DNA of 64,000 bases, from positions 730,798 to 794,797 of the forward strand of contig NZ_JABTEX010000004.1 in NCBI RefSeq assembly GCF_015711645.1. The letters are read 5' to 3'. The translations under genes and the position numbers were made by a program. The DNA comes from Planomonospora sp. ID82291 (lineage in GTDB: Bacteria; Actinomycetota; Actinomycetes; Streptosporangiales; Streptosporangiaceae). Numbering within the stretch: position 1 is the stretch's first letter; every line of letters starts with the position of its first letter. Below are positions 1-64,000 of this stretch, piece after piece. Under the pieces are notes generated by a model. It saw nothing but the letters and a program-made list of their open reading frames with translations. It was not told the origin of the DNA and did not search any database.

Positions 1-132
1 GACAGCCGGGGGATCCGCCGAGTAAGCCAACACGGTACGGGGGTTAGGTATCTAGATGAGCAGAAGAAACGGTACCCCTGCCAGGTATAGATGGGATAGA
101 CGGATCCGGCGGAAAGCGTTCGGGCGGCGGGC

Positions 133-648
133 TCAGCCGTGTTCGGCGTGCTGGCCGTGGTCGGTGACCTGGGCGTCGAACCACGCGTGCAGCGCTGTGA
201 TCAGGGACGCCTCGGTGGTGGTGTAGGTGATCTGGGCGCCGGCGGGCAGTTCGGCGTAATCGATGGCGATGCGGTCGTGGCCTTGTTCAAGCTCGCGCAG
301 GCCCGGCATGTCGTCGCCGTGGATGGAGGCGGGGTCGCCGTAGTCGCCCTTGCTGAAGCCCGCCGCCTCCTCGGCCAGGTGCTCGCGGATCAGGGCGACC
401 TGCTCGGCGTCGGCCGGATGGTCGGAGGTGACGGTCTGCACGCCGCCATCGGCGGACTTGGCGAAGCGGTGCGTGGTGCGCTCCAGGTCGAACGGCATCA
501 CCTGCCGGCTCCTGGCCGCGATCTCGGCCTGCCGGGCGGCCTGCGCCTGCTGCTCACCCCGGTCGATGAGTATGTACGCCGTCGTGGCGACGACGATGAG
601 CGCGAGCACCGTGATGAGCGTCTGGGTGCGTCGATTCTCACGTTTCAT
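133..648 (-). CDS. Membrane-anchored protein of unknown function
   Basis: A 171-residue protein with a single hydrophobic segment near the N-terminus (about residues 8-27), then a hydrophilic domain rich in acidic residues and His, ending in a His-containing tail. This fits a single-pass membrane protein with an extracytoplasmic domain. I chose the ATG at 648 because it opens the membrane-anchor reading and overlaps the end of the MarR gene by 11 bp, so the two are probably translationally coupled. From memory, similar proteins in databases often carry misleading enzyme names. I see no catalytic motif. The pairing with MarR suggests a stress or efflux context, but the function is unknown. Confidence 0.6.
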   Translation of the reverse strand: MKRENRRTQTLITVLALIVVATTAYILIDRGEQQAQAARQAEIAARSRQVMPFDLERTTHRFAKSADGGVQTVTSDHPADAEQVALIREHLAEEAAGFSKGDYGDPASIHGDDMPGLRELEQGHDRIAIDYAELPAGAQITYTTTEASLITALHAWFDAQVTDHGQHAEHG

Positions 649-1066
649 CGATGGCCTCCGTGAGGATGGTCGGGGCGCGCAGCACGTCGGCGCGTTCGCC
701 CTGGGGGACACGGTCTAAAACGGCGGAGAACCGCTTGGTCCTGGCCTCGGCCGGCCGACCTGCGGCCTGCACCCCGTGCGGGGTGAGCCGGACCGGCACG
801 CCGCGCCCGTCGTCGGGTGCGGGGGTGCGCTCGGCCCGGCCGCGGTTGATGGGCTGCGTGACCAGGCGGCTGGTGGTGCTCTTCTCCAGCCGGAGCCGGT
901 GCGCCGGCTCGCTCTGGCGTAATGAGCCGTCCCTGGCCGGTTCGCCCAGCGCGTGGGCCTCCGAGGTCGGGACGGGCTGCCCGCAGGGGGTCCGGTCGGG
1001 CTGGTGGAGGCCGAAGGCTCGGACGAAGCGGGCCACGGCCTCCTGGAGTTCGCGATCATCCGCCAT
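638..1066 (-). CDS. MarR-family regulator, possibly degenerate
   Basis: A 142-residue protein matching the MarR winged-helix pattern: a recognition-helix region around residues 56-75 with the motif LRLEKSTTSRLV, then a wing region with DDGR at 85-88. Length is normal for the family. Unusually, proline stands where MarR helices normally carry leucine (residues 43, 54, 72, 105 and 132), which would break helices. The gene may be decaying or carry sequence errors. The ATG at 1066 is preferred over the upstream in-frame start at 1081, which lies inside the putative operator. The membrane-protein gene follows with an 11-bp overlap. Its likely role is autorepression through the palindrome just upstream. 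Confidence 0.65.
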   Translation of the reverse strand: MADDRELQEAVARFVRAFGLHQPDRTPCGQPVPTSEAHALGEPARDGSLRQSEPAHRLRLEKSTTSRLVTQPINRGRAERTPAPDDGRGVPVRLTPHGVQAAGRPAEARTKRFSAVLDRVPQGERADVLRAPTILTEAIDET

Positions 1067-1077
1067 GGTTCGACCGT

Positions 1078-1093
1078 ACAACTAGATAGTTGT
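1078..1093. promoter_or_regulatory. Palindromic operator of the MarR gene
   Basis: A perfect inverted repeat ACAACTA-GA-TAGTTGT lies 11 bp upstream of the MarR start codon. Its size, AT-rich arms and position fit a MarR-family autoregulatory operator. Binding is an inference. Confidence 0.6.
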
Positions 1094-1597
1094 TTATCGC
1101 AACCAGATGGCCGACCCGGACAACTGGACGTGATCCTCATCATGGCGGGAGCCCGAGATGTGATCACCAGAGTGATCCCGCAAGCGCGCACGGGGGAAGG
1201 CCGGTTTCAGGTCGTCGGTGGTGTTCCAGCCGGCATGGTCATGGTGCAGGTGGGTGTTGACCACGGTGTCCACGGTGGCGGGCTCGATGCCGGCCTCGGC
1301 GAGGGTGGTCGTCCATCGGGAGGTGAAGCCGGGGAAGGGGCCTCTTTTCCCCTGCTTGCCACCGCCGAGGCAGGTGTCGACCAGGATCGTGGTTCCGGCG
1401 CCCAGGATGGCGAAGCCGGCGACGACCATCGGCTCGCGCATGCCGTCCATCGCGAGCAGTCGTTCGAGGTCCGCCGCCGGCAGGTGGGGGAACAGCCGCT
1501 CGGGCGGCAGGACGTGACCGGCCGCGTCGATCAGCGGGACGACGGTGCGCCGCCCGACGGTGACGGGCGCAGGCTGGGGCGGGACGTACAACGACAT
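1094..1597 (-). pseudogene. Truncated MBL-fold metallo-hydrolase
   Basis: The reading frame encodes the first half of a metallo-beta-lactamase-fold hydrolase, with the zinc motif THLHHDHAGWN at about residues 114-124. Family members of this type run to nearly 300 residues and carry further His/Asp ligands downstream. Here the family signal stops soon after FPRAR (about residue 137) and about 30 unrelated residues follow before the stop. The fold and second metal site therefore cannot form. It is a 3'-truncated remnant whose break point lies next to the MarR operator. Confidence 0.7.
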
Positions 1598-1702
1598 GGG
1601 CTGCTCCTGATCCGGTGGGGGTTCCTCGGCTGAACTGAGGCGTCCCGGTAGGAGTTACCGGTGGTCAGGGGTGACGGCAATCGCCGAACAGGTCCCGACC
1701 GT

Positions 1703-2344
1703 TCACAAGCGCACACCTGGCGGCTGTCTGTTCGGGAACCGGGATCCGCTGTGCCGAGGGCTGCCACCCCCCTCGCGGGCCCCTGCCAATGCCGCCGCGA
1801 CGCCTTTCGTCAGCACCGTACGGAAGACGGCGTCCATCCGTGCGGGAGTCTCGGCCGTGCCGTCCTCCACCCAGCGGGTGAGCAGGGCCATGAACGCGCC
1901 GGCGGCGCAGGTGACGGCCAGGTCCAGGTCAGCGGGAGCAGGGGTGTCCGACGGCAGGGCGGCCAGCAGTTCGGTACGGATGATCGATGACAGGCCGTAC
2001 CGGATACGGGCGTGCACGGCCGCTCCTCCGCGCGGCCCCAGCAAGGCGCGGACCAGGTGCCGCTGCTCGTCGACGTGCTCCAGCAAGGGCAGACTGAACG
2101 CGAACATCTCCTCCGGCGTGGCCGGCCGAGCGGATCCCAACTGGTCGACGAGTTCGTCGATGGTGTGGAACAGGACGTCCTGCTTGCCGGTGAAGTGGGA
2201 GTAGAAGGTCGAGCGGCCGATGTCGGCTCGCTCGATCAGGTCGGTGACGGTGACGGCGTCGTAGCCCTTGTCCGCGATCGCGTCGACCAGGGCGTCTTGT
2301 ACGGCTCGCCGGGTGCGGCGCACCCGGCGGTCGAGTCCGTCCAT
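1703..2344 (-). CDS. TetR-family transcriptional regulator
   Basis: A 213-residue protein with an N-terminal TetR helix-turn-helix (about residues 10-56, including VTVTDLIERADIGRSTFYSHF) and a variable C-terminal ligand domain. The last 20 residues or so are Pro/Arg-rich and may be a non-conserved tail. It lies 33 bp downstream of the DUF4396 gene on the same strand, so both are probably one operon. That makes it either an autoregulator of the pair or a regulator of a metal or drug resistance function. The ligand is unknown. Confidence 0.85.
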   Translation of the reverse strand: MDGLDRRVRRTRRAVQDALVDAIADKGYDAVTVTDLIERADIGRSTFYSHFTGKQDVLFHTIDELVDQLGSARPATPEEMFAFSLPLLEHVDEQRHLVRALLGPRGGAAVHARIRYGLSSIIRTELLAALPSDTPAPADLDLAVTCAAGAFMALLTRWVEDGTAETPARMDAVFRTVLTKGVAAALAGAREGGGSPRHSGSRFPNRQPPGVRL

Positions 2345-2377
2345 GGGTCTCCGTCTCGTCGTCGGCCGGTCGGGGGA

Positions 2378-2929
2378 TCAGTGGTGGTAGGCGTGGACGA
2401 CGGCGTGCCCCTTGCCGCGGCCGATGATCCACTTGTTGACCGGAGTGGTGACGAGGAAGGCCACCAGGAAGGCGAAGGCGAGGGCGCCCCAGAACAGGCC
2501 GGTGGTCAGGCCGGCGTCCATGGCGCCGGGGATCACCAGCATGACGCCGTTGTCGACGATCTCCATGACGATGATCGAGACGGTGTCGGCGGCCAGCGCC
2601 AGCTTGATCGCGGTGCCCCGGTTCACGCCGGCCCGGCGCAGCGGGATCAGGGTGAGCAGGTAACCGAAGAAGAAGGCCAGGGCGACGGCCAGGATGATGG
2701 TGGGCGCGGTGGACCAACCCAGGGCGGTGCCGATCACCAGGCCGAGGACCTCGCCGATCGCGCAGCCGGTCAGGCAGTGCAGGGTGGCCGAGGCGGCCGT
2801 TTTCCAGGTGGTCTTCTGAGCATGGCCCGCGTGGGCGCGGTGGTCGTGTCCCCCGTGTCCGTGGTGTCCCTCCGGCGGCCCATGACCGTGGTGCGTCTCG
2901 TGCCCTGAGTGGTGCGTCGGTTCCGACAC
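2378..2929 (-). CDS. DUF4396 membrane protein with His-rich N-terminus
   Basis: A 183-residue integral membrane protein. Residues 6-36 hold 13 histidines in HH/HGH clusters, typical of metal-binding tails. Four hydrophobic segments follow at about 47-70, 75-96, 106-132 and 143-165, and a short C-terminal HAYHH adds more His. The membrane part matches my memory of the DUF4396 family, found near copper-handling genes. A CsoR-type palindrome lies 42 bp upstream of the ATG. Together these suggest a Cu(I)-responsive membrane protein, for transport or sequestration. The transport function is inferred. It is followed at 33 bp by a TetR gene. Confidence 0.75.
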   Translation of the reverse strand: MSEPTHHSGHETHHGHGPPEGHHGHGGHDHRAHAGHAQKTTWKTAASATLHCLTGCAIGEVLGLVIGTALGWSTAPTIILAVALAFFFGYLLTLIPLRRAGVNRGTAIKLALAADTVSIIVMEIVDNGVMLVIPGAMDAGLTTGLFWGALAFAFLVAFLVTTPVNKWIIGRGKGHAVVHAYHH

Positions 2930-2970
2930 GGTGAGCTCCTTCGTCGATCAGGACTGACACGCTTCAAATT

Positions 2971-2987
2971 ATACCCCATGGGGGTAT
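2971..2987. promoter_or_regulatory. CsoR-type metal-responsive operator
   Basis: ATACCCCATGGGGGTAT is a perfect inverted repeat with 7-bp arms and a 3-bp spacer. It matches the ATACCCC...GGGGTAT architecture of CsoR/RcnR-family operators that release on Cu(I) binding. It sits in the promoter of the His-rich DUF4396 gene. No csoR gene is in the window, so the regulator must be elsewhere. Confidence 0.7.
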
Positions 2988-3838
2988 GCTGCAAGCCGAT
3001 CTTCCCCGAGGGGCGCCACCGGCGGATCCGCCGCCCGCCGATGGCCGGACCGGGGCGGGATCCCGGCGAACAGGGAACCTGCTATGGAGGGTCGGCGATG
3101 GGTCGACAATGGCCGGTGATCATCGCGCCGCCAGGTTCACAAGCAGCGCACTGCCGGGCCGGTGCCGCCGCAGCGGATCACTCAGCCCCGCCCAGGTCGC
3201 CTTCTCTCGTGGAGGGCCGACGGGAGCGGCCGTTCGGCGGCGTGGCGGACGCTTCGCGCCCCACGCCTCCCCTGGGCGCTTCCTGCATCCGGGCGCCTCT
3301 CCCCAGGGCCCGGGCACAGGAAGCGCGGCCTGCGGAGCACAGCGGAACCGCAGGAGGAAACGGTGCCGGCGTTCGTGATCGGTGCCGCCGGACGATTGCG
3401 CCGGACCGGCCCGACGGGGCACGTCCTGCGTCCGGTTGAAAGGCGGCCTGCGACTTCCGCGGTATACGGCTACCGCGGAAGTCGCAGGCGCGCCGGCCGA
3501 TCGGGACGACCCGGTGTCCCCTCCCTGCGGGTGCGGACGCCGACGGGTGCGGACGCCCGCCGCGGCTTCCGCCCTGGCGTCGACCTCTACCTCCGTCATC
3601 ACCACCGCCTGCGGAGCGTGGCTGATTTCCTGCCCGTCCTGCGGGCCGCGGTCCACCTCCCGGTGCAGCGGCGGGCGGCCGGGATATCGTGGTGCGCACC
3701 CTGGACCGGCTCGGCGACCGGCATCCCCACGACCTCCCTGCACCGCTACCTCACCCCGCAGCCCGCGCCCGCAGCCCGCGAAGGACGGCACATGAGCATC
3801 GCACCCCCTCGTCGCGCGCCCGCCGGGCAGGCCGGCCG
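2988..3838. other. Gene-poor stretch with decayed reading frames
   Basis: About 850 bp without a convincing gene. A GGAGGG ribosome site precedes an ATG at 3098 whose first residues (MGRQWPVIIAPPG) look like a real gene start, but the frame soon turns into Arg/Pro/Ala-rich sequence and stops at 3439. A strong inverted repeat follows at once (3446-3489). From about 3570 to 3842 another frame stays open and its TGA overlaps the ATG of the HAD gene, but I recognise no family. I read the stretch as remnants of one or two broken genes. Confidence 0.4.
3446..3489. repeat. Perfect 19-bp inverted repeat (stem-loop)
   Basis: Arms GCCTGCGACTTCCGCGGTA (3446-3464) and its exact complement (3471-3489) enclose a 6-nt loop TACGGC. 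The hairpin starts 7 bp after the TGA of the decayed frame ending at 3439. It has no T-tract, so it could be an intrinsic-like terminator of actinomycete type, a large operator, or the end of a small mobile element. Confidence 0.7.
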
Positions 3839-4492
3839 ATGAACCGGCCGGTGTGGTTACTCGACGTCGACGGCGTGATCAACGCCTCCCGACCCGGCTG
3901 GGGCGGCCCCCCGCGCAGCGGCACCGCCTATTCCGGCGGCGACGCCTATCGCATACGGTGGGCGCCGGCCCTGCTCGACCGCATCCGCGCGCTGCACCGG
4001 GCCGGCGGCGTCGAGATCCGCTGGTGCAGCACCTGGTGCGCCGACGCCGACCAGATGGAACGACTGTTCGGCCTGCCCCGCCTGGCGCGCGCCTGGTCCG
4101 AGCACCTGTCCGCCACCGCCGCCGCGACGGCCAAGCTCACCGCAGCCCGCGACGTCCTGGCACAAGGGCGGCGGCTCATCTGGACCGACGACGTCGAAGT
4201 GCCCGCCGGCGGGCCGGTCCATGACGAGCTGACCGCAGGCGGCCGGGCCCTGCTGATCGCGCCGTCACCCGGCAGAGGACTGCAGCCCGAGCACATGGAC
4301 GCCATCGAGGCCTTCGTCCCCACCCCGGCCTCCGAAGCCCCCTGCTCCACCGTGGACGCCACCCCCGCGGATGAGGCCCTGCTCATCGCACGACGCCTCC
4401 TCGGAGGCGACCTCCCCCCGCCGCCCGGCACCGTGGACGGCCGCAGGGACACCGGGCCTACTCGCATCCGGTGCGACCGCTTCAATCGATGA
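3839..4492 (+). CDS. HAD-like hydrolase domain protein
   Basis: A 217-residue protein starting at the ATG 3839. Residues 6-13 (LDVDGVIN) form HAD motif I with the nucleophile Asp and the DxDG pattern, and WTDDVE near residue 118 resembles the acidic motif IV. The middle part (WCSTWCADADQME) is typical of actinomycete HAD-type proteins of unknown substrate. The C-terminal 60 residues or so look less conserved. The start overlaps the TGA of an unassigned upstream frame, and its end overlaps the convergent RidA gene by 11 bp. Confidence 0.65.
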   Translation: MNRPVWLLDVDGVINASRPGWGGPPRSGTAYSGGDAYRIRWAPALLDRIRALHRAGGVEIRWCSTWCADADQMERLFGLPRLARAWSEHLSATAAATAKLTAARDVLAQGRRLIWTDDVEVPAGGPVHDELTAGGRALLIAPSPGRGLQPEHMDAIEAFVPTPASEAPCSTVDATPADEALLIARRLLGGDLPPPPGTVDGRRDTGPTRIRCDRFNR

Positions 4493-4886
4493 CCGCGGTG
4501 ACCTCCGCCTCGATGAGGATGCCGGGCTCGAACAGCACCTCCACCCCGATCAGCGCGGCCGGCGGCGTGGCGATGTCGAACTCGCGGGCCGCCTGCTCGA
4601 CGCCCGCGTTGAAGGCGTCGTACATCTCTCTCCTCCAGCCCGCGGCGTACCACGTGAAGCGGACGACGTCGTGGAACGTCGCTCCGGCGGCGTCCAGCGC
4701 CTTGGCGACGTTGCGGTAGACCTGGGCGACCTGCCCGGCGAGGTCGCCCGGTGCCACGAGCTCGCCGCTCTCGTCCCAGGCGACCTGCCCCGCGATGTGG
4801 ACCTGCCTGCTCCCGCTCGCCACCGCGACGTGGTGGTACAGCGGGACCTGGATGTGCTTGTCGGGGTTGATGAGCGAAACGGCCAC
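4482..4886 (-). CDS. RidA family (YjgF/YER057c/UK114) protein
   Basis: A 134-residue protein of normal RidA size. The N-terminal HHVAVASGSRQVHIAGQ, the central AGATFHDVVRFTWY and the C-terminal PPAALIGVEVLFEPGILIEAE match the conserved core of the family, including the Glu near the end. RidA proteins hydrolyse reactive enamine/imine intermediates released by PLP enzymes, usually as trimers in the cytoplasm. Subfamily members may have other substrates, and the arginine that defines true RidA is not obvious here. It is transcribed divergently from an HxlR regulator 127 bp away, which may control it. Confidence 0.85.
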   Translation of the reverse strand: MAVSLINPDKHIQVPLYHHVAVASGSRQVHIAGQVAWDESGELVAPGDLAGQVAQVYRNVAKALDAAGATFHDVVRFTWYAAGWRREMYDAFNAGVEQAAREFDIATPPAALIGVEVLFEPGILIEAEVTAVID

Positions 4887-5013
4887 GAGATCTCCTGATC
4901 CTTATGCGATCGAGGCGCCGGAGGGCGCCCGTCCTCTCTTGCGGTTACCCAGGAACCATAGGAGAGTGTTCGCCGACGTGGAAGAACGCACTTTTCAGAG
5001 ACTGGGGAACCTC

Positions 5014-5394
5014 ATGGTGACCAAGCAGTTCGCGGGCATGACCGACGAAGCGGACCTGAGGCGCGCGGACTCCCTCGCGCGGGAGATCTTCTCGGATGTC
5101 GCCAACAAGTGGGCGTTGCTCATCATCGAGGCCCTCGGGGAGCGCACCCTGCGCTTCAGCGAGCTGCGCGACGAGGTCGAGGGCATCAGCCACAAGATGC
5201 TCACCCAGAACCTGCGCATGCTGGAGCGCAACGGCCTGGCCGAGCGGAAGGTGCATCCCACCGTGCCGCCGCGGGTCGAGTACACCCTCACCGAGCCGGG
5301 CCGGGCCCTGCGCGCGACGGTCGATCTCATCTGCGGCTGGACCCAGCGGCATCTCGGCCACATCGAGACCGCCCGCCGGCGCTTCGACGCCTGA
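5014..5394 (+). CDS. HxlR-family transcriptional regulator
   Basis: From the ATG at 5014 it gives 126 residues, the normal HxlR size. A winged helix spans about residues 25-110, with the typical pattern NKWALLIIEAL, LRFSELRDEVEGISHKMLTQNLRMLERNGL and the wing TVPPRVEYTLTEPGRAL. The frame stays open farther upstream but that part lacks family similarity. HxlR proteins are DNA-binding dimers that often respond to redox signals or aldehydes and regulate the divergent neighbour. Here that neighbour is the RidA-like gene. Confidence 0.85.
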   Translation: MVTKQFAGMTDEADLRRADSLAREIFSDVANKWALLIIEALGERTLRFSELRDEVEGISHKMLTQNLRMLERNGLAERKVHPTVPPRVEYTLTEPGRALRATVDLICGWTQRHLGHIETARRRFDA

Positions 5395-5436
5395 GGGTGC
5401 GCTTCGATCCGTCCCGCTCCGGTGACCGGCGCCGCG

Positions 5437-5458
5437 CTCCCCGCACTGACCCGGGGAG
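5437..5458. terminator. Weak hairpin between convergent genes
   Basis: CTCCCCG and CGGGGAG form a 7-bp stem with an 8-nt loop in the 142-bp gap between the convergent HxlR and HAD genes. It is terminator-like by position only. Confidence 0.3.
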
Positions 5459-5536
5459 GGGCGACGAACGACCGAAGCCGCTCACGGCTGGACGCGCTCC
5501 CGGAGGTCGAACGACGGGCTCAGGCCGGGGAGCGCG

Positions 5537-6400
5537 TCACGGGGCCAGGCCCGTGACCCGGCCGATGGCGTGCAGGACGCCGTGCTCGTCGTTGGAGGCG
5601 GTCAGGTAGCGGGCCCGCCCGATCACCTCGGGGTGGGCGTTGGCCACCGCGAAGGACCACTCGGCGGCGTCGAGCATCCCCAGGTCGTTGAGGTAGTCGC
5701 CGAAGACCATGGTCTGGGCGGGCGTGATGCCCAGCTCCTGCTGGAGCCGCCGCACGGCCGCGCCCTTGCCGGTGTCGGTGTGCATGACGTCCACCCAGTG
5801 CGCGCCGGAGACCACCACCTGGTGGGTCTCGTCGAACGGCTTCAACGCCGGGGCCGTGCTGTGCTCGGCCCCGCCGAAGTCGAACAGGGCGATCTTGATG
5901 ATGTCGTCGTCGACGGCGGCCAGGTCGTCCACCGGGGTCAGGAGGGCGTAGTACTTGACGGCCTCGGCCAGGAAGGCCGGGTCGGTGCGCTCCACGTAGG
6001 CGGTGCGCTTGCCGCAGACGACCGCGCCGATGTCCACGCCGCCGGCCGCCAGGTCGCGCGCGGACGCCACGACGTCGCGGACGAACGGCGGCTCCAGCAG
6101 GTCGGAGCTGATCTCCTGGCCGTCCCGGACCACGAAGGCGCCGTTCTCGGCGATGAAGACCGTCCCGTCGAGGGCGTCCTTGAACTGCACGGCCAGCGAG
6201 GCGTACTGCCGGCCGCTGGCGGGGCAGAACAGCACGCCACGGCCGCGCAGCCGCTCCAGCAGGGGCCACAGGTCCGCGGGGATCCGCCCGTCGCCGTCCA
6301 GGAGCGTGCCGTCCATGTCGGTGACGATCAGCCGTATGTCGGCGGGCAGGCCCGGCTGGTCGTCGGTCAGGGGCCGGGCGGGCGCGGTGCCGTGGTGCAT
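5537..6400 (-). CDS. Cof-type HAD phosphatase
   Basis: A 287-residue protein starting at the ATG 6400. Motif I is VTDMDGTLLDGDGRI near residue 31 (Asp nucleophile), motif II is FCPASGRQY, motif III uses the Lys of TGKGAAVRRL, and motif IV is VFGDYLNDLGML. A cap domain of about 100 residues lies between motifs II and III, as in the Cof/IIB subfamily. These enzymes dephosphorylate sugar phosphates and related metabolites in the cytoplasm. The exact substrate cannot be told from sequence. It lies 59 bp downstream of the steroid-type SDR gene on the same strand and may share its transcript. Confidence 0.85.
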   Translation of the reverse strand: MHHGTAPARPLTDDQPGLPADIRLIVTDMDGTLLDGDGRIPADLWPLLERLRGRGVLFCPASGRQYASLAVQFKDALDGTVFIAENGAFVVRDGQEISSDLLEPPFVRDVVASARDLAAGGVDIGAVVCGKRTAYVERTDPAFLAEAVKYYALLTPVDDLAAVDDDIIKIALFDFGGAEHSTAPALKPFDETHQVVVSGAHWVDVMHTDTGKGAAVRRLQQELGITPAQTMVFGDYLNDLGMLDAAEWSFAVANAHPEVIGRARYLTASNDEHGVLHAIGRVTGLAP

Positions 6401-6459
6401 CAGGGGCGTTCCTCGGGATGGGGACAGTCTTCGCATGCTACCGAAACCGCCCGTGGTGC

Positions 6460-7362
6460 TCAGGCCCCGTAGACGGGTTCGGGAGCGGCGGCGTCGGCCA
6501 GCAGGCCGGCGATCACCGGGCCGAGGTCGGCGGCCTCCCAGCGGGCGCCGTTGTCGGAGGCCGGTCCGTGCCGGAAGCCCTCCATCACGCAGATCCGGCC
6601 GCCCTCGACCTCGAAGACGCGGCCCGTCACCCCCCGCGACCCGGCCGAGGCGAGCCAGGCGACCAGGGGGGAGACGTTCTCCGGCGCCATCGCGTCGAAG
6701 GAGCCGTCCGGCGGGGCGGCCATGGCCGGGGCGAAGACCTGCTCGGTCATCCGGGTCCGGGCGGCCGGGGCGATCGCGTTGACGGTCACGCCGTACCGGG
6801 CCAGCTCGGCGGCGGCCACCAGGGTGAGGCCCACGATGCCGGCCTTGGCCGCGGCGTAGTTGGCCTGCCCCACACTGCCGAGCAGCCCCGCCCCGGACGA
6901 GGTGGTGACCACCCGGGCGTCCACCGGACGGCCCGCCTTGGACTCGGCCCGCCAGTACAGCCCGGCGTGCTTGAGCGGCAGGAAATGGCCCTTGAGGTGG
7001 ACGCGCACCACCGCGTCCCACTCCTCCTCCGACAGGTTCACCAGCATGCGGTCGCGCAGGAAGCCCGCGTTGTTGACCAGCACGTCCAGCCGGCCGTACG
7101 CCTCCAGGGCGGTGGCCACCAGGCGCCGGGCCCCGTCACCGTCGGCGATGTCGGAGCCGTCGGCCACCGCCTCGCCGCCCAGCGCGCGGATCTCCTCGGC
7201 CACCCGCCGGGCGGGGCCCTCCGAGCCGCCCTCCCCGGCGGCGCTCACGCCGAGGTCGTTGACCACGACCCTGGCGCCCTGCCGGGCGAGCTCCAGGGCG
7301 TGTGCGCGGCCGAGGCCGCGCCCGGCCCCGGTGACGACGGCGACGCGGTCCTTGCAGATCAT
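6460..7362 (-). CDS. Short-chain dehydrogenase of the steroid ring-degradation cluster
   Basis: A 300-residue SDR with the nucleotide motif TGAGRGLG (residues 11-18), NNAG (97-100) and a catalytic Ser near 156, Tyr169 and Lys173. The length, about 40 residues over the minimal SDR, and the insert after VVNDLG match Rv3548c-like dehydrogenases of the KstR2 regulon in Mycobacterium tuberculosis (from memory). It would oxidise a hydroxyl on a CoA-bound HIP-pathway intermediate, or reduce the corresponding ketone. It is divergent from echA20 and shares the promoter region holding the first 18-bp operator. Confidence 0.8.
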   Translation of the reverse strand: MICKDRVAVVTGAGRGLGRAHALELARQGARVVVNDLGVSAAGEGGSEGPARRVAEEIRALGGEAVADGSDIADGDGARRLVATALEAYGRLDVLVNNAGFLRDRMLVNLSEEEWDAVVRVHLKGHFLPLKHAGLYWRAESKAGRPVDARVVTTSSGAGLLGSVGQANYAAAKAGIVGLTLVAAAELARYGVTVNAIAPAARTRMTEQVFAPAMAAPPDGSFDAMAPENVSPLVAWLASAGSRGVTGRVFEVEGGRICVMEGFRHGPASDNGARWEAADLGPVIAGLLADAAAPEPVYGA

Positions 7363-7464
7363 CGTCGGCTCTCCTCATCGGTGACGGCGGGGCGGGAGGG
7401 GCGGCCCGCCCGTGCCCCGCGGACTCGGGGAGGCGGACGAGCCGTTCCTTTGCTACCGTACTTT

Positions 7465-7482
7465 CTAACAAATGTTTGGTGG
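7465..7482. promoter_or_regulatory. Putative KstR2 operator, site 1
   Basis: CTAACAAATGTTTGGTGG lies between the divergent SDR and echA20 starts, 11 bp before the echA20 ATG. It differs from the site at 14712-14729 at only two positions. The shared pattern CTAnCAAnnnnTTnGnTAG is palindromic. A TetR-type KstR2 gene is in the same cluster, which makes it the likely ligand. Confidence 0.65.
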
Positions 7483-7493
7483 AAAGGCAGCCC

Positions 7494-8246
7494 ATGGGAA
7501 TCTCCACCAGGGAGCACGGCGACGGCGTGCGTGAGATCGTCGTGGACGTCCCCCCGGTCAACGCCCTGCCGGTGCGCGGCTGGTTCGAGCTGGCGGAGGC
7601 GGTGCGGGAGGCCGGGCGCGACACCGCGAGCCGCGTCGTGGTGCTCCGCGCGGAGGGGCGGGGCTTCAACGCCGGGGTGGACATCAAGGAGCTGCAGGCC
7701 GCCCCCGGGTTCGAGGCGCTGGTGGGCGCCAACCGCGGCTGCCGCGCGGCGTTCGCCGCCGTCTACGGGTGCGAGGTGCCGGTCATCGCGGCCGTGCACG
7801 GGTTCTGCCTGGGCGGCGGCGTCGGCCTGGCGGGGAACGCCGACATCGTGGTCGCCGCCGAGGACGCCTACTTCGGCCTGCCCGAGGTGGAGCGGGGCGC
7901 GCTCGGCGCCGCCACCCACCTGGCCCGCCTCGTGCCCCAGCACCTGATGCGCGCGATGGTCTACACCTGCCGGAACGTCACGGCGGCCGAACTGCACGCC
8001 TTCGGCTCGGTGCTGGAGCTCGCGCCCGCCGACCGGCTCCGCGAGACCGCCTTCGCGGTCGCCGCGCAGATCGCCGCCAAGGACCCCTACGTGATCCGCC
8101 GGGCCAAGGAGTCGCTGAACGGCATCGACCCGGTGGACGTCGACCGCGGCTACCGCTTCGAGCAGGGCTTCACCTTCGAGCTCACCCTGATGGGCGCCGG
8201 TGACCGGCACCGCGACGCCTTCGTCGCCGAGGGGGCGCAGGGGTGA
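7494..8246 (+). CDS. echA20: EchA20-like enoyl-CoA hydratase/hydrolase family protein
   Basis: A 250-residue crotonase-fold protein starting at the ATG 7494. The oxyanion-hole regions are GRGFNAGVDIKEL (about residues 57-69) and FCLGGGVGLAGNADIV (about 103-118). In actinobacterial steroid catabolism EchA20 opens a ring of the CoA-bound indane intermediate before IpdAB acts. Assignment rests on sequence type and on the adjacent ipdA and ipdB genes, the same order as in mycobacteria. Its TGA overlaps the GTG that can start ipdA by 4 bp. The putative KstR2 operator lies just upstream, so it is probably steroid-induced. Confidence 0.8.
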   Translation: MGISTREHGDGVREIVVDVPPVNALPVRGWFELAEAVREAGRDTASRVVVLRAEGRGFNAGVDIKELQAAPGFEALVGANRGCRAAFAAVYGCEVPVIAAVHGFCLGGGVGLAGNADIVVAAEDAYFGLPEVERGALGAATHLARLVPQHLMRAMVYTCRNVTAAELHAFGSVLELAPADRLRETAFAVAAQIAAKDPYVIRRAKESLNGIDPVDVDRGYRFEQGFTFELTLMGAGDRHRDAFVAEGAQG

Positions 8247-8362
8247 CGGGCAAGGCGTCGGGCAAGGCGTCGGTCGGGGTGACGGGCGGGGTGACGGGCA
8301 AGGCGTCGGTCGGGGTGACGGGCGGGGTGACGGGCAAGGCGTCGGTCGGGGCGTCGGGCAAG
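8243..8362 (+). repeat. 36-bp GC-rich tandem repeat at the echA20/ipdA junction
   Basis: Blocks of GTGACGGGCAAGG and GTGACGGGCGGG alternate so that a 36-bp unit recurs, flanked by related 12-bp blocks (GCGTCGGGCAAG). The repeat is in frame with ipdA and, if translated, adds about 40 residues to its N-terminus. Confidence 0.85.
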
Positions 8363-9343
8363 GTGATGACGGCCGAGGAGGTCGCCGCCTCGCTGGAGAG
8401 CGGCATGACGGTCGGGATCGGCGGCTGGGGCTCGCGGCGCAAGCCGATGGCGCTGGTCCGGGCGATCCTCCGGTCCCCCCTGGAGGATCTGACGATCGTG
8501 TCGTGCGGCGGGCCCGACGTGGGCCTGCTCTGCGCCGCGGGCAAGGTCCGCCGGGTGGTCGCCCCCTTCGTGACGCTCGACTCGGTCCCCCTGGAACCGC
8601 ACTTCCGGGCCGCCCGGCAGAACGGGACGGTCGAGCTCACCGAGTACGACGAGGGCATGTTCATGTTCGGCCTGCTCGCCGCCGCGCACCGGCTGCCGTT
8701 CCTGCCGACCCGGGCCGGGCTCGGCTCGGACGTCATGCGGATCAACCCGGAGCTGCGCACGGTCCGCTCGCCGTACGGTCCCGCGGGCGTGTGGTACGGC
8801 GCCGCCGGGCGGGGCCCGGAGGGCGGCCCGGGAAGGGACGCGGGAGGAGACGGGGACGGGGATGGGGACGGGGATGGGGACGGGGCGGAGGACGCGCGAG
8901 GGGAGGGCGAGGAACTGGTCGCGGTGCCGGCGCTGACGCTGGACGCGGCGCTGGTGCACCTGGAGCGGGCCGACGCCCGCGGCAACGGCCGGTACCTCGG
9001 GCCCGACCCCTACCTGGACGACCTGTTCGCCAAGGCCGCCGCCCGCACCTACCTGAGCTGCGAGCGGCTGGTGGATCCGGGCGGGCTGGACGGCCCGCCG
9101 CAGACGCTGCTGGTCAGCCGGATGCACGTCACCGGCGTGGTGGAGGCCCCGGGCGGCGCGCACTTCACCGCGCACTCCACCGAGGGCGGGGAGCACGGCC
9201 GCGACGAGGCCTTCCAGCGGCACTACGCGGACTCGGCCGCCGATCCGGAGGCGTGGGCGGTCTTCGCCGACCGGTTCCTGTCCGGCGACGAGACCGCCTA
9301 CCGGGACGCGGTACGGCGCTGGCACGAGGAGCGGGTCCGATGA
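8243..9343 (+). CDS. ipdA: IpdA, alpha subunit of the COCHEA-CoA ring-opening hydrolase
   Basis: A CoA-transferase family I alpha subunit. From GTG 8243 it has 366 residues. From ATG 8366 it has 325. Related IpdA proteins are close to 290. The conserved part begins at MTAEEVAASLESGMTVGIGG (residue 42). Residues 1-41 are a tandem repeat of VGVTGGVTGKAS type, and residues 187-223 are a low-complexity insert with a (DG)n run before the conserved GEELVAVPAL. With IpdB it hydrolytically opens the last steroid ring (established for the family). The GTG start gives a 4-bp overlap with echA20. The ATG start would leave the repeat untranslated. Confidence 0.8.
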   Translation: MTGKASGKASVGVTGGVTGKASVGVTGGVTGKASVGASGKVMTAEEVAASLESGMTVGIGGWGSRRKPMALVRAILRSPLEDLTIVSCGGPDVGLLCAAGKVRRVVAPFVTLDSVPLEPHFRAARQNGTVELTEYDEGMFMFGLLAAAHRLPFLPTRAGLGSDVMRINPELRTVRSPYGPAGVWYGAAGRGPEGGPGRDAGGDGDGDGDGDGDGAEDARGEGEELVAVPALTLDAALVHLERADARGNGRYLGPDPYLDDLFAKAAARTYLSCERLVDPGGLDGPPQTLLVSRMHVTGVVEAPGGAHFTAHSTEGGEHGRDEAFQRHYADSAADPEAWAVFADRFLSGDETAYRDAVRRWHEERVR

Positions 9344-9437
9344 GCGCGACCGGTACGGCGGGCGCGGCCCGCGGCGCGGCGACGGCCCGCACGGGTCCCC
9401 GGAGCCGAGCCGGGACCGGGACGAAGGGGGTGGCTCG

Positions 9438-10190
9438 ATGAGCGCGACCCGGGCGGAGGTCTGCGTGACGGCGTGCGCCGAGGCCTGGCGCGGCGACGGC
9501 GAGATCCTGGCGGCGGCGATGGGCACCTGCTCGATCCTGGGAGCCCGGCTGGCCCGGCTCACCTTCGAACCCGGCCTGCTGACCACCGACGGCGGCGCGC
9601 TGCTCACCGCCGAGCCGGTGCCGATCGGCGCGCCCGCGGGCCCGGTGGAGGGCTGGCTGCCGTTCCGCGACCACCTGTGGCTGGTGCAGAACGGGCGGCG
9701 GCACGTGATGATGGGCGCCTCCCAGATCGACCGGTACGGCAACACCAACATCTCGGCGATCGGCGACCGGGCCCGGCCCACCTCGCAGCTGCTCGGTGTG
9801 CGCGGCGCCCCCGGCAACACGATCTGCAACCCGACCAGTTACTGGATCCCCCGCCACTCCACCCGGGTGTTCGTGCCGAAGGCGGACGTGGTCAGCGGGA
9901 TCGGCTCCGACCGGGCGGCGGGGCTGGGCGCGCACACCTCCCGCTTCCACGACCTGCGCCGGGTCGTGACCGACCTGGGGGTGTTCGACTTCGGTGCGCC
10001 GGACGGGGCGATGCGGCTGGTCTCGGTCCATCCCGGGGTGCAGGTCGGGCAGGTCGTCGCCGCCACCGGATTCGACCTGGCGATCGACGGCGACGTGCCG
10101 CGGACCCGGTGGCCGTCGGATGAGGAGCTGCGGCTGATCCGCGAGGTGCTCGACCCGCGGGGCCTGCGGGACCGGGAGGTCCGGACGTGA
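9438..10190 (+). CDS. ipdB: IpdB, beta subunit of the COCHEA-CoA ring-opening hydrolase
   Basis: A 250-residue CoA-transferase beta subunit. It matches IpdB in the regions MMGASQIDRYGNTNISAIGD and TDLGVFDFGAPDGAMRLVSVHPG. It partners IpdA in a heteromeric complex acting on the ring-opened steroid CoA ester. The gap to ipdA is 94 bp. Notably the sequence CGATGAGCGCGACC occurs both where ipdA stops (ATG 9340) and at the ipdB start (ATG 9438), so the 98 bp between looks like an insertion or duplication that displaced the original overlapping start. Confidence 0.85.
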   Translation: MSATRAEVCVTACAEAWRGDGEILAAAMGTCSILGARLARLTFEPGLLTTDGGALLTAEPVPIGAPAGPVEGWLPFRDHLWLVQNGRRHVMMGASQIDRYGNTNISAIGDRARPTSQLLGVRGAPGNTICNPTSYWIPRHSTRVFVPKADVVSGIGSDRAAGLGAHTSRFHDLRRVVTDLGVFDFGAPDGAMRLVSVHPGVQVGQVVAATGFDLAIDGDVPRTRWPSDEELRLIREVLDPRGLRDREVRT

Positions 10191-10212
10191 CGCCCCGGCG
10201 CCCGCGGATCCC

Positions 10213-10277
10213 GCCGGTCCGGATGCCGGTCCGGGTGCCGGTCCGGGTGCCGGTCCGGGCGCCGGTCCGGGCGCCGG
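10213..10277 (+). repeat. 12-bp tandem repeat between ipdB and ipdC
   Basis: About five copies of GCCGGTCCGGGT-like units fill the gap between ipdB and ipdC. I see no gene or promoter in it. Confidence 0.85.
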
Positions 10278-10329
10278 GAGGGGTGGCGCCCCGGAAGCGT
10301 CGGAGCGCGGGGGAGCGGGAGGCCGGAAC

Positions 10330-11388
10330 ATGATCGACCAGGTGCTGGACACGCCGCTCACCCGCCTGGTCGGCGTCCGCCACCCGGTCGTGCAGACCGG
10401 CATGGGCTGGGTGGCGGGACCGCGGCTGGTCTCCGCGACGGCGAACGCGGGCGGGCTCGGCATCCTCGCCTCGGCCACCATGACCCTCGACCGGCTCGCC
10501 GCCGCCATCGAGGAGGTCCGCTCGCGCACCGACGCGCCCTTCGGGGTGAACCTGCGCGCCGACGCCTCCGACGCGGGCGACCGCGTCGACCTGCTGATCA
10601 GGCACCGGGTGCGGGTCGCCTCCTTCGCGCTGGCCCCCCGCCCGGAGCTGATCGCCCGGCTGAAGGACGCCGGCGTCGTGGTGATCCCGTCCGTCGGGGC
10701 GCGCCGCCACGCGGAGAAGGTCGCCGCTTGGGGGGCCGACGCGGTGCTCGTCCAGGGCGGCGAGGGCGGCGGCCACACCGGGCCGGTCGCCACCACGCTG
10801 CTGCTGCCGCAGATCGTCGACGCCGTCGGCATCCCGGTGATCGCCGCCGGAGGCTTCTTCGACGGCCGGGGCCTGGCCGCCGCGCTGGCGTACGGCGCGG
10901 CGGGCGTGGCCATGGGCACCCGGTTCCTGCTCACCTCCGACAGCCCGGTCCCCGACGCCGTCAAACGGCTCTACCTGGCCGCGTCGGAGACCGTGGTCAC
11001 CCGCCAGGTGGACGGCCTGCCGCACCGGGTGCTGCGCACGCCGCTGGTGGACGGGCTGGAGGACGCGGGCCGGCTGACCGGCCTGCTCCGCGCGGTGCGC
11101 AACGCCGCCCGCTTCCGGAAGGTCTCCGGCATGTCCTGGGCGGCGATGGTCCGCGACGGCCTGGCCATGAAACGCGGCAGGGAGCTGACCTGGTCCCAGG
11201 TGCTGATGGCGGCCAACACCCCCATGCTGCTCAGGGCGGCCATGGTCGACGGCCGCCCCGACCTCGGCGTGCTGGCCTCCGGCCAGGTGGTGGCGCTCAT
11301 CGACGACCTGCCCTCCTGCGAGGAGCTGATCGACGCCGTCGTCACCCGGGCCGCCGACACCCTGCGCGGCCTGTCCCGCCTCGGCTGA
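10330..11388 (+). CDS. ipdC: IpdC-like flavin-dependent oxidoreductase (NMO/2-NPD fold)
   Basis: A 352-residue TIM-barrel flavoprotein of the nitronate-monooxygenase type. Visible signatures are GGLGILAS, a glycine-rich GGEGGGHTG loop near residue 145 and AAGGFFDGRG for FMN phosphate binding. In the KstR2 regulon IpdC acts with IpdF on the hydroxylated HIP-CoA intermediate (established for mycobacteria). Position directly after ipdAB supports IpdC over a generic nitronate monooxygenase. Start ATG 10330 is preceded by a purine-rich GGGAGGCCGG ribosome site. Confidence 0.8.
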   Translation: MIDQVLDTPLTRLVGVRHPVVQTGMGWVAGPRLVSATANAGGLGILASATMTLDRLAAAIEEVRSRTDAPFGVNLRADASDAGDRVDLLIRHRVRVASFALAPRPELIARLKDAGVVVIPSVGARRHAEKVAAWGADAVLVQGGEGGGHTGPVATTLLLPQIVDAVGIPVIAAGGFFDGRGLAAALAYGAAGVAMGTRFLLTSDSPVPDAVKRLYLAASETVVTRQVDGLPHRVLRTPLVDGLEDAGRLTGLLRAVRNAARFRKVSGMSWAAMVRDGLAMKRGRELTWSQVLMAANTPMLLRAAMVDGRPDLGVLASGQVVALIDDLPSCEELIDAVVTRAADTLRGLSRLG

Positions 11389-11430
11389 CCCGCAACGCCG
11401 TGCGTCGTCGCGCAACGCCGTGCCACGCCG

Positions 11431-11494
11431 CCCGTCCGGTGCCCGTCCGGTGCCCGTCCGGTGCCGGTCCGGTGCCGGTCCGGTGCCCGTCCGG
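11431..11494 (+). repeat. 12-bp tandem repeat between ipdC and fadE32
   Basis: CCCGTCCGGTG and CCGGTCCGGTG alternate for at least five copies in the 118-bp gap between the convergent ipdC and fadE32 genes. It is closely related to the repeat at 10213-10277. Confidence 0.85.
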
Positions 11495-11506
11495 CGGCGG
11501 TGACGG

Positions 11507-12562
11507 TCAGGATTCCGCCAGGCAGGACATCACGCGGGCGCGGTGGTCGGCGGGGGAGCCCCAGGCGGTGCGCAGGGCGCGGGCCCGGCGGATCCAGAGG
11601 CCGAGGTCGTACTCGTCGGTGTAGGCGATCGCGCCGTGCACCTGCAGGGCGGTGCGGGCCGCCGCGTAGGCGGCCTCCGAGGCCGCCGCCTTCGCGGCCG
11701 ACACGTCGCGCGGGAGGTCCGGCGAGCCGTACGCCAGCGCCGCGCCGTGCACCAGCGGCCGGGCGTACTCCAGGGCCACCAGGACGTCGGCCAGGCGGTG
11801 CTTGACCGCCTGGAAGGAGCCGATCGGCCGCCCGAACTGGTGCCGGGCCGCGGCGTACGCCACGGTGGCCTCCAGCAGGCGGCGGCCCAGCCCGACGAGC
11901 TGGGCGGCGCAGGCGAGCGCGCCCACGTCGCCGGCGGCCCGCGCCGCCGCGCGCACCGCCGGACCGCGGGCCAGGACGGTTCCCACTCGGACCGGGAAGA
12001 GCCGCCGTCCCGGGTCCAGCGAGGACCGCGCCGCTCCGGGGACGGTCTCGCACAGCCGGTCGCCGTCCACCAGCCAGACCGCGTCGGCGAGGTCGGCGTC
12101 CAGCGCGTACGGCACGGCCGGGGGCAGGACCAGGGAGACGGCGGCCGTGCCCTCGGCGATGCGCGGCAGCCACTCCGCGGCGAGCCCGCCTGCTCCGGCC
12201 GCTCCGGCCGTCCCGGATTCATCGCCGGCCCGCCCGGCCCCGCCGGACCCGGAGAACCCACCGAGCCGGGTGAGCAGCTCGGCGGCGGCGGCGGTCTCGG
12301 CCAGCGGGCCCGGTACGGCGTGCCGCCCCAGCTCGTGGAAGGCGGTCACCAGCTCCACCGGGAGCGGCCCTGCCCCGCCCGCGGCCTCCGGCACCGCCGG
12401 TGCGAAGACCCCGGCTCCGGCGAGCGCGCGCCACAGGGACCGGACCGGTTCCGGCTCCCCGGCGGCCCGGGAGCGGATCACGCCCGGCGTCCCGGCCCCG
12501 TCCAGCAGCCTGTGCAGGGTCTCACCGAACAACCGCTGCTCGGCGTCGAGGATGAACTTCAC
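11507..12562 (-). CDS. fadE32: FadE32-like acyl-CoA dehydrogenase subunit
   Basis: A 351-residue acyl-CoA dehydrogenase, shorter than the usual 380 or so and somewhat degenerate, as expected for one partner of a heteromeric alpha2-beta2 enzyme. The conserved C-terminal part includes RHQFGRPIGSFQAVKHRLAD and LQVHGAIAYTDEYDLGLW. Residues around 104-125 are a Gly/Ala/Ser-rich insert (SGSGGAGRAGDES). It pairs with the FadE31-like protein encoded 100 bp upstream in a complex that dehydrogenates the late steroid CoA ester. The number 32 rather than 33 is assigned from neighbourhood only. Confidence 0.7.
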   Translation of the reverse strand: MKFILDAEQRLFGETLHRLLDGAGTPGVIRSRAAGEPEPVRSLWRALAGAGVFAPAVPEAAGGAGPLPVELVTAFHELGRHAVPGPLAETAAAAELLTRLGGFSGSGGAGRAGDESGTAGAAGAGGLAAEWLPRIAEGTAAVSLVLPPAVPYALDADLADAVWLVDGDRLCETVPGAARSSLDPGRRLFPVRVGTVLARGPAVRAAARAAGDVGALACAAQLVGLGRRLLEATVAYAAARHQFGRPIGSFQAVKHRLADVLVALEYARPLVHGAALAYGSPDLPRDVSAAKAAASEAAYAAARTALQVHGAIAYTDEYDLGLWIRRARALRTAWGSPADHRARVMSCLAES

Positions 12563-12662
12563 CGTCGTCTCCCGGTCCTGTCGCGTCCGCCGCCCGCCCG
12601 GGCCGTCCTCCGGCCCCGGGTCGTTCCCCGGTCTCCGGCGCGCCGCCGCGCTCCGGCCGTCC

Positions 12663-13796
12663 TCACCGGTCCGCCCGGGGCAGGCCGAGCACGCGCTCGG
12701 CGATGACGTCGCGCTGGATCTCGTTGGTCCCGGCGTAGATCGGCCCGGCCAGGGAGAAGACGTAGCCCTCCAGCCACTCGCCCGCCAGTTCGCCGTCCGG
12801 GCCCAGCAGGTCGAGCGCGGTCTCGTGCAGGGCCAGGTCCAGCTCCGACCAGAAGACCTTGTTGAGGCTGGATCCGGCCCCCGCGCCGGCGCCGTCGGCG
12901 CGGGAGATCGTCTCGAAGCCCTTCAGCCGGTAGGCGCGGGCCCTGATCCAGGCGTCGGCCACCCGGTCGCGCAGCGCGGTGTCGGCGGGGTCGGCGCGCT
13001 CGCGCCAGAGCGCGACCAGCCGGTCGGCGGCGGCCGTGAACCGGCCGGGGCTGCGCAGGGTGAGCCCGCGCTCGTCGCCGGTGGTGGCCATCGCCACCCG
13101 CCAGCCCTCGCCCGGCGCGCCGATCACGTCGGCGTCGGGCACGAACACGTCGTCGAAGAAGAGCTCGGCGAAGGCGGGCTTGCCGTCCAGGCGGCCGATC
13201 GGGCGGCGGGTGAGTCCCTCGGCGTCCAGGGAGAACATCAGGTAGGTCAGGCCCCGGTGCCGCCCGGCCCGCGGATCGGAGCGGAACGGGCCGAACCCCC
13301 GGTCGGCGAAGGCCGCGCGCGAGCTCCACGTCTTCTGGCCGTTCAGCCGCCAGCCGCCGTCCACCCGGGTCGCGGTGGCGCGCAGCGAGGCCAGGTCGCT
13401 GCCCGCCTCCGGCTCGGACCAGGCCTGGGCCCAGACGACCGCGCCGGAGGCCATCGGCGGCAGGATCCGTTCCCGCTGCTCGGGGGTGCCGTGCGCGAAG
13501 AGCGTCGGGGCGAGCAGGTTGACGCCGTTCTGACCGACCCGGCCGGGCGCCCCGGCGGCGTGGTACTCCTCCTCGAAGACCAGCCACTCCAGCGGGCTCG
13601 CGTCCCGCCCGCCGTACCGGGCGGGCCAGGAGACGACCGACAGGCGCGCGTCGTACAGCTCGCGCTCCCAGGCGCGGTGGGCGGCGAAGCCCTCCGCGGT
13701 CTCCAGCGAGGGCAGGGGGACGGCGGGCACGTGGGCGCGGAGCCAGTCGCGCACCTCGGCGCGGAACGGCTCCGCGGACGAGAGGTCAAGATCCAT
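12663..13796 (-). CDS. fadE31: FadE31-like acyl-CoA dehydrogenase subunit
   Basis: A 377-residue acyl-CoA dehydrogenase. Conserved stretches include WAQAWSEPEAGSDLASLRATA for FAD binding, LNGQKTWSSRA and the C-terminal GPIYAGTNEIQRDVIAERVLGLPR. Both length and sequence type agree well with my recollection of FadE31 of M. tuberculosis. It should form a heteromer with the downstream FadE32-like subunit. Its ATG overlaps the 3' end of the preceding enoyl-CoA hydratase gene by 11 bp, so all three leftward genes are one operon. Confidence 0.8.
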   Translation of the reverse strand: MDLDLSSAEPFRAEVRDWLRAHVPAVPLPSLETAEGFAAHRAWERELYDARLSVVSWPARYGGRDASPLEWLVFEEEYHAAGAPGRVGQNGVNLLAPTLFAHGTPEQRERILPPMASGAVVWAQAWSEPEAGSDLASLRATATRVDGGWRLNGQKTWSSRAAFADRGFGPFRSDPRAGRHRGLTYLMFSLDAEGLTRRPIGRLDGKPAFAELFFDDVFVPDADVIGAPGEGWRVAMATTGDERGLTLRSPGRFTAAADRLVALWRERADPADTALRDRVADAWIRARAYRLKGFETISRADGAGAGAGSSLNKVFWSELDLALHETALDLLGPDGELAGEWLEGYVFSLAGPIYAGTNEIQRDVIAERVLGLPRADR

Positions 13797-14691
13797 CGGT
13801 GGCGGCCTCCGTGCTCCCCGAGCCGGATCCGCCGTCGTCCTCCGCGCCTCCGGGGGCGGCTCCGGCGGCGGCCTTCATGCTCCGGGGGTCCATGCCGGCC
13901 AGGGCGTCGGCCGAGGTCTCGGCGTTGTGCGCGTGGGCGAGGTGGTGCAGGCCGAAGACCGCGTCCATCCCGGCGTGCATGCCCTGGGCGTCCTCCGCCT
14001 GGTTGACGGCCTTCTTGGTGAGCGCGAGACCGAGCCGCGGCATCGCCGCGATCCGCTCGGCCAGGGCGAACGTCTGCGCCCGGAGCTCCTCGCGGGGCAC
14101 GACCCGGTTGACCGCGCCCACCTCGTACGCGCGCCGGGCGCTCATCCGGTCGCCGGTGTAGAGGAGCTCCCTGGCGATCCGCGGCGGCATCATCCAGGGG
14201 TGGGCGAAGTACTCCACGCCGGGGACGCCCATGCGGACCACGGGGTCGGCGAAGAACGCGTCGTCGGAGGCGACGATCAGGTCGCAGACCCAGGCGAGCA
14301 TGAGCCCGCCCGCGACGCACGCGCCCTGCACCATGGCGATCATCGGTTTGGGGAGCTCCCGCCAGCGGCGGCACATGCCGAGGTAGACCTCGGACTCGCG
14401 GGCGAAGCGGCTCTCGGCGCCCTGTTTGCCGACGTGGTCCCACCACAGGCCGGCCCGGCGCTCGAAGGAGACGTGCGCGTCGCGGCCGGGGGTGCCGATG
14501 TCGTGCCCGGCGGAGAAGTGGGGGCCCTCCCCGGCCAGCACGACCACCTTGACCCCGTCGTCGGCGGCGGCCCGGTAGAAGGCCTCGTCGAGGGCGTAGG
14601 TCATCGCGGAGTTCTGCGCGTTGCGGTACTCCGGGCGGTTCATGGTGACCACCGCCACGGGCCCGCGCCGCTCGTAGCGGACCACGGTCAT
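13786..14691 (-). CDS. Enoyl-CoA hydratase/isomerase family protein
   Basis: A 301-residue crotonase-fold protein starting at the ATG 14691. The first oxyanion-hole loop is GPHFSAGHDIGTPGRD and the second is ACVAGGLMLAWVCDLIVAS. The last 30 residues or so are Ala/Gly/Ser/Asp-rich (GSGSGSTEAATDGS) and non-conserved. It is the first gene of the leftward ech-fadE31-fadE32 operon and lies next to the second KstR2-type operator. It probably hydrates the enoyl-CoA product of the FadE pair, though the exact step is inferred from context. Confidence 0.8.
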   Translation of the reverse strand: MTVVRYERRGPVAVVTMNRPEYRNAQNSAMTYALDEAFYRAAADDGVKVVVLAGEGPHFSAGHDIGTPGRDAHVSFERRAGLWWDHVGKQGAESRFARESEVYLGMCRRWRELPKPMIAMVQGACVAGGLMLAWVCDLIVASDDAFFADPVVRMGVPGVEYFAHPWMMPPRIARELLYTGDRMSARRAYEVGAVNRVVPREELRAQTFALAERIAAMPRLGLALTKKAVNQAEDAQGMHAGMDAVFGLHHLAHAHNAETSADALAGMDPRSMKAAAGAAPGGAEDDGGSGSGSTEAATDGS

Positions 14692-14711
14692 CGGGGACCC
14701 TCGCATTCTTT

Positions 14712-14729
14712 CTAACAACTGTTTGGTAG
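14712..14729. promoter_or_regulatory. Putative KstR2 operator, site 2
   Basis: CTAACAACTGTTTGGTAG lies between the divergent ech and ipdF genes, 10 bp before the ipdF GTG and 20 bp before the ech ATG. It matches site 1 at 16 of 18 positions and is palindromic (CTAnCAA...TTnGnTAG). Repression of both directions by one TetR-type dimer pair fits its central position. Confidence 0.7.
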
Positions 14730-14739
14730 AGTAAATCAT

Positions 14740-15558
14740 GTGAAGCCCGACGAGGAGAGGGGCCCGCAGCCGCCGGGGTCCTCGGCGCCGCCGTACGTTC
14801 CGGGGCACGGCCTGCTGCGCGGCCGGGTCGCGGTGGTGACCGCCGCCGCCGGCACCGGCATCGGCGGCGCCTGCGCCCGCCGCCTGCTGGAGGAGGGCGC
14901 CCGGGTCGCGGTGAGCGACGCCCACGAGCGGCGGCTGGCCGCGGCCCTGGCCGCGCTGGAGGAGGAGTTCGGCGCCGGGGCGGTGACCGCCGTGCCGTGC
15001 GACGTGACCTCCGAGGAGCAGGTCCGCTCCCTGTTCGCGACCGCCGAGGAGCGCCTGGGGCCGGTGGACGTGCTGGTCAACAACGCCGGGCTCGGCGGCA
15101 CGGCCCGGCTCGTCGAGATGACCGACGAGCAGTGGAGCCGCGTGCTCGACGTGACGCTGACCGGGACCATGCGCTGCACCCGCGCCGCCCTGGCGCTCAT
15201 GCAGCCGCGGGGGCGCGGCGTGATCGTGAACAACGCCTCGGTGGTCGGCTGGCGGGCGCAGGAGGGCCAGTGCCACTACGCGGCGGCCAAGGCCGGGGTC
15301 ATGGCGCTGACCCGGTGCGCGGCCGTCGAGGCGGCGCCGTACGGCGTGCGGGTCAACGCGGTGGCGCCCTCGCTGGCCATGCACGCGAACCTGGCCAAGG
15401 TGACCACCGAGGAGCTGCTGGCCGAGCTCACCGCCGCGGAGGCGCTCGGGCGCGCGGCGCAGCCCTGGGAGGTCGCCAACGTTATCGTCTTCCTCGCGAG
15501 CGACTACTCCTCCTACCTGACCGGAGAGGTCGTCTCCGTCTCCAGTCAGCACCCCTGA
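14740..15558 (+). CDS. ipdF: IpdF-like short-chain dehydrogenase
   Basis: A 272-residue SDR. The cofactor motif TAAAGTGIG (34-42) replaces the usual TGxxxGIG, NNAG is at 114-117, and the catalytic triad is Ser167, Tyr180 and Lys184. The N-terminal GHGLLRGRVAVVTAAAGTGIG type and the position next to kstR2 and fadA6 match IpdF of the HIP pathway. The start is GTG 14740, because the ATG at 14738 is followed immediately by TGA. There is little room for a ribosome site after the operator (14729), so the mRNA may be leaderless or have a very short leader. Confidence 0.8.
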   Translation: MKPDEERGPQPPGSSAPPYVPGHGLLRGRVAVVTAAAGTGIGGACARRLLEEGARVAVSDAHERRLAAALAALEEEFGAGAVTAVPCDVTSEEQVRSLFATAEERLGPVDVLVNNAGLGGTARLVEMTDEQWSRVLDVTLTGTMRCTRAALALMQPRGRGVIVNNASVVGWRAQEGQCHYAAAKAGVMALTRCAAVEAAPYGVRVNAVAPSLAMHANLAKVTTEELLAELTAAEALGRAAQPWEVANVIVFLASDYSSYLTGEVVSVSSQHP

Positions 15559-15572
15559 GAGGTCCGTCTCCC

Positions 15573-16190
15573 ATGAGCCCACGACGCCGAGACTCCGAGA
15601 GCACCGCCACCGCCCGCGCCGGGCGGCGGGCCGAGCTGCTCGCCACGGCCGCGGAGGTGTTCGCGTCCCGGGGGTACTCCGCCACCACGGTCCGCGAGGT
15701 GGCGGACGCGGCGGGCATCCTCGGCGGCAGCCTCTACTACCACTTCGACTCCAAGGAGTCGATGGTCGACGAGATCCTCTCGACGTTCCTCACCGACCTG
15801 TGGGCGTCCTACGACCGCATCACCGCCGCGGGGCTGGGCGCGCGCGAGACCTTCCACGCGCTGATCGCCGAGTCGTTCCGGATGATCGACCTGTACCGCC
15901 CGGCGGTCATGATCTACCAGAACGAGTCCCGGCACCTGGCGGCGAACCCGCGCTTCGGCTACCTGCTCGACTCCATGCGGCGCTTCCGCGAGATGTGGCT
16001 CTCGGTGCTGGACCGGGGCGTCCTGGACGGGGAGTTCCGCGCCGACCTCGACACCGGCCTGATCTACCGCTTCATCCGTGACACCGTCTGGGTGGCCGCG
16101 AGCTGGTACCGGAGCGACGGCGCGCTGAGCGCGGACGAGATCGCCCGGCAGTACATCGTGATGGTCCTGGAAGGGATCCTGGAGACCTGA
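15573..16190 (+). CDS. kstR2: KstR2-type TetR repressor of steroid ring catabolism
   Basis: A 205-residue TetR regulator. The helix-turn-helix spans about residues 20-62 (VFASRGYSATTVREVADAAG, then GGSLYYHFDSKESMVDEIL) and a ligand domain follows. In mycobacteria KstR2 binds a HIP-CoA ester and releases operators across the ring C/D regulon. The same role is inferred here from the cluster and from two matching palindromes inside it. The gene is 14 bp after ipdF and 10 bp before fadA6, so it is autoregulated as part of that operon. Confidence 0.75.
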   Translation: MSPRRRDSESTATARAGRRAELLATAAEVFASRGYSATTVREVADAAGILGGSLYYHFDSKESMVDEILSTFLTDLWASYDRITAAGLGARETFHALIAESFRMIDLYRPAVMIYQNESRHLAANPRFGYLLDSMRRFREMWLSVLDRGVLDGEFRADLDTGLIYRFIRDTVWVAASWYRSDGALSADEIARQYIVMVLEGILET

Positions 16191-16200
16191 GGAGTGCACC

Positions 16201-17412
16201 GTGGCCATCCGACCGGCCCCCCGAACGAGTCCCCGAACGAGTCCCCCGGCGGCCCCCCGGACGGCGGAGGCGTACATCGTCGAAGCGGTCCGCACCCCCG
16301 TGGGGCGGCGCGGCGGCGGCCTGTCCGGCGTGCACCCCGCCGACCTGGGCGCGCACGTGCTGAGCGCGCTGGTGGAGCGCTCCGGGGTCGACCCGGCCGC
16401 GGTGGAGGACGTGGTCTTCGGGTGCGTGGACACGGTCGGCCCGCAGGCCGGGGACATCGCCCGCACCTGCTGGCTGGCGGCCGGGCTGCCCGAGGAGGTG
16501 CCCGGCGTCACCGTCGACCGGCAGTGCGGCTCCTCGCAGCAGGCGGTGCACTTCGCCGCGCAGGCCGTGCTCTCCGGCACCGCCGACCTGGTGGTCGCCG
16601 GGGGAGTGCAGAGCATGTCGCAGGTCCCCATCGGCCACGCGATGACCGCCGGGCAGGCGCTCGGCTTCGCCACGCCCTTCGCCGGGTCGGCGGGCTGGCG
16701 GGCCCGGTACGGCGAGCAGGAGGTCTCCCAGTTCCGCGGCGCCGAGATGATCGCCGCGCACTGGGACCTGTCCCGCGAGGAGATGGAGGCCTTCGCCTGC
16801 GAGTCGCACCGGCGGGCGGTCCGCGCGGTCGACACGGGGTGCTTCACCCGGGAGATCGCGCCGCTGGCGGGCGTCGAGCACGACGAGGGGCCGCGCCGCG
16901 ACACCTCGCCGGAGAAGATGGCCGGGCTGCGCCCCCTGGTGGAGGGCGGCCGGCTGACCGCGGCGCTGGCCTCGCAGATCTCCGACGGCGCCGCGGCCCT
17001 GCTGATCGCCTCGGCGGAGGCGGTGCGCGTCCACGGGCTGCGCCCCCGCGCCCGCGTCCACCACCTCTCCGCGCGCGGCGAGGACCCGATCCGGATGCTC
17101 TCGGCGCCGATCCCCGCCACGGCGTACGCGCTGAAGAAGGCGGGCATGGCGATCGGCGACATCGACGTGGTGGAGATCAACGAGGCGTTCGCCCCGGTCG
17201 TGCTGGCCTGGCTCAAGGAGACGGGCGCCGACCCGGCGCGGGTCAACCCGAACGGCGGCGCGATCGCGCTCGGCCACCCGCTCGGCGCCACCGGCGCCCG
17301 GCTGATGACCACGCTCCTGCACGAACTGGAGCGCACCGGCGGCCGGTACGGCCTGCAGACCATGTGCGAGGGCGGCGGCCAGGCCAACGTCACCGTCATC
17401 GAGCGTCTGTGA
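16201..17412 (+). CDS. fadA6: FadA6-like thiolase
   Basis: A 403-residue thiolase with the acylation Cys109 (VDRQCGSSQQ), His359 in GGAIALGHPLGATGAR and Cys389 in TMCEGGGQAN, the full catalytic set. The first 22 residues or so (APRTSPRTSPPAAPRT) are a repeat-like Pro/Arg/Thr/Ser tail outside the family core. It would carry out thiolytic cleavage of the last ring-derived beta-ketoacyl-CoA, releasing succinyl-CoA or acetyl-CoA type units. The start is GTG 16201, 10 bp after kstR2. It is the last gene of the ipdF-kstR2-fadA6 operon. Confidence 0.8.
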   Translation: MAIRPAPRTSPRTSPPAAPRTAEAYIVEAVRTPVGRRGGGLSGVHPADLGAHVLSALVERSGVDPAAVEDVVFGCVDTVGPQAGDIARTCWLAAGLPEEVPGVTVDRQCGSSQQAVHFAAQAVLSGTADLVVAGGVQSMSQVPIGHAMTAGQALGFATPFAGSAGWRARYGEQEVSQFRGAEMIAAHWDLSREEMEAFACESHRRAVRAVDTGCFTREIAPLAGVEHDEGPRRDTSPEKMAGLRPLVEGGRLTAALASQISDGAAALLIASAEAVRVHGLRPRARVHHLSARGEDPIRMLSAPIPATAYALKKAGMAIGDIDVVEINEAFAPVVLAWLKETGADPARVNPNGGAIALGHPLGATGARLMTTLLHELERTGGRYGLQTMCEGGGQANVTVIERL

Positions 17413-17636
17413 GGACGCGCCGGACCGGCGGCCCGCAGTGACAGCACGGCTGCGCGGGCGGACGCGGCCGAGGCCGTCCCGGTGGGGCCGGCCCCGACGC
17501 CGGGAGCGCCGCCGGAGCCGGGCCGTGGCCGTACCGGGGGCATGGGAAAGGGGCCGATCCCCGGACGGCATGGTTTCTGGCCACCCGCCGCTCTACGATC
17601 TTCTTCCTGGGCGCATATCAATGGAGAACGGGAAGA

Positions 17637-19301
17637 ATGGACGCGATGCGGGACCGGCGGTTCCTGGCACTGATCGCCGTGGCGATCGCGATCACCCTGT
17701 TCGGCCTGTACGCGCTGGTGGCCGGAGCGGACGGCGGGGACGGCGGGGACACAGCCGAGCGGGCCCGGCCCGGCCCGGCGCGCACCCGGGTCATGGAGCT
17801 GTCGCCCGTCCCGGACGCCGAGCCCGAGCCCGCTCCGTCCACCGTTCCCCCGGCCGTGCCGTCCGCGCTTCCCCCGACGCCTCCGACGCCCGCACCCGCG
17901 CCGCCGGACGGGCCCGGACCGGTCGCGGCGCGGTACTTCGACGCCTGGCGGGCCGGTGACCTGACCGCCATGGCGGGCCTGGTCGCCGGCCCGCCCGCCG
18001 ACTTCGCCGAACGGCACCGCAGGTTCGGCGCCGAACTGCGCGTCACGTCGATCTCCCTGGTCCCCGGCCCGCCGTCCGTCGGCGGGGAGGCCGCCGAGGT
18101 CCCCTTCACCGGGGCGCGGGAGGTCGAGGGACTGGGCCGGTGGGAGTTCGCGTCGGTCCTGCGGCTGGCGCGGCGGGACGGCTCCTGGAGGGTGCTCTGG
18201 TCCCCGGAGACCCTGCACCCCGCGCTCGGCGGCGGCGGGACCCTGCGCCGCAGGGAGACCCCGGTGGCCCGGCCCGCCACGCTCACCCGCGAGGGGCTGC
18301 CGTTCCCCCGCGACAGCAGGGCCGGCGACCACTACACCGGACTGGACGGCACCGGGACCGACGTGGAACTGGTGGCGGAGCCCTCCGGCCGGGTGCTGCT
18401 GGCCGCCCGCGCCCCCGAGGTGCCGGGCACGCGGACCACGATCTCCCTGGCCGTGCAGGCCGCCGCCGCCCGCGCGCTGGACGGCGTCGGGCAGCCCGCC
18501 GCGATCGTGGCCGTGGACGTCCCGACCGGCCAGGTGCGCGCGGTGGCGGACACGCTGGGCGTCAAGGGGGCGTTCGAGGGGCTCTACCCGCCCGGTTCGA
18601 CGTTCAAGACGGTGACCGCCGCCGCGCTGCTGCGCACCGGCCTGACCCCGGACTCCCCGGTCCCCTGCCCGGGGGCCTACACCATCCCCGGCGGCCGGGG
18701 CTTCGGCAACGACGGCGGCGCCGACCACGGCACCGTTCCCCTGTCCACCGCCTTCGCGCTGTCCTGCAACACCACCTTCGCCCAGCAGGCCCACGAGCGG
18801 CTCCGCGACGGCCGGCTCCGCGCCGAGGCCGCCGACCGGTTCGGCTTCCGCGAGAAGCCGGGCGCGAGCACCTGCCGCATCCGGGACGCCGTCACCGCCG
18901 ACGACCTCGGGGCCGACGCCATCGGCCAGAATTCGGTGCTGGCCAGCCCGCTGTGCATGGCCGAGGTCGCCGCCGCGATCGCGAGCGGGACCTGGCGGCC
19001 CGCGATCACCGCCGAGCAGCCGCCCGCCGGCGCGCCCGCCCCGGTGCCGCTGGACGAGGGCGTGGCCGCCGGCCTGCGGGCGATGATGGGCGCCGTGGTC
19101 ACCCGGGGCACGGCGGCCCAGGCGGGGCTGCCTCCGGACACCGCGGGCAAGACCGGCACCGCGGAGGTCACCGGAGAACGCTCCCACGCCTGGTTCATCG
19201 GCTACCGGGGCGACCTGGCCTTCGCGGTGCTCGTCCGGAACGGGGGGAGCGGCGCGGCCGTCGCCGCCCCCGTCGCCGCCCGCTTCCTCCGGGCGCTCTG
19301 A
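17637..19301 (+). CDS. Class B penicillin-binding protein with MecA-N domain
   Basis: A 554-residue protein with an N-terminal membrane anchor (about residues 9-30), a Pro/Ala-rich linker (55-95), an NTF2-like MecA-N domain (about 95-195) and a C-terminal transpeptidase domain. The active-site motifs are S321-T-F-K324, S376-C-N378 and K505-T-G. It would cross-link peptidoglycan outside the membrane. The usual dimerisation domain seems much reduced. Such PBPs with NTF2-like domains can have low beta-lactam affinity in other bacteria, but no resistance claim can be made here. A GGGAAG ribosome site precedes ATG 17637. The second ATG at 17646 is possible. Confidence 0.85.
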   Translation: MDAMRDRRFLALIAVAIAITLFGLYALVAGADGGDGGDTAERARPGPARTRVMELSPVPDAEPEPAPSTVPPAVPSALPPTPPTPAPAPPDGPGPVAARYFDAWRAGDLTAMAGLVAGPPADFAERHRRFGAELRVTSISLVPGPPSVGGEAAEVPFTGAREVEGLGRWEFASVLRLARRDGSWRVLWSPETLHPALGGGGTLRRRETPVARPATLTREGLPFPRDSRAGDHYTGLDGTGTDVELVAEPSGRVLLAARAPEVPGTRTTISLAVQAAAARALDGVGQPAAIVAVDVPTGQVRAVADTLGVKGAFEGLYPPGSTFKTVTAAALLRTGLTPDSPVPCPGAYTIPGGRGFGNDGGADHGTVPLSTAFALSCNTTFAQQAHERLRDGRLRAEAADRFGFREKPGASTCRIRDAVTADDLGADAIGQNSVLASPLCMAEVAAAIASGTWRPAITAEQPPAGAPAPVPLDEGVAAGLRAMMGAVVTRGTAAQAGLPPDTAGKTGTAEVTGERSHAWFIGYRGDLAFAVLVRNGGSGAAVAAPVAARFLRAL

Positions 19302-19353
19302 GGCCCGCTTCCTCCGGGCGCTTCGCGACCCGCTTCCTCCGGGCGCTCCGAGG
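19281..19353. repeat. Three tandem copies at the PBP stop codon
   Basis: CGCTTCCTCCGGGCGCT occurs three times, about 27 bp apart, starting inside the last codons of the PBP gene and continuing past its stop. The C-terminal residues of the PBP therefore belong to a tandem repeat. Confidence 0.85.
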
Positions 19354-19387
19354 GCCGGTCCGGATCCGGGCCACCGGCCGGACGCGA

Positions 19388-20359
19388 TCAGCGGGCCGGG
19401 GGGCGAAGGCCGGGCCGGCCCCGGGAGACGATGTACGGGACCAGCTCGCCCATCCCCCGCACGGTCAGCGGGCTCACCGGACGGAGCTCGAAGGAGGCGT
19501 CGCCCTCCAGCTCCTCCGCCACCGTGGGTCCGGCGAGCACGGCGTCGGCGGGGGCGAGCGCGGTGAGCCTGCTGGCCAGGTTGACCGTGGTGCCGAACAC
19601 GTCGCCCATGCGGCCGATCACCTGGCCGACGGCCAGCCCCACCCGCAGGGCGGGCATGCCCCTGGTCCGGGCGTGCGCCTCCACGAGCCGCAGGGCGATC
19701 TCGGCCGCCGCGGCGGCGGTGTCGGCGACGAACAGGACCGAGTCGCCGAGCGTCTTGACCACCCGGCCCTCCGAGGAGGTGACGACGTCGGCCGACCGGT
19801 TCTCGAAGCGCTCGACGAGACGGGCCAGCTCCGTCTCGGTGATCTGGCGGCTCAGCCGGGTGAACCCGACCAGGTCGGCGAAGCCCACGGCCAGCCGTAC
19901 GGTGCTCGTCTCCTGGTCCACGACGCGGCCCGCGGCGGCGGCCAGCTGCCGCCGCCAGGCGTAGACCAGCAGCTGCTCCAGGTCCGGCACCACCCGGTCG
20001 GCGCGCGTCCGCCAGGCGGACGCGCGCTCGCCGAGCGGGACCCCGGCCTGGTCGAGGACCTCGGCGCCGAGCACGGCCTGCGACTCGGCCAGCCGGGCGG
20101 TGGCCCGGCCCAGCGACCGGGTCACCAGGAGCGCGTGCTCCTCGTCGTAGGTGCCGTCGCGGACCAGGCCGACCAGTGTCCGGAGCGCCTCCACGTCGGA
20201 GTCGGTGAACTCCACCGCGTCGTCCGGGACGTTGGCGAAACCGAAGGCGCGCCAGAACCGCCGCGCGCGGTACATCGGCACGCCGGCCATCGCGGCCACC
20301 TGATGGCTGGTGTAGCGGCGGTGCTGCCGGAGGAACGCGCCCGCCAGTTCGTCCGTCAA
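19388..20359 (-). CDS. Class III adenylate/guanylate cyclase with regulatory N-terminus
   Basis: A 323-residue soluble protein. Residues 155-310 form a class III cyclase catalytic domain with metal-binding Asp162 (GFADLVGFTRLSRQ) and Asp206 (VVKTLGDSVLF), plus Lys202 near the base-recognition position. The first 65 residues (YTSHQVAAMAGVPMYRARRFWRAFGF) look like a MerR-like winged helix, and 65-150 is a helical linker. It probably makes cAMP, though Asp/Lys patterns alone do not settle the nucleotide. It converges on the PBP gene and has no obvious partner. Confidence 0.85.
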   Translation of the reverse strand: MTDELAGAFLRQHRRYTSHQVAAMAGVPMYRARRFWRAFGFANVPDDAVEFTDSDVEALRTLVGLVRDGTYDEEHALLVTRSLGRATARLAESQAVLGAEVLDQAGVPLGERASAWRTRADRVVPDLEQLLVYAWRRQLAAAAGRVVDQETSTVRLAVGFADLVGFTRLSRQITETELARLVERFENRSADVVTSSEGRVVKTLGDSVLFVADTAAAAAEIALRLVEAHARTRGMPALRVGLAVGQVIGRMGDVFGTTVNLASRLTALAPADAVLAGPTVAEELEGDASFELRPVSPLTVRGMGELVPYIVSRGRPGLRPPAR

Positions 20360-20555
20360 CGGATGGATCCTCGACCGTGGTCAACCGTGCTCGTCCTGGC
20401 CCCGTGAGGGGAATCGCAACATACATCCTGCATGCTGCCAGATGCCAGGACCGGCGGTGTCGGCCGGCGGCACCGGGCCGGCACGGGGCGGGCACGGGGC
20501 GGGCACGGCCGTCCGCAGGCGGCGCCCCGTCCGCCGGGTCGCCGCCCCGGGGGGC

Positions 20556-21020
20556 TCAGACGCGCCAGGGCATGTACTGGAGCGTCCAGGTGTTGCCGTC
20601 CGGATCGGCGAAGTGGGCGTAGAGGACGCCGCCGAGGTCCTCGACCGGGCCCACGTCCGCGCCGCGCTCCAGGAGCGTCGCGCGGGCCTGCTCGATGTCG
20701 CTCACCACCAGGTGCAGGCCGCGCAACGTGCCGGCGGGCATGTCGAGGGACGGGACGCCCTCGGCCAGGGTGATCGAGCAGGCCGAGCCCGGTGGGGTGA
20801 GCTGGACGATCCGGACCCCGTCGGCGGGCCGCACGTCGACGTCCACCTGGAAGCCGAGGCGGTCGGCGTAGAAGGCCTTGGCCCGGTCGATGTCCGAGAC
20901 GGGCACCGGGACGAGTTCGAGGAGGAACGCGCCGGGCAGGACGGGGGGCGCGGCGGGGTCGGCCGGGACGTCGGCCGCATCGGCCGGGATCTCGGTCCGG
21001 GTGGTCTGGGTGTCGGTCAT
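20556..21020 (-). CDS. VOC-family (glyoxalase/bleomycin resistance-like) protein
   Basis: A 154-residue protein. An Ala/Pro-rich N-terminal 30 residues precede a single vicinal-oxygen-chelate domain (VPVSDIDRAKAFYADRLGF at the start and HFADPDGNTWTLQYMPW at the end). The metal-ligand pattern is partial, so it may be a binding protein rather than an enzyme. Its ATG overlaps the stop of the SRPBCC gene by 4 bp, making it the third gene of the arsR-SRPBCC-VOC operon. Confidence 0.85.
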   Translation of the reverse strand: MTDTQTTRTEIPADAADVPADPAAPPVLPGAFLLELVPVPVSDIDRAKAFYADRLGFQVDVDVRPADGVRIVQLTPPGSACSITLAEGVPSLDMPAGTLRGLHLVVSDIEQARATLLERGADVGPVEDLGGVLYAHFADPDGNTWTLQYMPWRV

Positions 21021-21544
21021 CGCGGTTCGCCTTCCGGGGTCTTCGAGGCCGTCGAGGCCGTCGTGTCGAGCAGCTCGGCGAGGCGGTCGTACGCCTCTCC
21101 CGCGCCGCGTTCCATGGGGGTGCGGAGCACGCTGTCGCGGATCTCCCGCGAGGGGTAGCGCACCGTGGCGGTCATCGTGGTCCGGCCGTCCCGTTCGGCG
21201 AAGAGGGTCGTGACGAGGGCCTCGCCCGCCTCCCAGCCGTCGTGGACCTCGCTCTGGACCAACCGGCCGGGCGCGTCGATCTCGTGGAACACCCCGCCCT
21301 GGCCCAGCTCGGCGCCGCCCGGCCCGCGCGACACGAAGCGCCAGGCGCCGCCCGGACGCAGGTCGACCTCGCAGACGACGAGGTGCCAGCCGCGCGCGCC
21401 GTGCCATCGGCGGAGCAGCTCGGGCCGGGTGAACGCGTCGAAGACGAGCCGGCGGGGGGCGGCGAAGGCGCGGGTGAGGACGAGTTCGGTGCCGCCCGGC
21501 GCCCGCACCGTCAGCCCGCCGGCCGGGTCCTGGGGCGACGTCAC
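21017..21544 (-). CDS. SRPBCC/AHSA1-domain protein
   Basis: A 175-residue START-like fold protein of the activator-of-Hsp90-ATPase-like type (TRAFAAPRRLVFDAFTRPELLRRWHG near the start, then a long amphipathic C-terminal helix GAGEAYDRLAELL). These proteins bind hydrophobic ligands, and their role is usually unknown. The gene overlaps arsR upstream and VOC downstream by 4 bp each. ArsR-SRPBCC pairs are common in actinomycetes and are normally co-transcribed under the ArsR repressor. Confidence 0.85.
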   Translation of the reverse strand: MTSPQDPAGGLTVRAPGGTELVLTRAFAAPRRLVFDAFTRPELLRRWHGARGWHLVVCEVDLRPGGAWRFVSRGPGGAELGQGGVFHEIDAPGRLVQSEVHDGWEAGEALVTTLFAERDGRTTMTATVRYPSREIRDSVLRTPMERGAGEAYDRLAELLDTTASTASKTPEGEPR

Positions 21545-21897
21545 GGGTTCTCCCGTCCGGAGGGGGGCGGCCCGCCGGGCCCGAGCTCGGCGAGCAGGTC
21601 GTCGAGCCTCCGGTAGCTCTCCTCCCAGTAGGAGCGGTAGTCCGCCAGCCAGTCCATGGCCTCCTTGAGCGGGCCGGCCTCCAGCCGGCGGGGCCTGCGC
21701 TGCGCGTCGCGCCCGCGGGAGACCAGCCCGGCGCGCTCCAGCACCCGCAGGTGCTTGGAGACGCCCGGCTGGCTCATCGCGAACGGGGCGGCCAGTTCGG
21801 CCACCGTGGCCTCGCCCTCCATCAACCGGGAGAGGATCGCCCGCCGGGTCGGGTCGGCCAGCGCGGCGAACGTCGCGTCGAGAACGTCGGCGGTCAT
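21541..21897 (-). CDS. ArsR/SmtB-family repressor
   Basis: A 118-residue winged-helix protein (FAALADPTRRAILSRLMEGEATVAELA, then FAMSQPGVSKHLRVLERAGLVSR). The metal-binding Cys motif of true ArsR proteins is absent, so it senses something other than arsenic, or nothing. It is the first gene of a three-gene operon with SRPBCC and VOC proteins. A palindrome 11 bp upstream of its ATG suggests autorepression. Confidence 0.9.
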   Translation of the reverse strand: MTADVLDATFAALADPTRRAILSRLMEGEATVAELAAPFAMSQPGVSKHLRVLERAGLVSRGRDAQRRPRRLEAGPLKEAMDWLADYRSYWEESYRRLDDLLAELGPGGPPPSGRENP

Positions 21898-21908
21898 CTT
21901 GATTACCT

Positions 21909-21926
21909 TTCGGCTATATAACCGAA
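21909..21926. promoter_or_regulatory. Palindromic operator of the ArsR operon
   Basis: TTCGGCTATATAACCGAA is an 18-bp palindrome with a single mismatched pair. It is AT-rich in the centre and lies just upstream of the arsR start codon, where an ArsR-type dimer would block the promoter. Confidence 0.6.
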
Positions 21927-22011
21927 TGGTTTTTTACCGTGTCGGGGCCGGGCCTGTCAAGGACCGCGGATCGGCGGCTCCCGGCACGAGGGACGGCGGA
22001 CAGGCCGTAGG

Positions 22012-22635
22012 GTGCACAGCGTGTACGTGAAGATCTGCGGGCTGCGCGAGCCCGGGCATGTGGCGGCCGCCGTCGAGGCGGGCGCGGACGCGATCGGTTT
22101 CGTCCTCACCCGGAGCCCCCGGCGGACCGCCCCGGAGCGGGCGCGCGAGCTGGCCGCGGCGGTCCCCCCGCACGTGCTGACCGTGGCGGTGTTCGCCGGG
22201 GAGGCTCCGGAGGAGGTGCGCGCGGCGGCGCTGGAGGCCGGGGTGCGCGCCGTCCAGCTGCACGGCGACCACCCGCACGGGGACTTCACCGCGCTGAAGG
22301 ACCTCGGCCTCACGCTGGTCCGCGCGGGCGCGGCGGGCGCGGACCTGCGCTGCGGCGCCTTCGACGAGGACCTGCTGATCGTCGACGCGCCCAGGCCGGG
22401 CTCGGGCGAGCCGTGGGACTGGGCGGCGGTGCGCGGGCGCCCGCGGGGCCGCTGGATGCTGGCCGGGGGCCTCGACCCGTCGAACGTGGCCCGCGCGATC
22501 GCCGAGGCCCGGCCGTGGGGGGTCGACGTGTCGAGCGGGGTGGAGACCGCACCCGGCGTCAAGGACGCCGGGCTCATCCGGGAGTTCGTCGCCGCCGCCC
22601 GGCAGGCCGCGCCCGGCGGAGCGGAGACGGCGTAG
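22012..22635 (+). CDS. trpF: Phosphoribosylanthranilate isomerase
   Basis: A 207-residue TIM barrel. The signature VKICGLREPGHVAAAVEAGADAIGFV carries the catalytic Cys, VQLHGD lies in the middle, VDAP supplies the catalytic Asp region, and LAGGLDPSNV and GVDVSSGVE form the phosphate-binding loops. It converts N-(5-phosphoribosyl)anthranilate to CdRP in tryptophan synthesis. The start is GTG 22012, and GTG 22021 is also possible. It stands alone, away from other trp genes, which is common for trpF in actinomycetes. Confidence 0.9.
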   Translation: MHSVYVKICGLREPGHVAAAVEAGADAIGFVLTRSPRRTAPERARELAAAVPPHVLTVAVFAGEAPEEVRAAALEAGVRAVQLHGDHPHGDFTALKDLGLTLVRAGAAGADLRCGAFDEDLLIVDAPRPGSGEPWDWAAVRGRPRGRWMLAGGLDPSNVARAIAEARPWGVDVSSGVETAPGVKDAGLIREFVAAARQAAPGGAETA

Positions 22636-22797
22636 CGGCCGCCCGCCCCGGGGGCGGCTCGGATCGCCGGGGCCCGTCCGGAGACCGGGGAACCGGCGCC
22701 TCCCCGCGCCCCCCGCACCGCCGGAGAGGCGCGGGGGAGGGGCATCGTCCCGGCGGGAGCGGGTAGGGGCGCAGGGAGCCCTCGACCGGGAGGGGCC

Positions 22798-23775
22798 ATG
22801 ACCTCCGCGACCGCCACCCTCGCTCTGGCGGGGGACACCATGCTCGGGCGCGGCGTCGGCGAACTGCTGGCCGGGTCCGCCGAGCCCGCCGACCACCTGT
22901 CCGGTGAGATCCGCGCGCACCTCGCCGGAGCCGACCTCGTCGTGCTCAACCTGGAGTGCTGCGTCTCCGCGCGGGGCGAGCCCTGGGGTGCGCCGGGCAA
23001 GCCGTTCCACTTCCGGGCCCCGCCGCGGGCCGCCGGGCTGCTCGCCGGGCTCGGGGTCGGCTGCGTCACGCTGGCCAACAACCACGCGCTGGACTACGGG
23101 CGCACCGCGCTGCTGGACACCCTCGGCCACCTGGGCCGGGCCGGGATCCGGACGGTGGGGGCCGGGACGACGGAGGAGGAGGCCAGGGCGGGCGCGGTCC
23201 TGGCGGCGGGCGGCCTGCGGATCGGCGTCCTCGGCGTCACCGACCACCCGGACGACTTCGCCGCGGGCCCGGACGCCCCCGGGGTCGCCTACGCCGACCT
23301 GCCGCGCGGCGTCCCGTCCTGGCTGACCGGCCGGATCGGCGCGCTGCGCGAGGAGGCCGACCTCGTGCTGGTCACCCCGCACTGGGGGCCCAACATGACC
23401 ACGGCGCCCCTGCCGTACGTGCGCGCGGCGGCCGGGGCGCTGGTGGCCGCGGGGGCGGACCTGGTCGCGGGCCACTCGGCGCACCTGTTCCACGGTGTCG
23501 CCCCGCCCGTCCTGTACGACCTCGGCGACTTCGTCGACGACTACCGCGTCGACCCCGGCCTCCGCAACGACCTGGGCCTGCTCTTCCTGGTCGCCCTGGA
23601 CCGGCGGGGGCCGGTACGGCTGCGCGCGGTGCCGCTCCGGCTGGAGTACGGCCGCACCGGCCCGGCGCGCGGCGGCGACCGGGAGTGGATCGGGGACCGG
23701 TTCGCCGCCGCCTGCGCGGCCCTGGGCTCCGAGGCCCGGGAGGAGGACGGCCTGCTCGTCGTGGACCTGCGCTGA
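22798..23775 (+). CDS. CapA-family metallophosphatase-like protein
   Basis: A 325-residue protein of the PGA_cap (CapA) family. Motifs are LALAGDTMLGRGVGE (metal-binding Asp), DLVVLNLECCVS, TLANNHALDYG, VTPHWGPNMTTAP and GHSAHLFHGV, the usual ordered set. No signal peptide or lipobox is visible, so it appears cytoplasmic. CapA proteins were named for poly-gamma-glutamate capsule anchoring but most have unknown substrates. The start is ATG 22798, shortly after a GGGAGGGG ribosome site. Confidence 0.85.
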   Translation: MTSATATLALAGDTMLGRGVGELLAGSAEPADHLSGEIRAHLAGADLVVLNLECCVSARGEPWGAPGKPFHFRAPPRAAGLLAGLGVGCVTLANNHALDYGRTALLDTLGHLGRAGIRTVGAGTTEEEARAGAVLAAGGLRIGVLGVTDHPDDFAAGPDAPGVAYADLPRGVPSWLTGRIGALREEADLVLVTPHWGPNMTTAPLPYVRAAAGALVAAGADLVAGHSAHLFHGVAPPVLYDLGDFVDDYRVDPGLRNDLGLLFLVALDRRGPVRLRAVPLRLEYGRTGPARGGDREWIGDRFAAACAALGSEAREEDGLLVVDLR

Positions 23776-23988
23776 GCGGCCCCGCGCCGGCCCGCCGTAT
23801 CCTCGCGGCAGGTGACGTCGCGAACGCGCCCGTCCCCGCCCCGCGGGACGGTGCCCGCCACCCGGAGGACACGATCCCGGCGAAGCGCGCGCCCGCTGGC
23901 GGCTGCTGCACCGGCTGGGACCGGTGCTGGTGGCGGCGTTCGCCAAAGATCGAGCGGAGGGGAGCGGCGCCGGGCGCGGCGACCCGCG

Positions 23989-24102
23989 GTCCTATTCGAG
24001 CGGCACCTGGACGTCCTGCCGGGCGGGGGCGGGCGGCTGGTCGCCTTCCTCGGCTCGACCGTCGGCAACCTGCCCCCGGCGGAGCGCCGGTCGTTCTACG
24101 GG
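23989..24102 (+). pseudogene. Fragment of an EgtD-like histidine methyltransferase
   Basis: In one forward frame the residues LVAFLGSTVGNLPPAERRSF recall the nucleotide-binding core of EgtD, the histidine N-alpha-methyltransferase of ergothioneine synthesis. Nothing recognisable of the rest of the 320-residue enzyme is present. The surrounding 460 bp (23776-24235) has no other supportable gene; another short frame at 23880-23945 (RWRLLHRLGPVLVAAF) may be a further remnant. Confidence 0.5.
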
Positions 24103-24235
24103 GGACCGCGCTCGGTCCTGGAACCGGACTTCGCGGCGGCGGCGGCGGTGACCGGCTCCCGCCGGAGGGTCCGGATGAGGTCCGGGTGCACGGCGCCGCC
24201 GCAGGGACCCGGTGCACGGCGCCGATCGCGCGGGA

Positions 24236-25474
24236 TCAGTCCTTTCCGCGCAGGAACACGGCCGCCGACAGGCATCCGGCCAGGCTCAGGGCCGCGACGG
24301 CGACGGCGAGCGGTGTCAGGGTGCCGGTGCCGAAGGCGCCCACCGCCGGGCCGACGATCCCTCCCACGCTCCACTGGGCCAGGCCGAAGACGGACGAGGC
24401 GCTGCCCGCTCGGGAGGCGGGCTGGCTGGACATGGCGATGGTCAGCGCCATGGGGTAGACCATCCCGCTTCCCGAGGTCAGCAGGAACAGGGCGGCCGTC
24501 ACGACGGGCAGCCCGAGGCCGGCGAGGGCCGCGACGAGCAGCAGCGCTCCGGCCGCGCCGGACAGGGCCAGCCCGGCCGCGAGCAGGCGGCGCATCGGGA
24601 CGCGCCCGGCGAGCCGGCCGGCCAGCTGGCCGGAGGCGATCATCCCGGCGGAGTTCACGCCGAACAGCAGGCTGAAGCCCTGCGGGGAGAGCGCGTGGAC
24701 GTCCTGCAGGACGAAGGAGGCGTTGGAGACGTAGCCGAACATCGCGCCACTGGCGAGAGCCGCGGTGAGGGTGGGGACGAGGAACGCCCGGTGCCGGAGG
24801 ACCCGGACGAGCGGCCGCAGGACGGCGCGGGGGGCGGCCCCGCTCCGCAGCGCCGGCGGGTGGGTCTCGGGCAGGGCGAGCAGCGCGGTGAGCCAGAGCA
24901 GGCCGCCGGCCGCCGCCAGGACCCCGAACAGGCCCGGCCACGGCGTGATCCGCAGCAGCTCCGCCCCGAGCAGCGGGGCCAGCAGCGGGACCAGGCCGGT
25001 CACCAGCATCAGCATGCTGAAGAACCGGGCCGCCTCGATGCCCCCGTACAGGTCGCGGACCACGGCCTTGGTCAGGGCGACCCCGGTGGCGGCGGTCAGC
25101 CCCTGCAGGAGGCGGAGTACGACGAGGACCTCGACGGACGGGGCCGCCGCGCACAGCGCGGACACCGCGCAGAAGGCCGCGAACCCGACCAGCATCGGGC
25201 GCCTGCGGCCGTGGGCGTCGCTGAGCGGCCCGACGACCACCTGCCCGGCCCCGAGCCCCACCATGAACGCGGTGAGCGAGAGCTGGGCCGCCGACGCGCT
25301 CACGCCCAGGTCGGCGGCGAGCCGGGGGAGCGCGGGCAGGTAGAGGTCGATGGCGAGCGGGCCGACCGAGGTCAGCGCGCCGAGCAGGACGAACATCGCG
25401 GTGCGCCCGTGCGGGAGCACGGCGGCCGGTGCGGGCCCGAGCGCGGCGGACCCCGGGGCCTCCCCGCCCGTCAT
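24236..25474 (-). CDS. MFS drug-resistance transporter, Bcr/CflA type
   Basis: A 412-residue protein with 12 predicted membrane segments. The loop 2-3 signature VGPLSDAHGRRRPMLVG and the segment LQGLTAATGVALTKAVVRD match the Bcr/CflA (DHA1) subfamily of proton-coupled multidrug exporters. The first 25 residues or so are a non-conserved cytoplasmic tail. The promoter region contains a 23-bp imperfect palindrome (25604-25626), suggesting control by an unlinked repressor. No regulator gene is adjacent. Confidence 0.9.
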   Translation of the reverse strand: MTGGEAPGSAALGPAPAAVLPHGRTAMFVLLGALTSVGPLAIDLYLPALPRLAADLGVSASAAQLSLTAFMVGLGAGQVVVGPLSDAHGRRRPMLVGFAAFCAVSALCAAAPSVEVLVVLRLLQGLTAATGVALTKAVVRDLYGGIEAARFFSMLMLVTGLVPLLAPLLGAELLRITPWPGLFGVLAAAGGLLWLTALLALPETHPPALRSGAAPRAVLRPLVRVLRHRAFLVPTLTAALASGAMFGYVSNASFVLQDVHALSPQGFSLLFGVNSAGMIASGQLAGRLAGRVPMRRLLAAGLALSGAAGALLLVAALAGLGLPVVTAALFLLTSGSGMVYPMALTIAMSSQPASRAGSASSVFGLAQWSVGGIVGPAVGAFGTGTLTPLAVAVAALSLAGCLSAAVFLRGKD

Positions 25475-25603
25475 GGGAGCCGCGGGGGGAAGACGCTGGT
25501 GTGCAGGTTCATGTTCTCTTTCCGGATCGGTGGCCTCGGTGGCCGCGGGCCCCGAAGATCTCCCGTCACGTGCGGACGGCCCGGATCATATTCCATGTAA
25601 AAC

Positions 25604-25626
25604 CAGTAGGTAAAATTGACTTACTG
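25604..25626. promoter_or_regulatory. Imperfect palindrome in the MFS promoter
   Basis: Arms CAGTAGGTAAA and TTGACTTACTG around a central A pair at 9 of 11 positions. It lies 130 bp upstream of the MFS start inside a 385-bp gap (25475-25859) that otherwise shows no gene. Confidence 0.5.
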
Positions 25627-25859
25627 TCCGGCGGGACGTAGCGTCGGGGGTGCGATCCAGGGGGCGGCGCCCGGACCGGTCCGGCCGGTTCGCCGTCCGC
25701 TGAGCGGTGCGCCGACCGGCCGGGATCGCGTCCCCCGGCCGGTCGGCCCGCACCTCGGGGCCGACCGGTGCGGACGCGCATCCGGCCGCTGCTGTCCGTG
25801 AGGTCGGCGGGATCGCTCACCGGGACGGGGGCGAGCACCGGGTCCGGTTTCCCCGATGC

Positions 25860-27206
25860 TCAGACCGGGATCCAGTTGCCGTGGAAGCCCGCGGGGATGC
25901 GCACCGGGACGTGCACCTCGGCGAGCGGGGGCGCGGACAGGTCGGCGGCGTCCAGGACGGCCAGGTAGCTCGTACCGGCGCCGCGGTCGTGGGCGAACGT
26001 CATCAGGAAGCCCTCGTTCTCGCCGGTCCCGGCTCGGGGCACGAAGACGGCCTCGCCGCAGGTGTGGCCGGGAGGGAGGCGGTGCACCGCCCGTCCGCCG
26101 CCGGTGAGGTCGTAGGCGTAGATCTCCGACCGCTCAGGCTCGGCGTCCAGGGAGAAGCTCGTCGTGTAGCCGTAACGGTGGGGCAGCCCGAGCGCCGAGT
26201 CGGCGATGCGGGGGTATTCGCTGGGCGCGTCGTCGAGCGGTTCCTCGGCGACCGCGCCCGACCTCAGGTCCAGCGTCCAGCGGTACACGACCGGGAGCCC
26301 GCCCTCCAGGTCGTCGGTACCGCCGCGCCACAGCGTGGGGACGCGGGTGCCGGTGACGGTGATCGTGTCGCCCTGCGGGTCCTCGAAGGCGTTCATGGTG
26401 TGCCACACGTAGCACGGGGCGACGTCGAACCAGCGTACGGGCGCGTCGTCGCCGGCCGTACGCGCCAGCACGCCGAACCGGGCGCGGTGCGCGTCGTCCC
26501 AGCGCCACGGGGGCCCGCCCGCCGCGGCCTGGGCGCGGTCGAAGACGACCGGCAGGTCCATGAAGACCACGTGGTCGCGGGTGATCGCGAAGTCGTGCAT
26601 CATCGTCGCGCGCGGCACGTCCACGACCCGCCTCTGCACCACCTCGCCGCCGGCCGAGGCGCGGTAGCAGGTCAGGTACGGCGGACGCAGCTGATAGCCG
26701 AAGAAGAGCAGCTCACCCGTGATCGGGCAGGTCTTCGGGTGCGCGGTCATCGGGGTTCGCAGGGCTCCGTCGAAGGTGTGCGCTCCGATCGTGGCGAGGT
26801 CCGGCGTCACCTCGTAGGGGAAGCCGCCCTCTTCCAGGGCGAACAGCCGGCCCGCGTGCGCGATCAGATGGGTGTTGGCCGTGGTCACCCGGTAGTCGAT
26901 CCGGCCCGTCTCCTGGTCGAAGGCGAGGGCGAAGCGGGACTGGCCGGGGTGCTCGTACAGCGGCGTGCGCACGTACCGGTTGCGATACCAGCGCGCCCTG
27001 CCGCCCTCCAGCGCGATGGTGTGGATCATTCCGTCGCCCGCGAAGGAGTGCGGCGACCAGCCGGTACGCGGGTTGGGCCCGTTGCGGAAGAACTGCCCGT
27101 TCAGCTCTGCCGGGATCTCGCCGACGACCTTGGACGGCTGCAGGGTCACCTCCTCGGCGACCGGCGCGTTGTCGCCCGCCAGGTGCAGCGGCACGGTTTC
27201 GGACAT
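25860..27206 (-). CDS. Carotenoid cleavage dioxygenase
   Basis: A 448-residue beta-propeller enzyme of the RPE65/carotenoid oxygenase family. All four iron-binding histidines are visible: His156 (TAHPKT), His204 (MMHDF), His269 (WHTMNAF) and His442 (HGNW near the C-terminus). It would cleave a conjugated double bond of a carotenoid, stilbene or related substrate with O2. No carotenoid-synthesis gene is nearby, so the substrate cannot be assigned. It is divergent from the LanC-like gene across a 304-bp gap. Confidence 0.9.
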   Translation of the reverse strand: MSETVPLHLAGDNAPVAEEVTLQPSKVVGEIPAELNGQFFRNGPNPRTGWSPHSFAGDGMIHTIALEGGRARWYRNRYVRTPLYEHPGQSRFALAFDQETGRIDYRVTTANTHLIAHAGRLFALEEGGFPYEVTPDLATIGAHTFDGALRTPMTAHPKTCPITGELLFFGYQLRPPYLTCYRASAGGEVVQRRVVDVPRATMMHDFAITRDHVVFMDLPVVFDRAQAAAGGPPWRWDDAHRARFGVLARTAGDDAPVRWFDVAPCYVWHTMNAFEDPQGDTITVTGTRVPTLWRGGTDDLEGGLPVVYRWTLDLRSGAVAEEPLDDAPSEYPRIADSALGLPHRYGYTTSFSLDAEPERSEIYAYDLTGGGRAVHRLPPGHTCGEAVFVPRAGTGENEGFLMTFAHDRGAGTSYLAVLDAADLSAPPLAEVHVPVRIPAGFHGNWIPV

Positions 27207-27483
27207 GCTGGGGCTCCTATCGGCATGGGTGGGGACGCCGACAACCGTGCACGAAAAAATCCGCGGACGACAGTCTTGTTCTTCCCGCCCGCCTCAGCCG
27301 CCGGCCGGAGCTCCAGGTGAGAGCCGCTCGGAAAACCCTCGGTGGAGCCGCTGCGAGAACGTGGGGAGGCCCTCAGGCGAGAGGAGGCGGGGCGAGGGCG
27401 GGGCGCCGCGGACTCGCCGCGCGGGCCCCGGGCGGAGGGCGGCGAACGGCGCCCCGTGGGCCCTTCGCGATTACCGTATTTTC

Positions 27484-27501
27484 CTACCAAATGTGTGGGA
27501 T
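27484..27501. promoter_or_regulatory. Possible KstR2-like site upstream of the LanC-like gene
   Basis: CTACCAAATGTGTGGGAT lies 9 bp before the LanC-like ATG. It shares 13 of 18 positions with operator site 1. The preceding TACCGTATTTT also resembles TACCGTACTTT before site 1. The rest of the 27207-27510 gap shows nothing recognisable. Confidence 0.4.
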
Positions 27502-27510
27502 AATCTGGTC

Positions 27511-28860
27511 ATGAGCCTGGACCAGGCCCGCTCGTCGAGCGCGCGCGCCGAGACCCCGCTGACCGCCGCCATCATGGCCGGACGATGGATCCGCTCGGCG
27601 GCCGTCGACGACGAACGGGGGCGGCACTGGAAGGCCAATCCGGACCCGCGCGGCCGGTCGGCGCTGGCGGCCGAGCCCGCCTCGCTCTACGCGGGGGCGG
27701 CGGGCATCACGCTGTTCTTCCTGGAGCTCGCCGCCGCGACGGGCCACGAGGCCTATCTGGAGGACGCCCGGGCCGGCGCCCGCTACCTGGCCGCCACCTG
27801 GCGGGACCAGACGGACCTGTCCCTCTACCACGGCCTGACCGGTACGGCGTTCGCCCTCGCCGAGGCGGGGTGGGCGACGGGTGAGGGGGAGTTCGAGGAG
27901 GCGGCGCGGGCCGCGGCCGACCGGATCGCGCGGAGCGCGCGGCGGCTGGACGACGGCCTCGGCTGGTCGAGGGACCCGGCGCAGCGCGGTGACGGCGGGA
28001 TCGTGCTCGGCCTGCTGCACGCCGCGGGAATCCTCGGCGTCCCCGCCTACGAGGAGGTCGCCGTGGAGGCCGGCCGGCGCATCGCCCGCCTGGTGGTGCC
28101 GGGCCACCGCTTCGGCGACTGCCCCGACCTGCCGACCGACGCCGTCACCCCCGGCTTCCTCTCCGGCACCGCCGGAACCGCCTTCCTGCTGGCCCGCCTG
28201 TACGGCGTGACGGGCGACGGGCGGTTCCTGGAGGCCGCCCGCCGAGGGGCGGACTTCGTCCGCACGGTCAGCGTGGTGACCGGCGGGTGCGCCGCCGTCC
28301 CGCATCACGTGCCGCAGGGCAGGAACCTGCACTACCTGGGCTTCTGCTCGGGGTCGGCGGGGGTGGCGCGGATGTTCTGCGAACTCCACCGGGTGACCGG
28401 CGACCGCGGCGACCTGGACTGGGCCGAGCGGCTGGCCCGGGGCGTCATGCGCAGCGGGATCCCGCGCCGCCGGACGGACGGCTACTGGAACACCGCCTGC
28501 CAGTGCTGCGGCACCGCCGGTCTGGTGGAGCTGTTCACCGGGCTGTGGGCGGTGACCGGCGACGAGCGGTACCTGGAGTTCGCCCGCACGCTCGCCGAGG
28601 ACCTGATCGCCCGCGCCACCGGGCACGACGACCGGGGCTACCGGTGGTACCAGGCCTACCGGAGGCTCCGGCCGGGAGAGGTCACGGCGGACACCGGCTA
28701 CATGGCGGGCGCCGCGGGCGTCGGCGCCGCGCTGCTCCACCTGGACGCCGCCGGGCTGGCCGGAGGGCCGCGCCGGGTGGTGCTGCTGCCGGACAACCCC
28801 TTCCCGGCGATCCCGGTGCCGGCCGCCGCGCTGCGCCGCGCCGCGGAGGAGAACGGCTGA
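27511..28860 (+). CDS. LanC-like protein
   Basis: A 449-residue alpha-barrel protein of the lanthionine-cyclase-like family, built from repeated helical hairpins with G-x-x-G motifs: LYAGAAGI (59-66), LYHGLTGTAFAL (105-116), GFLSGTAGTAF (215-225), GFCSGSAGVARMF (277-289) and CQCCGTAGLVELF (330-342). In LanC enzymes the zinc ligands are Cys and the Cys-His pair of CHG. Here Cys279 is kept but CHG is replaced by CCG (Cys332-Cys333). No LanB, LanM or precursor peptide is nearby, so it is probably a stand-alone LanC-like protein of unknown function rather than a lantibiotic cyclase. Confidence 0.75.
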   Translation: MSLDQARSSSARAETPLTAAIMAGRWIRSAAVDDERGRHWKANPDPRGRSALAAEPASLYAGAAGITLFFLELAAATGHEAYLEDARAGARYLAATWRDQTDLSLYHGLTGTAFALAEAGWATGEGEFEEAARAAADRIARSARRLDDGLGWSRDPAQRGDGGIVLGLLHAAGILGVPAYEEVAVEAGRRIARLVVPGHRFGDCPDLPTDAVTPGFLSGTAGTAFLLARLYGVTGDGRFLEAARRGADFVRTVSVVTGGCAAVPHHVPQGRNLHYLGFCSGSAGVARMFCELHRVTGDRGDLDWAERLARGVMRSGIPRRRTDGYWNTACQCCGTAGLVELFTGLWAVTGDERYLEFARTLAEDLIARATGHDDRGYRWYQAYRRLRPGEVTADTGYMAGAAGVGAALLHLDAAGLAGGPRRVVLLPDNPFPAIPVPAAALRRAAEENG

Positions 28861-28929
28861 GCGGTTCGAGCGGGGCTCCCGGCCGGTTGTGCTCAGCAGG
28901 GCTCCGGCGGTGCCGATCGGACGGGTGCG

Positions 28930-30228
28930 ATGAGGAACAGGATCGATATGCCGAACGAGTCGAACGAGCTGTGGCGCCGGTCGTCGGTGTTCACCGCCGA
29001 AACACCCTCCGTCCTGCTGGTGGACGACGAGCCGGCCGTGCTGGAGACGCTCGTCCACCAGCTCGGCCACGACTACCGCGTGGTGACCGCGCCCGACGGC
29101 CGCGCCGCCCTGGCGGCCCTCGCCGAGCACGGTCCCTTCGCGGTCGTGGTCAGCGACATGCGCATGCCGCACATCGACGGCATCGAGCTGCTCGGGCAGG
29201 TGCGCCTGCGCTACCCGGACGTCACCCGCGTCCTGCACACGGCCCAGGGCGACCTGCCCTCCGCCGTCTCGGCGATCAACGACGGGCAGGTCTTCCGCTT
29301 CCTGTGCAAGCCGTGCCCCACCAGGGAGCTGCGCGGCACCGTCCGCGACGCGGTGGAGCGGCACCGCCTGGTCTCGGCCGAGCAGGAGATCCTCGACAAG
29401 ACGCTCCGTACGAGCCTGCAGGCGCTCTTCGGCTGCCTGGAGCTGGCCAGCCCCCAGGCGTTCGCCCGCGCGGGACGCATCCGGGACCTGGTGGGCGCGC
29501 TCTGCGGGGAACTCGGGCTGGACGACGTCTGGGAGATCGAGGTGGCCGCCATGGCCTCCCAGCTCGGTGCGGTCACGGTGCCGCCGAGCGTGCTGGAGAA
29601 GCTGGACCGGGGACAGCCGCTGCCGGACGACGAGCAGAAGATGATCACCGCCATGCCGGACATCGCGGCGCGGCTGCTGGAGGACGTGCCGATGCTCGAG
29701 ACCGTCGTGGAGATCGTCCGCGGGATCCGCCCGGTCCGCGGCCCCGGGCGGGGCGTCGGCCGGGGTGCCGGGGAGCGGCAGTCGGATCCGATCGTGGAGG
29801 CCGCCGTCGGCGTGCTGCGCGCGGCGATCGAGTTCGAGGGGTTCGCCGGCCGGGGCGTGGGGGCGGACAAGGCCGTCGCCGCGCTGGAGCGGCAGGGAGG
29901 CCACGACGACGCGGTGCTGGCCGCCCTGCGGCGGGTCCGGGGGATCGCGCAGGCCCGGGAGTCCGTGCGCGCCTTCCGCATCGGCGAACTGGAGGTCGGC
30001 ATGCGGATCGCCGAGGACGTCGTCGCGGTCAACGGCCCGGTGCTCATCGGCCGCGGCGTCCGCGTCACGGAGCTGCTCCTGGAGCGCCTGACCAACTACA
30101 AGCACATCGTGCAGCTGGTGGAGCCCGTCTGGGTGGCCGTGCCCGACGCGCCGGAGGCGGACGCGTCCGGGGCGGGCCTGGCGGAGGCGGGCCTGGCGGG
30201 GGTGGATCTGTCGGGGGTGGCGGCGTGA
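28930..30228 (+). CDS. Response regulator with RpfG-like output region
   Basis: A 432-residue protein. Residues 26-140 form a receiver domain with Asp32-Asp33, the phosphorylation site Asp76 (VVSDMRMP) and Lys127 (FLCKPCP). Residues 150-300 are helical and resemble the HD-GYP-type output region of RpfG-like regulators, but the catalytic His-Asp pair is not visible, so c-di-GMP hydrolysis is doubtful. A C-terminal region includes ELEVGMRIAEDVV and a repeat-like Ala/Gly tail. The downstream Hpt gene overlaps by 4 bp, indicating a phosphorelay pair. No sensor kinase is adjacent. Confidence 0.8.
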   Translation: MRNRIDMPNESNELWRRSSVFTAETPSVLLVDDEPAVLETLVHQLGHDYRVVTAPDGRAALAALAEHGPFAVVVSDMRMPHIDGIELLGQVRLRYPDVTRVLHTAQGDLPSAVSAINDGQVFRFLCKPCPTRELRGTVRDAVERHRLVSAEQEILDKTLRTSLQALFGCLELASPQAFARAGRIRDLVGALCGELGLDDVWEIEVAAMASQLGAVTVPPSVLEKLDRGQPLPDDEQKMITAMPDIAARLLEDVPMLETVVEIVRGIRPVRGPGRGVGRGAGERQSDPIVEAAVGVLRAAIEFEGFAGRGVGADKAVAALERQGGHDDAVLAALRRVRGIAQARESVRAFRIGELEVGMRIAEDVVAVNGPVLIGRGVRVTELLLERLTNYKHIVQLVEPVWVAVPDAPEADASGAGLAEAGLAGVDLSGVAA

Positions 30229-30686
30229 ACCCGCCCGCTCCGGTCCCCGGGACGGACCGGTCCGCCCCGGACGCGGCGCTCCCCGGAAGGGCCGCGGTCA
30301 CCGCGGAGGCCGGGCTGGACGTCCGCGTCCGCATCGCCGACCTGATGGAGGACGACTCCGAGGAGGAGATCGAGTTCGTCGAGCGGATCGTCGTCTCGTT
30401 CCTGAAGCGGGCCCCGGCCGCGCTGGACCGTCTGGCCGGGGCGATCGCCGCGGCGGACGCCGAGGAGGCCGCCCGGCAGGCGCACGCGCTGAAGGGGTCG
30501 GCCGCCAACCTCGGGGTGAGCGCCGTGGCCGGCCTCTGCGCCGAGGCCGAACACCTCGCGGAGGCCGCCCGCCTGGGCGAACTGGGCGGCCACCCCGCCC
30601 GGCTGGAGCAGGCGCTCGCCGAGGCGGGCGCGCACCTCACCGGGGCGCTCGCCCGGCTGCGGGCCGGGCGACCGCTCCTGCCCTGA
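30225..30686 (+). CDS. Hpt-domain phosphotransfer protein
   Basis: A 153-residue protein starting at GTG 30225, which overlaps the stop of the response regulator (GTGA). A four-helix Hpt domain spans about residues 35-148, with the phospho-accepting His87 in QAHALKGSAANLG. It should shuttle phosphate between a histidine kinase and the upstream receiver. The first 30 residues are Pro/Ala-rich and probably disordered. Confidence 0.85.
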   Translation: MNPPAPVPGTDRSAPDAALPGRAAVTAEAGLDVRVRIADLMEDDSEEEIEFVERIVVSFLKRAPAALDRLAGAIAAADAEEAARQAHALKGSAANLGVSAVAGLCAEAEHLAEAARLGELGGHPARLEQALAEAGAHLTGALARLRAGRPLLP

Positions 30687-30739
30687 GACGCCGTCGCCCC
30701 CCGAGACGCCGTCGCCCCCGGGGCCTCCTCGCCCCCTGT

Positions 30740-30783
30740 CGCGGGGGCCGGCGTCCGGGTGCGCCCGGACGCCGGCCCCCGCG
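30740..30783. terminator. Strong bidirectional hairpin
   Basis: A perfect 20-bp stem (arm CGCGGGGGCCGGCGTCCGGG, 30740-30759) with a 4-nt TGCG loop sits between the convergent Hpt and TauD-type genes. It probably terminates both transcripts. Confidence 0.8.
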
Positions 30784-30800
30784 CGCTCCCGCCGGGACCG

Positions 30801-31703
30801 TCAGGCGGCGACCGGGGAGTAGGCGGCGGCGTCACCGGCGAGCACGGTGCTCGGCCGGCCGTCCACGCCCACCGGGACGTCCCCGGCGACGGTGACCCGG
30901 TGCAGGCGGCGGGGCCGGTCGCCGAAGTCGTGCACGACCCGGTGCTGGGTGGCGCGGTTGTCCCACACCGCCACGTCGCCGGGGGCCCACCGCCAGCGCA
31001 CGGTGTTCTCGACCTGGGTCACCTGCTCCTGGACGAGCCGGATCAGCGAGGCCGAGGTCTCGGACGACAGGCCCACCAGGCGCTTGGCGAAGTCGCCCAG
31101 CAGGATCGAGCGCTCGCCCGTCTCCGGGTGCACGCGGACCACCGGGTGCTCGGTCTCGAAGACGGTGGAGGCGAACACCTCGGCGTACTCCCGGGCCCGC
31201 TCGGGGTCGTCGGCGAAGGCCACCCGGGCGTAGTCGAACTGGTTGGTGTGCACCGCGCGCAGCCGGTCGAGCAGCTCGCGCAGCTCGGCGGGGAGGTGCT
31301 CGTAGGCCGTGACCGTGTTGGCCCAGAGCGTGTCCCCGCCCGCCTCCGGCACCTGTACGGCGCGCAGCACCGAGGCGAGCGGGGGGCGGTCGACGAAGGT
31401 GACGTCGGTGTGCCAGCGGTCGACCTTCTGCCCGCCGCGGTAGTCGAGGTCGAGGATGTGGGCGCTGCCGCCGAGCGAGGGGACGGTCGGGTGCGCGGTG
31501 GTCGGCTCGCCGAGCAGGCTCGCGAAGGCCACCTGGCCCTGCTCGTCGAGGTGCTCCTGGCCGCGGAAGAAGACCGCCTTGTGGGTGAGCAGCGCCAGGC
31601 GGATCTCGGCCACGACGTCGGCGGGCAGGTCGCCGCCGAGCCGTACGCCGGTGATCTCGGCGCCTATGCGGCCCGCGACAGGGGTGACGGTGAGGGATGA
31701 CAT
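30801..31703 (-). CDS. TauD/TfdA-family 2-oxoglutarate-dependent dioxygenase
   Basis: A 300-residue Fe(II) dioxygenase with the facial triad His98-x-Asp100 (WHTDVTF) and His254 ([10 protein letters not shown]), and the 2-oxoglutarate-binding Arg downstream (RRLHRV). In this family it hydroxylates taurine or another sulfonate or sulfate ester, releasing sulfite or sulfate and an aldehyde. The divergent sulfonate-type ABC transporter and the Cys-containing leader ORF over its start codon support a role in sulfur acquisition. Confidence 0.85.
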
Positions 31704-31825
31704 GGGTTGCTTCCTTCCGAAGGGTGATGGGCGGGGAGACGGAAGGGCGGACAGAGGGCGCTGGCCACGCGGCAGAAGTCCACGTGACCGCGGGTGGTCA
31801 GCAGAACCGTGGTCGTCACGGTCAC
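31664..31825 (-). CDS. Leader peptide ORF upstream of and overlapping the TauD-type gene
   Basis: A 53-residue frame starting at GTG 31825, with a GGAGGG motif 12 nt upstream. Its core [16 protein letters not shown] resembles the short leader peptides (RGHIDL-RVASA type) that precede sulfur-assimilation genes in actinomycetes. Cysteine codons are at residues 18 and 25. The frame runs past the TauD start codon (31703) in another phase and stops at 31664. Translation of its Cys codons could make dioxygenase expression depend on cysteine supply, as shown for polycysteine leaders in mycobacteria. The mechanism here is inferred. Confidence 0.6.
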
Positions 31826-31947
31826 ACCGTAGGCTCGCCCTCCGGAGATTGTCAATCTAACCAGTAGGAAATTAGGGTAATGCGGTGTCCGCGACCCCGG
31901 GTGTCCGTCGCCCGGGACGGCCGACCGTGCCGGGTGCGGGGCGCATC

Positions 31948-31988
31948 GCCGGCCGACGCGCCGGCCGACGCGCCGGCCGACGCGCCGG
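31948..31988. repeat. 12-bp tandem repeat in the TauD/ABC divergent region
   Basis: GCCGGCCGACGC is repeated about three and a half times between the divergent dioxygenase and transporter genes. The rest of the 390-bp gap holds the leader ORF and promoter-like AT-rich DNA at 31846-31880 and 32046-32085. Confidence 0.85.
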
Positions 31989-32093
31989 GCGCGGCCGTTC
32001 GGGGACGGATCCGGGATCCGGCTTGACGTGGAAGGCCTGGGGCCCTATAAACACACTAAGTCTACTAAATAAGTGGGAAATAGGGAGAACTTC

Positions 32094-33167
32094 ATGAACG
32101 CTCGCAGGGCCCGCGGAGTGGCGGCAGCTCTGGCCGCACTGGCGCTCACCACCGTGGCGGCGGCCTGCGGGAACGCCGAGCCCGCCGAAACGACCGCCGC
32201 CTCCGCTGGCGGCGGGGGCGGGCCGGCCGAGGTCAGGCTCGGCTATTTCCCGAACATCACGCACGCCACCGCCCTGGTCGGGGTGGAGAAGGGGCTGTAC
32301 GCCAAGCACCTCGGCTCCGGCACGGCGCTCAAGACCAGCACCTTCAACGCCGGTCCCGCCGCGATCGAGGCGGTCTTCTCCGGTGCGGTCGACGCCACCT
32401 ACGTCGGCCCCAACCCGGCCATCAACGCCTGGGCCAAGTCCAAGGGCAAGGCCATCAAGATCGTCGCCGGGGCGGCCTCGGGCGGCGTCTTCCTCGTGGT
32501 CAAGCCGGGCATCGAGAGCGTCGAGGACCTCAAGGGCAAGAAGATCGCCACTCCGCAGCTCGGCAACACCCAGGACGTGGCGCTGCGCCACTGGCTCGAC
32601 TCCAAGGGCGTCGCGACCGACACCAAGGGCGGCGGCGAGGTCTCGATCGTGCCGCAGGAGAACTCCCAGACCATCCAGACCTTCGCCACCGGCGACATCG
32701 ACGGCGCCTGGGTGCCCGAGCCGTTCGCCAGCCGCCTCATCACCGAGAGCGGCGGCAAGGTGCTGGTCGACGAGCGCGACCTGTGGCCGGGCAAGGAGTT
32801 CGTGATCACCCACCTGATCGTCCGCCAGGAGTTCGCCCAGCAGCACCCCGACACCGTCAGGAAGCTCGTCGAGGCGCACGTGGAGGCCAACGAGCTCATC
32901 GCCTCCGACCCGGCCGACGCGGCGAAGACCGCCAACGCCGCGCTGGAGAAGCTGGCCGGCAAGCCGCTCAAGCCCGAGGTGCTCGACGCCGCCTTCAAGA
33001 ACATCACCTTCACCAACGACCCGATCGCCTCGTCCCTGGTGGGCAGCGCCGACCACGCCGTCAAGGTCGGGCTGCTCGACCCGGTGGACCTCACCGGCAT
33101 CTACGACCTGAAGATCCTCAACGAGGTCCTCGCCGCCAAGGGCCGGCCGCAGATCTCCGCCAAGTGA
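32094..33167 (+). CDS. Sulfonate/nitrate/taurine ABC transporter substrate-binding lipoprotein
   Basis: A 357-residue protein with a signal peptide and a lipobox ending in Cys (TTVAAACGN, Cys at about 24), then a Gly/Ala-rich linker and the SsuA/TauA/NMT1-like binding domain (RLGYFPNITHATALVGVEKGLY). It captures an aliphatic sulfonate or similar anion outside the membrane. The start is ATG 32094 with GGGAG 9 nt upstream. The earlier in-frame start lacks a ribosome site. Genes for the ATPase, permease and an Rrf2 regulator follow on the same strand. Confidence 0.9.
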   Translation: MNARRARGVAAALAALALTTVAAACGNAEPAETTAASAGGGGGPAEVRLGYFPNITHATALVGVEKGLYAKHLGSGTALKTSTFNAGPAAIEAVFSGAVDATYVGPNPAINAWAKSKGKAIKIVAGAASGGVFLVVKPGIESVEDLKGKKIATPQLGNTQDVALRHWLDSKGVATDTKGGGEVSIVPQENSQTIQTFATGDIDGAWVPEPFASRLITESGGKVLVDERDLWPGKEFVITHLIVRQEFAQQHPDTVRKLVEAHVEANELIASDPADAAKTANAALEKLAGKPLKPEVLDAAFKNITFTNDPIASSLVGSADHAVKVGLLDPVDLTGIYDLKILNEVLAAKGRPQISAK

Positions 33168-33207
33168 GGCCCCCGGCGCGAGCCCGCCGGGGCAAGAGGA
33201 GGAACAC

Positions 33208-33999
33208 GTGACCGCTCCGCTCACGGAGCAGGCCGCCGGTCGGGCGGAGGGCCGCGGGCCCGCCGTCCGGCTGGAGGCCGTCTCCAAGATGTACGGCCAG
33301 GGCCGGACCGGCCTGCTGGCCCTCGACGAGGTCTCCCTGGACGTCGCCGCCGGCGAGTTCGTCTGCCTGCTCGGCGCCTCCGGCTGCGGCAAGAGCACCC
33401 TGCTGTCCCTGGTCGCCGGGCTCGACCGGCCCACCGCCGGGCGGATCGAGGCCGACGGGAGCCGGGTGGCGATGATGTTCCAGGAGCCGGCGCTCTTCCC
33501 CTGGCTGACCGTCTCGGCCAACATCGAGATGGCGCTGCGGGCCAAGGGCGTGACCCGGCGGGAGCGCCGGGAGCGCGCCGCGGAGTTCCTGGAGACCGTG
33601 CACCTGGGCGGGTTCGGCGCCAAGCGCCCGCACGAGCTCTCCGGCGGCATGCGCCAGCGCGTCGCGCTGGCCCGCGCGCTCGCCCAGGACGCCGACGTGC
33701 TGCTGATGGACGAGCCGTTCGGCGCGCTCGACGCGATGACCCGCGACCTGCTCCACGACGAGCTGGAGCGCATCTGGCGCGAGCGCGGCCTGTCGGTCCT
33801 GTTCGTCACGCACAACGTCCGCGAGGCCGTACGGCTCGGCGACCGGGTGGTCCTGCTGAGCAGCCGCCCGGGCCGCGTCGTCGAGGACTTCCCGGTGACG
33901 CTGGAGCGGCCCCGCCGCACCGACTCCGCCGAGGTGGCCGAGCAGGCGGGCCGGATCACCGACCGGCTGCGCGAGGAGGTCATGCGCCATGGCCGCTGA
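33208..33999 (+). CDS. ABC transporter ATP-binding protein (SsuB/TauB type)
   Basis: A 263-residue ATPase with Walker A GASGCGKST, the Q-loop FQEPALFPW, signature LSGGMRQRVALARAL, Walker B VLLMDEPFGALD and the switch His in FVTHNVREA. It powers uptake through the downstream permease. It lies 40 bp after the binding-protein gene. After its stop a 9-bp tandem repeat separates it from the permease. Confidence 0.92.
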   Translation: MTAPLTEQAAGRAEGRGPAVRLEAVSKMYGQGRTGLLALDEVSLDVAAGEFVCLLGASGCGKSTLLSLVAGLDRPTAGRIEADGSRVAMMFQEPALFPWLTVSANIEMALRAKGVTRRERRERAAEFLETVHLGGFGAKRPHELSGGMRQRVALARALAQDADVLLMDEPFGALDAMTRDLLHDELERIWRERGLSVLFVTHNVREAVRLGDRVVLLSSRPGRVVEDFPVTLERPRRTDSAEVAEQAGRITDRLREEVMRHGR

Positions 34000-34003
34000 C
34001 CCC

Positions 34004-34061
34004 GTCCTCGCCGTCCTCGCCGTCCTCGCGGTCCTCGCCGTCCTCGCGGTCCTCGCCGTCC
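34004..34061 (+). repeat. 9-bp tandem repeat between ATPase and permease genes
   Basis: GTCCTCGCC and GTCCTCGCG alternate six or more times. An ATG at 33989, overlapping the ATPase stop, opens a 42-codon frame reading repeated Leu-Ala-Val that ends just inside the permease gene. It may mark the original overlapping start, displaced by repeat expansion. Confidence 0.8.
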
Positions 34062-34106
34062 CGACTCCTCCCGCCGCCGGCGGGGCACCCTGGAAGGTGG
34101 CCCGAC

Positions 34107-34988
34107 ATGACCGTTGACGCCGACGTCCGGCGCGGCGACGCCCACGCCCGGCAGCTCGCCGGGCTCGACGCGCTGGAGCTGACCACCCGGCAGCGCCGGG
34201 GACCGGCCTCCCGGCTCTGGTCCGGGACCTGGCCGATCGCCTCCGCCGTCACCCTCGTCCTGGTGGCCTGGCAGCTGGTCGTGCTGGCCGGCTGGTGGCC
34301 CGAGTACGTCTTCGCCGGTCCCGCCACGACCCTCGGCGTGCTCGCCGAGCGCCTCGGCGAAGCGGAGTTCTACACGGCCGTGACCGTCACCATGCGGCGC
34401 GCGGTCACCGGGTTCGCGCTGGCGATCGCGGTCGGCCTCGTGGTCGGAGCGCTCGTCTCGCGCATCCGCCCGCTGCGCAGGGCCGTCGGCTCGCTGATCA
34501 CCGGCCTGCAGACCATGCCGTCGATCGCCTGGTTCCCCCTGGCGATCCTGCTGTTCGGCCTGACCGAGAGCGCCATCATGTTCGTCGTCGTGCTCGGCGC
34601 CGCGCCGTCCATCGCCAACGGGCTCATCGCCGGCGTCGACTACACCCCGCCGATCCTGCTGCGCGCCGGGCACATGCTCGGCCTGCGGCGGCTCCGGCTC
34701 TACCGGCACGTGATCCTGCCCGCCTCCCTGCCGTCGTTCCTGGCCGGGCTGAAGCAGGGCTGGGCGTTCGCCTGGCGCTCCCTGATGGCCGGCGAGCTGC
34801 TGGTGATCATCGCCAACCAGCCGTCCCTCGGCGAGCAGCTGCACTTCGCCCGCGAACTGGCCGACTCGCCGGGCCTGCTCGCGACGATGATCGTGATCCT
34901 GGTGATCGGCATCGTGGTGGACATGCTGTTCGGGGCCGCCGACAACGCCCTGCGCCGCCGGTGGGGCCTGCACCAGACCGTCGGCTGA
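34107..34988 (+). CDS. ABC transporter permease (SsuC/TauC type)
   Basis: A 293-residue protein with six predicted membrane segments and the EAA-like cytoplasmic loop GAAPSIANGLIAGVDYTPPILLRAGHMLGL typical of sulfonate/nitrate/taurine permeases. The first 50 residues or so are cytoplasmic. The start ATG 34107 has GGAAGG upstream. It completes the binding protein-ATPase-permease importer. Confidence 0.9.
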   Translation: MTVDADVRRGDAHARQLAGLDALELTTRQRRGPASRLWSGTWPIASAVTLVLVAWQLVVLAGWWPEYVFAGPATTLGVLAERLGEAEFYTAVTVTMRRAVTGFALAIAVGLVVGALVSRIRPLRRAVGSLITGLQTMPSIAWFPLAILLFGLTESAIMFVVVLGAAPSIANGLIAGVDYTPPILLRAGHMLGLRRLRLYRHVILPASLPSFLAGLKQGWAFAWRSLMAGELLVIIANQPSLGEQLHFARELADSPGLLATMIVILVIGIVVDMLFGAADNALRRRWGLHQTVG

Positions 34989-34994
34989 GCCGCC

Positions 34995-35426
34995 ATGCGG
35001 ACCTCAGCCCGAACGCAGTACGCCCTGCGCGCGGTGGCCGAGCTGGCCGCCGCGCCGCCCGGCCCCGTGCCCGCCGAGCGGATCGCCGAGGCCCAGAGCA
35101 TCCCGCGCAGGTTCCTGGACAACATCCTGCTCCAGCTCAGGAGGGGCGGGCTGCTGCACAGCCGGCGCGGCTCCGACGGCGGCTACTGGCTGACCCGGCC
35201 GGCCGAGGAGATCACCCTGGCCGACGTCGTCACGATCGTGGAGGGCGTCCCGGAGGGTGGCGACCACGGCGGCTACCCGGGGGTGGCCGGGCCCTTGGCC
35301 GATGTGTGGAGCGTGCTGCGCGACCATGAGGAGCGGCTGCTCACCGAGATCACCCTGGCCGACATCACCAGGGGCACGGTGCCGGGCGTCCTCCCGCCGG
35401 CCGTCGGAAGATCCGTCGGGAGATAG
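34995..35426 (+). CDS. Rrf2-family transcriptional regulator
   Basis: A 143-residue winged-helix regulator (TSARTQYALRAVAELA, then IPRRFLDNILLQLRRGGLLHSRRGSDGGYWLTRP). The three-Cys iron-sulfur cluster motif of IscR/NsrR is absent, so it is of CymR type, a group that senses cysteine supply through partner proteins. It follows the permease by 6 bp in the same operon. It probably represses the sulfonate-uptake and dioxygenase genes when sulfur is sufficient (inferred). Confidence 0.85.
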   Translation: MRTSARTQYALRAVAELAAAPPGPVPAERIAEAQSIPRRFLDNILLQLRRGGLLHSRRGSDGGYWLTRPAEEITLADVVTIVEGVPEGGDHGGYPGVAGPLADVWSVLRDHEERLLTEITLADITRGTVPGVLPPAVGRSVGR

Positions 35427-35498
35427 GGACGGGGCCGGGCGCGGCGCCCGCGGGAGGAGGCCCGCTGGAGGCCCGGTGGAGGTCGCCCGGTGCAAGTC

Positions 35499-37133
35499 TC
35501 AGTAGGCGCCGGAGCGGCGCATGGCGCGCGGGCGGCCGTCGGGGTCGCACAGCACGCGGTACAGCGGCGTCACCAGGGCGGCGGTCCACGGCGGCAGGGG
35601 ACCGGGCGCGTGCAGGCGCAACCGCCCCGGCGGGCGCGGCCCGCGGCGGCCTCCGGCGTGCCAGCGTTCGAGGGCGGCGGCCGCGGCGGCGTAGGCGTCG
35701 AAGAATGCGCGCGGGTCCAGCAGGTCGTCGTCGGCCCCGCCGGCGCCGTCCCCGCGGCCGGCCCCGTCCCCGCCGTCGCGGTCCAGGTGCTCCCGTGCGA
35801 GGGCCAGCCGCAGCTCCCGGGGGAGGCGGCGCGCCCCGTCGCCGTGCCCGCCGGGGTCGTGCGGCTCCCGCGGGTCCCGCGTCCCGTCCAGGATCGCGCA
35901 GGTCAGCTCGGAGTCGTAGGTCCAGGAGCGGCGGTTGAAGTTGTCCGAGCCGATGGTCATCCAGGTGTCGTCGAGGATGCAGACCTTGGCGTGCACGTAG
36001 ACCGGCGTGCCCTGGTGGTTCTCGACCCCGTAGACCGCCACGCGGTCCCCGCCGGCCTCCTTGAGCACCGACAGGGCCTGCTGCCGTCCGAGGACCTGCG
36101 GGGTCCCGGAGAGCAGGCCGTCCTGGTCGGGGTGGAGCGGCAGGACGCCGATCATCAGCAGCTCCGGGTGGGCCCGGAGCGCCTCGGCGAAGGACTCGGC
36201 GATCTGCGGCGACCAGAGGTACTGGTCCTCGATGTAGATCAGGGACCGGGCGCGGCGCAGCGCCTTGAGGTACCCGCGGGCGACGCTGTGCTCCCCCTCC
36301 GGCGCGAAGGCGTAGCGGGACCGGCGCTGCGGGTAGGTGCGCAGCAGCTGCACGGCGTGCGGTCCGCACGCGGGCGGGTCCGGGGTCTGCGGCGGCAGCG
36401 GGTCGGCGTGCGTGTCGTCGTGGCGGAGCAGGTCGGCCAGGCGGTGCACGGGGTTGCGGGTCAGCGGCTTGGGGTCGGTCCACCGCTCCCGGAAGACCGC
36501 CTCCACGTCGCCCACGACCGGGCCCTGGAGCGCGACCTGCACGTCGTGCCAGGGCGGCCGGGGGCCGTACGCCTTCGCCATCGGGGCGGCCTGCGGGTCG
36601 CCGCCGTGCGCGGCGTCGTCGCGGCGGGTCCGGCACAGGTCGATCCCGCCGACGTAGGCGATGTCGCGCCGGGGGTCGTCGCGGTGCCGCAGCACCACGA
36701 GCTTCTGGTGGTGCGAGCCGCCGGGCGGGACCCGCATGTCGCGCAGGTACTCCCCGCCCGCCGCCTCGATCACCTCTCCCAGGTGGCGGTTCTCCTCCGA
36801 GCTGAAGCGGAGCCGGTCCCAGTGGGAGCGCCAGAGCAGGCCCTTGACGACGACGCCGCGCCGGGCGGCGTCCGCGAACACCCCGGCCACCTCGGTGCCG
36901 GGGCCGTCCAGCCGTTCGTCGGGGTCCCCGCGCCAGTCGGTGAAGAGCAGCAGGTCGCCCTCGCGCAGCTCCCGGACGCGGGCGAGCAGGTCGGCGAAGT
37001 ACGCGGCGCCGTGCACGAGGGGCCGGACCGCGTTACCGGTGGACCAGGCGGCGCCGTCGCCGTGCCGGGAGTCGATCACGGTGGCCGGGTTGCCGCGCTC
37101 GGCGGCGCTGAGGAACCAGTCGTGGACGTGCAC
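35499..37133 (-). CDS. Phospholipase D-family protein
   Basis: A 544-residue protein with two HKD motifs: His142-x-Lys144 (HHQKLVVLRH, followed by Asp) and His381-x-Lys383 (HAKVCILDDTWMTIGSDNFNRRS). The two halves would form the single active site of PLD enzymes acting on phosphodiester bonds. No signal peptide is visible. Residues from about 430 to 475 are a Gly/Asp/Ala-rich insert. It could be a phospholipase, a phosphatidyltransferase or another phosphodiesterase. A divergence from cardiolipin synthases is suggested by the lack of membrane anchors. Confidence 0.85.
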   Translation of the reverse strand: MHVHDWFLSAAERGNPATVIDSRHGDGAAWSTGNAVRPLVHGAAYFADLLARVRELREGDLLLFTDWRGDPDERLDGPGTEVAGVFADAARRGVVVKGLLWRSHWDRLRFSSEENRHLGEVIEAAGGEYLRDMRVPPGGSHHQKLVVLRHRDDPRRDIAYVGGIDLCRTRRDDAAHGGDPQAAPMAKAYGPRPPWHDVQVALQGPVVGDVEAVFRERWTDPKPLTRNPVHRLADLLRHDDTHADPLPPQTPDPPACGPHAVQLLRTYPQRRSRYAFAPEGEHSVARGYLKALRRARSLIYIEDQYLWSPQIAESFAEALRAHPELLMIGVLPLHPDQDGLLSGTPQVLGRQQALSVLKEAGGDRVAVYGVENHQGTPVYVHAKVCILDDTWMTIGSDNFNRRSWTYDSELTCAILDGTRDPREPHDPGGHGDGARRLPRELRLALAREHLDRDGGDGAGRGDGAGGADDDLLDPRAFFDAYAAAAAALERWHAGGRRGPRPPGRLRLHAPGPLPPWTAALVTPLYRVLCDPDGRPRAMRRSGAY

Positions 37134-37212
37134 AGGCGCGAACTACCCCTTTCTTCCCGTTCAACGCATGACCGCCCCGCCGCAGGCCGGGAGCCGGAGC
37201 GGTAGCCGCCGC

Positions 37213-37268
37213 CGGAGCGGTGCCCGCCGCTGGAGCGGTGCCCGCCGCTGGAGCGGTGCCCGCCGCCG
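37213..37268. repeat. 18-bp tandem repeat upstream of the PLD gene
   Basis: Three copies of GGAGCGGTGCCCGCCGCT lie in the 190-bp gap between the CBS-BON gene and the phospholipase D gene. Confidence 0.85.
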
Positions 37269-37323
37269 CGCAGGCCGGGCCCGCCGGCGGGCCCGGTGGC
37301 TTCGGGTGCGGGTGCGGGTGCGG

Positions 37324-38022
37324 TCAGAGGCTCTTCCACCGGGGCGTGTCGTCGGTGTCCCACTCCAGCCGGTCGACCACGTCGACCACCCCGTGCACCC
37401 GCTGGACCAGCCGGGTCACGAGATGGGCGTCGCTGCGGAGCCGCATGCGCCCGGTCAGGGTGACGATCCCGCGGTCGACGGTGGCGGTCGCGTCGTTCGG
37501 ACCGGACCACAGGGGCCGCTGCAGGATGTCCCGGTTCACCTCCTCGGCGATCTCGGCGTCGTCCCGGACGAAGACCCTCAGCAGGTCCTGGCGGCTGACG
37601 ATGCCCTCCAGCCGCCCCTCGGCGTCCACGACCGGCAGGCGCTTGACCCCGTGCTCGTCCATGAGCCGCATCGCGGAGACGATCGAGGCCTGCGAGCGGA
37701 TCGTGACCGCCGGGGCGGTCATCAGCTCGGCCGCGGTGTCCCCGACGGCCTTGCGCCGGCTGTCCTCCCGGCCGCCGAGCCGGTGCCGGAGCCGGACGCG
37801 CAGCGGCGGCTGGTACCCCTCCCGGTAGTACTGCTCCTTGAACTCCTCCTTGCGGAGCAGGTCGGCCTCGGAGACGACGCCGAGGACGTGGCCCTCGCCG
37901 TCCACGACCGGGACCGCGCTCACCTCGTGGTTGATCAGCACCTCGGCCACGTCCTTGAACGGCGTGCAGCCGTTGACGGACGTCACATCGGTGGTCATCA
38001 CATCCTGGACCTTGACGTGCAT
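37324..38022 (-). CDS. CBS-pair and BON-domain protein
   Basis: A 232-residue protein with two CBS motifs (about residues 5-60 and 95-150: VQDVMTTDVTSVNG and LMTAPAVTIRSQASIVSAMRLMDEHGVKRLPVVD) and a C-terminal BON domain (about 160-225, including VDRGIVTLTGRMR). CBS pairs bind adenosine ligands, and BON domains bind phospholipid or partner proteins. The same architecture is found in hypoxic or dormancy regulons of actinobacteria. It is divergent from two universal stress protein genes, with a DosR-like palindrome between. Confidence 0.9.
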   Translation of the reverse strand: MHVKVQDVMTTDVTSVNGCTPFKDVAEVLINHEVSAVPVVDGEGHVLGVVSEADLLRKEEFKEQYYREGYQPPLRVRLRHRLGGREDSRRKAVGDTAAELMTAPAVTIRSQASIVSAMRLMDEHGVKRLPVVDAEGRLEGIVSRQDLLRVFVRDDAEIAEEVNRDILQRPLWSGPNDATATVDRGIVTLTGRMRLRSDAHLVTRLVQRVHGVVDVVDRLEWDTDDTPRWKSL

Positions 38023-38157
38023 CCTTCCGCCTCCTCACGGATCCGTCCCGGTCACGGAGCCGTCCCGCGCGGCGGGAGGGCCGTACGACCGGTTCCCCTG
38101 GAACCTTCCCGATATCCCCCGCATCTTCATTCCACCGCGGGGGAGGTTCCGAAGCCA

Positions 38158-38173
38158 GAGGACCGAAGTCCTC
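38158..38173. promoter_or_regulatory. DosR/DevR-like palindrome
   Basis: GAGGACCGAAGTCCTC lies between the divergent CBS-BON and stress protein genes. Its GGAC...GTCC core is similar to the DosR box (GGGACTTTAGTCCC type). The gene content around it also fits a dormancy regulon. The dosRS genes are not in the window. Confidence 0.45.
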
Positions 38174-38250
38174 GCCCACGAGGCCCATCGCCCACTGCGG
38201 CCCGTACCGCGACGGAGTCGAATGGGGGTGGACCCCCCGAGGAGGACGAG

Positions 38251-39189
38251 ATGACATCGCATGCGGACATGACCCCGAACACGGACCCGGCGGCGCACGC
38301 GGACGCGGCGGCGCACACGGGCGCGGCGGCGCACGTGGTGGTCGGCACGGACGGCTCACCGGCCTCGACGGCCGCGGTCGCCTGGGCCGCCGAGGACGCC
38401 GCGCGGCGCGGATGCGCCCTGCGGATCGTCCACGTGTGCGAACCCTGGGCCCTGGACATCCCGCTGGACACGCCGCCCGGCTTCCGCGACTCGGTCGGCG
38501 AGCACTGCCGCGAGGTCGTCGAGGTGGCGCAGGACGTGGCCCGCGGCGTCGCGCCGGGGATCGAGGTGAGCACCGTGCTGGCGTCCGGCCGGGTGGCCGA
38601 GGCGCTGCGGCGCGAGGCCGCGGGCGCCGAGCAGATCGTGGTCGGCAGCCGGGGCCTCGGCGGGTTCGCCGGCCTGGTGCTGGGCTCGGTCTCGCTCGCG
38701 GTGGCCGGGCACGTGGCGGTGCCCGTCGTGGTGGCCAGGAACGTGCCGGAGGAGACCAAGGGCCGGATCGTGGTGGGGTTCGACGGCTCCGAGCACTCGG
38801 CCGCCGCCCTGGCGTACGCCTTCGCCGAGGCCGTACGGCGCGGCGCGGCCCTGCACGCGGTGCACAGCTGGCACATGCCCGTCCTGGGATCGGGCGCCAC
38901 CGTCTACCCGCCGCTCGTCGAGGACCTGTCCATCGCCGAGCGGCAGGTCGCCGAGGAGACGCTCCTGCCCTGGCTGGAGAAGTACCCGCAGGTGGAGGTG
39001 GACCGGACGGTGGTCTGCGGCCACCCGGTCCTGACCCTCTGCGACGCCTCGCAGGACGCCGACCTCATCGTCGTCGGATCGCGGGGCCTGGGCACGTTCG
39101 GCTCGGCCGTCCTGGGCTCGATCAGCCACGGAGTGCTGCACCACGCCCACTGCCCCGTCGCGGTGGTGCGCGCCCAGGGGGGAGTGTGA
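38251..39189 (+). CDS. Tandem-domain universal stress protein
   Basis: A 312-residue protein with two USP domains. Each carries the ATP-binding G-x2-G-x9-G-S pattern: VVGSRGLGGFAGLVLGSVS and VVGSRGLGTFGSAVLGSIS. The first 28 residues are an Ala/His/Asp-rich repeat-like tail (AAHADAAAHTGAAAHV). Such two-domain proteins bind ATP and act in hypoxia and dormancy in actinobacteria. The start is ATG 38251 behind GAGGAGGACGAG. A second USP gene follows after 39 bp. Confidence 0.92.
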   Translation: MTSHADMTPNTDPAAHADAAAHTGAAAHVVVGTDGSPASTAAVAWAAEDAARRGCALRIVHVCEPWALDIPLDTPPGFRDSVGEHCREVVEVAQDVARGVAPGIEVSTVLASGRVAEALRREAAGAEQIVVGSRGLGGFAGLVLGSVSLAVAGHVAVPVVVARNVPEETKGRIVVGFDGSEHSAAALAYAFAEAVRRGAALHAVHSWHMPVLGSGATVYPPLVEDLSIAERQVAEETLLPWLEKYPQVEVDRTVVCGHPVLTLCDASQDADLIVVGSRGLGTFGSAVLGSISHGVLHHAHCPVAVVRAQGGV

Positions 39190-39228
39190 CGTCCTAGGGT
39201 GTGATGGATCAAGGAGAAGGAGGACGTC

Positions 39229-40089
39229 GTGATCCTGGTGGGAGTCGACGGCTCGAAGGCCGGTCTGGACGCGGTGGGCTGGGCGGTGCGGGAGGCCGGG
39301 CTGCGGGGGACCGGGCTGCGCGTCGTGCACGTCATGCCGGAGTGGGCGTTCGGGATGCCCGAGGACGTCCCCCACGCCGACGTGGGCCGGTGGATGCGCG
39401 ACGGCGCCGCCGAGACGCTGACGCAGGCGGTGGAGCGGGCCCGCCAGGAGGGCCGGCCCGTCGAGGTGGAGTCCCGGCTGCTGCCCGGCGACCCGCGGCT
39501 CGGCCTGATCGAGGCCGCGCGGGAGGCCGAGCTCCTGGTGGTCGGCAGCCACGGCCTGGGCGGTTTCCGGGGGATGCTGCTCGGCTCCGTCGCGCTGGGC
39601 GTGGCCGGGCACACCCCCTGCCCGGTGGCCGTGGTGCGCGCGCTCCCGGCGGCTCCGGGCGGGCGCGTGCTGGTCGGCGTCGACGGTTCTCCCGGCGGCG
39701 GTGACGCCCTCGACCTCGCCTTCGCCGAGGCGTCCCTTCGGGGTGCGGAACTGCACGCGGTCCACGCCTGGAGCGGGCCCGTCATCGAGGGCTCGCCCCG
39801 GCTGCTCGCGTCCGCCGAGGAGGCGGAGGGGGACGAGCGCCGCGTCCTGGCCGAGGCCCTGGCCGGCCGGCGCGAACGCCACCCGGAGGTCGAGGTCGTC
39901 GCGCAGGCGGTGCACGGGCATCCGGTGGAGGTGCTGAAGGAGGCCTCGGCCGACGCGGATCTGCTGGTCGTGGGATCGCGCGGGCGCGGCGACCTGAGCG
40001 GGCTGCTGCTGGGCTCGGTGAGCCATTCGCTGCTGCACCACGCCGCCTGCCCGCTGGTCATCGTCCCGCCGCGGCGCGAGCGCGGCTGA
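39229..40089 (+). CDS. Tandem-domain universal stress protein
   Basis: A 286-residue protein with two USP domains and ATP-binding loops VVGSHGLGGFRGMLLGSVA and VVGSRGRGDLSGLLLGSVS. It starts at GTG 39229 with AAGGAGAAGGAGG just upstream. It is probably co-transcribed with the preceding paralogue. A strong hairpin after its stop separates it from the convergent pirin gene. Confidence 0.92.
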   Translation: MILVGVDGSKAGLDAVGWAVREAGLRGTGLRVVHVMPEWAFGMPEDVPHADVGRWMRDGAAETLTQAVERARQEGRPVEVESRLLPGDPRLGLIEAAREAELLVVGSHGLGGFRGMLLGSVALGVAGHTPCPVAVVRALPAAPGGRVLVGVDGSPGGGDALDLAFAEASLRGAELHAVHAWSGPVIEGSPRLLASAEEAEGDERRVLAEALAGRRERHPEVEVVAQAVHGHPVEVLKEASADADLLVVGSRGRGDLSGLLLGSVSHSLLHHAACPLVIVPPRRERG

Positions 40090-40104
40090 CGGCCGGCGGG
40101 GCCG

Positions 40105-40137
40105 GAGATCCCCCGGGGGACGACCCCGGGGGATCTC
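40105..40137. terminator. Bidirectional hairpin between stress protein and pirin genes
   Basis: A perfect 14-bp stem (GAGATCCCCCGGGG and its complement) with a 5-nt GACGA loop. Its right arm overlaps the pirin stop codon. It is the likely terminator for both convergent genes. Confidence 0.8.
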
Positions 40138-41128
40138 AGGCGTCCCCGGCCGGAGGCTGGAGGATCCGGCCGTGCCGGTCGCGGGCCTTGAGCCGCACGG
40201 TCGGCATCCCGGGCGCGGGCAGCGGCTCGGCCGCGCAGCCGGTCACCGCGCCGAAGCGGCGGCCGGACATCCAGTCGTCCCGGGCCTGCGCGATCTCCTC
40301 GTGGGAGCGGCCGACGAAGTTCCACCACATCACCAGCGGCTCGTCGAACGGCTCACCGCCGAGCACGAACAGCCGCGCCGGGCCCTCGGCGTCGACGGCG
40401 ACCTCGGCGCGGCCCTGCCCGAGGTACAGCAGGGCTCCCGGAGCCAGGTCCACCCCGGCCACCCGGGCGGCGCCGGACATGACCAGGACGGCGGTCTCGA
40501 ACGCGGGATCGAGCGGCAGGGCCCGGCGCCCGCCGGCGGCCAGCAGCACCTCGGCCCCCAGCAGCGGGCTGTGCACCCGCGCAGGGGAGCGTGCGGAGGC
40601 GAGCTCGCCGACCACGACGGTGACGGTCCCGTCCCCGCCCTCCCCGTCGGCCAGCACCGGCAGGGCGGGGTGGTGCTCGAAGCGCGGCTCGCCGTGCCGG
40701 GCGTGCTCGGGCAGCGCCACCCACAGCTGCAGCCCGTGCATGCCCGGCGGGTGATCGGGCGGCGACTGCTCCGAATGGGCGATGCCGTGCCCGGAGGTCA
40801 TCAGGTTCAGCCGCCCCGGCGTGATCGTCTGGTCGCTGCCCAGGCTGTCGCGGTGCACGATCTCGCCCTCGACGAGCCAGGTGACGGTCTGCAGGCCGGT
40901 GTGCGGGTGCGGCGGCACCTGCATGCCGGGCCGGCCGGTGACGTCCTGGGGGCCGAAGTGGTCGGCGAAGCACCAGGCGCCGACCATCCGGCGCGGCCGT
41001 TGCGGCAGCAGGCGGCGCACCGTGGTGTAGCGGCCCAGCGGCACGTCGTGGCCGGGCAGCAGCACGCTGCCGGGCTCGGCCGTCTCGGCGACGGCGCAGC
41101 CGTACACGGTCCGGTCGGGTTCGCTCAT
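40136..41128 (-). CDS. Pirin-family bicupin
   Basis: A 330-residue protein with an N-terminal cupin carrying the metal ligands in PPHPHTGLQTVTWL and HGIAHSE, and a C-terminal cupin. Pirins bind Fe and have been linked to quercetinase activity or to regulation of central metabolism. The substrate is unknown here. The last 60 residues contain MWWNFVGRSHEEI, a feature of the family. It stands alone on its strand. Confidence 0.9.
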   Translation of the reverse strand: MSEPDRTVYGCAVAETAEPGSVLLPGHDVPLGRYTTVRRLLPQRPRRMVGAWCFADHFGPQDVTGRPGMQVPPHPHTGLQTVTWLVEGEIVHRDSLGSDQTITPGRLNLMTSGHGIAHSEQSPPDHPPGMHGLQLWVALPEHARHGEPRFEHHPALPVLADGEGGDGTVTVVVGELASARSPARVHSPLLGAEVLLAAGGRRALPLDPAFETAVLVMSGAARVAGVDLAPGALLYLGQGRAEVAVDAEGPARLFVLGGEPFDEPLVMWWNFVGRSHEEIAQARDDWMSGRRFGAVTGCAAEPLPAPGMPTVRLKARDRHGRILQPPAGDA

Positions 41129-41284
41129 GGGGTGACTGTATGCCGTCCTCCGGCCGGCCGGTCGGCCGTGTCGCGGTAGGGGCCGCCGACTTTCCTGAAC
41201 CGGTTATTCTCCTGCCCGCCAGTCGGTTCGCTGACGAACCCCTTCTCTGCTGGGGCAGAGCGGATCATTCCCGGCGTCACCTCA

Positions 41285-41314
41285 TTGACATCGTTGTCAT
41301 ATGGATCGTAGATT
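41285..41314 (+). promoter_or_regulatory. Promoter with LacI-like operator before the ROK kinase operon
   Basis: TTGACA (41285-41290) and TAGATT (41309-41314) are spaced by 18 bp, a good housekeeping promoter. The -35 region lies within TGACATCGTTGTCA (41286-41299), a near-perfect palindrome of LacI-family style. A repressor there would block the operon. Confidence 0.5.
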
Positions 41315-41363
41315 CTCTGTGCTTATCCGGTTAATCACCTCGCGCATGATCTCGGAGGACACA

Positions 41364-41414
41364 GTGAGCAAGCGCCTGCCCGCCGCGGGCCCGGCCTCCG
41401 GGGCCGGGCCGTGA
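41364..41414 (+). CDS. 16-codon leader ORF of the ROK kinase operon
   Basis: GTG 41364 follows a strong GGAGG at 6 nt and reads 16 codons (MSKRLPAAGPASGAGP). Its TGA overlaps the GTG start of the ROK kinase (GTGA). The kinase itself has no good ribosome site, so it is probably translated by coupling from this small frame. It may also be the remnant of a lost gene. Confidence 0.45.
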   Translation: MSKRLPAAGPASGAGP

Positions 41415-42433
41415 CCGTCCTGGCCGTGGACATCGGCGGCACCAAGTTCGCCGCCGCCGCGGTGTCCGCCGACGGCACGGTGGTGACGCGCGCCGAGGTC
41501 CCCCTCAAGGACCGGGCCCGCCCGGAGGAGGCGCTGCTGGAGGTGGTCGGCCGCGTCACCGACCGGGTGCCCGCCGCCCGGCTGGAGGGCGTCGGCGTCG
41601 GCTCGGCCGGCCCGCTCGACCCGCGGGCCGGCACCGTCAGCCCGGTCAACATCCCGGCCTGGCGGGACTTCCCGCTGCTGGAGGTCCTCGGCCGGCTGGT
41701 CCCCGGCCGCCCCGTACGGCTGGCGGGCGACGGCCAGTGCATGGCGCTGGGGGAGTGGTGGCGAGGGCTGCCGGAGGAGGAGCCGGCCCGGGCGGTGCTC
41801 GGCATGGTCGTCTCCACCGGCGTGGGCGGCGGCTTCGTCTTCGACGGCGTCCCCTACCTCGGCCCGACCGGCAACGCCGGGCACATCGGCCACATCACCG
41901 CCGACCCGGACGGCGGGCCGTGCCCGTGCGGGGCCGCCGGCTGCGTGGAGACCGTCGCCAGCGGACCGAGCATGGTGCGCTGGGCCCGGGCGAACGGCTG
42001 GACCGGCGACGACGCCCGGCTCCTGGCCGCCGACGCGTGCGCCGGGGGCGCCGTCGCCGGGCTGGCGTTCCGACGGGCCGCCGACGCGCTGGCCACCGCG
42101 ATCCTGACCGCCGCGGCCCTGGTCGACCTCGACCGCGTCGTCATCGGGGGAGGCGTGGCCGCCGCCGGACCGGTCCTGCTGGACCCCCTCCGGCAGGCCG
42201 TCGCCCGCAACGCCGGACTCGGCTTCCTGCACCGCCTGCGGGTGGAGGCCACCTCCCTGGGCCGTGACGCCGGCCTGCTCGGCGCCGCCGCCCTGGTCCT
42301 GTCCCCGTCCCGCCCCGGGACCCGCCCGGCGCCCGGCGGGGCTCAGGCGCGCGGACCGGAGAACGGGGCTCAGGCCCGCGGGACGGAGAGCGGCGCTCCG
42401 GTCCGTGAACCGAGGAGCACCGCATGCACCTGA
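41411..42433 (+). CDS. ROK-family sugar kinase
   Basis: A 340-residue ROK kinase with the phosphate-binding motif VDIGGTKFAAAAV, the middle VSTGVGGGFVFDG and the zinc motif region GHIGHITADPDGGPCPCGAAGCVETVASG (His plus three Cys). It phosphorylates glucose, mannose or fructose in the cytoplasm. The last 45 residues or so are an imperfect Gly/Ala/Arg repeat (GAQARGPENGAQARGTES) outside the family. Its end overlaps manA by 10 bp, which favours a hexose whose 6-phosphate feeds mannose/fructose interconversion. Confidence 0.88.
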   Translation: MTVLAVDIGGTKFAAAAVSADGTVVTRAEVPLKDRARPEEALLEVVGRVTDRVPAARLEGVGVGSAGPLDPRAGTVSPVNIPAWRDFPLLEVLGRLVPGRPVRLAGDGQCMALGEWWRGLPEEEPARAVLGMVVSTGVGGGFVFDGVPYLGPTGNAGHIGHITADPDGGPCPCGAAGCVETVASGPSMVRWARANGWTGDDARLLAADACAGGAVAGLAFRRAADALATAILTAAALVDLDRVVIGGGVAAAGPVLLDPLRQAVARNAGLGFLHRLRVEATSLGRDAGLLGAAALVLSPSRPGTRPAPGGAQARGPENGAQARGTESGAPVREPRSTACT

Positions 42434-43578
42434 TGACCAACCCCGTCAAGGACTACGCCTGGGGATCGCGCACCGACATCGCGGGCCTCACCGGACGGCC
42501 CGTGCCCGCCCCCGGCCCGGAGGCGGAGATGTGGCTCGGCGCGCATCCCGCCGGTCCGTCGCTGCTGTCCGGAGACGGGCGCTCGCTGGCCGACGCCATC
42601 GCCGCCGACCCCCTCGGGCACCTGGGCGAGGACACGCTCGCCCGGTTCGGGGCGCGCCTGCCGTACCTGATGAAGCTCATCGCGGTCGCCCGGCCCCTCT
42701 CGCTGCAGGTGCACCCCTCCGCGGAGCAGGCGGCCGACGGCCACGCCCGGGGCGTCTACGGCGACCCCTGGCCCAAGCCGGAGCTGGTGTGCGCGCTCAC
42801 GCCGTTCACCGCGCTGGCCGGGTTCCGCCCTCCGGAGCAGGCCGCGATGCTCGTCGACCGGCTGGGCGTGCCCGCGCTGGCGGAGACCGCGGCGCTGCTG
42901 CGGCGGGGCGCCCCGCTCGACGCCCTGCGCGCCCTGCTGGAAGGCGACCGCGCCACCGGGCGGATCGTCTGGGCGGCCTCCTCGGTGCACCATCCCGACT
43001 ACGCGCTGGTGGTCCGGCTGGCCCGGCAGTACCCCGGCGACCCCGCCTGCCTGGCCCCGCTGCTGCTGCGGCGGCACGAACTCGCCCCCGGGCAGGCGCT
43101 CTTCCTGGGCGCGGGCGTGCTCCACTGCTACCTCACGGGGTTCGGGGTCGAGATCATGGGCAGCTCCGACAACGTCATGCGGGCCGGGCTCACCCCCAAG
43201 CCGCTCGACGTCCCCGAACTGCTGCGCGTCACCGACCCGGCCGCCGCCCCCCTGCCGGTGGCGGCCCGCGACGGCCTGTACGCCACGCCGTCCCCGGAGT
43301 TCCGGCTCCGGCGGCTGACCGGGACGGGGGAGCACCGGCTGGCGGGCGGGACGCCCCGCATCCTGCTGTGCACCGAGGGCACGGCGGAGGCCGGTCCCCT
43401 CCGGCTGGCGGCGGGGGAGTCCGCCTTCGTCCCGGCCGCCGGGGGAAGCGTCACCGTGACCACCGCGGGCACCGTGTTCTGCGCGGAGCCGGGAGCGGGA
43501 CCGGACGCGGGAGCGGGACCGGACGCGGGAGCGGGACCGGACGCGGGAGCGGGACCGCGAGCCGCCGGGCCGTCCTGA
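42424..43578 (+). CDS. manA: Mannose-6-phosphate isomerase, class I
   Basis: A 384-residue type I isomerase. The zinc site residues are visible in KLIAVARPLSLQVHPS (Gln and His), the Glu of PKPELVCAL and the His of GAGVLHCYLTGFGVEIMGSSDNV. It interconverts mannose 6-phosphate and fructose 6-phosphate. The last 25 residues or so are a tandem repeat of DAGAGP caused by an 18-bp DNA repeat. It is co-transcribed with the ROK kinase gene, which it overlaps. Confidence 0.9.
   Translation: MHLMTNPVKDYAWGSRTDIAGLTGRPVPAPGPEAEMWLGAHPAGPSLLSGDGRSLADAIAADPLGHLGEDTLARFGARLPYLMKLIAVARPLSLQVHPSAEQAADGHARGVYGDPWPKPELVCALTPFTALAGFRPPEQAAMLVDRLGVPALAETAALLRRGAPLDALRALLEGDRATGRIVWAASSVHHPDYALVVRLARQYPGDPACLAPLLLRRHELAPGQALFLGAGVLHCYLTGFGVEIMGSSDNVMRAGLTPKPLDVPELLRVTDPAAAPLPVAARDGLYATPSPEFRLRRLTGTGEHRLAGGTPRILLCTEGTAEAGPLRLAAGESAFVPAAGGSVTVTTAGTVFCAEPGAGPDAGAGPDAGAGPDAGAGPRAAGPS
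43491..43558 (+). repeat. 18-bp tandem repeat in the 3' end of manA
   Basis: GAGCGGGACCGGACGCGG recurs three times with a partial fourth, encoding the DAGAGP repeats at the C-terminus of ManA. Confidence 0.9.
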
Positions 43579-43725
43579 GGACGCGCGGGGCGGGTCAGGC
43601 CGGGGACGGCGGGAACGGATGAAGATAATCGGGCCGTTCCCGCTCGGCGTGTCGATCCGCGGCCGTCCCGTTCGACCCAGGAGTGAGGGGGTCGAGAGGC
43701 GGTCCCGCAGTCAAGGAGGTCGGAG

Positions 43726-44145
43726 ATGGCGAAGTACATGCTGATCCTGCGAGGCACCGACGAGTCCGTCGCGGAGATGACGGAGATGCCCTTCGAGCAG
43801 ATGCTGGAGACCATGGGCCGCTTCAACGACGAGCTGATCCGGGCCGGCGTGCTCGTCGCCGCCGAGGGCCTGGAGGATCCGGCCCAGGGCGTGGTGGTCG
43901 ACTTCAGCGGCGAGACGCCGGTGGTCACCGACGGCCCCTACGGCGAGACGAAGGAACTGTTCGGTGGCTTCTACATCATCGACGTGGCCTCGAAGGAGGA
44001 GGCGGTCGAGTGGGCCCGGCGGATCCCGGCGATCACCGGCTCCAAGTGCGAGATCCGACGCGTGCCGGGCATCGACGAGTTCCCGCAGGACAACGAGTGG
44101 ATCGCCAGGGAGCGGGCGTGGCGCGAGCGGACCGGTCAGCTGTGA
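43726..44145 (+). CDS. YCII-related DGPF-domain protein
   Basis: A 139-residue protein of the DGPF group (MAKYMLILRG at the start, the diagnostic VVTDGPYGETKELFGGFYIIDV in the middle, then EAVEWARRIP). Such proteins are nearly always encoded next to ECF42 sigma factors and may be their partners or targets. The downstream sigma gene overlaps by 4 bp. The biochemical role is not established. Confidence 0.92.
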   Translation: MAKYMLILRGTDESVAEMTEMPFEQMLETMGRFNDELIRAGVLVAAEGLEDPAQGVVVDFSGETPVVTDGPYGETKELFGGFYIIDVASKEEAVEWARRIPAITGSKCEIRRVPGIDEFPQDNEWIARERAWRERTGQL

Positions 44146-45446
44146 GCTCCGCGGCCGGCGGCCCGCCGTGCACCGAGTCGGCGCGGCGGGCCGTCGAGGC
44201 CGTCTGGCGGATCGAGTCCGCCCGGATCGTCGGCGCGCTGGCCCGCTACACCGGCGACTTCGCGCTCGCCGAGGACGTCGCCCAGGAGGCGGTGGCGGAG
44301 GCGCTCGTGACCTGGTCGCGCGCGGGCGCGCCGGAGAGCCCGGTGGGCTGGCTGCTGGCGACCGCGCGCCGGCGCGCCGTCGACGCCTTCCGCCGCCGGT
44401 CGGCACTCGACGAGCGCTACGCCGCGCTGGCCGGCCGGCTCGCCGAGGGGGAGGCGAGCTCCGGCGCGGCGGCCCCGCCGGACCGGCCGGACGACCCGCC
44501 GTGGGACCCCGACCGGATCGACGACGACGTCCTGGCGCTGATGTTCACGGCCTGCCACCCGGTGCTCGCACCCGAGGCGCGGGTGGCCCTGACCCTGCGC
44601 GTGGTCGGCGGTCTGTCGAGCGAGGAGATCGCCCGGGGGTTCCTCGTGCCCGTGCCGACCGTCCAGGCGCGGATCACGCGGGCGAAGAAGACGATCGCCG
44701 CGGCGAAGGTGCCGTTCGAGCTGCCGCCGGCCGGGGAGCGGCGCGAGCGGCTCGGCGGCGTGTTGAGCGTGCTGTACGTGATCTTCACGGAGGGGTCGAC
44801 GGCGACCAGCGGTGACCGCCTGCTGCGCTCCGATCTCGCCTACGAGGCGGTCCGGCTGGCCCGGACGCTGGTCGCGCTGCTGCCCGACGAACCGGAGACG
44901 CACGGCCTGCTCGCCCTGTTCGAGCTGACGGCCGCGCGCTTCCCCGCCCGCGTCGGGCCCGGCGGCGAGGCGGTGCTCCTGGAGGACCAGGACCGGCGGC
45001 TGTGGGACCGGTCGGCGATCCGCCGGGGCCTGGCCGCGCTCGGCCGCGCCTCGGCCGCCGGACGCGGCCTGGGGCCGTACGGGCTGCAGGCGGCGATCGC
45101 CGCCTGCCACGCGTCGGCGACCTCGGTGCCGGAGACCGACTGGGAGCGCATCGTGCTCCTGTACGAGGCGCTCGGCCGGGTGGCCCCCTCACCCGTCGTC
45201 GAGCTCAACCGGGCCGTCGCCGTCGCGATGGCGGACGGGCCGGACCGGGCGCTGTCCATGGTGGACGAGCTGGCCGTCTCCGGCCGCCTGGCCGGATCGC
45301 ACCTGCTGCCGGGCGTGCGGGGCGAGCTGCTGGCCCGTCTCGGCCGGGTCGCCGAGGCGCGGGCGGAGCTGGAGCTCGCCGCCCGGCTGTGCCGCAACGT
45401 CCGCGAACGGTCGGTGCTGCTGCGCAGGGCGGCCGCGCTGACCTGA
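44142..45446 (+). CDS. ECF42-type RNA polymerase sigma factor
   Basis: A 434-residue protein starting at GTG 44142, overlapping the DGPF gene (GTGA). Sigma region 2 (FALAEDVAQEAVAEALVTW) and region 4 (LSSEEIARGFLVPVPTVQARITRAKKTI) are followed by about 240 residues of helical C-terminal extension (including GPYGLQAAIAACHA and PSPVVELNRAVAVA). That extension is typical of ECF42 and replaces an anti-sigma factor as the regulatory element. It probably directs transcription of its own DGPF operon. Confidence 0.92.
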   Translation: MSSAAGGPPCTESARRAVEAVWRIESARIVGALARYTGDFALAEDVAQEAVAEALVTWSRAGAPESPVGWLLATARRRAVDAFRRRSALDERYAALAGRLAEGEASSGAAAPPDRPDDPPWDPDRIDDDVLALMFTACHPVLAPEARVALTLRVVGGLSSEEIARGFLVPVPTVQARITRAKKTIAAAKVPFELPPAGERRERLGGVLSVLYVIFTEGSTATSGDRLLRSDLAYEAVRLARTLVALLPDEPETHGLLALFELTAARFPARVGPGGEAVLLEDQDRRLWDRSAIRRGLAALGRASAAGRGLGPYGLQAAIAACHASATSVPETDWERIVLLYEALGRVAPSPVVELNRAVAVAMADGPDRALSMVDELAVSGRLAGSHLLPGVRGELLARLGRVAEARAELELAARLCRNVRERSVLLRRAAALT

Positions 45447-45596
45447 GCGGGGCCCCGGGCCCCGGGCCGGGGCGCGGGCCGGAAGTCTGCGTATTTGTAC
45501 GTGGTCGGCGGGGCCTGCGCCTGCGACCCTCGTGCGCGGCGGCCGCACCCGATCGCGCGCCGCCGTACACGAGGGTGACCCGGGGCGGGAGCGTCG

Positions 45597-46619
45597 ATGG
45601 GCGAGGCACAGGAGCGGGTCCCGCTCGCGGACAGGGCGGTGTTCGGCACCGCGGACCTCGACGAGGCCCGCGAGCAGGTGGCCCGGGTGTTCTGCCCGCA
45701 CCGGCTGGAGCTGACCGGCCGGGCCTCGCCGCTGGCCGCCCGGCTCAACTCCGCGCAGCCGGGCTCCGTCCGGGTGAACTACCTCGACTACGGCGCGGAC
45801 GTGCGCATCGAGCCCGGAGCGCTGGAGTCCTTCTTCCTGGTGCAGATCCCGCTCGCCGGGCGCAGCCTGATCCGGTGCGGCGGGCAGGAGATCGTCTCGA
45901 CGCCCGGACTGGCCTCGCTGCCCTCGCCGACGGAGCATCTGGACATGCGCTGGGCGGCGGGCTGCCCGCAGCTGATCGTCAAGTTCGACCGGCCCGCCGT
46001 CGAGGAGGCGCTGGAGCGCATGCTCGGCCGGCGGCCCGACCGGCCCGTGGTCTTCGATCTGGGCGTGGACATGACGGCGGGCTGGGCGCGGGGCTGGCGG
46101 TCGATGGTCGACCTGCTCGTCGCGGCGGCGGAGTGCGACGACGGGCTCGCCGCGCAGCCGCTCGCGATCGCCCATCTGGAGGGCGCCCTGCTCACCTCGC
46201 TGCTCACCATGCAGCCGTCGAACCACCGGGACCTGCTGAACGAGCCGCGGCCCGCGGCCGTGCCCAAGGTGGTGCGCCGGGCCATGGAGTTCATCGAGGG
46301 CCACGCCCACGAGCCGCTGACGACCGGCGACGTCGCGCGCGCCGTGGCGGTCAGCGGCCGCTCGCTCCAGGAGGGGTTCCGCCGCCACCTCGGGCTGACC
46401 CCGATGACCTACCTCAGGGACGTGCGGCTGAGCCGCGTCCACGACGAGCTGGCGGCCGGCGACCCCGCCCGGTGCACCGTGACGGGGGTGGCCGCGCGCT
46501 GGGGCTTCCTGCACCAGGGGCGCTTCGCCGCCGCCTACCGCGCCCGGTACGGCCAGGCTCCGTCGCAGACGCTGCGCGGCGGCTTCGGCGGGGGCCGCGA
46601 TGACGTCCTGACGCTTTAG
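45597..46619 (+). CDS. AraC-family transcriptional regulator
   Basis: A 340-residue protein with an N-terminal AraC-binding-like domain (about 20-200) and a C-terminal double helix-turn-helix (about 230-330: LTTGDVARAVAVSGRSLQEGFRRHLGLTPMTYLRDVRL). The protein looks complete. Its TAG stop is formed at the left junction of an IS5-type element: TA belongs to the target site and G to the IS. Without the insertion the same position would read TAA, so the protein is unchanged. Its target genes are unknown. Confidence 0.88.
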   Translation: MGEAQERVPLADRAVFGTADLDEAREQVARVFCPHRLELTGRASPLAARLNSAQPGSVRVNYLDYGADVRIEPGALESFFLVQIPLAGRSLIRCGGQEIVSTPGLASLPSPTEHLDMRWAAGCPQLIVKFDRPAVEEALERMLGRRPDRPVVFDLGVDMTAGWARGWRSMVDLLVAAAECDDGLAAQPLAIAHLEGALLTSLLTMQPSNHRDLLNEPRPAAVPKVVRRAMEFIEGHAHEPLTTGDVARAVAVSGRSLQEGFRRHLGLTPMTYLRDVRLSRVHDELAAGDPARCTVTGVAARWGFLHQGRFAAAYRARYGQAPSQTLRGGFGGGRDDVLTL

Positions 46620-46692
46620 GGCGCGTATCGGGTTGTGATCAATTGCGGGGATTCGTCCTCATATCGAGGTCTGATCCGGTATACCGCCGGAC

Positions 46693-47187
46693 GTGACACG
46701 CGCGCAACCGACGGACGAGGAGTGGGAGTTCATCGGGCCGTACCTGCCGATCCGCAGGTATGGCCCGTACCCCGAGCGGCTGCGGCAGCGGTTCGAGGGC
46801 GTGATCTGGCGGTTTCGGACGGGTGGGCAGTGGCGGGAGATGCCGAAGGAGTTCGGCGCCTGGCCGACCGTCCACAACCGCTTCCGGCAGTGGAGGGACG
46901 CGGGCGTCTTCGAAGCGCTGCTGGAAGGCCTGATCGCGGAAGCCGCCGCACGCGGCGAGGTGGACCTGTCCCTGGTCAGTGTGGACTCCACCACCGCCCG
47001 GGCGCACCACGACGCCGCTGGGATGCACCTCGACCCAGATGTCATCGCCGCGCTGGAGAAGGCGGCCGAACAGGACAGGGCCCGGCAAAAGGGGGCGACC
47101 GGGAAGGACGACAAGAGCAGAACGTCGGAAACGATCCCGAAGCGGAAAAGCGGCGACGTATCCGGCGGCGGCGGAAGCTCCGGCTGA
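46693..47187 (+). CDS. IS5-family transposase, first reading frame
   Basis: A 164-residue product with the N-terminal DUF4096-like domain (TDEEWEFIGPYLPI, then RQRFEGVIWRFRTGGQWREMPKEFG) and the first catalytic Asp (VSVDSTTARAHHDAAG). The last 40 residues or so depart from the family, because the conserved sequence continues in the -1 frame. A CAAAAGGGGG run at 47086-47095 is a plausible slippage site. Confidence 0.85.
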   Translation: MTRAQPTDEEWEFIGPYLPIRRYGPYPERLRQRFEGVIWRFRTGGQWREMPKEFGAWPTVHNRFRQWRDAGVFEALLEGLIAEAAARGEVDLSLVSVDSTTARAHHDAAGMHLDPDVIAALEKAAEQDRARQKGATGKDDKSRTSETIPKRKSGDVSGGGGSSG

Positions 47188-47693
47188 AAGCCGCCCTGCT
47201 CGGACGGTCCAGGGGCGGGCAGACCAGCAAGGTCCATCTGGCCGCCGGCCGCAGATGCCGCCCGCTGGCGTTCGTCGTGACCGCGGGGCAGGCCGCCGAC
47301 AGCCCGCAGTTCATCCCGGTGCTGAAGAAAGTACGCGTCCGGGTGCCCGTCGGCCGTCCCCGCACCCGGCCCGGCGCGGTCGCTGGAGACAAGGCCTACT
47401 CCTCCCGCGGAAATCGCACTTACCTGCGGAAACGCCGCATCAAGGTGGTCATCCCGGAGAAGAGGGGCCAGGTCGCCAATCGGAAGAAGACGGGCAGCAG
47501 AGGCGGTCGGCCCGTCGGCCGCGACGCCGACCTGTACAAGGAGCGGAACACCGTCGAGCGGTTGATCAACAAGCTGAAGGCCTGGCGAGGCATCGCCACC
47601 CGCTACGACAAGACCCCTGCGAGCTACCTCGCCGGCCTCCACCTTCGCGCCGCGATGATCCGGGTCAAAGACCTCGCCCGGACCACCTCTTGA
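47090..47693 (+). CDS. IS5-family transposase, second reading frame
   Basis: The DDE catalytic part in the -1 frame relative to the first ORF. It contains RSRGGQTSKVHLAAG, the second Asp in AVAGDKAYSSRGNRTYL and the Glu region YKERNTVERLINKLKAWRGIATRYDK. No own start codon or ribosome site is convincing, so it should be made as a fusion with the first frame by -1 frameshifting. The start given is where the conserved frame takes over. Confidence 0.8.
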
Positions 47694-47714
47694 TCACAAC
47701 CAAATACACGCCCT

Positions 47715-47990
47715 AACGCCGTTGGCCGTTCGGTTGCTGCTCAAGGGCCGCGGACCATGTCGTCCAGCGTGGTGAAGTAGATGGTGAAGCCGGCGCGGCA
47801 GGCGGCGACCGCCAGCGCCACGGCGATGTGGGTCTTGCCGACTCCGGGCGGGCCGAGCAGGGCAGCGTTGGCCTTGGCCTTGGCCTCGACGAAGGCGAGT
47901 GTGGCCAGGTCACGGACCCGGCGCGGGTCGAGTTCGGGCTGGTAGGAGAAGTCGTATCCGTCGATGGTCTTGTGGTGCGGCATCTTGAGT
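47715..47990 (-). pseudogene. Fragment of an IstB-like ATPase (IS21 family)
   Basis: The leftward frame encodes the middle of an IstB helper ATPase: YQPELDPRRVRDLATLAFVE, then the Walker A motif LLGPPGVGKTHIAVALAVAAC and FTTLDDMV. Both the N-terminal and the C-terminal parts are missing. It is cut on the left at the IS5-type element's flank and on the right by the IS4-type element. Confidence 0.8.
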
Positions 47991-49799
47991 GGGGGTTCCC
48001 CCAAGGCCGGGTAGTTAAGGCGCTCGTGGCGCTGTCAAGCACGTAAGTTCCTGGGACATGGGAACGGAGATCCAGTAGACAGGTGATCTTCCACAACCAT
48101 CCGTCGAAGGACTGGATCTCCGTTGATCACCGAGTCTGCCAGGACCGTTACCCTCAGCGCTACCGACACAGGCCACTCACCCCGCCCCGCGACCGATGCG
48201 GTATTCGCTCCCGGACACCTGGGCGAGTTAACCACCCTCGCGCCCTTCGAACTCGTCGATGCCATCCTTGACGAGACGCGCACCGTGCAGCGGCGCCTGC
48301 GCGAGCTGCCCTCGTGTGTCGGGGTCTACTTCCTGCTGGCGATGTGCCTGTTCCCCGAGGTCGGCTACCAGCTGGTCTGGCGGAAGATGACCGCAGGACT
48401 GACCGGCCTCGCGGTGGCGATGCCCACCGCCAAAGCCCTGCGCGACCTGCGCCGCAGGGTCGGTAGCGCGCCGATGCGCCGCCTGTTCGAGGTACTGCGC
48501 GGGCCGCTGGCCCAGCCCAGAACTCCGGGAGTGAGGTTCGGGCCCTACCGCACGGTCTCCTTCGACGGCTGCAGCTCCCTGAAAGCTCCCGACACCGATC
48601 GCAACCGGGCCTGGCTCGGTTCCGCCGGCCACGGCGGCTACCCCTTGGTAGAGCTGATGACGCTGGTGGAGACCGGAACCCGCGCCCTGATCGGTGCGAT
48701 CTTCGGTCCCACCAGCCAGGGCGAGACCGGTTACGCCCGGCGCCTGCTGCACCTGCTTCGGCCGGACATGCTGGTGCTGTGGGACAAGGGCTTCGACGGC
48801 AACGACTTCCTCGCCCAGGTGACCGCCACCGGCGCACAGGTGCTGGGCCGCGTGCGCAGCAACCGGAGCACCCCGGTCCTGCTGCACCTGCGCCACGGCA
48901 GCTACCTGACAATGATCGGCACGGTCAAAGTGCGGATCATCGACGCGCAGATCGCTGTGACCTGCGCTGACGGAACCGCCTTCACTGGCTCCTACCGGCT
49001 GGCCACCACCTTGACCGACGCCCGCCGCTACCCGGCCGCCACCCTGACCGGCCTCTACCACCAGCGGTGGGAGCACGAATCGGCGTACTACGCGTTGCGC
49101 CACACCCTCATGAACGGGCGTATCCTGCGCTCCGGCGACCCCGCCGGACTCGAGCAGGAGATGTGGTCGGTCCTCACGCTCTACCAACTGCTGCGCATGG
49201 CGATGGTCGACGCCGCCGAGTCCCGGCCCGGCACCGACCCGGACCGCTGCGCCTTCACCATCGCCCTGCACAGCGCCCGTGACCAGGTGGTCCAAGCCGC
49301 CGGCGTGACCGGTGACGCCGCCGTGCCGGTCGGAGTCATTGCACGTGCCGTCCTGTCCGGGCTCCTTCCGGCCCGCCGCCCACGGGTAAGCACCCGCAAG
49401 GTCAAATCTCCTATCTCCCGCTACAACGAACGGCTCGACGACGGCAGGCCGGACCGCAGCCGTGTCGTCACCGCCCTGGCCATCACCGTCCTGCACCCTC
49501 CCCCCGACCTGCCTGCTGCTTCCCGAGACGAGCGGCCCATCGCCCGGGTCGACCGTCGCAGACAGCACGAGGTCCTCGCCCTGCTCCATCAAGAGCCCGG
49601 CCGGCCCTGGCGGGCTCGCGACATCGCCCGCCATCTCGGCGATGTCACCTTGAACACCATGTATCGGCAGCTGTCCCGATGGGCTGACAACCAACTCATC
49701 CGCAAGATCGGACCTGGTGTCTATGTCGCCGGGCCGGTCTCCCCAGCGCTCTTGCCGACAGCCCAGAAACCTTAACTACCCGGCCTTGGGGGAACCCCC
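47991..49799 (+). mobile_element. IS4-family insertion sequence with perfect 30-bp ends
   Basis: A 1809-bp element bounded by perfect 30-bp inverted repeats (outermost GGGGGTTCCCCC, then AAGGCCGGGTAGTTAAGG). The outermost 12 bp are themselves almost palindromic. No clear target duplication is visible. It sits between an istB fragment and an IS1380 transposase fragment, so it was inserted into older IS debris. An 11-bp inverted repeat (48064-48074 and 48112-48122) forms a hairpin just before the transposase start. Confidence 0.88.
48123..49775 (+). CDS. IS4-family transposase
   Basis: A 550-residue DDE transposase with an N-terminal DUF4372-like region (FELVDAILDETRTVQRRLRELPSCVGVYFLLAMCLF), the first Asp in TVSFDGCSSLKAPDTDRN, the second in LWDKGFDGNDF and the Glu in the YHQRWEHESAYYALRHTL motif, the YREK-like signature of IS4 enzymes. 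A short C-terminal winged-helix-like tail follows. The start is TTG 48123, because no ATG or GTG lies before the conserved region. The start codon abuts a hairpin, which would limit translation. Confidence 0.88.
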   Translation: MITESARTVTLSATDTGHSPRPATDAVFAPGHLGELTTLAPFELVDAILDETRTVQRRLRELPSCVGVYFLLAMCLFPEVGYQLVWRKMTAGLTGLAVAMPTAKALRDLRRRVGSAPMRRLFEVLRGPLAQPRTPGVRFGPYRTVSFDGCSSLKAPDTDRNRAWLGSAGHGGYPLVELMTLVETGTRALIGAIFGPTSQGETGYARRLLHLLRPDMLVLWDKGFDGNDFLAQVTATGAQVLGRVRSNRSTPVLLHLRHGSYLTMIGTVKVRIIDAQIAVTCADGTAFTGSYRLATTLTDARRYPAATLTGLYHQRWEHESAYYALRHTLMNGRILRSGDPAGLEQEMWSVLTLYQLLRMAMVDAAESRPGTDPDRCAFTIALHSARDQVVQAAGVTGDAAVPVGVIARAVLSGLLPARRPRVSTRKVKSPISRYNERLDDGRPDRSRVVTALAITVLHPPPDLPAASRDERPIARVDRRRQHEVLALLHQEPGRPWRARDIARHLGDVTLNTMYRQLSRWADNQLIRKIGPGVYVAGPVSPALLPTAQKP

Positions 49800-50006
49800 G
49801 CCTGGACCCGGCTCCTGGGACTGCACGACGATGCGGGGCTTGCCCGAGCAGAGCCGCAGACCCTGCGTTACTGCCTGTGGCACCTGCCCGCACGGCTGAT
49901 CTCCCATGCCCGACGACGAACCCTGAAGATCAGCTCCACCTGGCCCTGGAAGAACGCCTTCCTGACCTGCTGGCAGCGCCTGAGCGCCTTGCCGGCGCCC
50001 ACTTGA
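49800..50006 (+). pseudogene. C-terminal fragment of an IS1380-family transposase
   Basis: The forward frame reads AWTRLLGLHDDAGLARAE, then LRYCLWHLPARLISHARRRTLKIS and WPWKNAFLTCWQRLSALPAP before TGA. This is the usual ending of IS1380-type transposases. The upstream 350 residues are absent and replaced by the IS4-type element. The following 50007-50163 shows no gene. Confidence 0.75.
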
Positions 50007-50163
50007 CCGGCATGAACGCATCCCATCGATCCCGAGAGGAGTAACCCCGGTCCCATCGCGGCCGTGGAACCGCCGTCCGCCCGAGCGTATCGGGCAGGCC
50101 GCTGTGCCACCCGCCCGCAGCGAACGGGACGATCAGGCGGAAACCTCCACCAGCCGAAACTGA

Positions 50164-50658
50164 TCAGGAGGGACGTCCACCCCGTGAGTCATCGAGGTTA
50201 AGCATCTCATCGAAGACATGCATCCATGGTCCTTTTTTGTTGATTGCCCGCGCAGCCGCCTCTGCTATAGGGGGAGAATATGATTTGGGACTTCGCAGTT
50301 TATCGGATTCCATAAGAGTTACAGGCCCAATAATTTTCCCAAATGCATCCTGTATGCATTCGCCTTGCCCTTCAACTGAAACTCTAAATTTAGGAATGAT
50401 TAAATCTGAAGGGCTTGGAAGATTTCCTACGATCTTCCATTTTCCATTCCTAATGAATGTATCCATGGTCTCAAATATGAGAGTTGGAGTGTTTGGGTTA
50501 ATCTTATCCAAGAATGGCTCCGTTAAGTCTGACGCGATATTATGAAATATGGACAGAATAATATTGTGCTGCAGTTTTCTTGCTACCTGTCCAAAGGTAA
50601 AATATTCCTCTTCGATCAATATGGCTAGAATGTCCCCTTCTCTGTATCTAATCAACAA
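50164..50658 (-). CDS. Imm26-family immunity protein
   Basis: A 164-residue protein of AT-rich codon use, quite unlike its neighbours. The N-terminal YREGDILAILIEEEYFTFGQVARKL resembles the Imm26 immunity family (from memory), which protects producer cells from cognate polymorphic toxins. The start is TTG 50658, with an ideal ribosome site AGGAGGTGAT about 6 nt upstream. It overlaps the stop of the toxin-carrying Rhs frame by 7 bp, so toxin and immunity are translationally coupled. Low GC suggests recent transfer of the tip-immunity cassette. Confidence 0.75.
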   Translation of the reverse strand: MLIRYREGDILAILIEEEYFTFGQVARKLQHNIILSIFHNIASDLTEPFLDKINPNTPTLIFETMDTFIRNGKWKIVGNLPSPSDLIIPKFRVSVEGQGECIQDAFGKIIGPVTLMESDKLRSPKSYSPPIAEAAARAINKKGPWMHVFDEMLNLDDSRGGRPS

Positions 50659-53600
50659 ACATCACCTCCTGCATTCTTGTACCTTTTGTCGTTCATTTGT
50701 CGCCTGTCGTTAGATAGGGCGCTTCCGGGATCCTTCCGGGATCCTCCGCCAGCCCTGATCCAGCTTTCCTCAAGCACATCCAGGTCAACACCAGGTTTGG
50801 CGCGCCCTAAGACCTCAAAGGTAAAGAGTGAATTCGGATGCTTCTTAGCGTGCTCTTTCTGTCGCTTTTGGTAGCGTTCCGGGCTCTTCGCTTGACCAAC
50901 GTACTCCTCTCCTGTGATGAGATCGGTGCGTAGATACACAATGCCGTCAGGGCCAGGTGAAGGAGGGGCATTGTGAGCCAGAATGGCCTGGCTTCCGGCG
51001 AGCACATGGTAGGTGTGCGGTCCGTCGACCGTCAGGTTGTGGACACGCTGGCCGGTCGTCCATGTCTTGATCGCGGTGATCTGTACATGGGTGCCGGCCG
51101 AGGTGCGCAGCCACATGCCGGGCTGCAGTTGTCCTGCGGGTACCCATTCGCGGAGCACGGGTACCCAGAAGGGGTGGTTGTCGGTGGCGATGAGGTCGTT
51201 GCCGTCGTCGTGGGCGCCCATGGTGATCTGGACGAGGGTCTTGGTGCCTTCGCTCTCGATCAGTGCGGTGACGGTTCTTGGACCTGTTTGGCCGGTTTCG
51301 GGGTCGGTGGCGATCACTTGGTCGCCGACCTCGACGTCCTCGATCGGCTTTCGTGTCCCATCGGCCATCAGCACCAGGGTGCCGGGGACGAAACTGCTGC
51401 GCTTGCATGCCTTACCGGCGTCGCCTGCCTTGTCGATCAGCTTGCCGATCTTGCCGATCTTGCCGATCGGGACGACACCGGCGCCAGCCATGATGCAGTC
51501 CCACAGGGACGGGTTGGTCACGCAGTTGACCGCGTCACCGATGGTGAGATCGCAGATGAGGATATCGGCGCAGATTTCACCAATACTTGACGGAGGGGGG
51601 TCGTCTCCGCCGGGTTTCTCGGGGCAGCTGTCGGGATCTATCGCGTAACAGGTGATCCCGCCGCCACCGCCGCCGCCACCGCCGCCACCGCTGCTGACGG
51701 GGCCGCCGATCGGGGTTCCTACGTGACCGGTGTAGCTACCGTTACACGGTCCGGTCTGACACTGACGGTCGATTTCTTCCTGTGACGGGCCCGGGTCCTC
51801 AGTGACGCTGATGGGGTCGTTAATGAACGATGGGCTTTTGGGATCGAAACCGGGAACGTAAGGCTTTGACTTCGGCGGCTTCGGCGCCGGGTTATCCGTT
51901 GGATTCGGTCTTCTGTAGTTGTTGCTATTCCGGCATGGGTTAGGTGTGGGAGCGCCGCCGGTCGGTGCTTTATGGGTGGTCCGGGTTGCGCTGCCAGGAG
52001 GGGTTTTAGGCTTTGTAGGTTTCTTTGGGCAGCTAGGATCCTGCGGAGTTTCACAGGGAGGATTCCCCTTGGGGAAATATTTAACGGGATCAGGGGGGCA
52101 AGTTACGGCTTTGCCGTTAGCGTTCCTGCAAGTATCATCCTGTACATGTTCCATGCAGTCCGGATGCCACCAGTCCGACGCGAAAATGCCACACCAACCT
52201 GGCGGTGGCGCATGTCCGCTGGGATCTGTGTGAATGAGTGGGCTGCCGTTGCCGTAGGTGTAGCGGTTGCCTTGGATTGACGGGCTGGGCTCCAGGGTCC
52301 AGTCGTCGCGGGAGGCGAAGCCGCCGGTGCCGGGCTGGTACCAGCGGGCGTGCATGTTGACCTTGCCGGTGTCCGGGTCGGTGTACTCGCCCTGATATCC
52401 CAGGGAGCGCTTGGTTCCGGAAGAGTGGGTGACCTTGCCGAACGGATCGTAGGCACTCGAGTCGACCACGGCGGTGCCGGAGAAGGTGGCGACCACGTCG
52501 CCGTGCCGGTCGCTCATCACGCCGAGGGCGGGGTCGGTGCCTTCTTTCAGGCTGAGCAGGCCGCCGAAGGGGTCGCGGCCGTAGGTGGCGTGCACGGTGC
52601 CGGCGCCGTCGGTGACGGCGGCGATGTCGTTGCTGAGGCCGGAGTAGACGAACCGCTGCTGGGCGTCGGCCTTGACCCGGGAGGTCATCCGGCCCAGGGC
52701 GTCGTAGCCGTAGCTGGTCTCGCCGTCGGTGATGAGCTGGTCGAAGGCGTTGAAGACGAGGTTCTTCGTGGTCCCGTTGGTGGTCTCGGTCGCCAGCGTG
52801 CCGCGGGGGGTGTAGGTGTAGTCGGTGCCCGCGCCGGAGGTCAACCGGTTGCGCTCGTCGTAGACGAACGTCTCGGTCCCGGCTTTGGTGCGGTTGCCGG
52901 CGTCGTCCCAGGCGTAGTCGACGGTCTTGCCGTCGGGGCCGGTCCAGGAGGTCAGGCGTCCGGCGTGGTCGTAGCCGTAGGCGTGGGTGCCGGCGCCGGC
53001 GGTGCCGGAGGTGGTCTTGGTGGTGAGGTTGTCGTCCTTGTCCCACCCGTAGCCGATCTTCGATAGCTCGGTGCCGCCGCTGTTCTTCAGGGTGTGGGAG
53101 GTGAGCCGGTCGACGGCGTCGTAGCCGTAGGACTGGCTGGTGGCGACAGAACCGGTCGAGGTGAGGCTGGTGAGCCGGTCGGCCTTGTCGTAGCCGTAGG
53201 CGAACGTGCTGCCGGTCACCGGGTCGGTGGCGGTCTTCAGGCGGCTGCCGTCGTCCCAGGTGTAGGCGGCGGTACCGGTCGGATCGACGCGCTGGATGGG
53301 GTTGCCGAGGGCGTCGTAGGCGTAGGCGGCGACCTGGGTGCCGGCCTTGGTCAGCTTGGTCAGCAGGCCGCGGTCGTTGTATTCGAGGCCGTAGTCGCCG
53401 ATCGCGGTGGGCCGGTCGGTCGTGTCGTAGGTAACGGTGCGTTCGGGGGTGTCGACGGCGGCGCCGGTGCCGGTCTGCTTGACCATGCGGTTGAGGTGGT
53501 CGAAGGTGCGGTCGATGCGCACGCCGCCGGGCTGCAGGGTGGTGGTGGTGTTGCCGGCCGCGTCGTAGAGGTTGGTCCAGGTGCGGTCGGCGGCGTCCGG

Positions 53601-54785
53601 GTGGGCGGTGGTGGCGGGTTCGGTGACGGATTCGACCAGGCCGAGGCTGTTGTAGGTGGTCCAGGTGGCGTTGCCGCGGCCGTCGGTCAAACGGGTGCGG
53701 GCGCCGGTGGCGTCGTAGCCGAACGTGGTGGTGATCGACTTGTCGGTCGTGACCGGTTCGATCAGCTTCGTCGCCCGTCCGAGGGCGTCGAATTCGCGCC
53801 GGGTGGTGTGGCCTTCGCCGGAGGTGCGGCTGATCGGGTTGCCCGCCGGGTCGTAGCCGAAGCCGATCGTGCGCACGACCGCGCCGGAGGCGTCCAGGTC
53901 TTTTGCGGTGGTCTGACGGCCGGCCAGGTCGTAGGCGGCTTCGGTGGCGTTGCCCAGTGCGTCGGTCACCTTCGCCGGGCGGCCCAGTGCGTCGTAGGCG
54001 AAGGTGGATTTGTTGCGGTTGGGGTCGGTGACCTCGATGAGCTGTCCGGCGGCGTTGACCGTGTAGTCGGTGGTCTTGCTGCCGGGTGCGACGGTCTTGG
54101 TGAGGTTGCCCGCGGTGTCGTAGGTGTAGGCGGTGGTCAGGGCGGCGGTGGTGGGTTTGCGCTCGATCTGCGTCTGGGTGATCATCCGGCCCAGGTCGTC
54201 GTAGGTCGCCGTGGTGCGCCCGCCGGTCGGGTCGGCGGCGGCCAGTCGCTCGCCGAGCAGGTCGTATTCGGAGATCCAGGTGCCGCCCGGTCCGGACGGG
54301 CCGGGATCGGTGATGCGTACCGGGTTGCCGAGGGCGTCGTAGTCGGTGGAGGTGACGAAGCCGCGCGGGTCGGTGACCGTGGTGATGCGGCCGGCCGCGT
54401 CGTAGGCGAGGGTGGTCTTCGACTCGACCGGCGCGGTCTGGGCCGGGGCGCTCGCCGCGGCGGCCGGGGCGGCGGTGGCCAGGGCGCGGACCTGCTCACC
54501 GGTCAGGGCCTTGGCGTAGGCGCGGACCTCGTCCAGGGTGCCGCGGAAGGAGTGCTGGTAGGCGCCGGCGAGCTTGCTGCGGCCGATCAGGAATCCGCCG
54601 CCGGCGTTCCAGGTGCTGGTGTAGTCGCCCTCGGCGACGAGTTCCCCGTCCTCGTACAGGCGGAGTTTGCGAGCCTGCGCGTCGTAGACGCCGGTCAGGT
54701 GCGTCCAGGTGTTGAGCTTGGCGGTCCGGGAGGAGATGGCCTTGGTGTCGGTCGAGCCGGTGGTGTCGCTGGTGTAGGCGACCAT
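50652..54785 (-). CDS. 5'-truncated Rhs/YD-repeat protein with HINT and GIY-YIG-like toxin tip
   Basis: The frame from ATG 54785 gives 1377 residues but this ATG lies inside a LamG-like domain. There is no signal peptide, and homology to the rightward Rhs gene begins abruptly at 54814. In order: partial LamG (1-95), YD repeats and Rhs core (about 115-855, ending DPSGH), a variable Pro/Gly/Cys linker with a (G)n run, a HINT domain (1130-1273, SSFVPGTLVLMADGTRKPIE to AILAHNA), and a 104-residue tip with VYLRTDLITGEEYVGQ resembling GIY-YIG nucleases. It has no own promoter or secretion signal, so it is probably a silent orphan tip module, with its immunity gene behind it. Confidence 0.8.
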   Translation of the reverse strand: MVAYTSDTTGSTDTKAISSRTAKLNTWTHLTGVYDAQARKLRLYEDGELVAEGDYTSTWNAGGGFLIGRSKLAGAYQHSFRGTLDEVRAYAKALTGEQVRALATAAPAAAASAPAQTAPVESKTTLAYDAAGRITTVTDPRGFVTSTDYDALGNPVRITDPGPSGPGGTWISEYDLLGERLAAADPTGGRTTATYDDLGRMITQTQIERKPTTAALTTAYTYDTAGNLTKTVAPGSKTTDYTVNAAGQLIEVTDPNRNKSTFAYDALGRPAKVTDALGNATEAAYDLAGRQTTAKDLDASGAVVRTIGFGYDPAGNPISRTSGEGHTTRREFDALGRATKLIEPVTTDKSITTTFGYDATGARTRLTDGRGNATWTTYNSLGLVESVTEPATTAHPDAADRTWTNLYDAAGNTTTTLQPGGVRIDRTFDHLNRMVKQTGTGAAVDTPERTVTYDTTDRPTAIGDYGLEYNDRGLLTKLTKAGTQVAAYAYDALGNPIQRVDPTGTAAYTWDDGSRLKTATDPVTGSTFAYGYDKADRLTSLTSTGSVATSQSYGYDAVDRLTSHTLKNSGGTELSKIGYGWDKDDNLTTKTTSGTAGAGTHAYGYDHAGRLTSWTGPDGKTVDYAWDDAGNRTKAGTETFVYDERNRLTSGAGTDYTYTPRGTLATETTNGTTKNLVFNAFDQLITDGETSYGYDALGRMTSRVKADAQQRFVYSGLSNDIAAVTDGAGTVHATYGRDPFGGLLSLKEGTDPALGVMSDRHGDVVATFSGTAVVDSSAYDPFGKVTHSSGTKRSLGYQGEYTDPDTGKVNMHARWYQPGTGGFASRDDWTLEPSPSIQGNRYTYGNGSPLIHTDPSGHAPPPGWCGIFASDWWHPDCMEHVQDDTCRNANGKAVTCPPDPVKYFPKGNPPCETPQDPSCPKKPTKPKTPPGSATRTTHKAPTGGAPTPNPCRNSNNYRRPNPTDNPAPKPPKSKPYVPGFDPKSPSFINDPISVTEDPGPSQEEIDRQCQTGPCNGSYTGHVGTPIGGPVSSGGGGGGGGGGGITCYAIDPDSCPEKPGGDDPPPSSIGEICADILICDLTIGDAVNCVTNPSLWDCIMAGAGVVPIGKIGKIGKLIDKAGDAGKACKRSSFVPGTLVLMADGTRKPIEDVEVGDQVIATDPETGQTGPRTVTALIESEGTKTLVQITMGAHDDGNDLIATDNHPFWVPVLREWVPAGQLQPGMWLRTSAGTHVQITAIKTWTTGQRVHNLTVDGPHTYHVLAGSQAILAHNAPPSPGPDGIVYLRTDLITGEEYVGQAKSPERYQKRQKEHAKKHPNSLFTFEVLGRAKPGVDLDVLEESWIRAGGGSRKDPGSALSNDRRQMNDKRYKNAGGDVC

Positions 54786-54814
54786 CCGCCATTTCTTGTC
54801 CCCGGAGGAGTACT
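52213..54814 (-). repeat. Rhs core, inverted copy (left arm)
   Basis: This segment encodes the same LamG-YD repeat-core order as 60906-63514 on the other strand. The lengths are nearly equal (2602 and 2609 bp). By eye about four in five residues are identical, with runs of identical DNA of 25-30 bp. Confidence 0.85.
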
Positions 54815-54921
54815 CTCCACACCCGGGCGGCCGCCGTTCAGGGGCGCTCCTTCCGCCGGACCCGGCTTCCTGGTAACGGCGGGGCCACCTTCACCGCCGG
54901 CGTCCGCGGGATAATCGTCCG

Positions 54922-55839
54922 ATGGACGATCTCGCGGGTTTCCTGCGCACCCGCCGCTCCCGGGTCGACCCGGCCGGAGCAGGCATCCCGGTCGACGGCC
55001 GCCGCCGGGTCCAGGGGCTGCGCCGCGAAGAGGTCGCGCACCTGTCCGGGGTGAGCGTCGACTACTACATCCGCCTGGAGCAGGGCCGCGCCACGCAGCC
55101 CTCGGAGCAGGTGCTCGACGCGCTCGCGCGGGTCCTCGGGCTCGACGACACCGAACGCGGGCACCTGTACCGGCTGGCCCGGCAGCGGCGCCGGAAGGCG
55201 AAGTCGCCCACCGGGCGGCTGCGCCCGGAACCGCTGCGGGTCCTGGGACTGATCACCGACGCGCCCGCGCTCATCGTCGACCACCGCCTCGACGCCGCCG
55301 CCGGCAACCGCCTCGCCGAGCTGCTGTACGGCCGCCCCGTCAAAGGCCTGAACACGGCCCGGCACATCTTCCTGGAGGAGGCCGAGCGCGGCCTGTACGC
55401 CGACTGGGAGCAGTGCACCCTCGACGTGGTCGGGCACCTGCGCCTGGCGGCCGGCAAGTATCCCGAGGATCCGCGGCTGGCCTCGTTGATAGGGGAGCTG
55501 GCGATGGGCAGCGAGCGCTTCCGGCGCCTGTGGGCCCGCGCGGACGTGCGCGCGCGGACGCACGGGCGCAAGGCGTACCGGCATCCCCTGGTCGGGGAAC
55601 TGGAACTGCATCAGGAGAACTTCACGCTGCCGGATGGATCAGGCATGGAGCTGCTGGTGCTCTCGGCGGCCCCCGGCAGCCCTTCCGCGGACGCCCTGCG
55701 GCTCCTGGCCGGCCTGGACGCCGGCGGCGAGGTGTTGCCTGAGGGTGAGGCGGTATCGGGCATCGCCGAGGGGGGCGCGGGCCGGGTCGACGACGGGGGC
55801 AGGAGCAATCGTCAATACCCGTGGATCAAGACCTTCTAG
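54922..55839 (+). CDS. XRE-family regulator with MmyB-like ligand domain
   Basis: A 305-residue protein. Residues 5-75 form a helix-turn-helix (RVQGLRREEVAHLSGVSVDYYIRLEQGR) and about 100-260 an MmyB-like ligand-binding domain (APALIVDHRLDAAAGNRLAELLYG). The last 45 residues or so (GEVLPEGEAV to PWIKTF) do not fit the family, and the frame runs into an IS256 remnant, so the C-terminus is probably altered. It lies between the two Rhs genes, within the segment that could invert. A regulatory role for them is possible but unproven. Confidence 0.85.
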   Translation: MDDLAGFLRTRRSRVDPAGAGIPVDGRRRVQGLRREEVAHLSGVSVDYYIRLEQGRATQPSEQVLDALARVLGLDDTERGHLYRLARQRRRKAKSPTGRLRPEPLRVLGLITDAPALIVDHRLDAAAGNRLAELLYGRPVKGLNTARHIFLEEAERGLYADWEQCTLDVVGHLRLAAGKYPEDPRLASLIGELAMGSERFRRLWARADVRARTHGRKAYRHPLVGELELHQENFTLPDGSGMELLVLSAAPGSPSADALRLLAGLDAGGEVLPEGEAVSGIAEGGAGRVDDGGRSNRQYPWIKTF

Positions 55840-55849
55840 GCTGCCGCGG

Positions 55850-56077
55850 ATGAGGGCCGCTCGCCGGGCGGGGGAACTGCCCCAGCGCCGGGACGACGTC
55901 GTCGGAGGACAGGCCGTGCAGGTACAGCAGCGGCAGAACCTCGGCTGCCTCCCCAGCCGACGTTGGCGCGTCGCCCGTGTGGCTGAGGTGGTCGAGTAGG
56001 CGCGGCCGTTCAGGGCCCAGGGCCGCGGCATCGGGTGGATCGCCGCCAAGACCGGCGTTCCTGAGACCTCCCTGCAC
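55850..56077 (-). pseudogene. Fragment of an IS256-family transposase
   Basis: The leftward frame reads AEVLPLLYLHGLSSDDVVPAL, a conserved stretch of IS256/mutator-type transposases. The catalytic domain and the flanks of the element are missing. It overlaps the altered 3' end of the XRE gene. Confidence 0.65.
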
Positions 56078-56380
56078 CCTGCCCGGCTCTCACGCCGGCC
56101 TGCTGCGGCCTGTCGGCCGGGAACTGGCTTGCCGGGTTGCCCCGTCTTCGCCGGCGGCCTGCCTCGAACGGGAAAGATGATCTTTCCGATTTGACCACTT
56201 TCCGTTCTTTATCTGCTACTTATGTGGATCTTGCATACGAACGCGGTGAATGTGTAGCTTGTGATCGTTTGCTTGCTGATCACTCTGAACCGCTGATCCC
56301 GGCCTCCGCCGGAGGGACCGACGGGGTGGGGTAGCGACGGCGCAGGCCGTCGCGCTGGCTGGTTCGGAGGGTGACGGCGT
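56078..56380. promoter_or_regulatory. Upstream region of the large Rhs gene
   Basis: This gap is AT-richer than its surroundings at 56178-56280 and contains the perfect palindrome GGAAAGAT-G-ATCTTTCC (56171-56187), followed by a second CTTTCCG. A promoter for the Rhs gene is likely here. I see no gene. Confidence 0.45.
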
Positions 56381-59300
56381 ATGCGTCGCAGTCTGTCGTG
56401 GTCGCGTTCGGCTGCCCGCAGGGCTTACGTGACGGCGGCACTCGCCGTGGTGATAGCCCCGGGCTTGCTGACACTGCAGGCCACCCCCGTGACCGCTGCC
56501 ATCCAACCGGCCGCAGCCAACCCCGGCAGCTTGACGCTTCCCGTCCAGCTGAGCGGTTCGGCGGCCGGTCTGCCGTCCCTGGTGCCGACCAAGGCCACCA
56601 CGGCGTCGGCGGTGCTGCCGGCACCAGCCCTGACCGCGCCTCGGATCACGGGCGCGCTGCAAGTGGAGAAACGCTCCTTTTCAGTCACACGACAGAGCGC
56701 GTCCGTAGCAGGCCTGCAGCAGGTACAGCGGGAGGGCACCGTCGCACGGTCGGCGGCGACCGTGTGGTGCGATGACTACCCGTTCTGGGATTCCACCAAG
56801 CGCTACAGCTACGGCGACATGGTCCGCTGGGGCTCAGAGCTGTGGAAGGTGACGGGCTTCAACAGCCAGGTCGGCTCGCCGCCCGACTGGGACCGCTCCT
56901 GGACCAGCCAGGGCGCGTGCTCGTTCCACCAGTCCCCATCGGTGAGCCTCATTCTTCCGGCCGACGACATGCTGCTGGAGACGCGCACCCCGATGCTGGA
57001 GGCCTACGGCACCAGCAACGACTCCTACACCATCCCGGTCACCTACAGCTTCACCATCTGTGACACCGAGGCGATGAGCGGGAGCGGCTGCACCTCCTCG
57101 GGGACGAGCGCCAGCAGGTTCTGGAAGGTCCCGGCCGGAAAGCTGGCCTGGAGCAAGCAGTACTGGTGGGCGGTGACCGTCACCGATACCGGCAACGGCA
57201 TGAAGACGACGTCGGCCAAGCGTTCCCTGACCACCGGGGTGCGCCAGCCGGTGATCGGCTCGCAGCTGGCCTCCGGTGGTGTGGGCGGCCAGGAAGTCAA
57301 CCCGCTGGTGGGCAACTACACCACCGCCGCCACCGACCTGTCGGTCGCGGCTGCGGGCCCACCCCTGTCGGTGACGCGTTCCTACAACAGCATGGACGCC
57401 CGTACCGACGGGATCTTCGGCGCGGGCTGGTCGACCCGCTGGGACATGCGGCTCGTGCGTGAGGTGCGCGGGGACCTGGTCACCGCGCTGATCACCTACC
57501 CGGACGGACGCCGGGTGCGGTTCGCCGCCAACGGCGACGGCAGCTTCCAGCCGCCGCCGGGCATGTACGCCACCCTCGCCGAACAGACCGGCGGCGGCTG
57601 GCGGCTGATGGACAAATCCGCCACCTCGTACCTCTTCGATGCGCTGGGCCGGGTCACGAAGATCACCGACGCGCACGGCCGTGCCCAGGACCTCGTCTAC
57701 AACACCGACGGCAAGCTGGAGAAGGTGACCGCGACCGGGGGCCGGTCGCTGACGTTCACCTGGAACGGCGCGCACGTGGCCAGCGTGTCCAGCGACCCGG
57801 TCGACGGCAAGGCCATCACCTGGACCTACCACTACGAGGGCGACCGGCTGACCGGCGTGTGCGCGCCGGTCACCGCCCCCAACTGCACCCGGTACGCCTA
57901 CGACAGCGGCTCGCAGTACCGCGGCCTCGTCCAGGACGCCGAACCGTACGGGTACTGGCGGCTGGGTGAAGCGTCCGGCTCGGTCGCAGCCGATCTCGGC
58001 TCCGGTGCCGGTCCCGCCTCTTACGAGGGCCGCAGCACGGGCGACAACGTCGCCTACGGCAAGCCCGGCGCGCTGGCCGCCAGCCCCGACACCGCGGTGG
58101 AGCTGACCGGCTCGGTGGTGAACCTGCCGGATTATGCGCTGGCGAACCTGGGCGAGCACGCCTCGGTGGAGCTGTGGTTCAAGACCGCCGCCTCCGGCAC
58201 GCTGCTGGCGGCCTCGGTAAGCGCCGGCGGTCTGCGCGACAAGCCGATGCTGTATGTCGGTACCGACGGCAAGCTGTACGGCTCCTACGGAGCGTCCGCC
58301 ACGCCGATGGCCTCGGCAGCCGCGGTCACCGACAACGCCTGGCACCACGTGACCCTGACCATCGCCGGACAGGCGCAGGCGTTGTACTTGGACGGCAAGC
58401 AGATCGGCACGCTGAGCCAGAAAGTCGACACCTGGCGCCCGTACGCCGAGGTCGGCCACGGCCTGATCACCCGCGGTTCGGCACCGGGCCTGCCGACCGG
58501 CACCGGCACCCAGGAGTTCGGTTTCCGCGGCCAACTCGACGAGCTCGCGATCTACGGCAAGCCGCTCACGGCCGCCGAAGTCGGCTCCCACTACGCCGCG
58601 CGGGCCGAGGCGCCGCACAAGATGACGACGGTCACCCTGCCCTCCGGCCGGGTGAACACGACCGTCGCCTACGACTCCGGCACCGAGCGCGTCACCGCCT
58701 ACACCGACGCCCACGGCGGCACCTGGAAACTCGCCGCGCCGCAGTATGACGCGGAGACGGGCAAGTCGACGGTGACGGTCACCGACCCCGACACCGGCAC
58801 CCTGACCTTCGTGCACGACGCCTGGCGCGGGGACCGGCTGGTGGCGCAGACCGACCAGCTCGGCAAGACCACCGCATTCGACTACGACACCGCCGGCTTC
58901 CTGGCCAAGACCACCGACCGCAACGGCAACACCATCAAGCAGGTCAACGACGCGCGCGGCAACGTCACCGCGATCACCACCTGCCGCACCTCCGGTAGCT
59001 GCCAGACCCGCAGACAGTCGTTCCACCTCAACAAAGACGATCCGTTCGACCCCCGCAACGACCGGGTGACCGCCAGCCGGGACGCGCGCTCGTCCAGCGC
59101 GACCGACAACACCTACGCCACCACCTTCGACTACACCGCCAAGGGCGATACGGCGAAGGTGACCAGTTCGGCGACGCCGGACTTCCCCGACGGCCGCTCG
59201 GCGACCGCAACCTACACCGACGGCAGCGAGCCCGCCGTCGGCGGCGGAACCACGCCGGCCGGTCTGGTGAAGTCGAGCAAGAACCCCAAGGGCCAGGAGA

Positions 59301-62300
59301 GCACCTACCGCTACACCGCGGCCGGGGACCTGGCCGAGGAGACCACCCGATCCGGCCTGAAGATCACCTACGAGTGGGACGCGCTGGGCCGGCTGCTGGC
59401 CCGTACCGAGGTCTCGGCCGCCCACCCGGACGGGGTGACCGCTCGGGTCACCTACGACGGTGCGGGCCGGATACTGACCGGCACCGCACCCGGGGTGAAG
59501 AACGAGATCACTGGAAAGACCCACACCGTCCGCACGGTCCACGCCTACGACGCCGACGGCAACCAGACGAGCGAGACGGTCACCGACCTGACCGGCGGCG
59601 ATGCCGAGCGCACCACCAGCTACACCTACGACGCCCGCGGCCGCGTCGAGACGGTCACCGGCCCCGACGGAGCCGTGTCCCGCACCACCTGGAACCACAC
59701 CGGCGCCCAGACCAGCGTCACCGACCCGCTGGGCACCGTCACCGCCATGGCCTACACCAAGCGCGGCGAGCTGGCCTCGCGCACGCTGAAGAACTGGACC
59801 GGCAGTCCCGTCAACCCGCAAGCACCCAAGGACGTGGTGCTGGAGTCCTTCGCCTACGACCCCGAGGGCCGCCTGGCCACCCGGGCCGACGCGATGGGCC
59901 GCACCACCGCCTACACCTACTTCGGCGACAACCTGCCCTCCCAGGTCATCGCCAAGAGCGCCCGGCTCAACGGCTCGACCACGCCCGCCGACGTGGTGCT
60001 GCAGGCCAGCACCTACGACGCGGCCGGTAACCTGACCAAGCAGGTCACCGGCGGCGGCAAGACCACCGTCGCATCCGTCTACGACGCGGCCGGCCGCCTG
60101 ACCTCGACCACGCTGGATCCCGGCGGCCTGGCGCGCACCACCACCTACGCCTACGACGCGGCCGGCAACGTGGTCAAGAAGACCTCCACCGGCGCGGGCG
60201 GCGGCCCGGCCGCAACGGTCGCATACGGCTACGACACCGCCGACCGAATGGTCCGCCAAAGCGTCGGCAACGGCGATACCGACCTGGTCTCCACCTGGCG
60301 CTACGACGAGCGGGGGCTGCTGGTCAAGCAGACCGACCCGCGAGGCAACGCCTCCGGCGCGGACGCCGAAGCGTTCACCACGGCGATCCGCTACGACGCG
60401 CTGGGCCGGCTGGTGGAGGCCACCGCGCCGAAGGTGGCGATCGAGGAGAACGGCTCGGCCGCCGACGGCCGGCCGACCACGAAGTACGGCTACAACAGCA
60501 TGGGCCTGGCCACGCAGGTCGTCGACGCTGAAGACCGGCTGACCACCTCGGTCTTCGACAAGGCCGGGCGGCTGACCACCACGATCCGCGGCGGCGCCAC
60601 CGCGACCGATCCGCCCGGCCCGGGCGTCCCGGCCGGGTACTGGGCGATGGACGAGGGCTCCGGTACCACGCTGGCCGACGGCTCCGGAGGCAACCGCACC
60701 GCCACCGCCACCGGTGCGATCACCTGGGGCGAGGGTAAGCACGGCAAGGCCGTCACCTTCGGCCCCGGCACGCACGCGCTCACCGCCGCTCCGGTGCTGC
60801 GCACCGATGAGAGCTACACGGTCTCGGCGTGGGCCTACCTGACCGCGGACGAGCACTCGGCCGTCATCAGCCAGGACGGGGCGGTCAACAGCGGCTTCAA
60901 GCTGCAGTACTCCCCCGGCGACAAGAAATGGCGGATGGTCGCCTACACCGCCGACACCGCCGGCTCCACCGACACCAAGGCCATCTCCTCCCGGGCGGCC
61001 AAGCTCAACACCTGGACGCACCTGACCGGCGTCTACGACGCCGCCGCCCGCAAGATCCGCCTGTACGAGGACGGCGAACTCGTCGCCGAGAACGACTACA
61101 CCAGCACCTGGAACGCCGGCGGCGGCCTGCTGATCGGCCGCAGCAAGCTCAGCGGCGCCTACCAGCACTCCTTCCGGGGCACCCTGGACGAGGTCCGCGC
61201 CTACGCCAAGGCCCTGACGGCTGAGGAGGTCCGCGCCCTGGCCACGGGCACCCCGGCCGCCGCCCCGGCCGCCGCGGCGAGCGACCCGGCCACCGCGCCG
61301 GCCGAGTCGAAGACCACCCTCGCCTACGATGCGGCCGGCCGCATCACCAAGATCACCGACCCGCGCGGTTATGCCACCACGGTCGAATACGACGCCCTGG
61401 GCAATCCGGTGCGCAGCACCCTGCCGGGCGCTTCCGGACCGGCAGGGGTGTCGATCGCCGAGTACGACATGCTCGGTGAGCAGCTCGCGACGGTCGACCC
61501 GACCGGCGCGCGCACCGAGGCGACCTACGACGATCTGGGCCGGGCCATCACCCGCACGCAGATCGAGCGCAAACCCACCACGACCGCGCTGACCACCACC
61601 CTCGTCTACGACACCGCGGGCAACCTGATCAAGGTGGTCGCGCCCGGCAACAAGACCACCGACTACACGGTCAACGCCGCAGGGCAGGTCACCGCAGTCA
61701 CCGACCCCAACGACAACACCTCCACCACCGCCTACGACGGCCTCGGCCGGGCGATCAAGAGCACCGACGCCCTGGGCAACGCGGTCGAGGCCGTCTACGA
61801 CGCGGCCGGCCGGCAGACCGCGGCCAAGGATCTGGACGCCTCCGGGAACGTGGTGCGCACGTTCGGGTTCGGCTACGACGCGGTCGGCAATCCGGTCCGC
61901 ACCACCTCCGCCGAAGGGCACGATACCCGCCGCGAGTTCGACGCCCTCGGACGTTTGACGAAGCTGATCGAGCCGGTCGCGGCCGACAAGGCGATCACCA
62001 CGACGTTCGGCTACGACGCGGCCGGCGCCCGGACCCGGCTGACCGACGGGCGCGGCCACGCCACCTGGACCGCCTACAACGGCCTCGGCCTGGTCGCATC
62101 CGTCACCGAACCGGCCACCACCGCTCACCCGGACGCCGGCGACCGCACCTGGACCCACACCTATGACGCGGCCGGCAACCCCGTCTCCACCCTGCTGCCC
62201 GGCGGGGTGCGCATCGACCGCGTCTTCGACCCCTTCGGGCAGGTGACCAAGCAGACCGGCGCCGGCGCCGCCGTCGCCCCCCCCGAACGGAACCTCACCT

Positions 62301-64000
62301 ACGATGCGGCGGGTCGGCCGACCGCGATCGGCGACTACGGCCTGGAGTACAACGACCGCGGACTGCTGGTCAGGGTCACCAAGGCCGGCAGCCAGGTCGC
62401 CGCCTACGCCTACGACGCCCTGGGCAACCCGACCCAGCGCGTGGACGGCACCGGCACCGCGGCGTTCACCTGGGACGACGGCAGCCGCCTGAAGACCGCC
62501 ACCGACCCGGTGACCGGCCGCACCCTGACCTACGGCTACGACAAGGCCGACCGGCTCACCAGCCAGAGCGCCGCGGGCCCGGCCACCGTCCAGAGCTACG
62601 GCTACGACGCCCTGGACCGGCTGACCTCGCACACGCTGACCGGCAGCGGCGGCACCGAGCTGTCGAAGATCGCCTACGGGTGGGACAAGGACGACAACCT
62701 CACCACCAAGACCACCTCCGGCACCGCCGCAGCCGGCGCCAACACCTACGGCTACGACCACGCCGGGCGCCTGACCTCCTGGACCGCCCCCGATGGCAAG
62801 ACCGTCGACTACGGCTGGGACGAGGCGGGCAACCGCACCAAGGCCGACGACAAGACGTTCGCCTACGACGAGCGTAACCGGCTGACCTCCGGCGCCGGCA
62901 TCGACTACACCTACACCCCCCGCGGCACCGTGGCGAGTGAGACCACCGGCGGGAAGACGAAGAACCTGGTCTTCGACGCGTTCGACCGCATGATTTCCGA
63001 CGGCGAGGCCACCTACGGCTACGACGCCCTGGATCGGATGACGTCGCGCACCAAGGGCGCCGACCAGCAGAAGTTCACCTACTCCGGCCTCAGCAACGAC
63101 CTCGCCACCGTCACCGACGGCACCGGCGCCGTCCGGGCCAAGTACGGCCGCGACCCGTTCGGCGACCTGGTCAGCCTGTCCGAAGGCGGTGATCCCGCGC
63201 TGGGGGTGATGAGCGACCTGCACGGCGACGTGGTGGCGACCTTCTCCGGGACCGCGCTCGCCGACTCGGTGGCCTACGACCCGTTCGGGCAGGTCATCCA
63301 GCGCACCGGCATCAAGCGGTCGGTTGGCTATCAGGGTGAGTACACCGATCCCGACAGCGGCAAGGTCAACATGCACGCCCGCTGGTACCAGCCGGGCACC
63401 GGCGGCTTCGCCTCCCGCGACAGCGCCACGCTGGCACCGGACCCGTCCGTGCAGGCCAACCGCTACACCTACGGCAACGCCGGCCCGCTGACCAACATCG
63501 ACCCCAGCGGCCACGAGGCGATCCAGACCGGCGGCACCACCAGCGCCGGAGGCAGCGGCGGAAGCGGTTGGTCCTCCGGCGGCAACGTCATCGACTTCAG
63601 CGCCTACTACGACCGGCAGCGCATCGGCTGGGACACGCCCATCGTCCCGTGCAGCGGCCAGGGATGCCTGTATACCTGGCACCAGCCCGGCGGTGACCCG
63701 GTGTTCACCGGCACCAGCGATGAAGAGCGCGCGTGGTGGGAGGAGCGCTACGGGGACTTAGCGTGGGCGCCCCAGTTCAAAGACGCGGATGCCAAGAAGT
63801 GGAACCTGCTGCCCAACGGCAGGCCCCGGCCGAAAGGCATCAGCGAAGACGAGTTCTGGGGCGCATCAGAGGAAACCCGCCAAAAGTTCCTGGTGATGTA
63901 CAACGTGAAGCAGATGTACAGCGCCGACGTGACCGACGCGGATATCACCGCCTACTGGCGCAAGATCAACCCCCCGCAGTACCACCTCCCCGCAGGAGGT
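56381..64000 (+). CDS. Secreted Rhs/YD-repeat polymorphic toxin, 3' end beyond the window
   Basis: An open frame of 2540 codons with no stop before the window end. In order: a signal peptide (MRRSLSWSRSAARRAYVTAA, cleavage after about residue 50), a chitin-binding-like Trp-rich domain (about 125-175), a DUF6531-like entry (AAAGPPLSVTRSYNSMDARTDGIFGAGW at about 325), YD repeats, a LamG domain (about 525-745), more YD repeats, a second LamG (about 1400-1625), and the Rhs core ending in DPSGH at 63514. From there a new tip sequence starts. It would be exported and the C-terminal tip released into competitors. The start is ATG 56381. The toxin type cannot be seen. Confidence 0.85.
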   Translation, partial: MRRSLSWSRSAARRAYVTAALAVVIAPGLLTLQATPVTAAIQPAAANPGSLTLPVQLSGSAAGLPSLVPTKATTASAVLPAPALTAPRITGALQVEKRSFSVTRQSASVAGLQQVQREGTVARSAATVWCDDYPFWDSTKRYSYGDMVRWGSELWKVTGFNSQVGSPPDWDRSWTSQGACSFHQSPSVSLILPADDMLLETRTPMLEAYGTSNDSYTIPVTYSFTICDTEAMSGSGCTSSGTSASRFWKVPAGKLAWSKQYWWAVTVTDTGNGMKTTSAKRSLTTGVRQPVIGSQLASGGVGGQEVNPLVGNYTTAATDLSVAAAGPPLSVTRSYNSMDARTDGIFGAGWSTRWDMRLVREVRGDLVTALITYPDGRRVRFAANGDGSFQPPPGMYATLAEQTGGGWRLMDKSATSYLFDALGRVTKITDAHGRAQDLVYNTDGKLEKVTATGGRSLTFTWNGAHVASVSSDPVDGKAITWTYHYEGDRLTGVCAPVTAPNCTRYAYDSGSQYRGLVQDAEPYGYWRLGEASGSVAADLGSGAGPASYEGRSTGDNVAYGKPGALAASPDTAVELTGSVVNLPDYALANLGEHASVELWFKTAASGTLLAASVSAGGLRDKPMLYVGTDGKLYGSYGASATPMASAAAVTDNAWHHVTLTIAGQAQALYLDGKQIGTLSQKVDTWRPYAEVGHGLITRGSAPGLPTGTGTQEFGFRGQLDELAIYGKPLTAAEVGSHYAARAEAPHKMTTVTLPSGRVNTTVAYDSGTERVTAYTDAHGGTWKLAAPQYDAETGKSTVTVTDPDTGTLTFVHDAWRGDRLVAQTDQLGKTTAFDYDTAGFLAKTTDRNGNTIKQVNDARGNVTAITTCRTSGSCQTRRQSFHLNKDDPFDPRNDRVTASRDARSSSATDNTYATTFDYTAKGDTAKVTSSATPDFPDGRSATATYTDGSEPAVGGGTTPAGLVKSSKNPKGQESTYRYTAAGDLAEETTRSGLKITYEWDALGRLLARTEVSAAHPDGVTARVTYDGAGRILTGTAPGVKNEITGKTHTVRTVHAYDADGNQTSETVTDLTGGDAERTTSYTYDARGRVETVTGPDGAVSRTTWNHTGAQTSVTDPLGTVTAMAYTKRGELASRTLKNWTGSPVNPQAPKDVVLESFAYDPEGRLATRADAMGRTTAYTYFGDNLPSQVIAKSARLNGSTTPADVVLQASTYDAAGNLTKQVTGGGKTTVASVYDAAGRLTSTTLDPGGLARTTTYAYDAAGNVVKKTSTGAGGGPAATVAYGYDTADRMVRQSVGNGDTDLVSTWRYDERGLLVKQTDPRGNASGADAEAFTTAIRYDALGRLVEATAPKVAIEENGSAADGRPTTKYGYNSMGLATQVVDAEDRLTTSVFDKAGRLTTTIRGGATATDPPGPGVPAGYWAMDEGSGTTLADGSGGNRTATATGAITWGEGKHGKAVTFGPGTHALTAAPVLRTDESYTVSAWAYLTADEHSAVISQDGAVNSGFKLQYSPGDKKWRMVAYTADTAGSTDTKAISSRAAKLNTWTHLTGVYDAAARKIRLYEDGELVAENDYTSTWNAGGGLLIGRSKLSGAYQHSFRGTLDEVRAYAKALTAEEVRALATGTPAAAPAAAASDPATAPAESKTTLAYDAAGRITKITDPRGYATTVEYDALGNPVRSTLPGASGPAGVSIAEYDMLGEQLATVDPTGARTEATYDDLGRAITRTQIERKPTTTALTTTLVYDTAGNLIKVVAPGNKTTDYTVNAAGQVTAVTDPNDNTSTTAYDGLGRAIKSTDALGNAVEAVYDAAGRQTAAKDLDASGNVVRTFGFGYDAVGNPVRTTSAEGHDTRREFDALGRLTKLIEPVAADKAITTTFGYDAAGARTRLTDGRGHATWTAYNGLGLVASVTEPATTAHPDAGDRTWTHTYDAAGNPVSTLLPGGVRIDRVFDPFGQVTKQTGAGAAVAPPERNLTYDAAGRPTAIGDYGLEYNDRGLLVRVTKAGSQVAAYAYDALGNPTQRVDGTGTAAFTWDDGSRLKTATDPVTGRTLTYGYDKADRLTSQSAAGPATVQSYGYDALDRLTSHTLTGSGGTELSKIAYGWDKDDNLTTKTTSGTAAAGANTYGYDHAGRLTSWTAPDGKTVDYGWDEAGNRTKADDKTFAYDERNRLTSGAGIDYTYTPRGTVASETTGGKTKNLVFDAFDRMISDGEATYGYDALDRMTSRTKGADQQKFTYSGLSNDLATVTDGTGAVRAKYGRDPFGDLVSLSEGGDPALGVMSDLHGDVVATFSGTALADSVAYDPFGQVIQRTGIKRSVGYQGEYTDPDSGKVNMHARWYQPGTGGFASRDSATLAPDPSVQANRYTYGNAGPLTNIDPSGHEAIQTGGTTSAGGSGGSGWSSGGNVIDFSAYYDRQRIGWDTPIVPCSGQGCLYTWHQPGGDPVFTGTSDEERAWWEERYGDLAWAPQFKDADAKKWNLLPNGRPRPKGISEDEFWGASEETRQKFLVMYNVKQMYSADVTDADITAYWRKINPPQYHLPAGG
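60906..63514 (+). repeat. Rhs core, direct copy (right arm)
   Basis: The counterpart of 52213-54814 in inverted orientation. Homology starts at AGTACTCC (60906) and ends at the codons for DPSGH, exactly where Rhs tips normally diverge. Confidence 0.85.

Follow-up and report, generated by a model that had tools for sequence, protein, structure and literature searches.

A probable mirror-image pair of Rhs genes with different tips beside an inverted orphan Rhs gene

The window, i.e. the whole stretch of 64,000 nucleotides that was analysed, is the final 64 kb of contig C10 in a genome of 7.58 Mb assembled into 15 contigs, and its last base is the end of that contig (position 794797). Two Rhs genes that read in opposite directions, designated O (orphan) and R, lie in its right-hand part. 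The features of the locus are as follows.

47991-49799, + strand: IS4-type insertion sequence adjoining O, with 30-bp perfect inverted ends; transposase gene at 48123-49775
50164-50658, - strand: ORF for the Imm26 immunity protein of tip A (Pfam Imm26, E 3.9e-08)
50652-54785, - strand: orphan Rhs gene O (1377 aa), a core fragment followed by PT-HINT and tip A; its start lies inside the core
52213-54814, - strand: left (orphan) core arm of the O/R pair; ungapped blocks reach 52213, the gapped alignment covers 52240-54814
54922-55839, + strand: MmyB-like HTH regulator (HTH_31 and MLTR_LBD) between O and R
56164-56380, + strand: leader of R (217 bp), with three matches in the genome
56381-64000, + strand: Rhs gene R (delivery half, core and linker); the contig stops before the tip is reached
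56441-64000, + strand: arm of the inverted repeat formed by R and its copy R' (see below)
60906-63514, + strand: right core arm of the O/R pair; the gapped alignment runs to 63486
63515-64000, + strand: linker after the core (486 bp), common to both tips, which diverge at the next base

Rfam searches at gathering thresholds gave no match within the window.

The Pfam domains of O were RHS_repeat (226.5 bits), Rhs_assc_core (67.6 bits), PT-HINT and Laminin_G_3. Neither an N-terminal half nor a leader belongs to it, as judged from the ORFs and from a search of the genome for the leader, which found three copies and none at O. With a core piece, a tip and an immunity gene in the absence of an N-terminal half and leader, O has the layout of an orphan rhs-CT. 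Its position differs from that of an orphan lying downstream in the same direction, as O is upstream of R and reads the opposite way. The first-pass annotation had described a truncated Rhs gene reading left with a HINT tip and an immunity gene, which agrees with the extent of O, its PT-HINT domain and the Imm26 gene. It had also called the tip GIY-YIG-like. That part is tentative at best: Pfam gave no match for the terminal part of tip A, and its predicted model was of low confidence (pLDDT 57.8), with I-TevI as the top fold match at E 0.23.

The Rhs frame that had been reported to read right from 56381 is present and remains open through the end of the window, and a hydrophobic N-terminus was recognised by eye on the complete Rhs gene. 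A second toxin tip (tip B) had been placed in the window as well. The window contains no such tip; it stops after the shared linker, and the first base of either tip follows directly, on contig C4. The three genome-wide matches of the leader are the window itself (100%), C10:660775-660989 (93%) and C15:1-146 (97%). The second of these stands before a third Rhs gene (C10:660990-669293), with an Endonuclea_NS_2 tip (E 3e-18) and an adjoining SUKH_6 immunity gene. RHS/YD repeats together with Rhs_assc_core were found in O, R, the third locus and a further copy on C4, and the number of leader matches equals that of the long genes (R, the third locus and the C4 copy).

Gapped alignment of 52240-54814 with 60906-63486 showed 84.7% identity in inverted orientation over 2596 columns, confirming that the two cores are inverted copies; the ungapped blocks (I1-I3) were 84-91% identical. 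The codon phase was the same at 2569 of 2569 compared positions, so that a crossover between O and R would join the secreted half to tip A without a shift of frame. There were 16 identical runs of at least 25 bp, the two longest being 56 and 52 bp, and the earlier figure of 25-30 bp for these runs was therefore too low. The best stretch of 522 bp was 90.2% identical.

In a tree of cores (83 rows, two G242 cores of about 26% identity having fallen below its cut), R grouped with a gene of Planomonospora parontospora (97% SH-aLRT). The third copy joined these next (80%), followed by O (97% for all four). This placement indicates that R and O have escaped recent homogenisation. The most similar cores among named relatives came from Streptosporangiaceae, chiefly Planomonospora and Planobispora. 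A mosaic test of O, R and the third copy gave p 0.0008 for runs. With R/L sites only, no single segment was significant (p 0.29 and 0.23); use of all three classes of site brought out two stretches, a short one at 52638-52599 that is R-like (p 0.04) and one at 54355-54306 in which O alone differs (p 0.01). The signal is weak and hints at some mosaicism among the three; there appears to be little sign of past exchange between O and R. Of the proposed recombination that would place the secreted half before tip A, the geometry (inverted and in phase) thus holds, whereas past exchange finds little backing in the tree and the mosaic test.

The assembly forks exactly at the end of the window, where two continuations meet. 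The last 99 bp of the window (63902-64000) are also the start of contig C4, on the side of tip 1. Overlaps of 99 bp were found at the ends of C1, C2 and C3 in addition to C10/C4, and one of 81 bp at C5; these contig-end overlaps point to a short-read graph assembly. Contig C4 (18,692 bp) holds, in order, tip 1, a neighbouring gene, IS transposases, a gene, tip 2 and a reversed copy of R. The features outside the window are as follows.

C4 1-717: tip 1, in frame after the shared linker, bearing an HExxH motif
C4 699-1655: ORF overlapping the end of tip 1 (Pfam FtsX_ECD; no known immunity family)
C4 9106-9981: ORF overlapping the end of tip 2 (no Pfam match)
C4 9966-11132, reversed: tip 2, in frame after the shared linker (PT-HINT and Ntox21, E 1.3e-21)
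C15:365-1249: serine recombinase; C15 opens with this gene, which lies 0.2 kb past the leader and points away from R'

The two tips are open, continue the frame of the linker and diverge from the base after 64000. Tip 1 had no match in Pfam, and the fold of a relative of tip 1 had no significant match in the PDB. Ntox21, the toxin domain of tip 2, is listed as a demonstrated tRNase in PMC3482391. The copy on C4, R', is a mirror image of R that lies outside the window, tail to tail with R around a loop of 11 kb (C4 100-11132) which carries transposase genes of several IS types. Window 56441-64000 equals C4 18692-11133 reversed, 7560 bp at 100% identity, a length beyond spanning in a short-read graph; differences between the copies may have been merged out of sight, and the orientation of the loop in the assembly is arbitrary. 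With two continuations at base 64000, the question of which tip follows R is the question of loop orientation.

The start of R' probably lies on C15. Read outward, C15 matches window 56179-56309 without a difference (131 bp) and is 97% identical over 56164-56309; further up it does not match the corresponding part of the window. C4 breaks off at the base that corresponds to 56441, which leaves 131 bp missing between C4 and C15. The leader on C15 is thus likely to be that of R', which would give the order C10 - R - tip 1 - loop - tip 2 - R' - C15. The link is made through the leader, across 131 unassembled bp, and a search for a contig bridging the end of C4 and C15 found none. Conserved synteny was considered as support for the joining of C10 and C15 and was rejected. 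Of 25 genomes searched for a marker from each side (window 42424-43578 and C15 22346-23851), 12 held both, and in none of the 12 were the two neighbours: in 11 they were on the same contig at least 0.47 Mb apart and in one on different contigs. The junction is therefore not ancestral: it arose by rearrangement through Rhs copies or is an erroneous join.

The frequency of inverted Rhs pairs was determined in 250 genomes of the family, a set in which this genome is the sole member of its genus. A core end was present in 197, of which 42 were in at most 10 contigs and were all listed fully: 34 of them gave 139 core ends, and the other 8 gave 37 matches. Core ends within 30 kb of each other were taken as a pair. 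The 34 genomes contained 5 direct, 2 convergent and 1 divergent pairs. In the other 8, counted by hand, there were 25 direct pairs (one consisting of two pieces of a single frame) and no inverted ones; all 25 lie in G017 and G029, within four arrays of fragments that read in the same direction. Inverted neighbours thus made up 3 of 33 close pairs and occurred in 3 of 12 clusters, and with 30 of 33 neighbouring pairs direct, the earlier statement that such genes usually share one orientation was correct. An inverted layout as an ordinary arrangement, suggested by 3 of 8 pairs in the 34 genomes, was rejected after inclusion of the other 8. In 78 named loci, taken with flanks of at most 10 kb that contig ends shortened in many cases, no inverted second core end was present, and two loci had a same-direction Rhs neighbour. 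In the three inverted pairs the cores were about 71% alike (G171 and G242) or gave no significant inverted match (G094), and no other near-identical inverted Rhs pair was found in the 42 few-contig genomes. What stands out here is the combination of near-identical arms with different tips. Short-read assemblies would tend to break at such arms, which biases surveys against these pairs. As the explanation proposed below is built on the R/R' copy, its odds do not depend on the rarity of inverted pairs.

From the arrangement of the genes, we consider it probable that recombination between R and R' would flip the 11-kb loop and swap the tips, and that O is a displaced orphan that rarely, if ever, recombines with R. 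Of the inverted copies, R and R' appear best suited as a substrate for inversion, better than O and R. RecA-type recombination between their arms would flip C4 100-11132 and exchange the tips. Both genes are presumably complete and used, and in either orientation each tip would be in frame behind a delivery half, leaving the arsenal unchanged. Because the delivery halves are identical, no toxin would be lost or silenced by a flip, and only the upstream neighbourhood would change: each tip would move between the side of the MmyB-type regulator and that of the serine recombinase. In the long run, the likely effect would be to keep R and R' alike but with different tips. For tip A on O, the sole route to a delivery half would be a crossover at cores of 84.7% identity. 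A flip between R and R' would thus swap tips between two likely complete genes, in contrast to the switching-on of an orphan that had been suggested at first.

The cluster may instead be static, with R and R' a recent inverted duplicate that carries different tips, O a dead fragment and flipping at a negligible rate. The inverted neighbours in relatives, about 71% alike or unmatched, show that such pairs can drift in the absence of exchange. However, perfect arms of 7.56 kb far exceed the needs of RecA, and where recombination is normal the sequence between them would not hold one orientation. We regard a static cluster as unlikely.

It is improbable that the pair is an assembly artefact, in which a single R exists, C4 has been wrongly extended, and the tips are alternatives at one gene or one of them comes from elsewhere. 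A re-used edge in a short-read graph would yield 100% identity, no contig joins the end of C4 to C15, and relatives show no synteny between the C10 and C15 sides. Against this, two different tips in frame after the same linker and a spare Rhs leader on C15 that has no gene of its own are both explained by two gene copies.

In the G loop of phage Mu, alternative C-terminal tips lie at the loop ends in opposite orientation behind one constant part, and Gin acts on short invertase sites. The present locus resembles it in having alternative tips at the two ends of a loop, in opposite orientation and behind a constant part. Where Mu has a single constant part, there are two here, each of 7.56 kb, and the recombinase encoded next to R' is a candidate only. 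The best PDB match of this serine recombinase was the DNA-invertase 4m6f (E 1.4e-19), and it is one of seven resolvase-domain matches in the genome. As a constant partner of Rhs genes it was rejected, with no match at E 1e-20 in the 78 named loci; among 40 homologues in 34 genomes, the one closest to an Rhs core end lay at a distance of 33,456 bp, a count that skipped homologues on contigs with no listed core end. A palindrome of 17 bp has its end at the tip junction. Its odd length differs from the two-base core of invertase sites, and hairpins with 6-bp arms are common here (4.9 per kb), so that it is at most a tentative candidate for a recombinase site. The serine recombinase is a lead for the inverton case only. 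A full Rhs counterpart of a phage tail-tip inverton, in which the loop would flip between two complete genes with both orientations in one culture, a Gin-like recombinase would take part, each toxin would move between two differently regulated sites and O would be a third, feeding tip, is improbable.

Least probable is that O and R form the tip-switching pair, flipping 54815-60905 to bring the secreted half before tip A, as the inverted, fully in-phase cores, their 16 identical runs (25-56 bp) and the weak mosaic signal are offset by the identity of 84.7%, the closer position of R to the P. parontospora gene than to O, and the lack of a significant segment at R/L sites alone.

Tip change within a genome has been described for same-direction orphan arrays in enterobacteria, in the portions of PMC3967940 and PMC2935791 that concern them. 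In Salmonella LT2 the orphan rhs-CT lies downstream, and the model outlined is duplication followed by a crossover over 522 bp at 95% identity (PMC3967940). O resembles these orphans as a startless core fragment with tip and immunity gene, which would become part of a deployable fusion by homologous recombination with the main gene; unlike them, it is upstream, inverted and 84.7% identical, and no recombinant is known. For C-terminal displacement in Enterobacteriaceae, fragments strung downstream via proposed circles are outlined, with high core identity thought necessary (PMC2935791). Shared with those arrays are decoupled cores and tips and orphan core-tip fragments near a complete gene, and same-direction arrays of that kind also occur in this family (G017 and G029). 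In contrast to the downstream strings, the genes here are mirror images around a loop. In E. coli K-12, recA-dependent crossovers between rhsA and rhsB duplicate the segment between the copies (as described in PMC2935791). The likeness is rearrangement through long similar Rhs cores, whereas inverted copies would flip the segment rather than duplicate it.

Titles and abstract openings of the literature searched contained no description of mirror-image Rhs pairs. As read from its sequence, the R/R' pair would be a variant of known Rhs tip shuffling. If our reading is right, a mirror-image pair would let tips trade places with no loss of toxin or immunity, and it could explain how paralogous delivery halves remain alike. 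Short-read contigs that end at an Rhs tip may conceal such loops, and toxin repertoires may consequently be misassembled.

Rhs genes of other genera are preceded by a conserved counterpart of the 217-bp leader of the rightward Rhs gene (56164–56380), for example with 79% identity over 218 columns at locus L054. Contig C15 begins with the third match to this leader in the genome, which probably belongs to a second Rhs gene; directly beside it lies the following gene:

C15, 365–1249 (L029): serine recombinase whose N terminus carries a zinc-binding domain of phage type.

Contig C4, which overlaps the end of the window, opens with a predicted toxin end that continues in frame from the linker of the rightward Rhs gene (tip 1). 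An alignment of five sequences, namely tip 1 (L011; together with the gene overlapping it, C4 1–1655) and its relatives at the Rhs loci L058, L059, L107 and L109, showed that an HExxH motif, a Cys and a distal Glu are conserved in this family. A Pfam search with three family members gave no match. The gene overlapping tip 1 on C4 contains an FtsX extracellular domain, and its product is perhaps a membrane-anchored immunity protein.

Elsewhere in the assembly, contigs C1 (120 kb), C2 (37.6 kb), C3 (24.2 kb) and C5 (17.8 kb) look circular, because their ends overlap (by 99, 99, 99 and 81 bp, respectively). Contig C6 (16,895 bp; ends L020 and L035) has, by eye, similar GC-rich sequence at both tips in inverted arrangement; these ends resemble the telomeres of linear plasmids. 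Contig C11 ends in a tandem GC-rich repeat of ~38 bp (L039), and the start of C7 (L021) matches this repeat.

Other layouts were seen among the family genomes surveyed. Contig C1 of G171 (L130/L131) contains an inverted repeat of 1,420 bp (99.4% identity; 17115–18530 and 28598–30015 of the joined stretch). One of its copies separates the two genes of a convergent Rhs pair, and the other sits at the start of the second gene or past it. Rhs core fragments form long same-direction arrays on contigs C1 and C3 of G017 and C1 of G029; on G017 C3, as many as 12 core ends lie within about 11.5 kb. These G017 and G029 arrays are like the displaced-tip arrays of enterobacteria.
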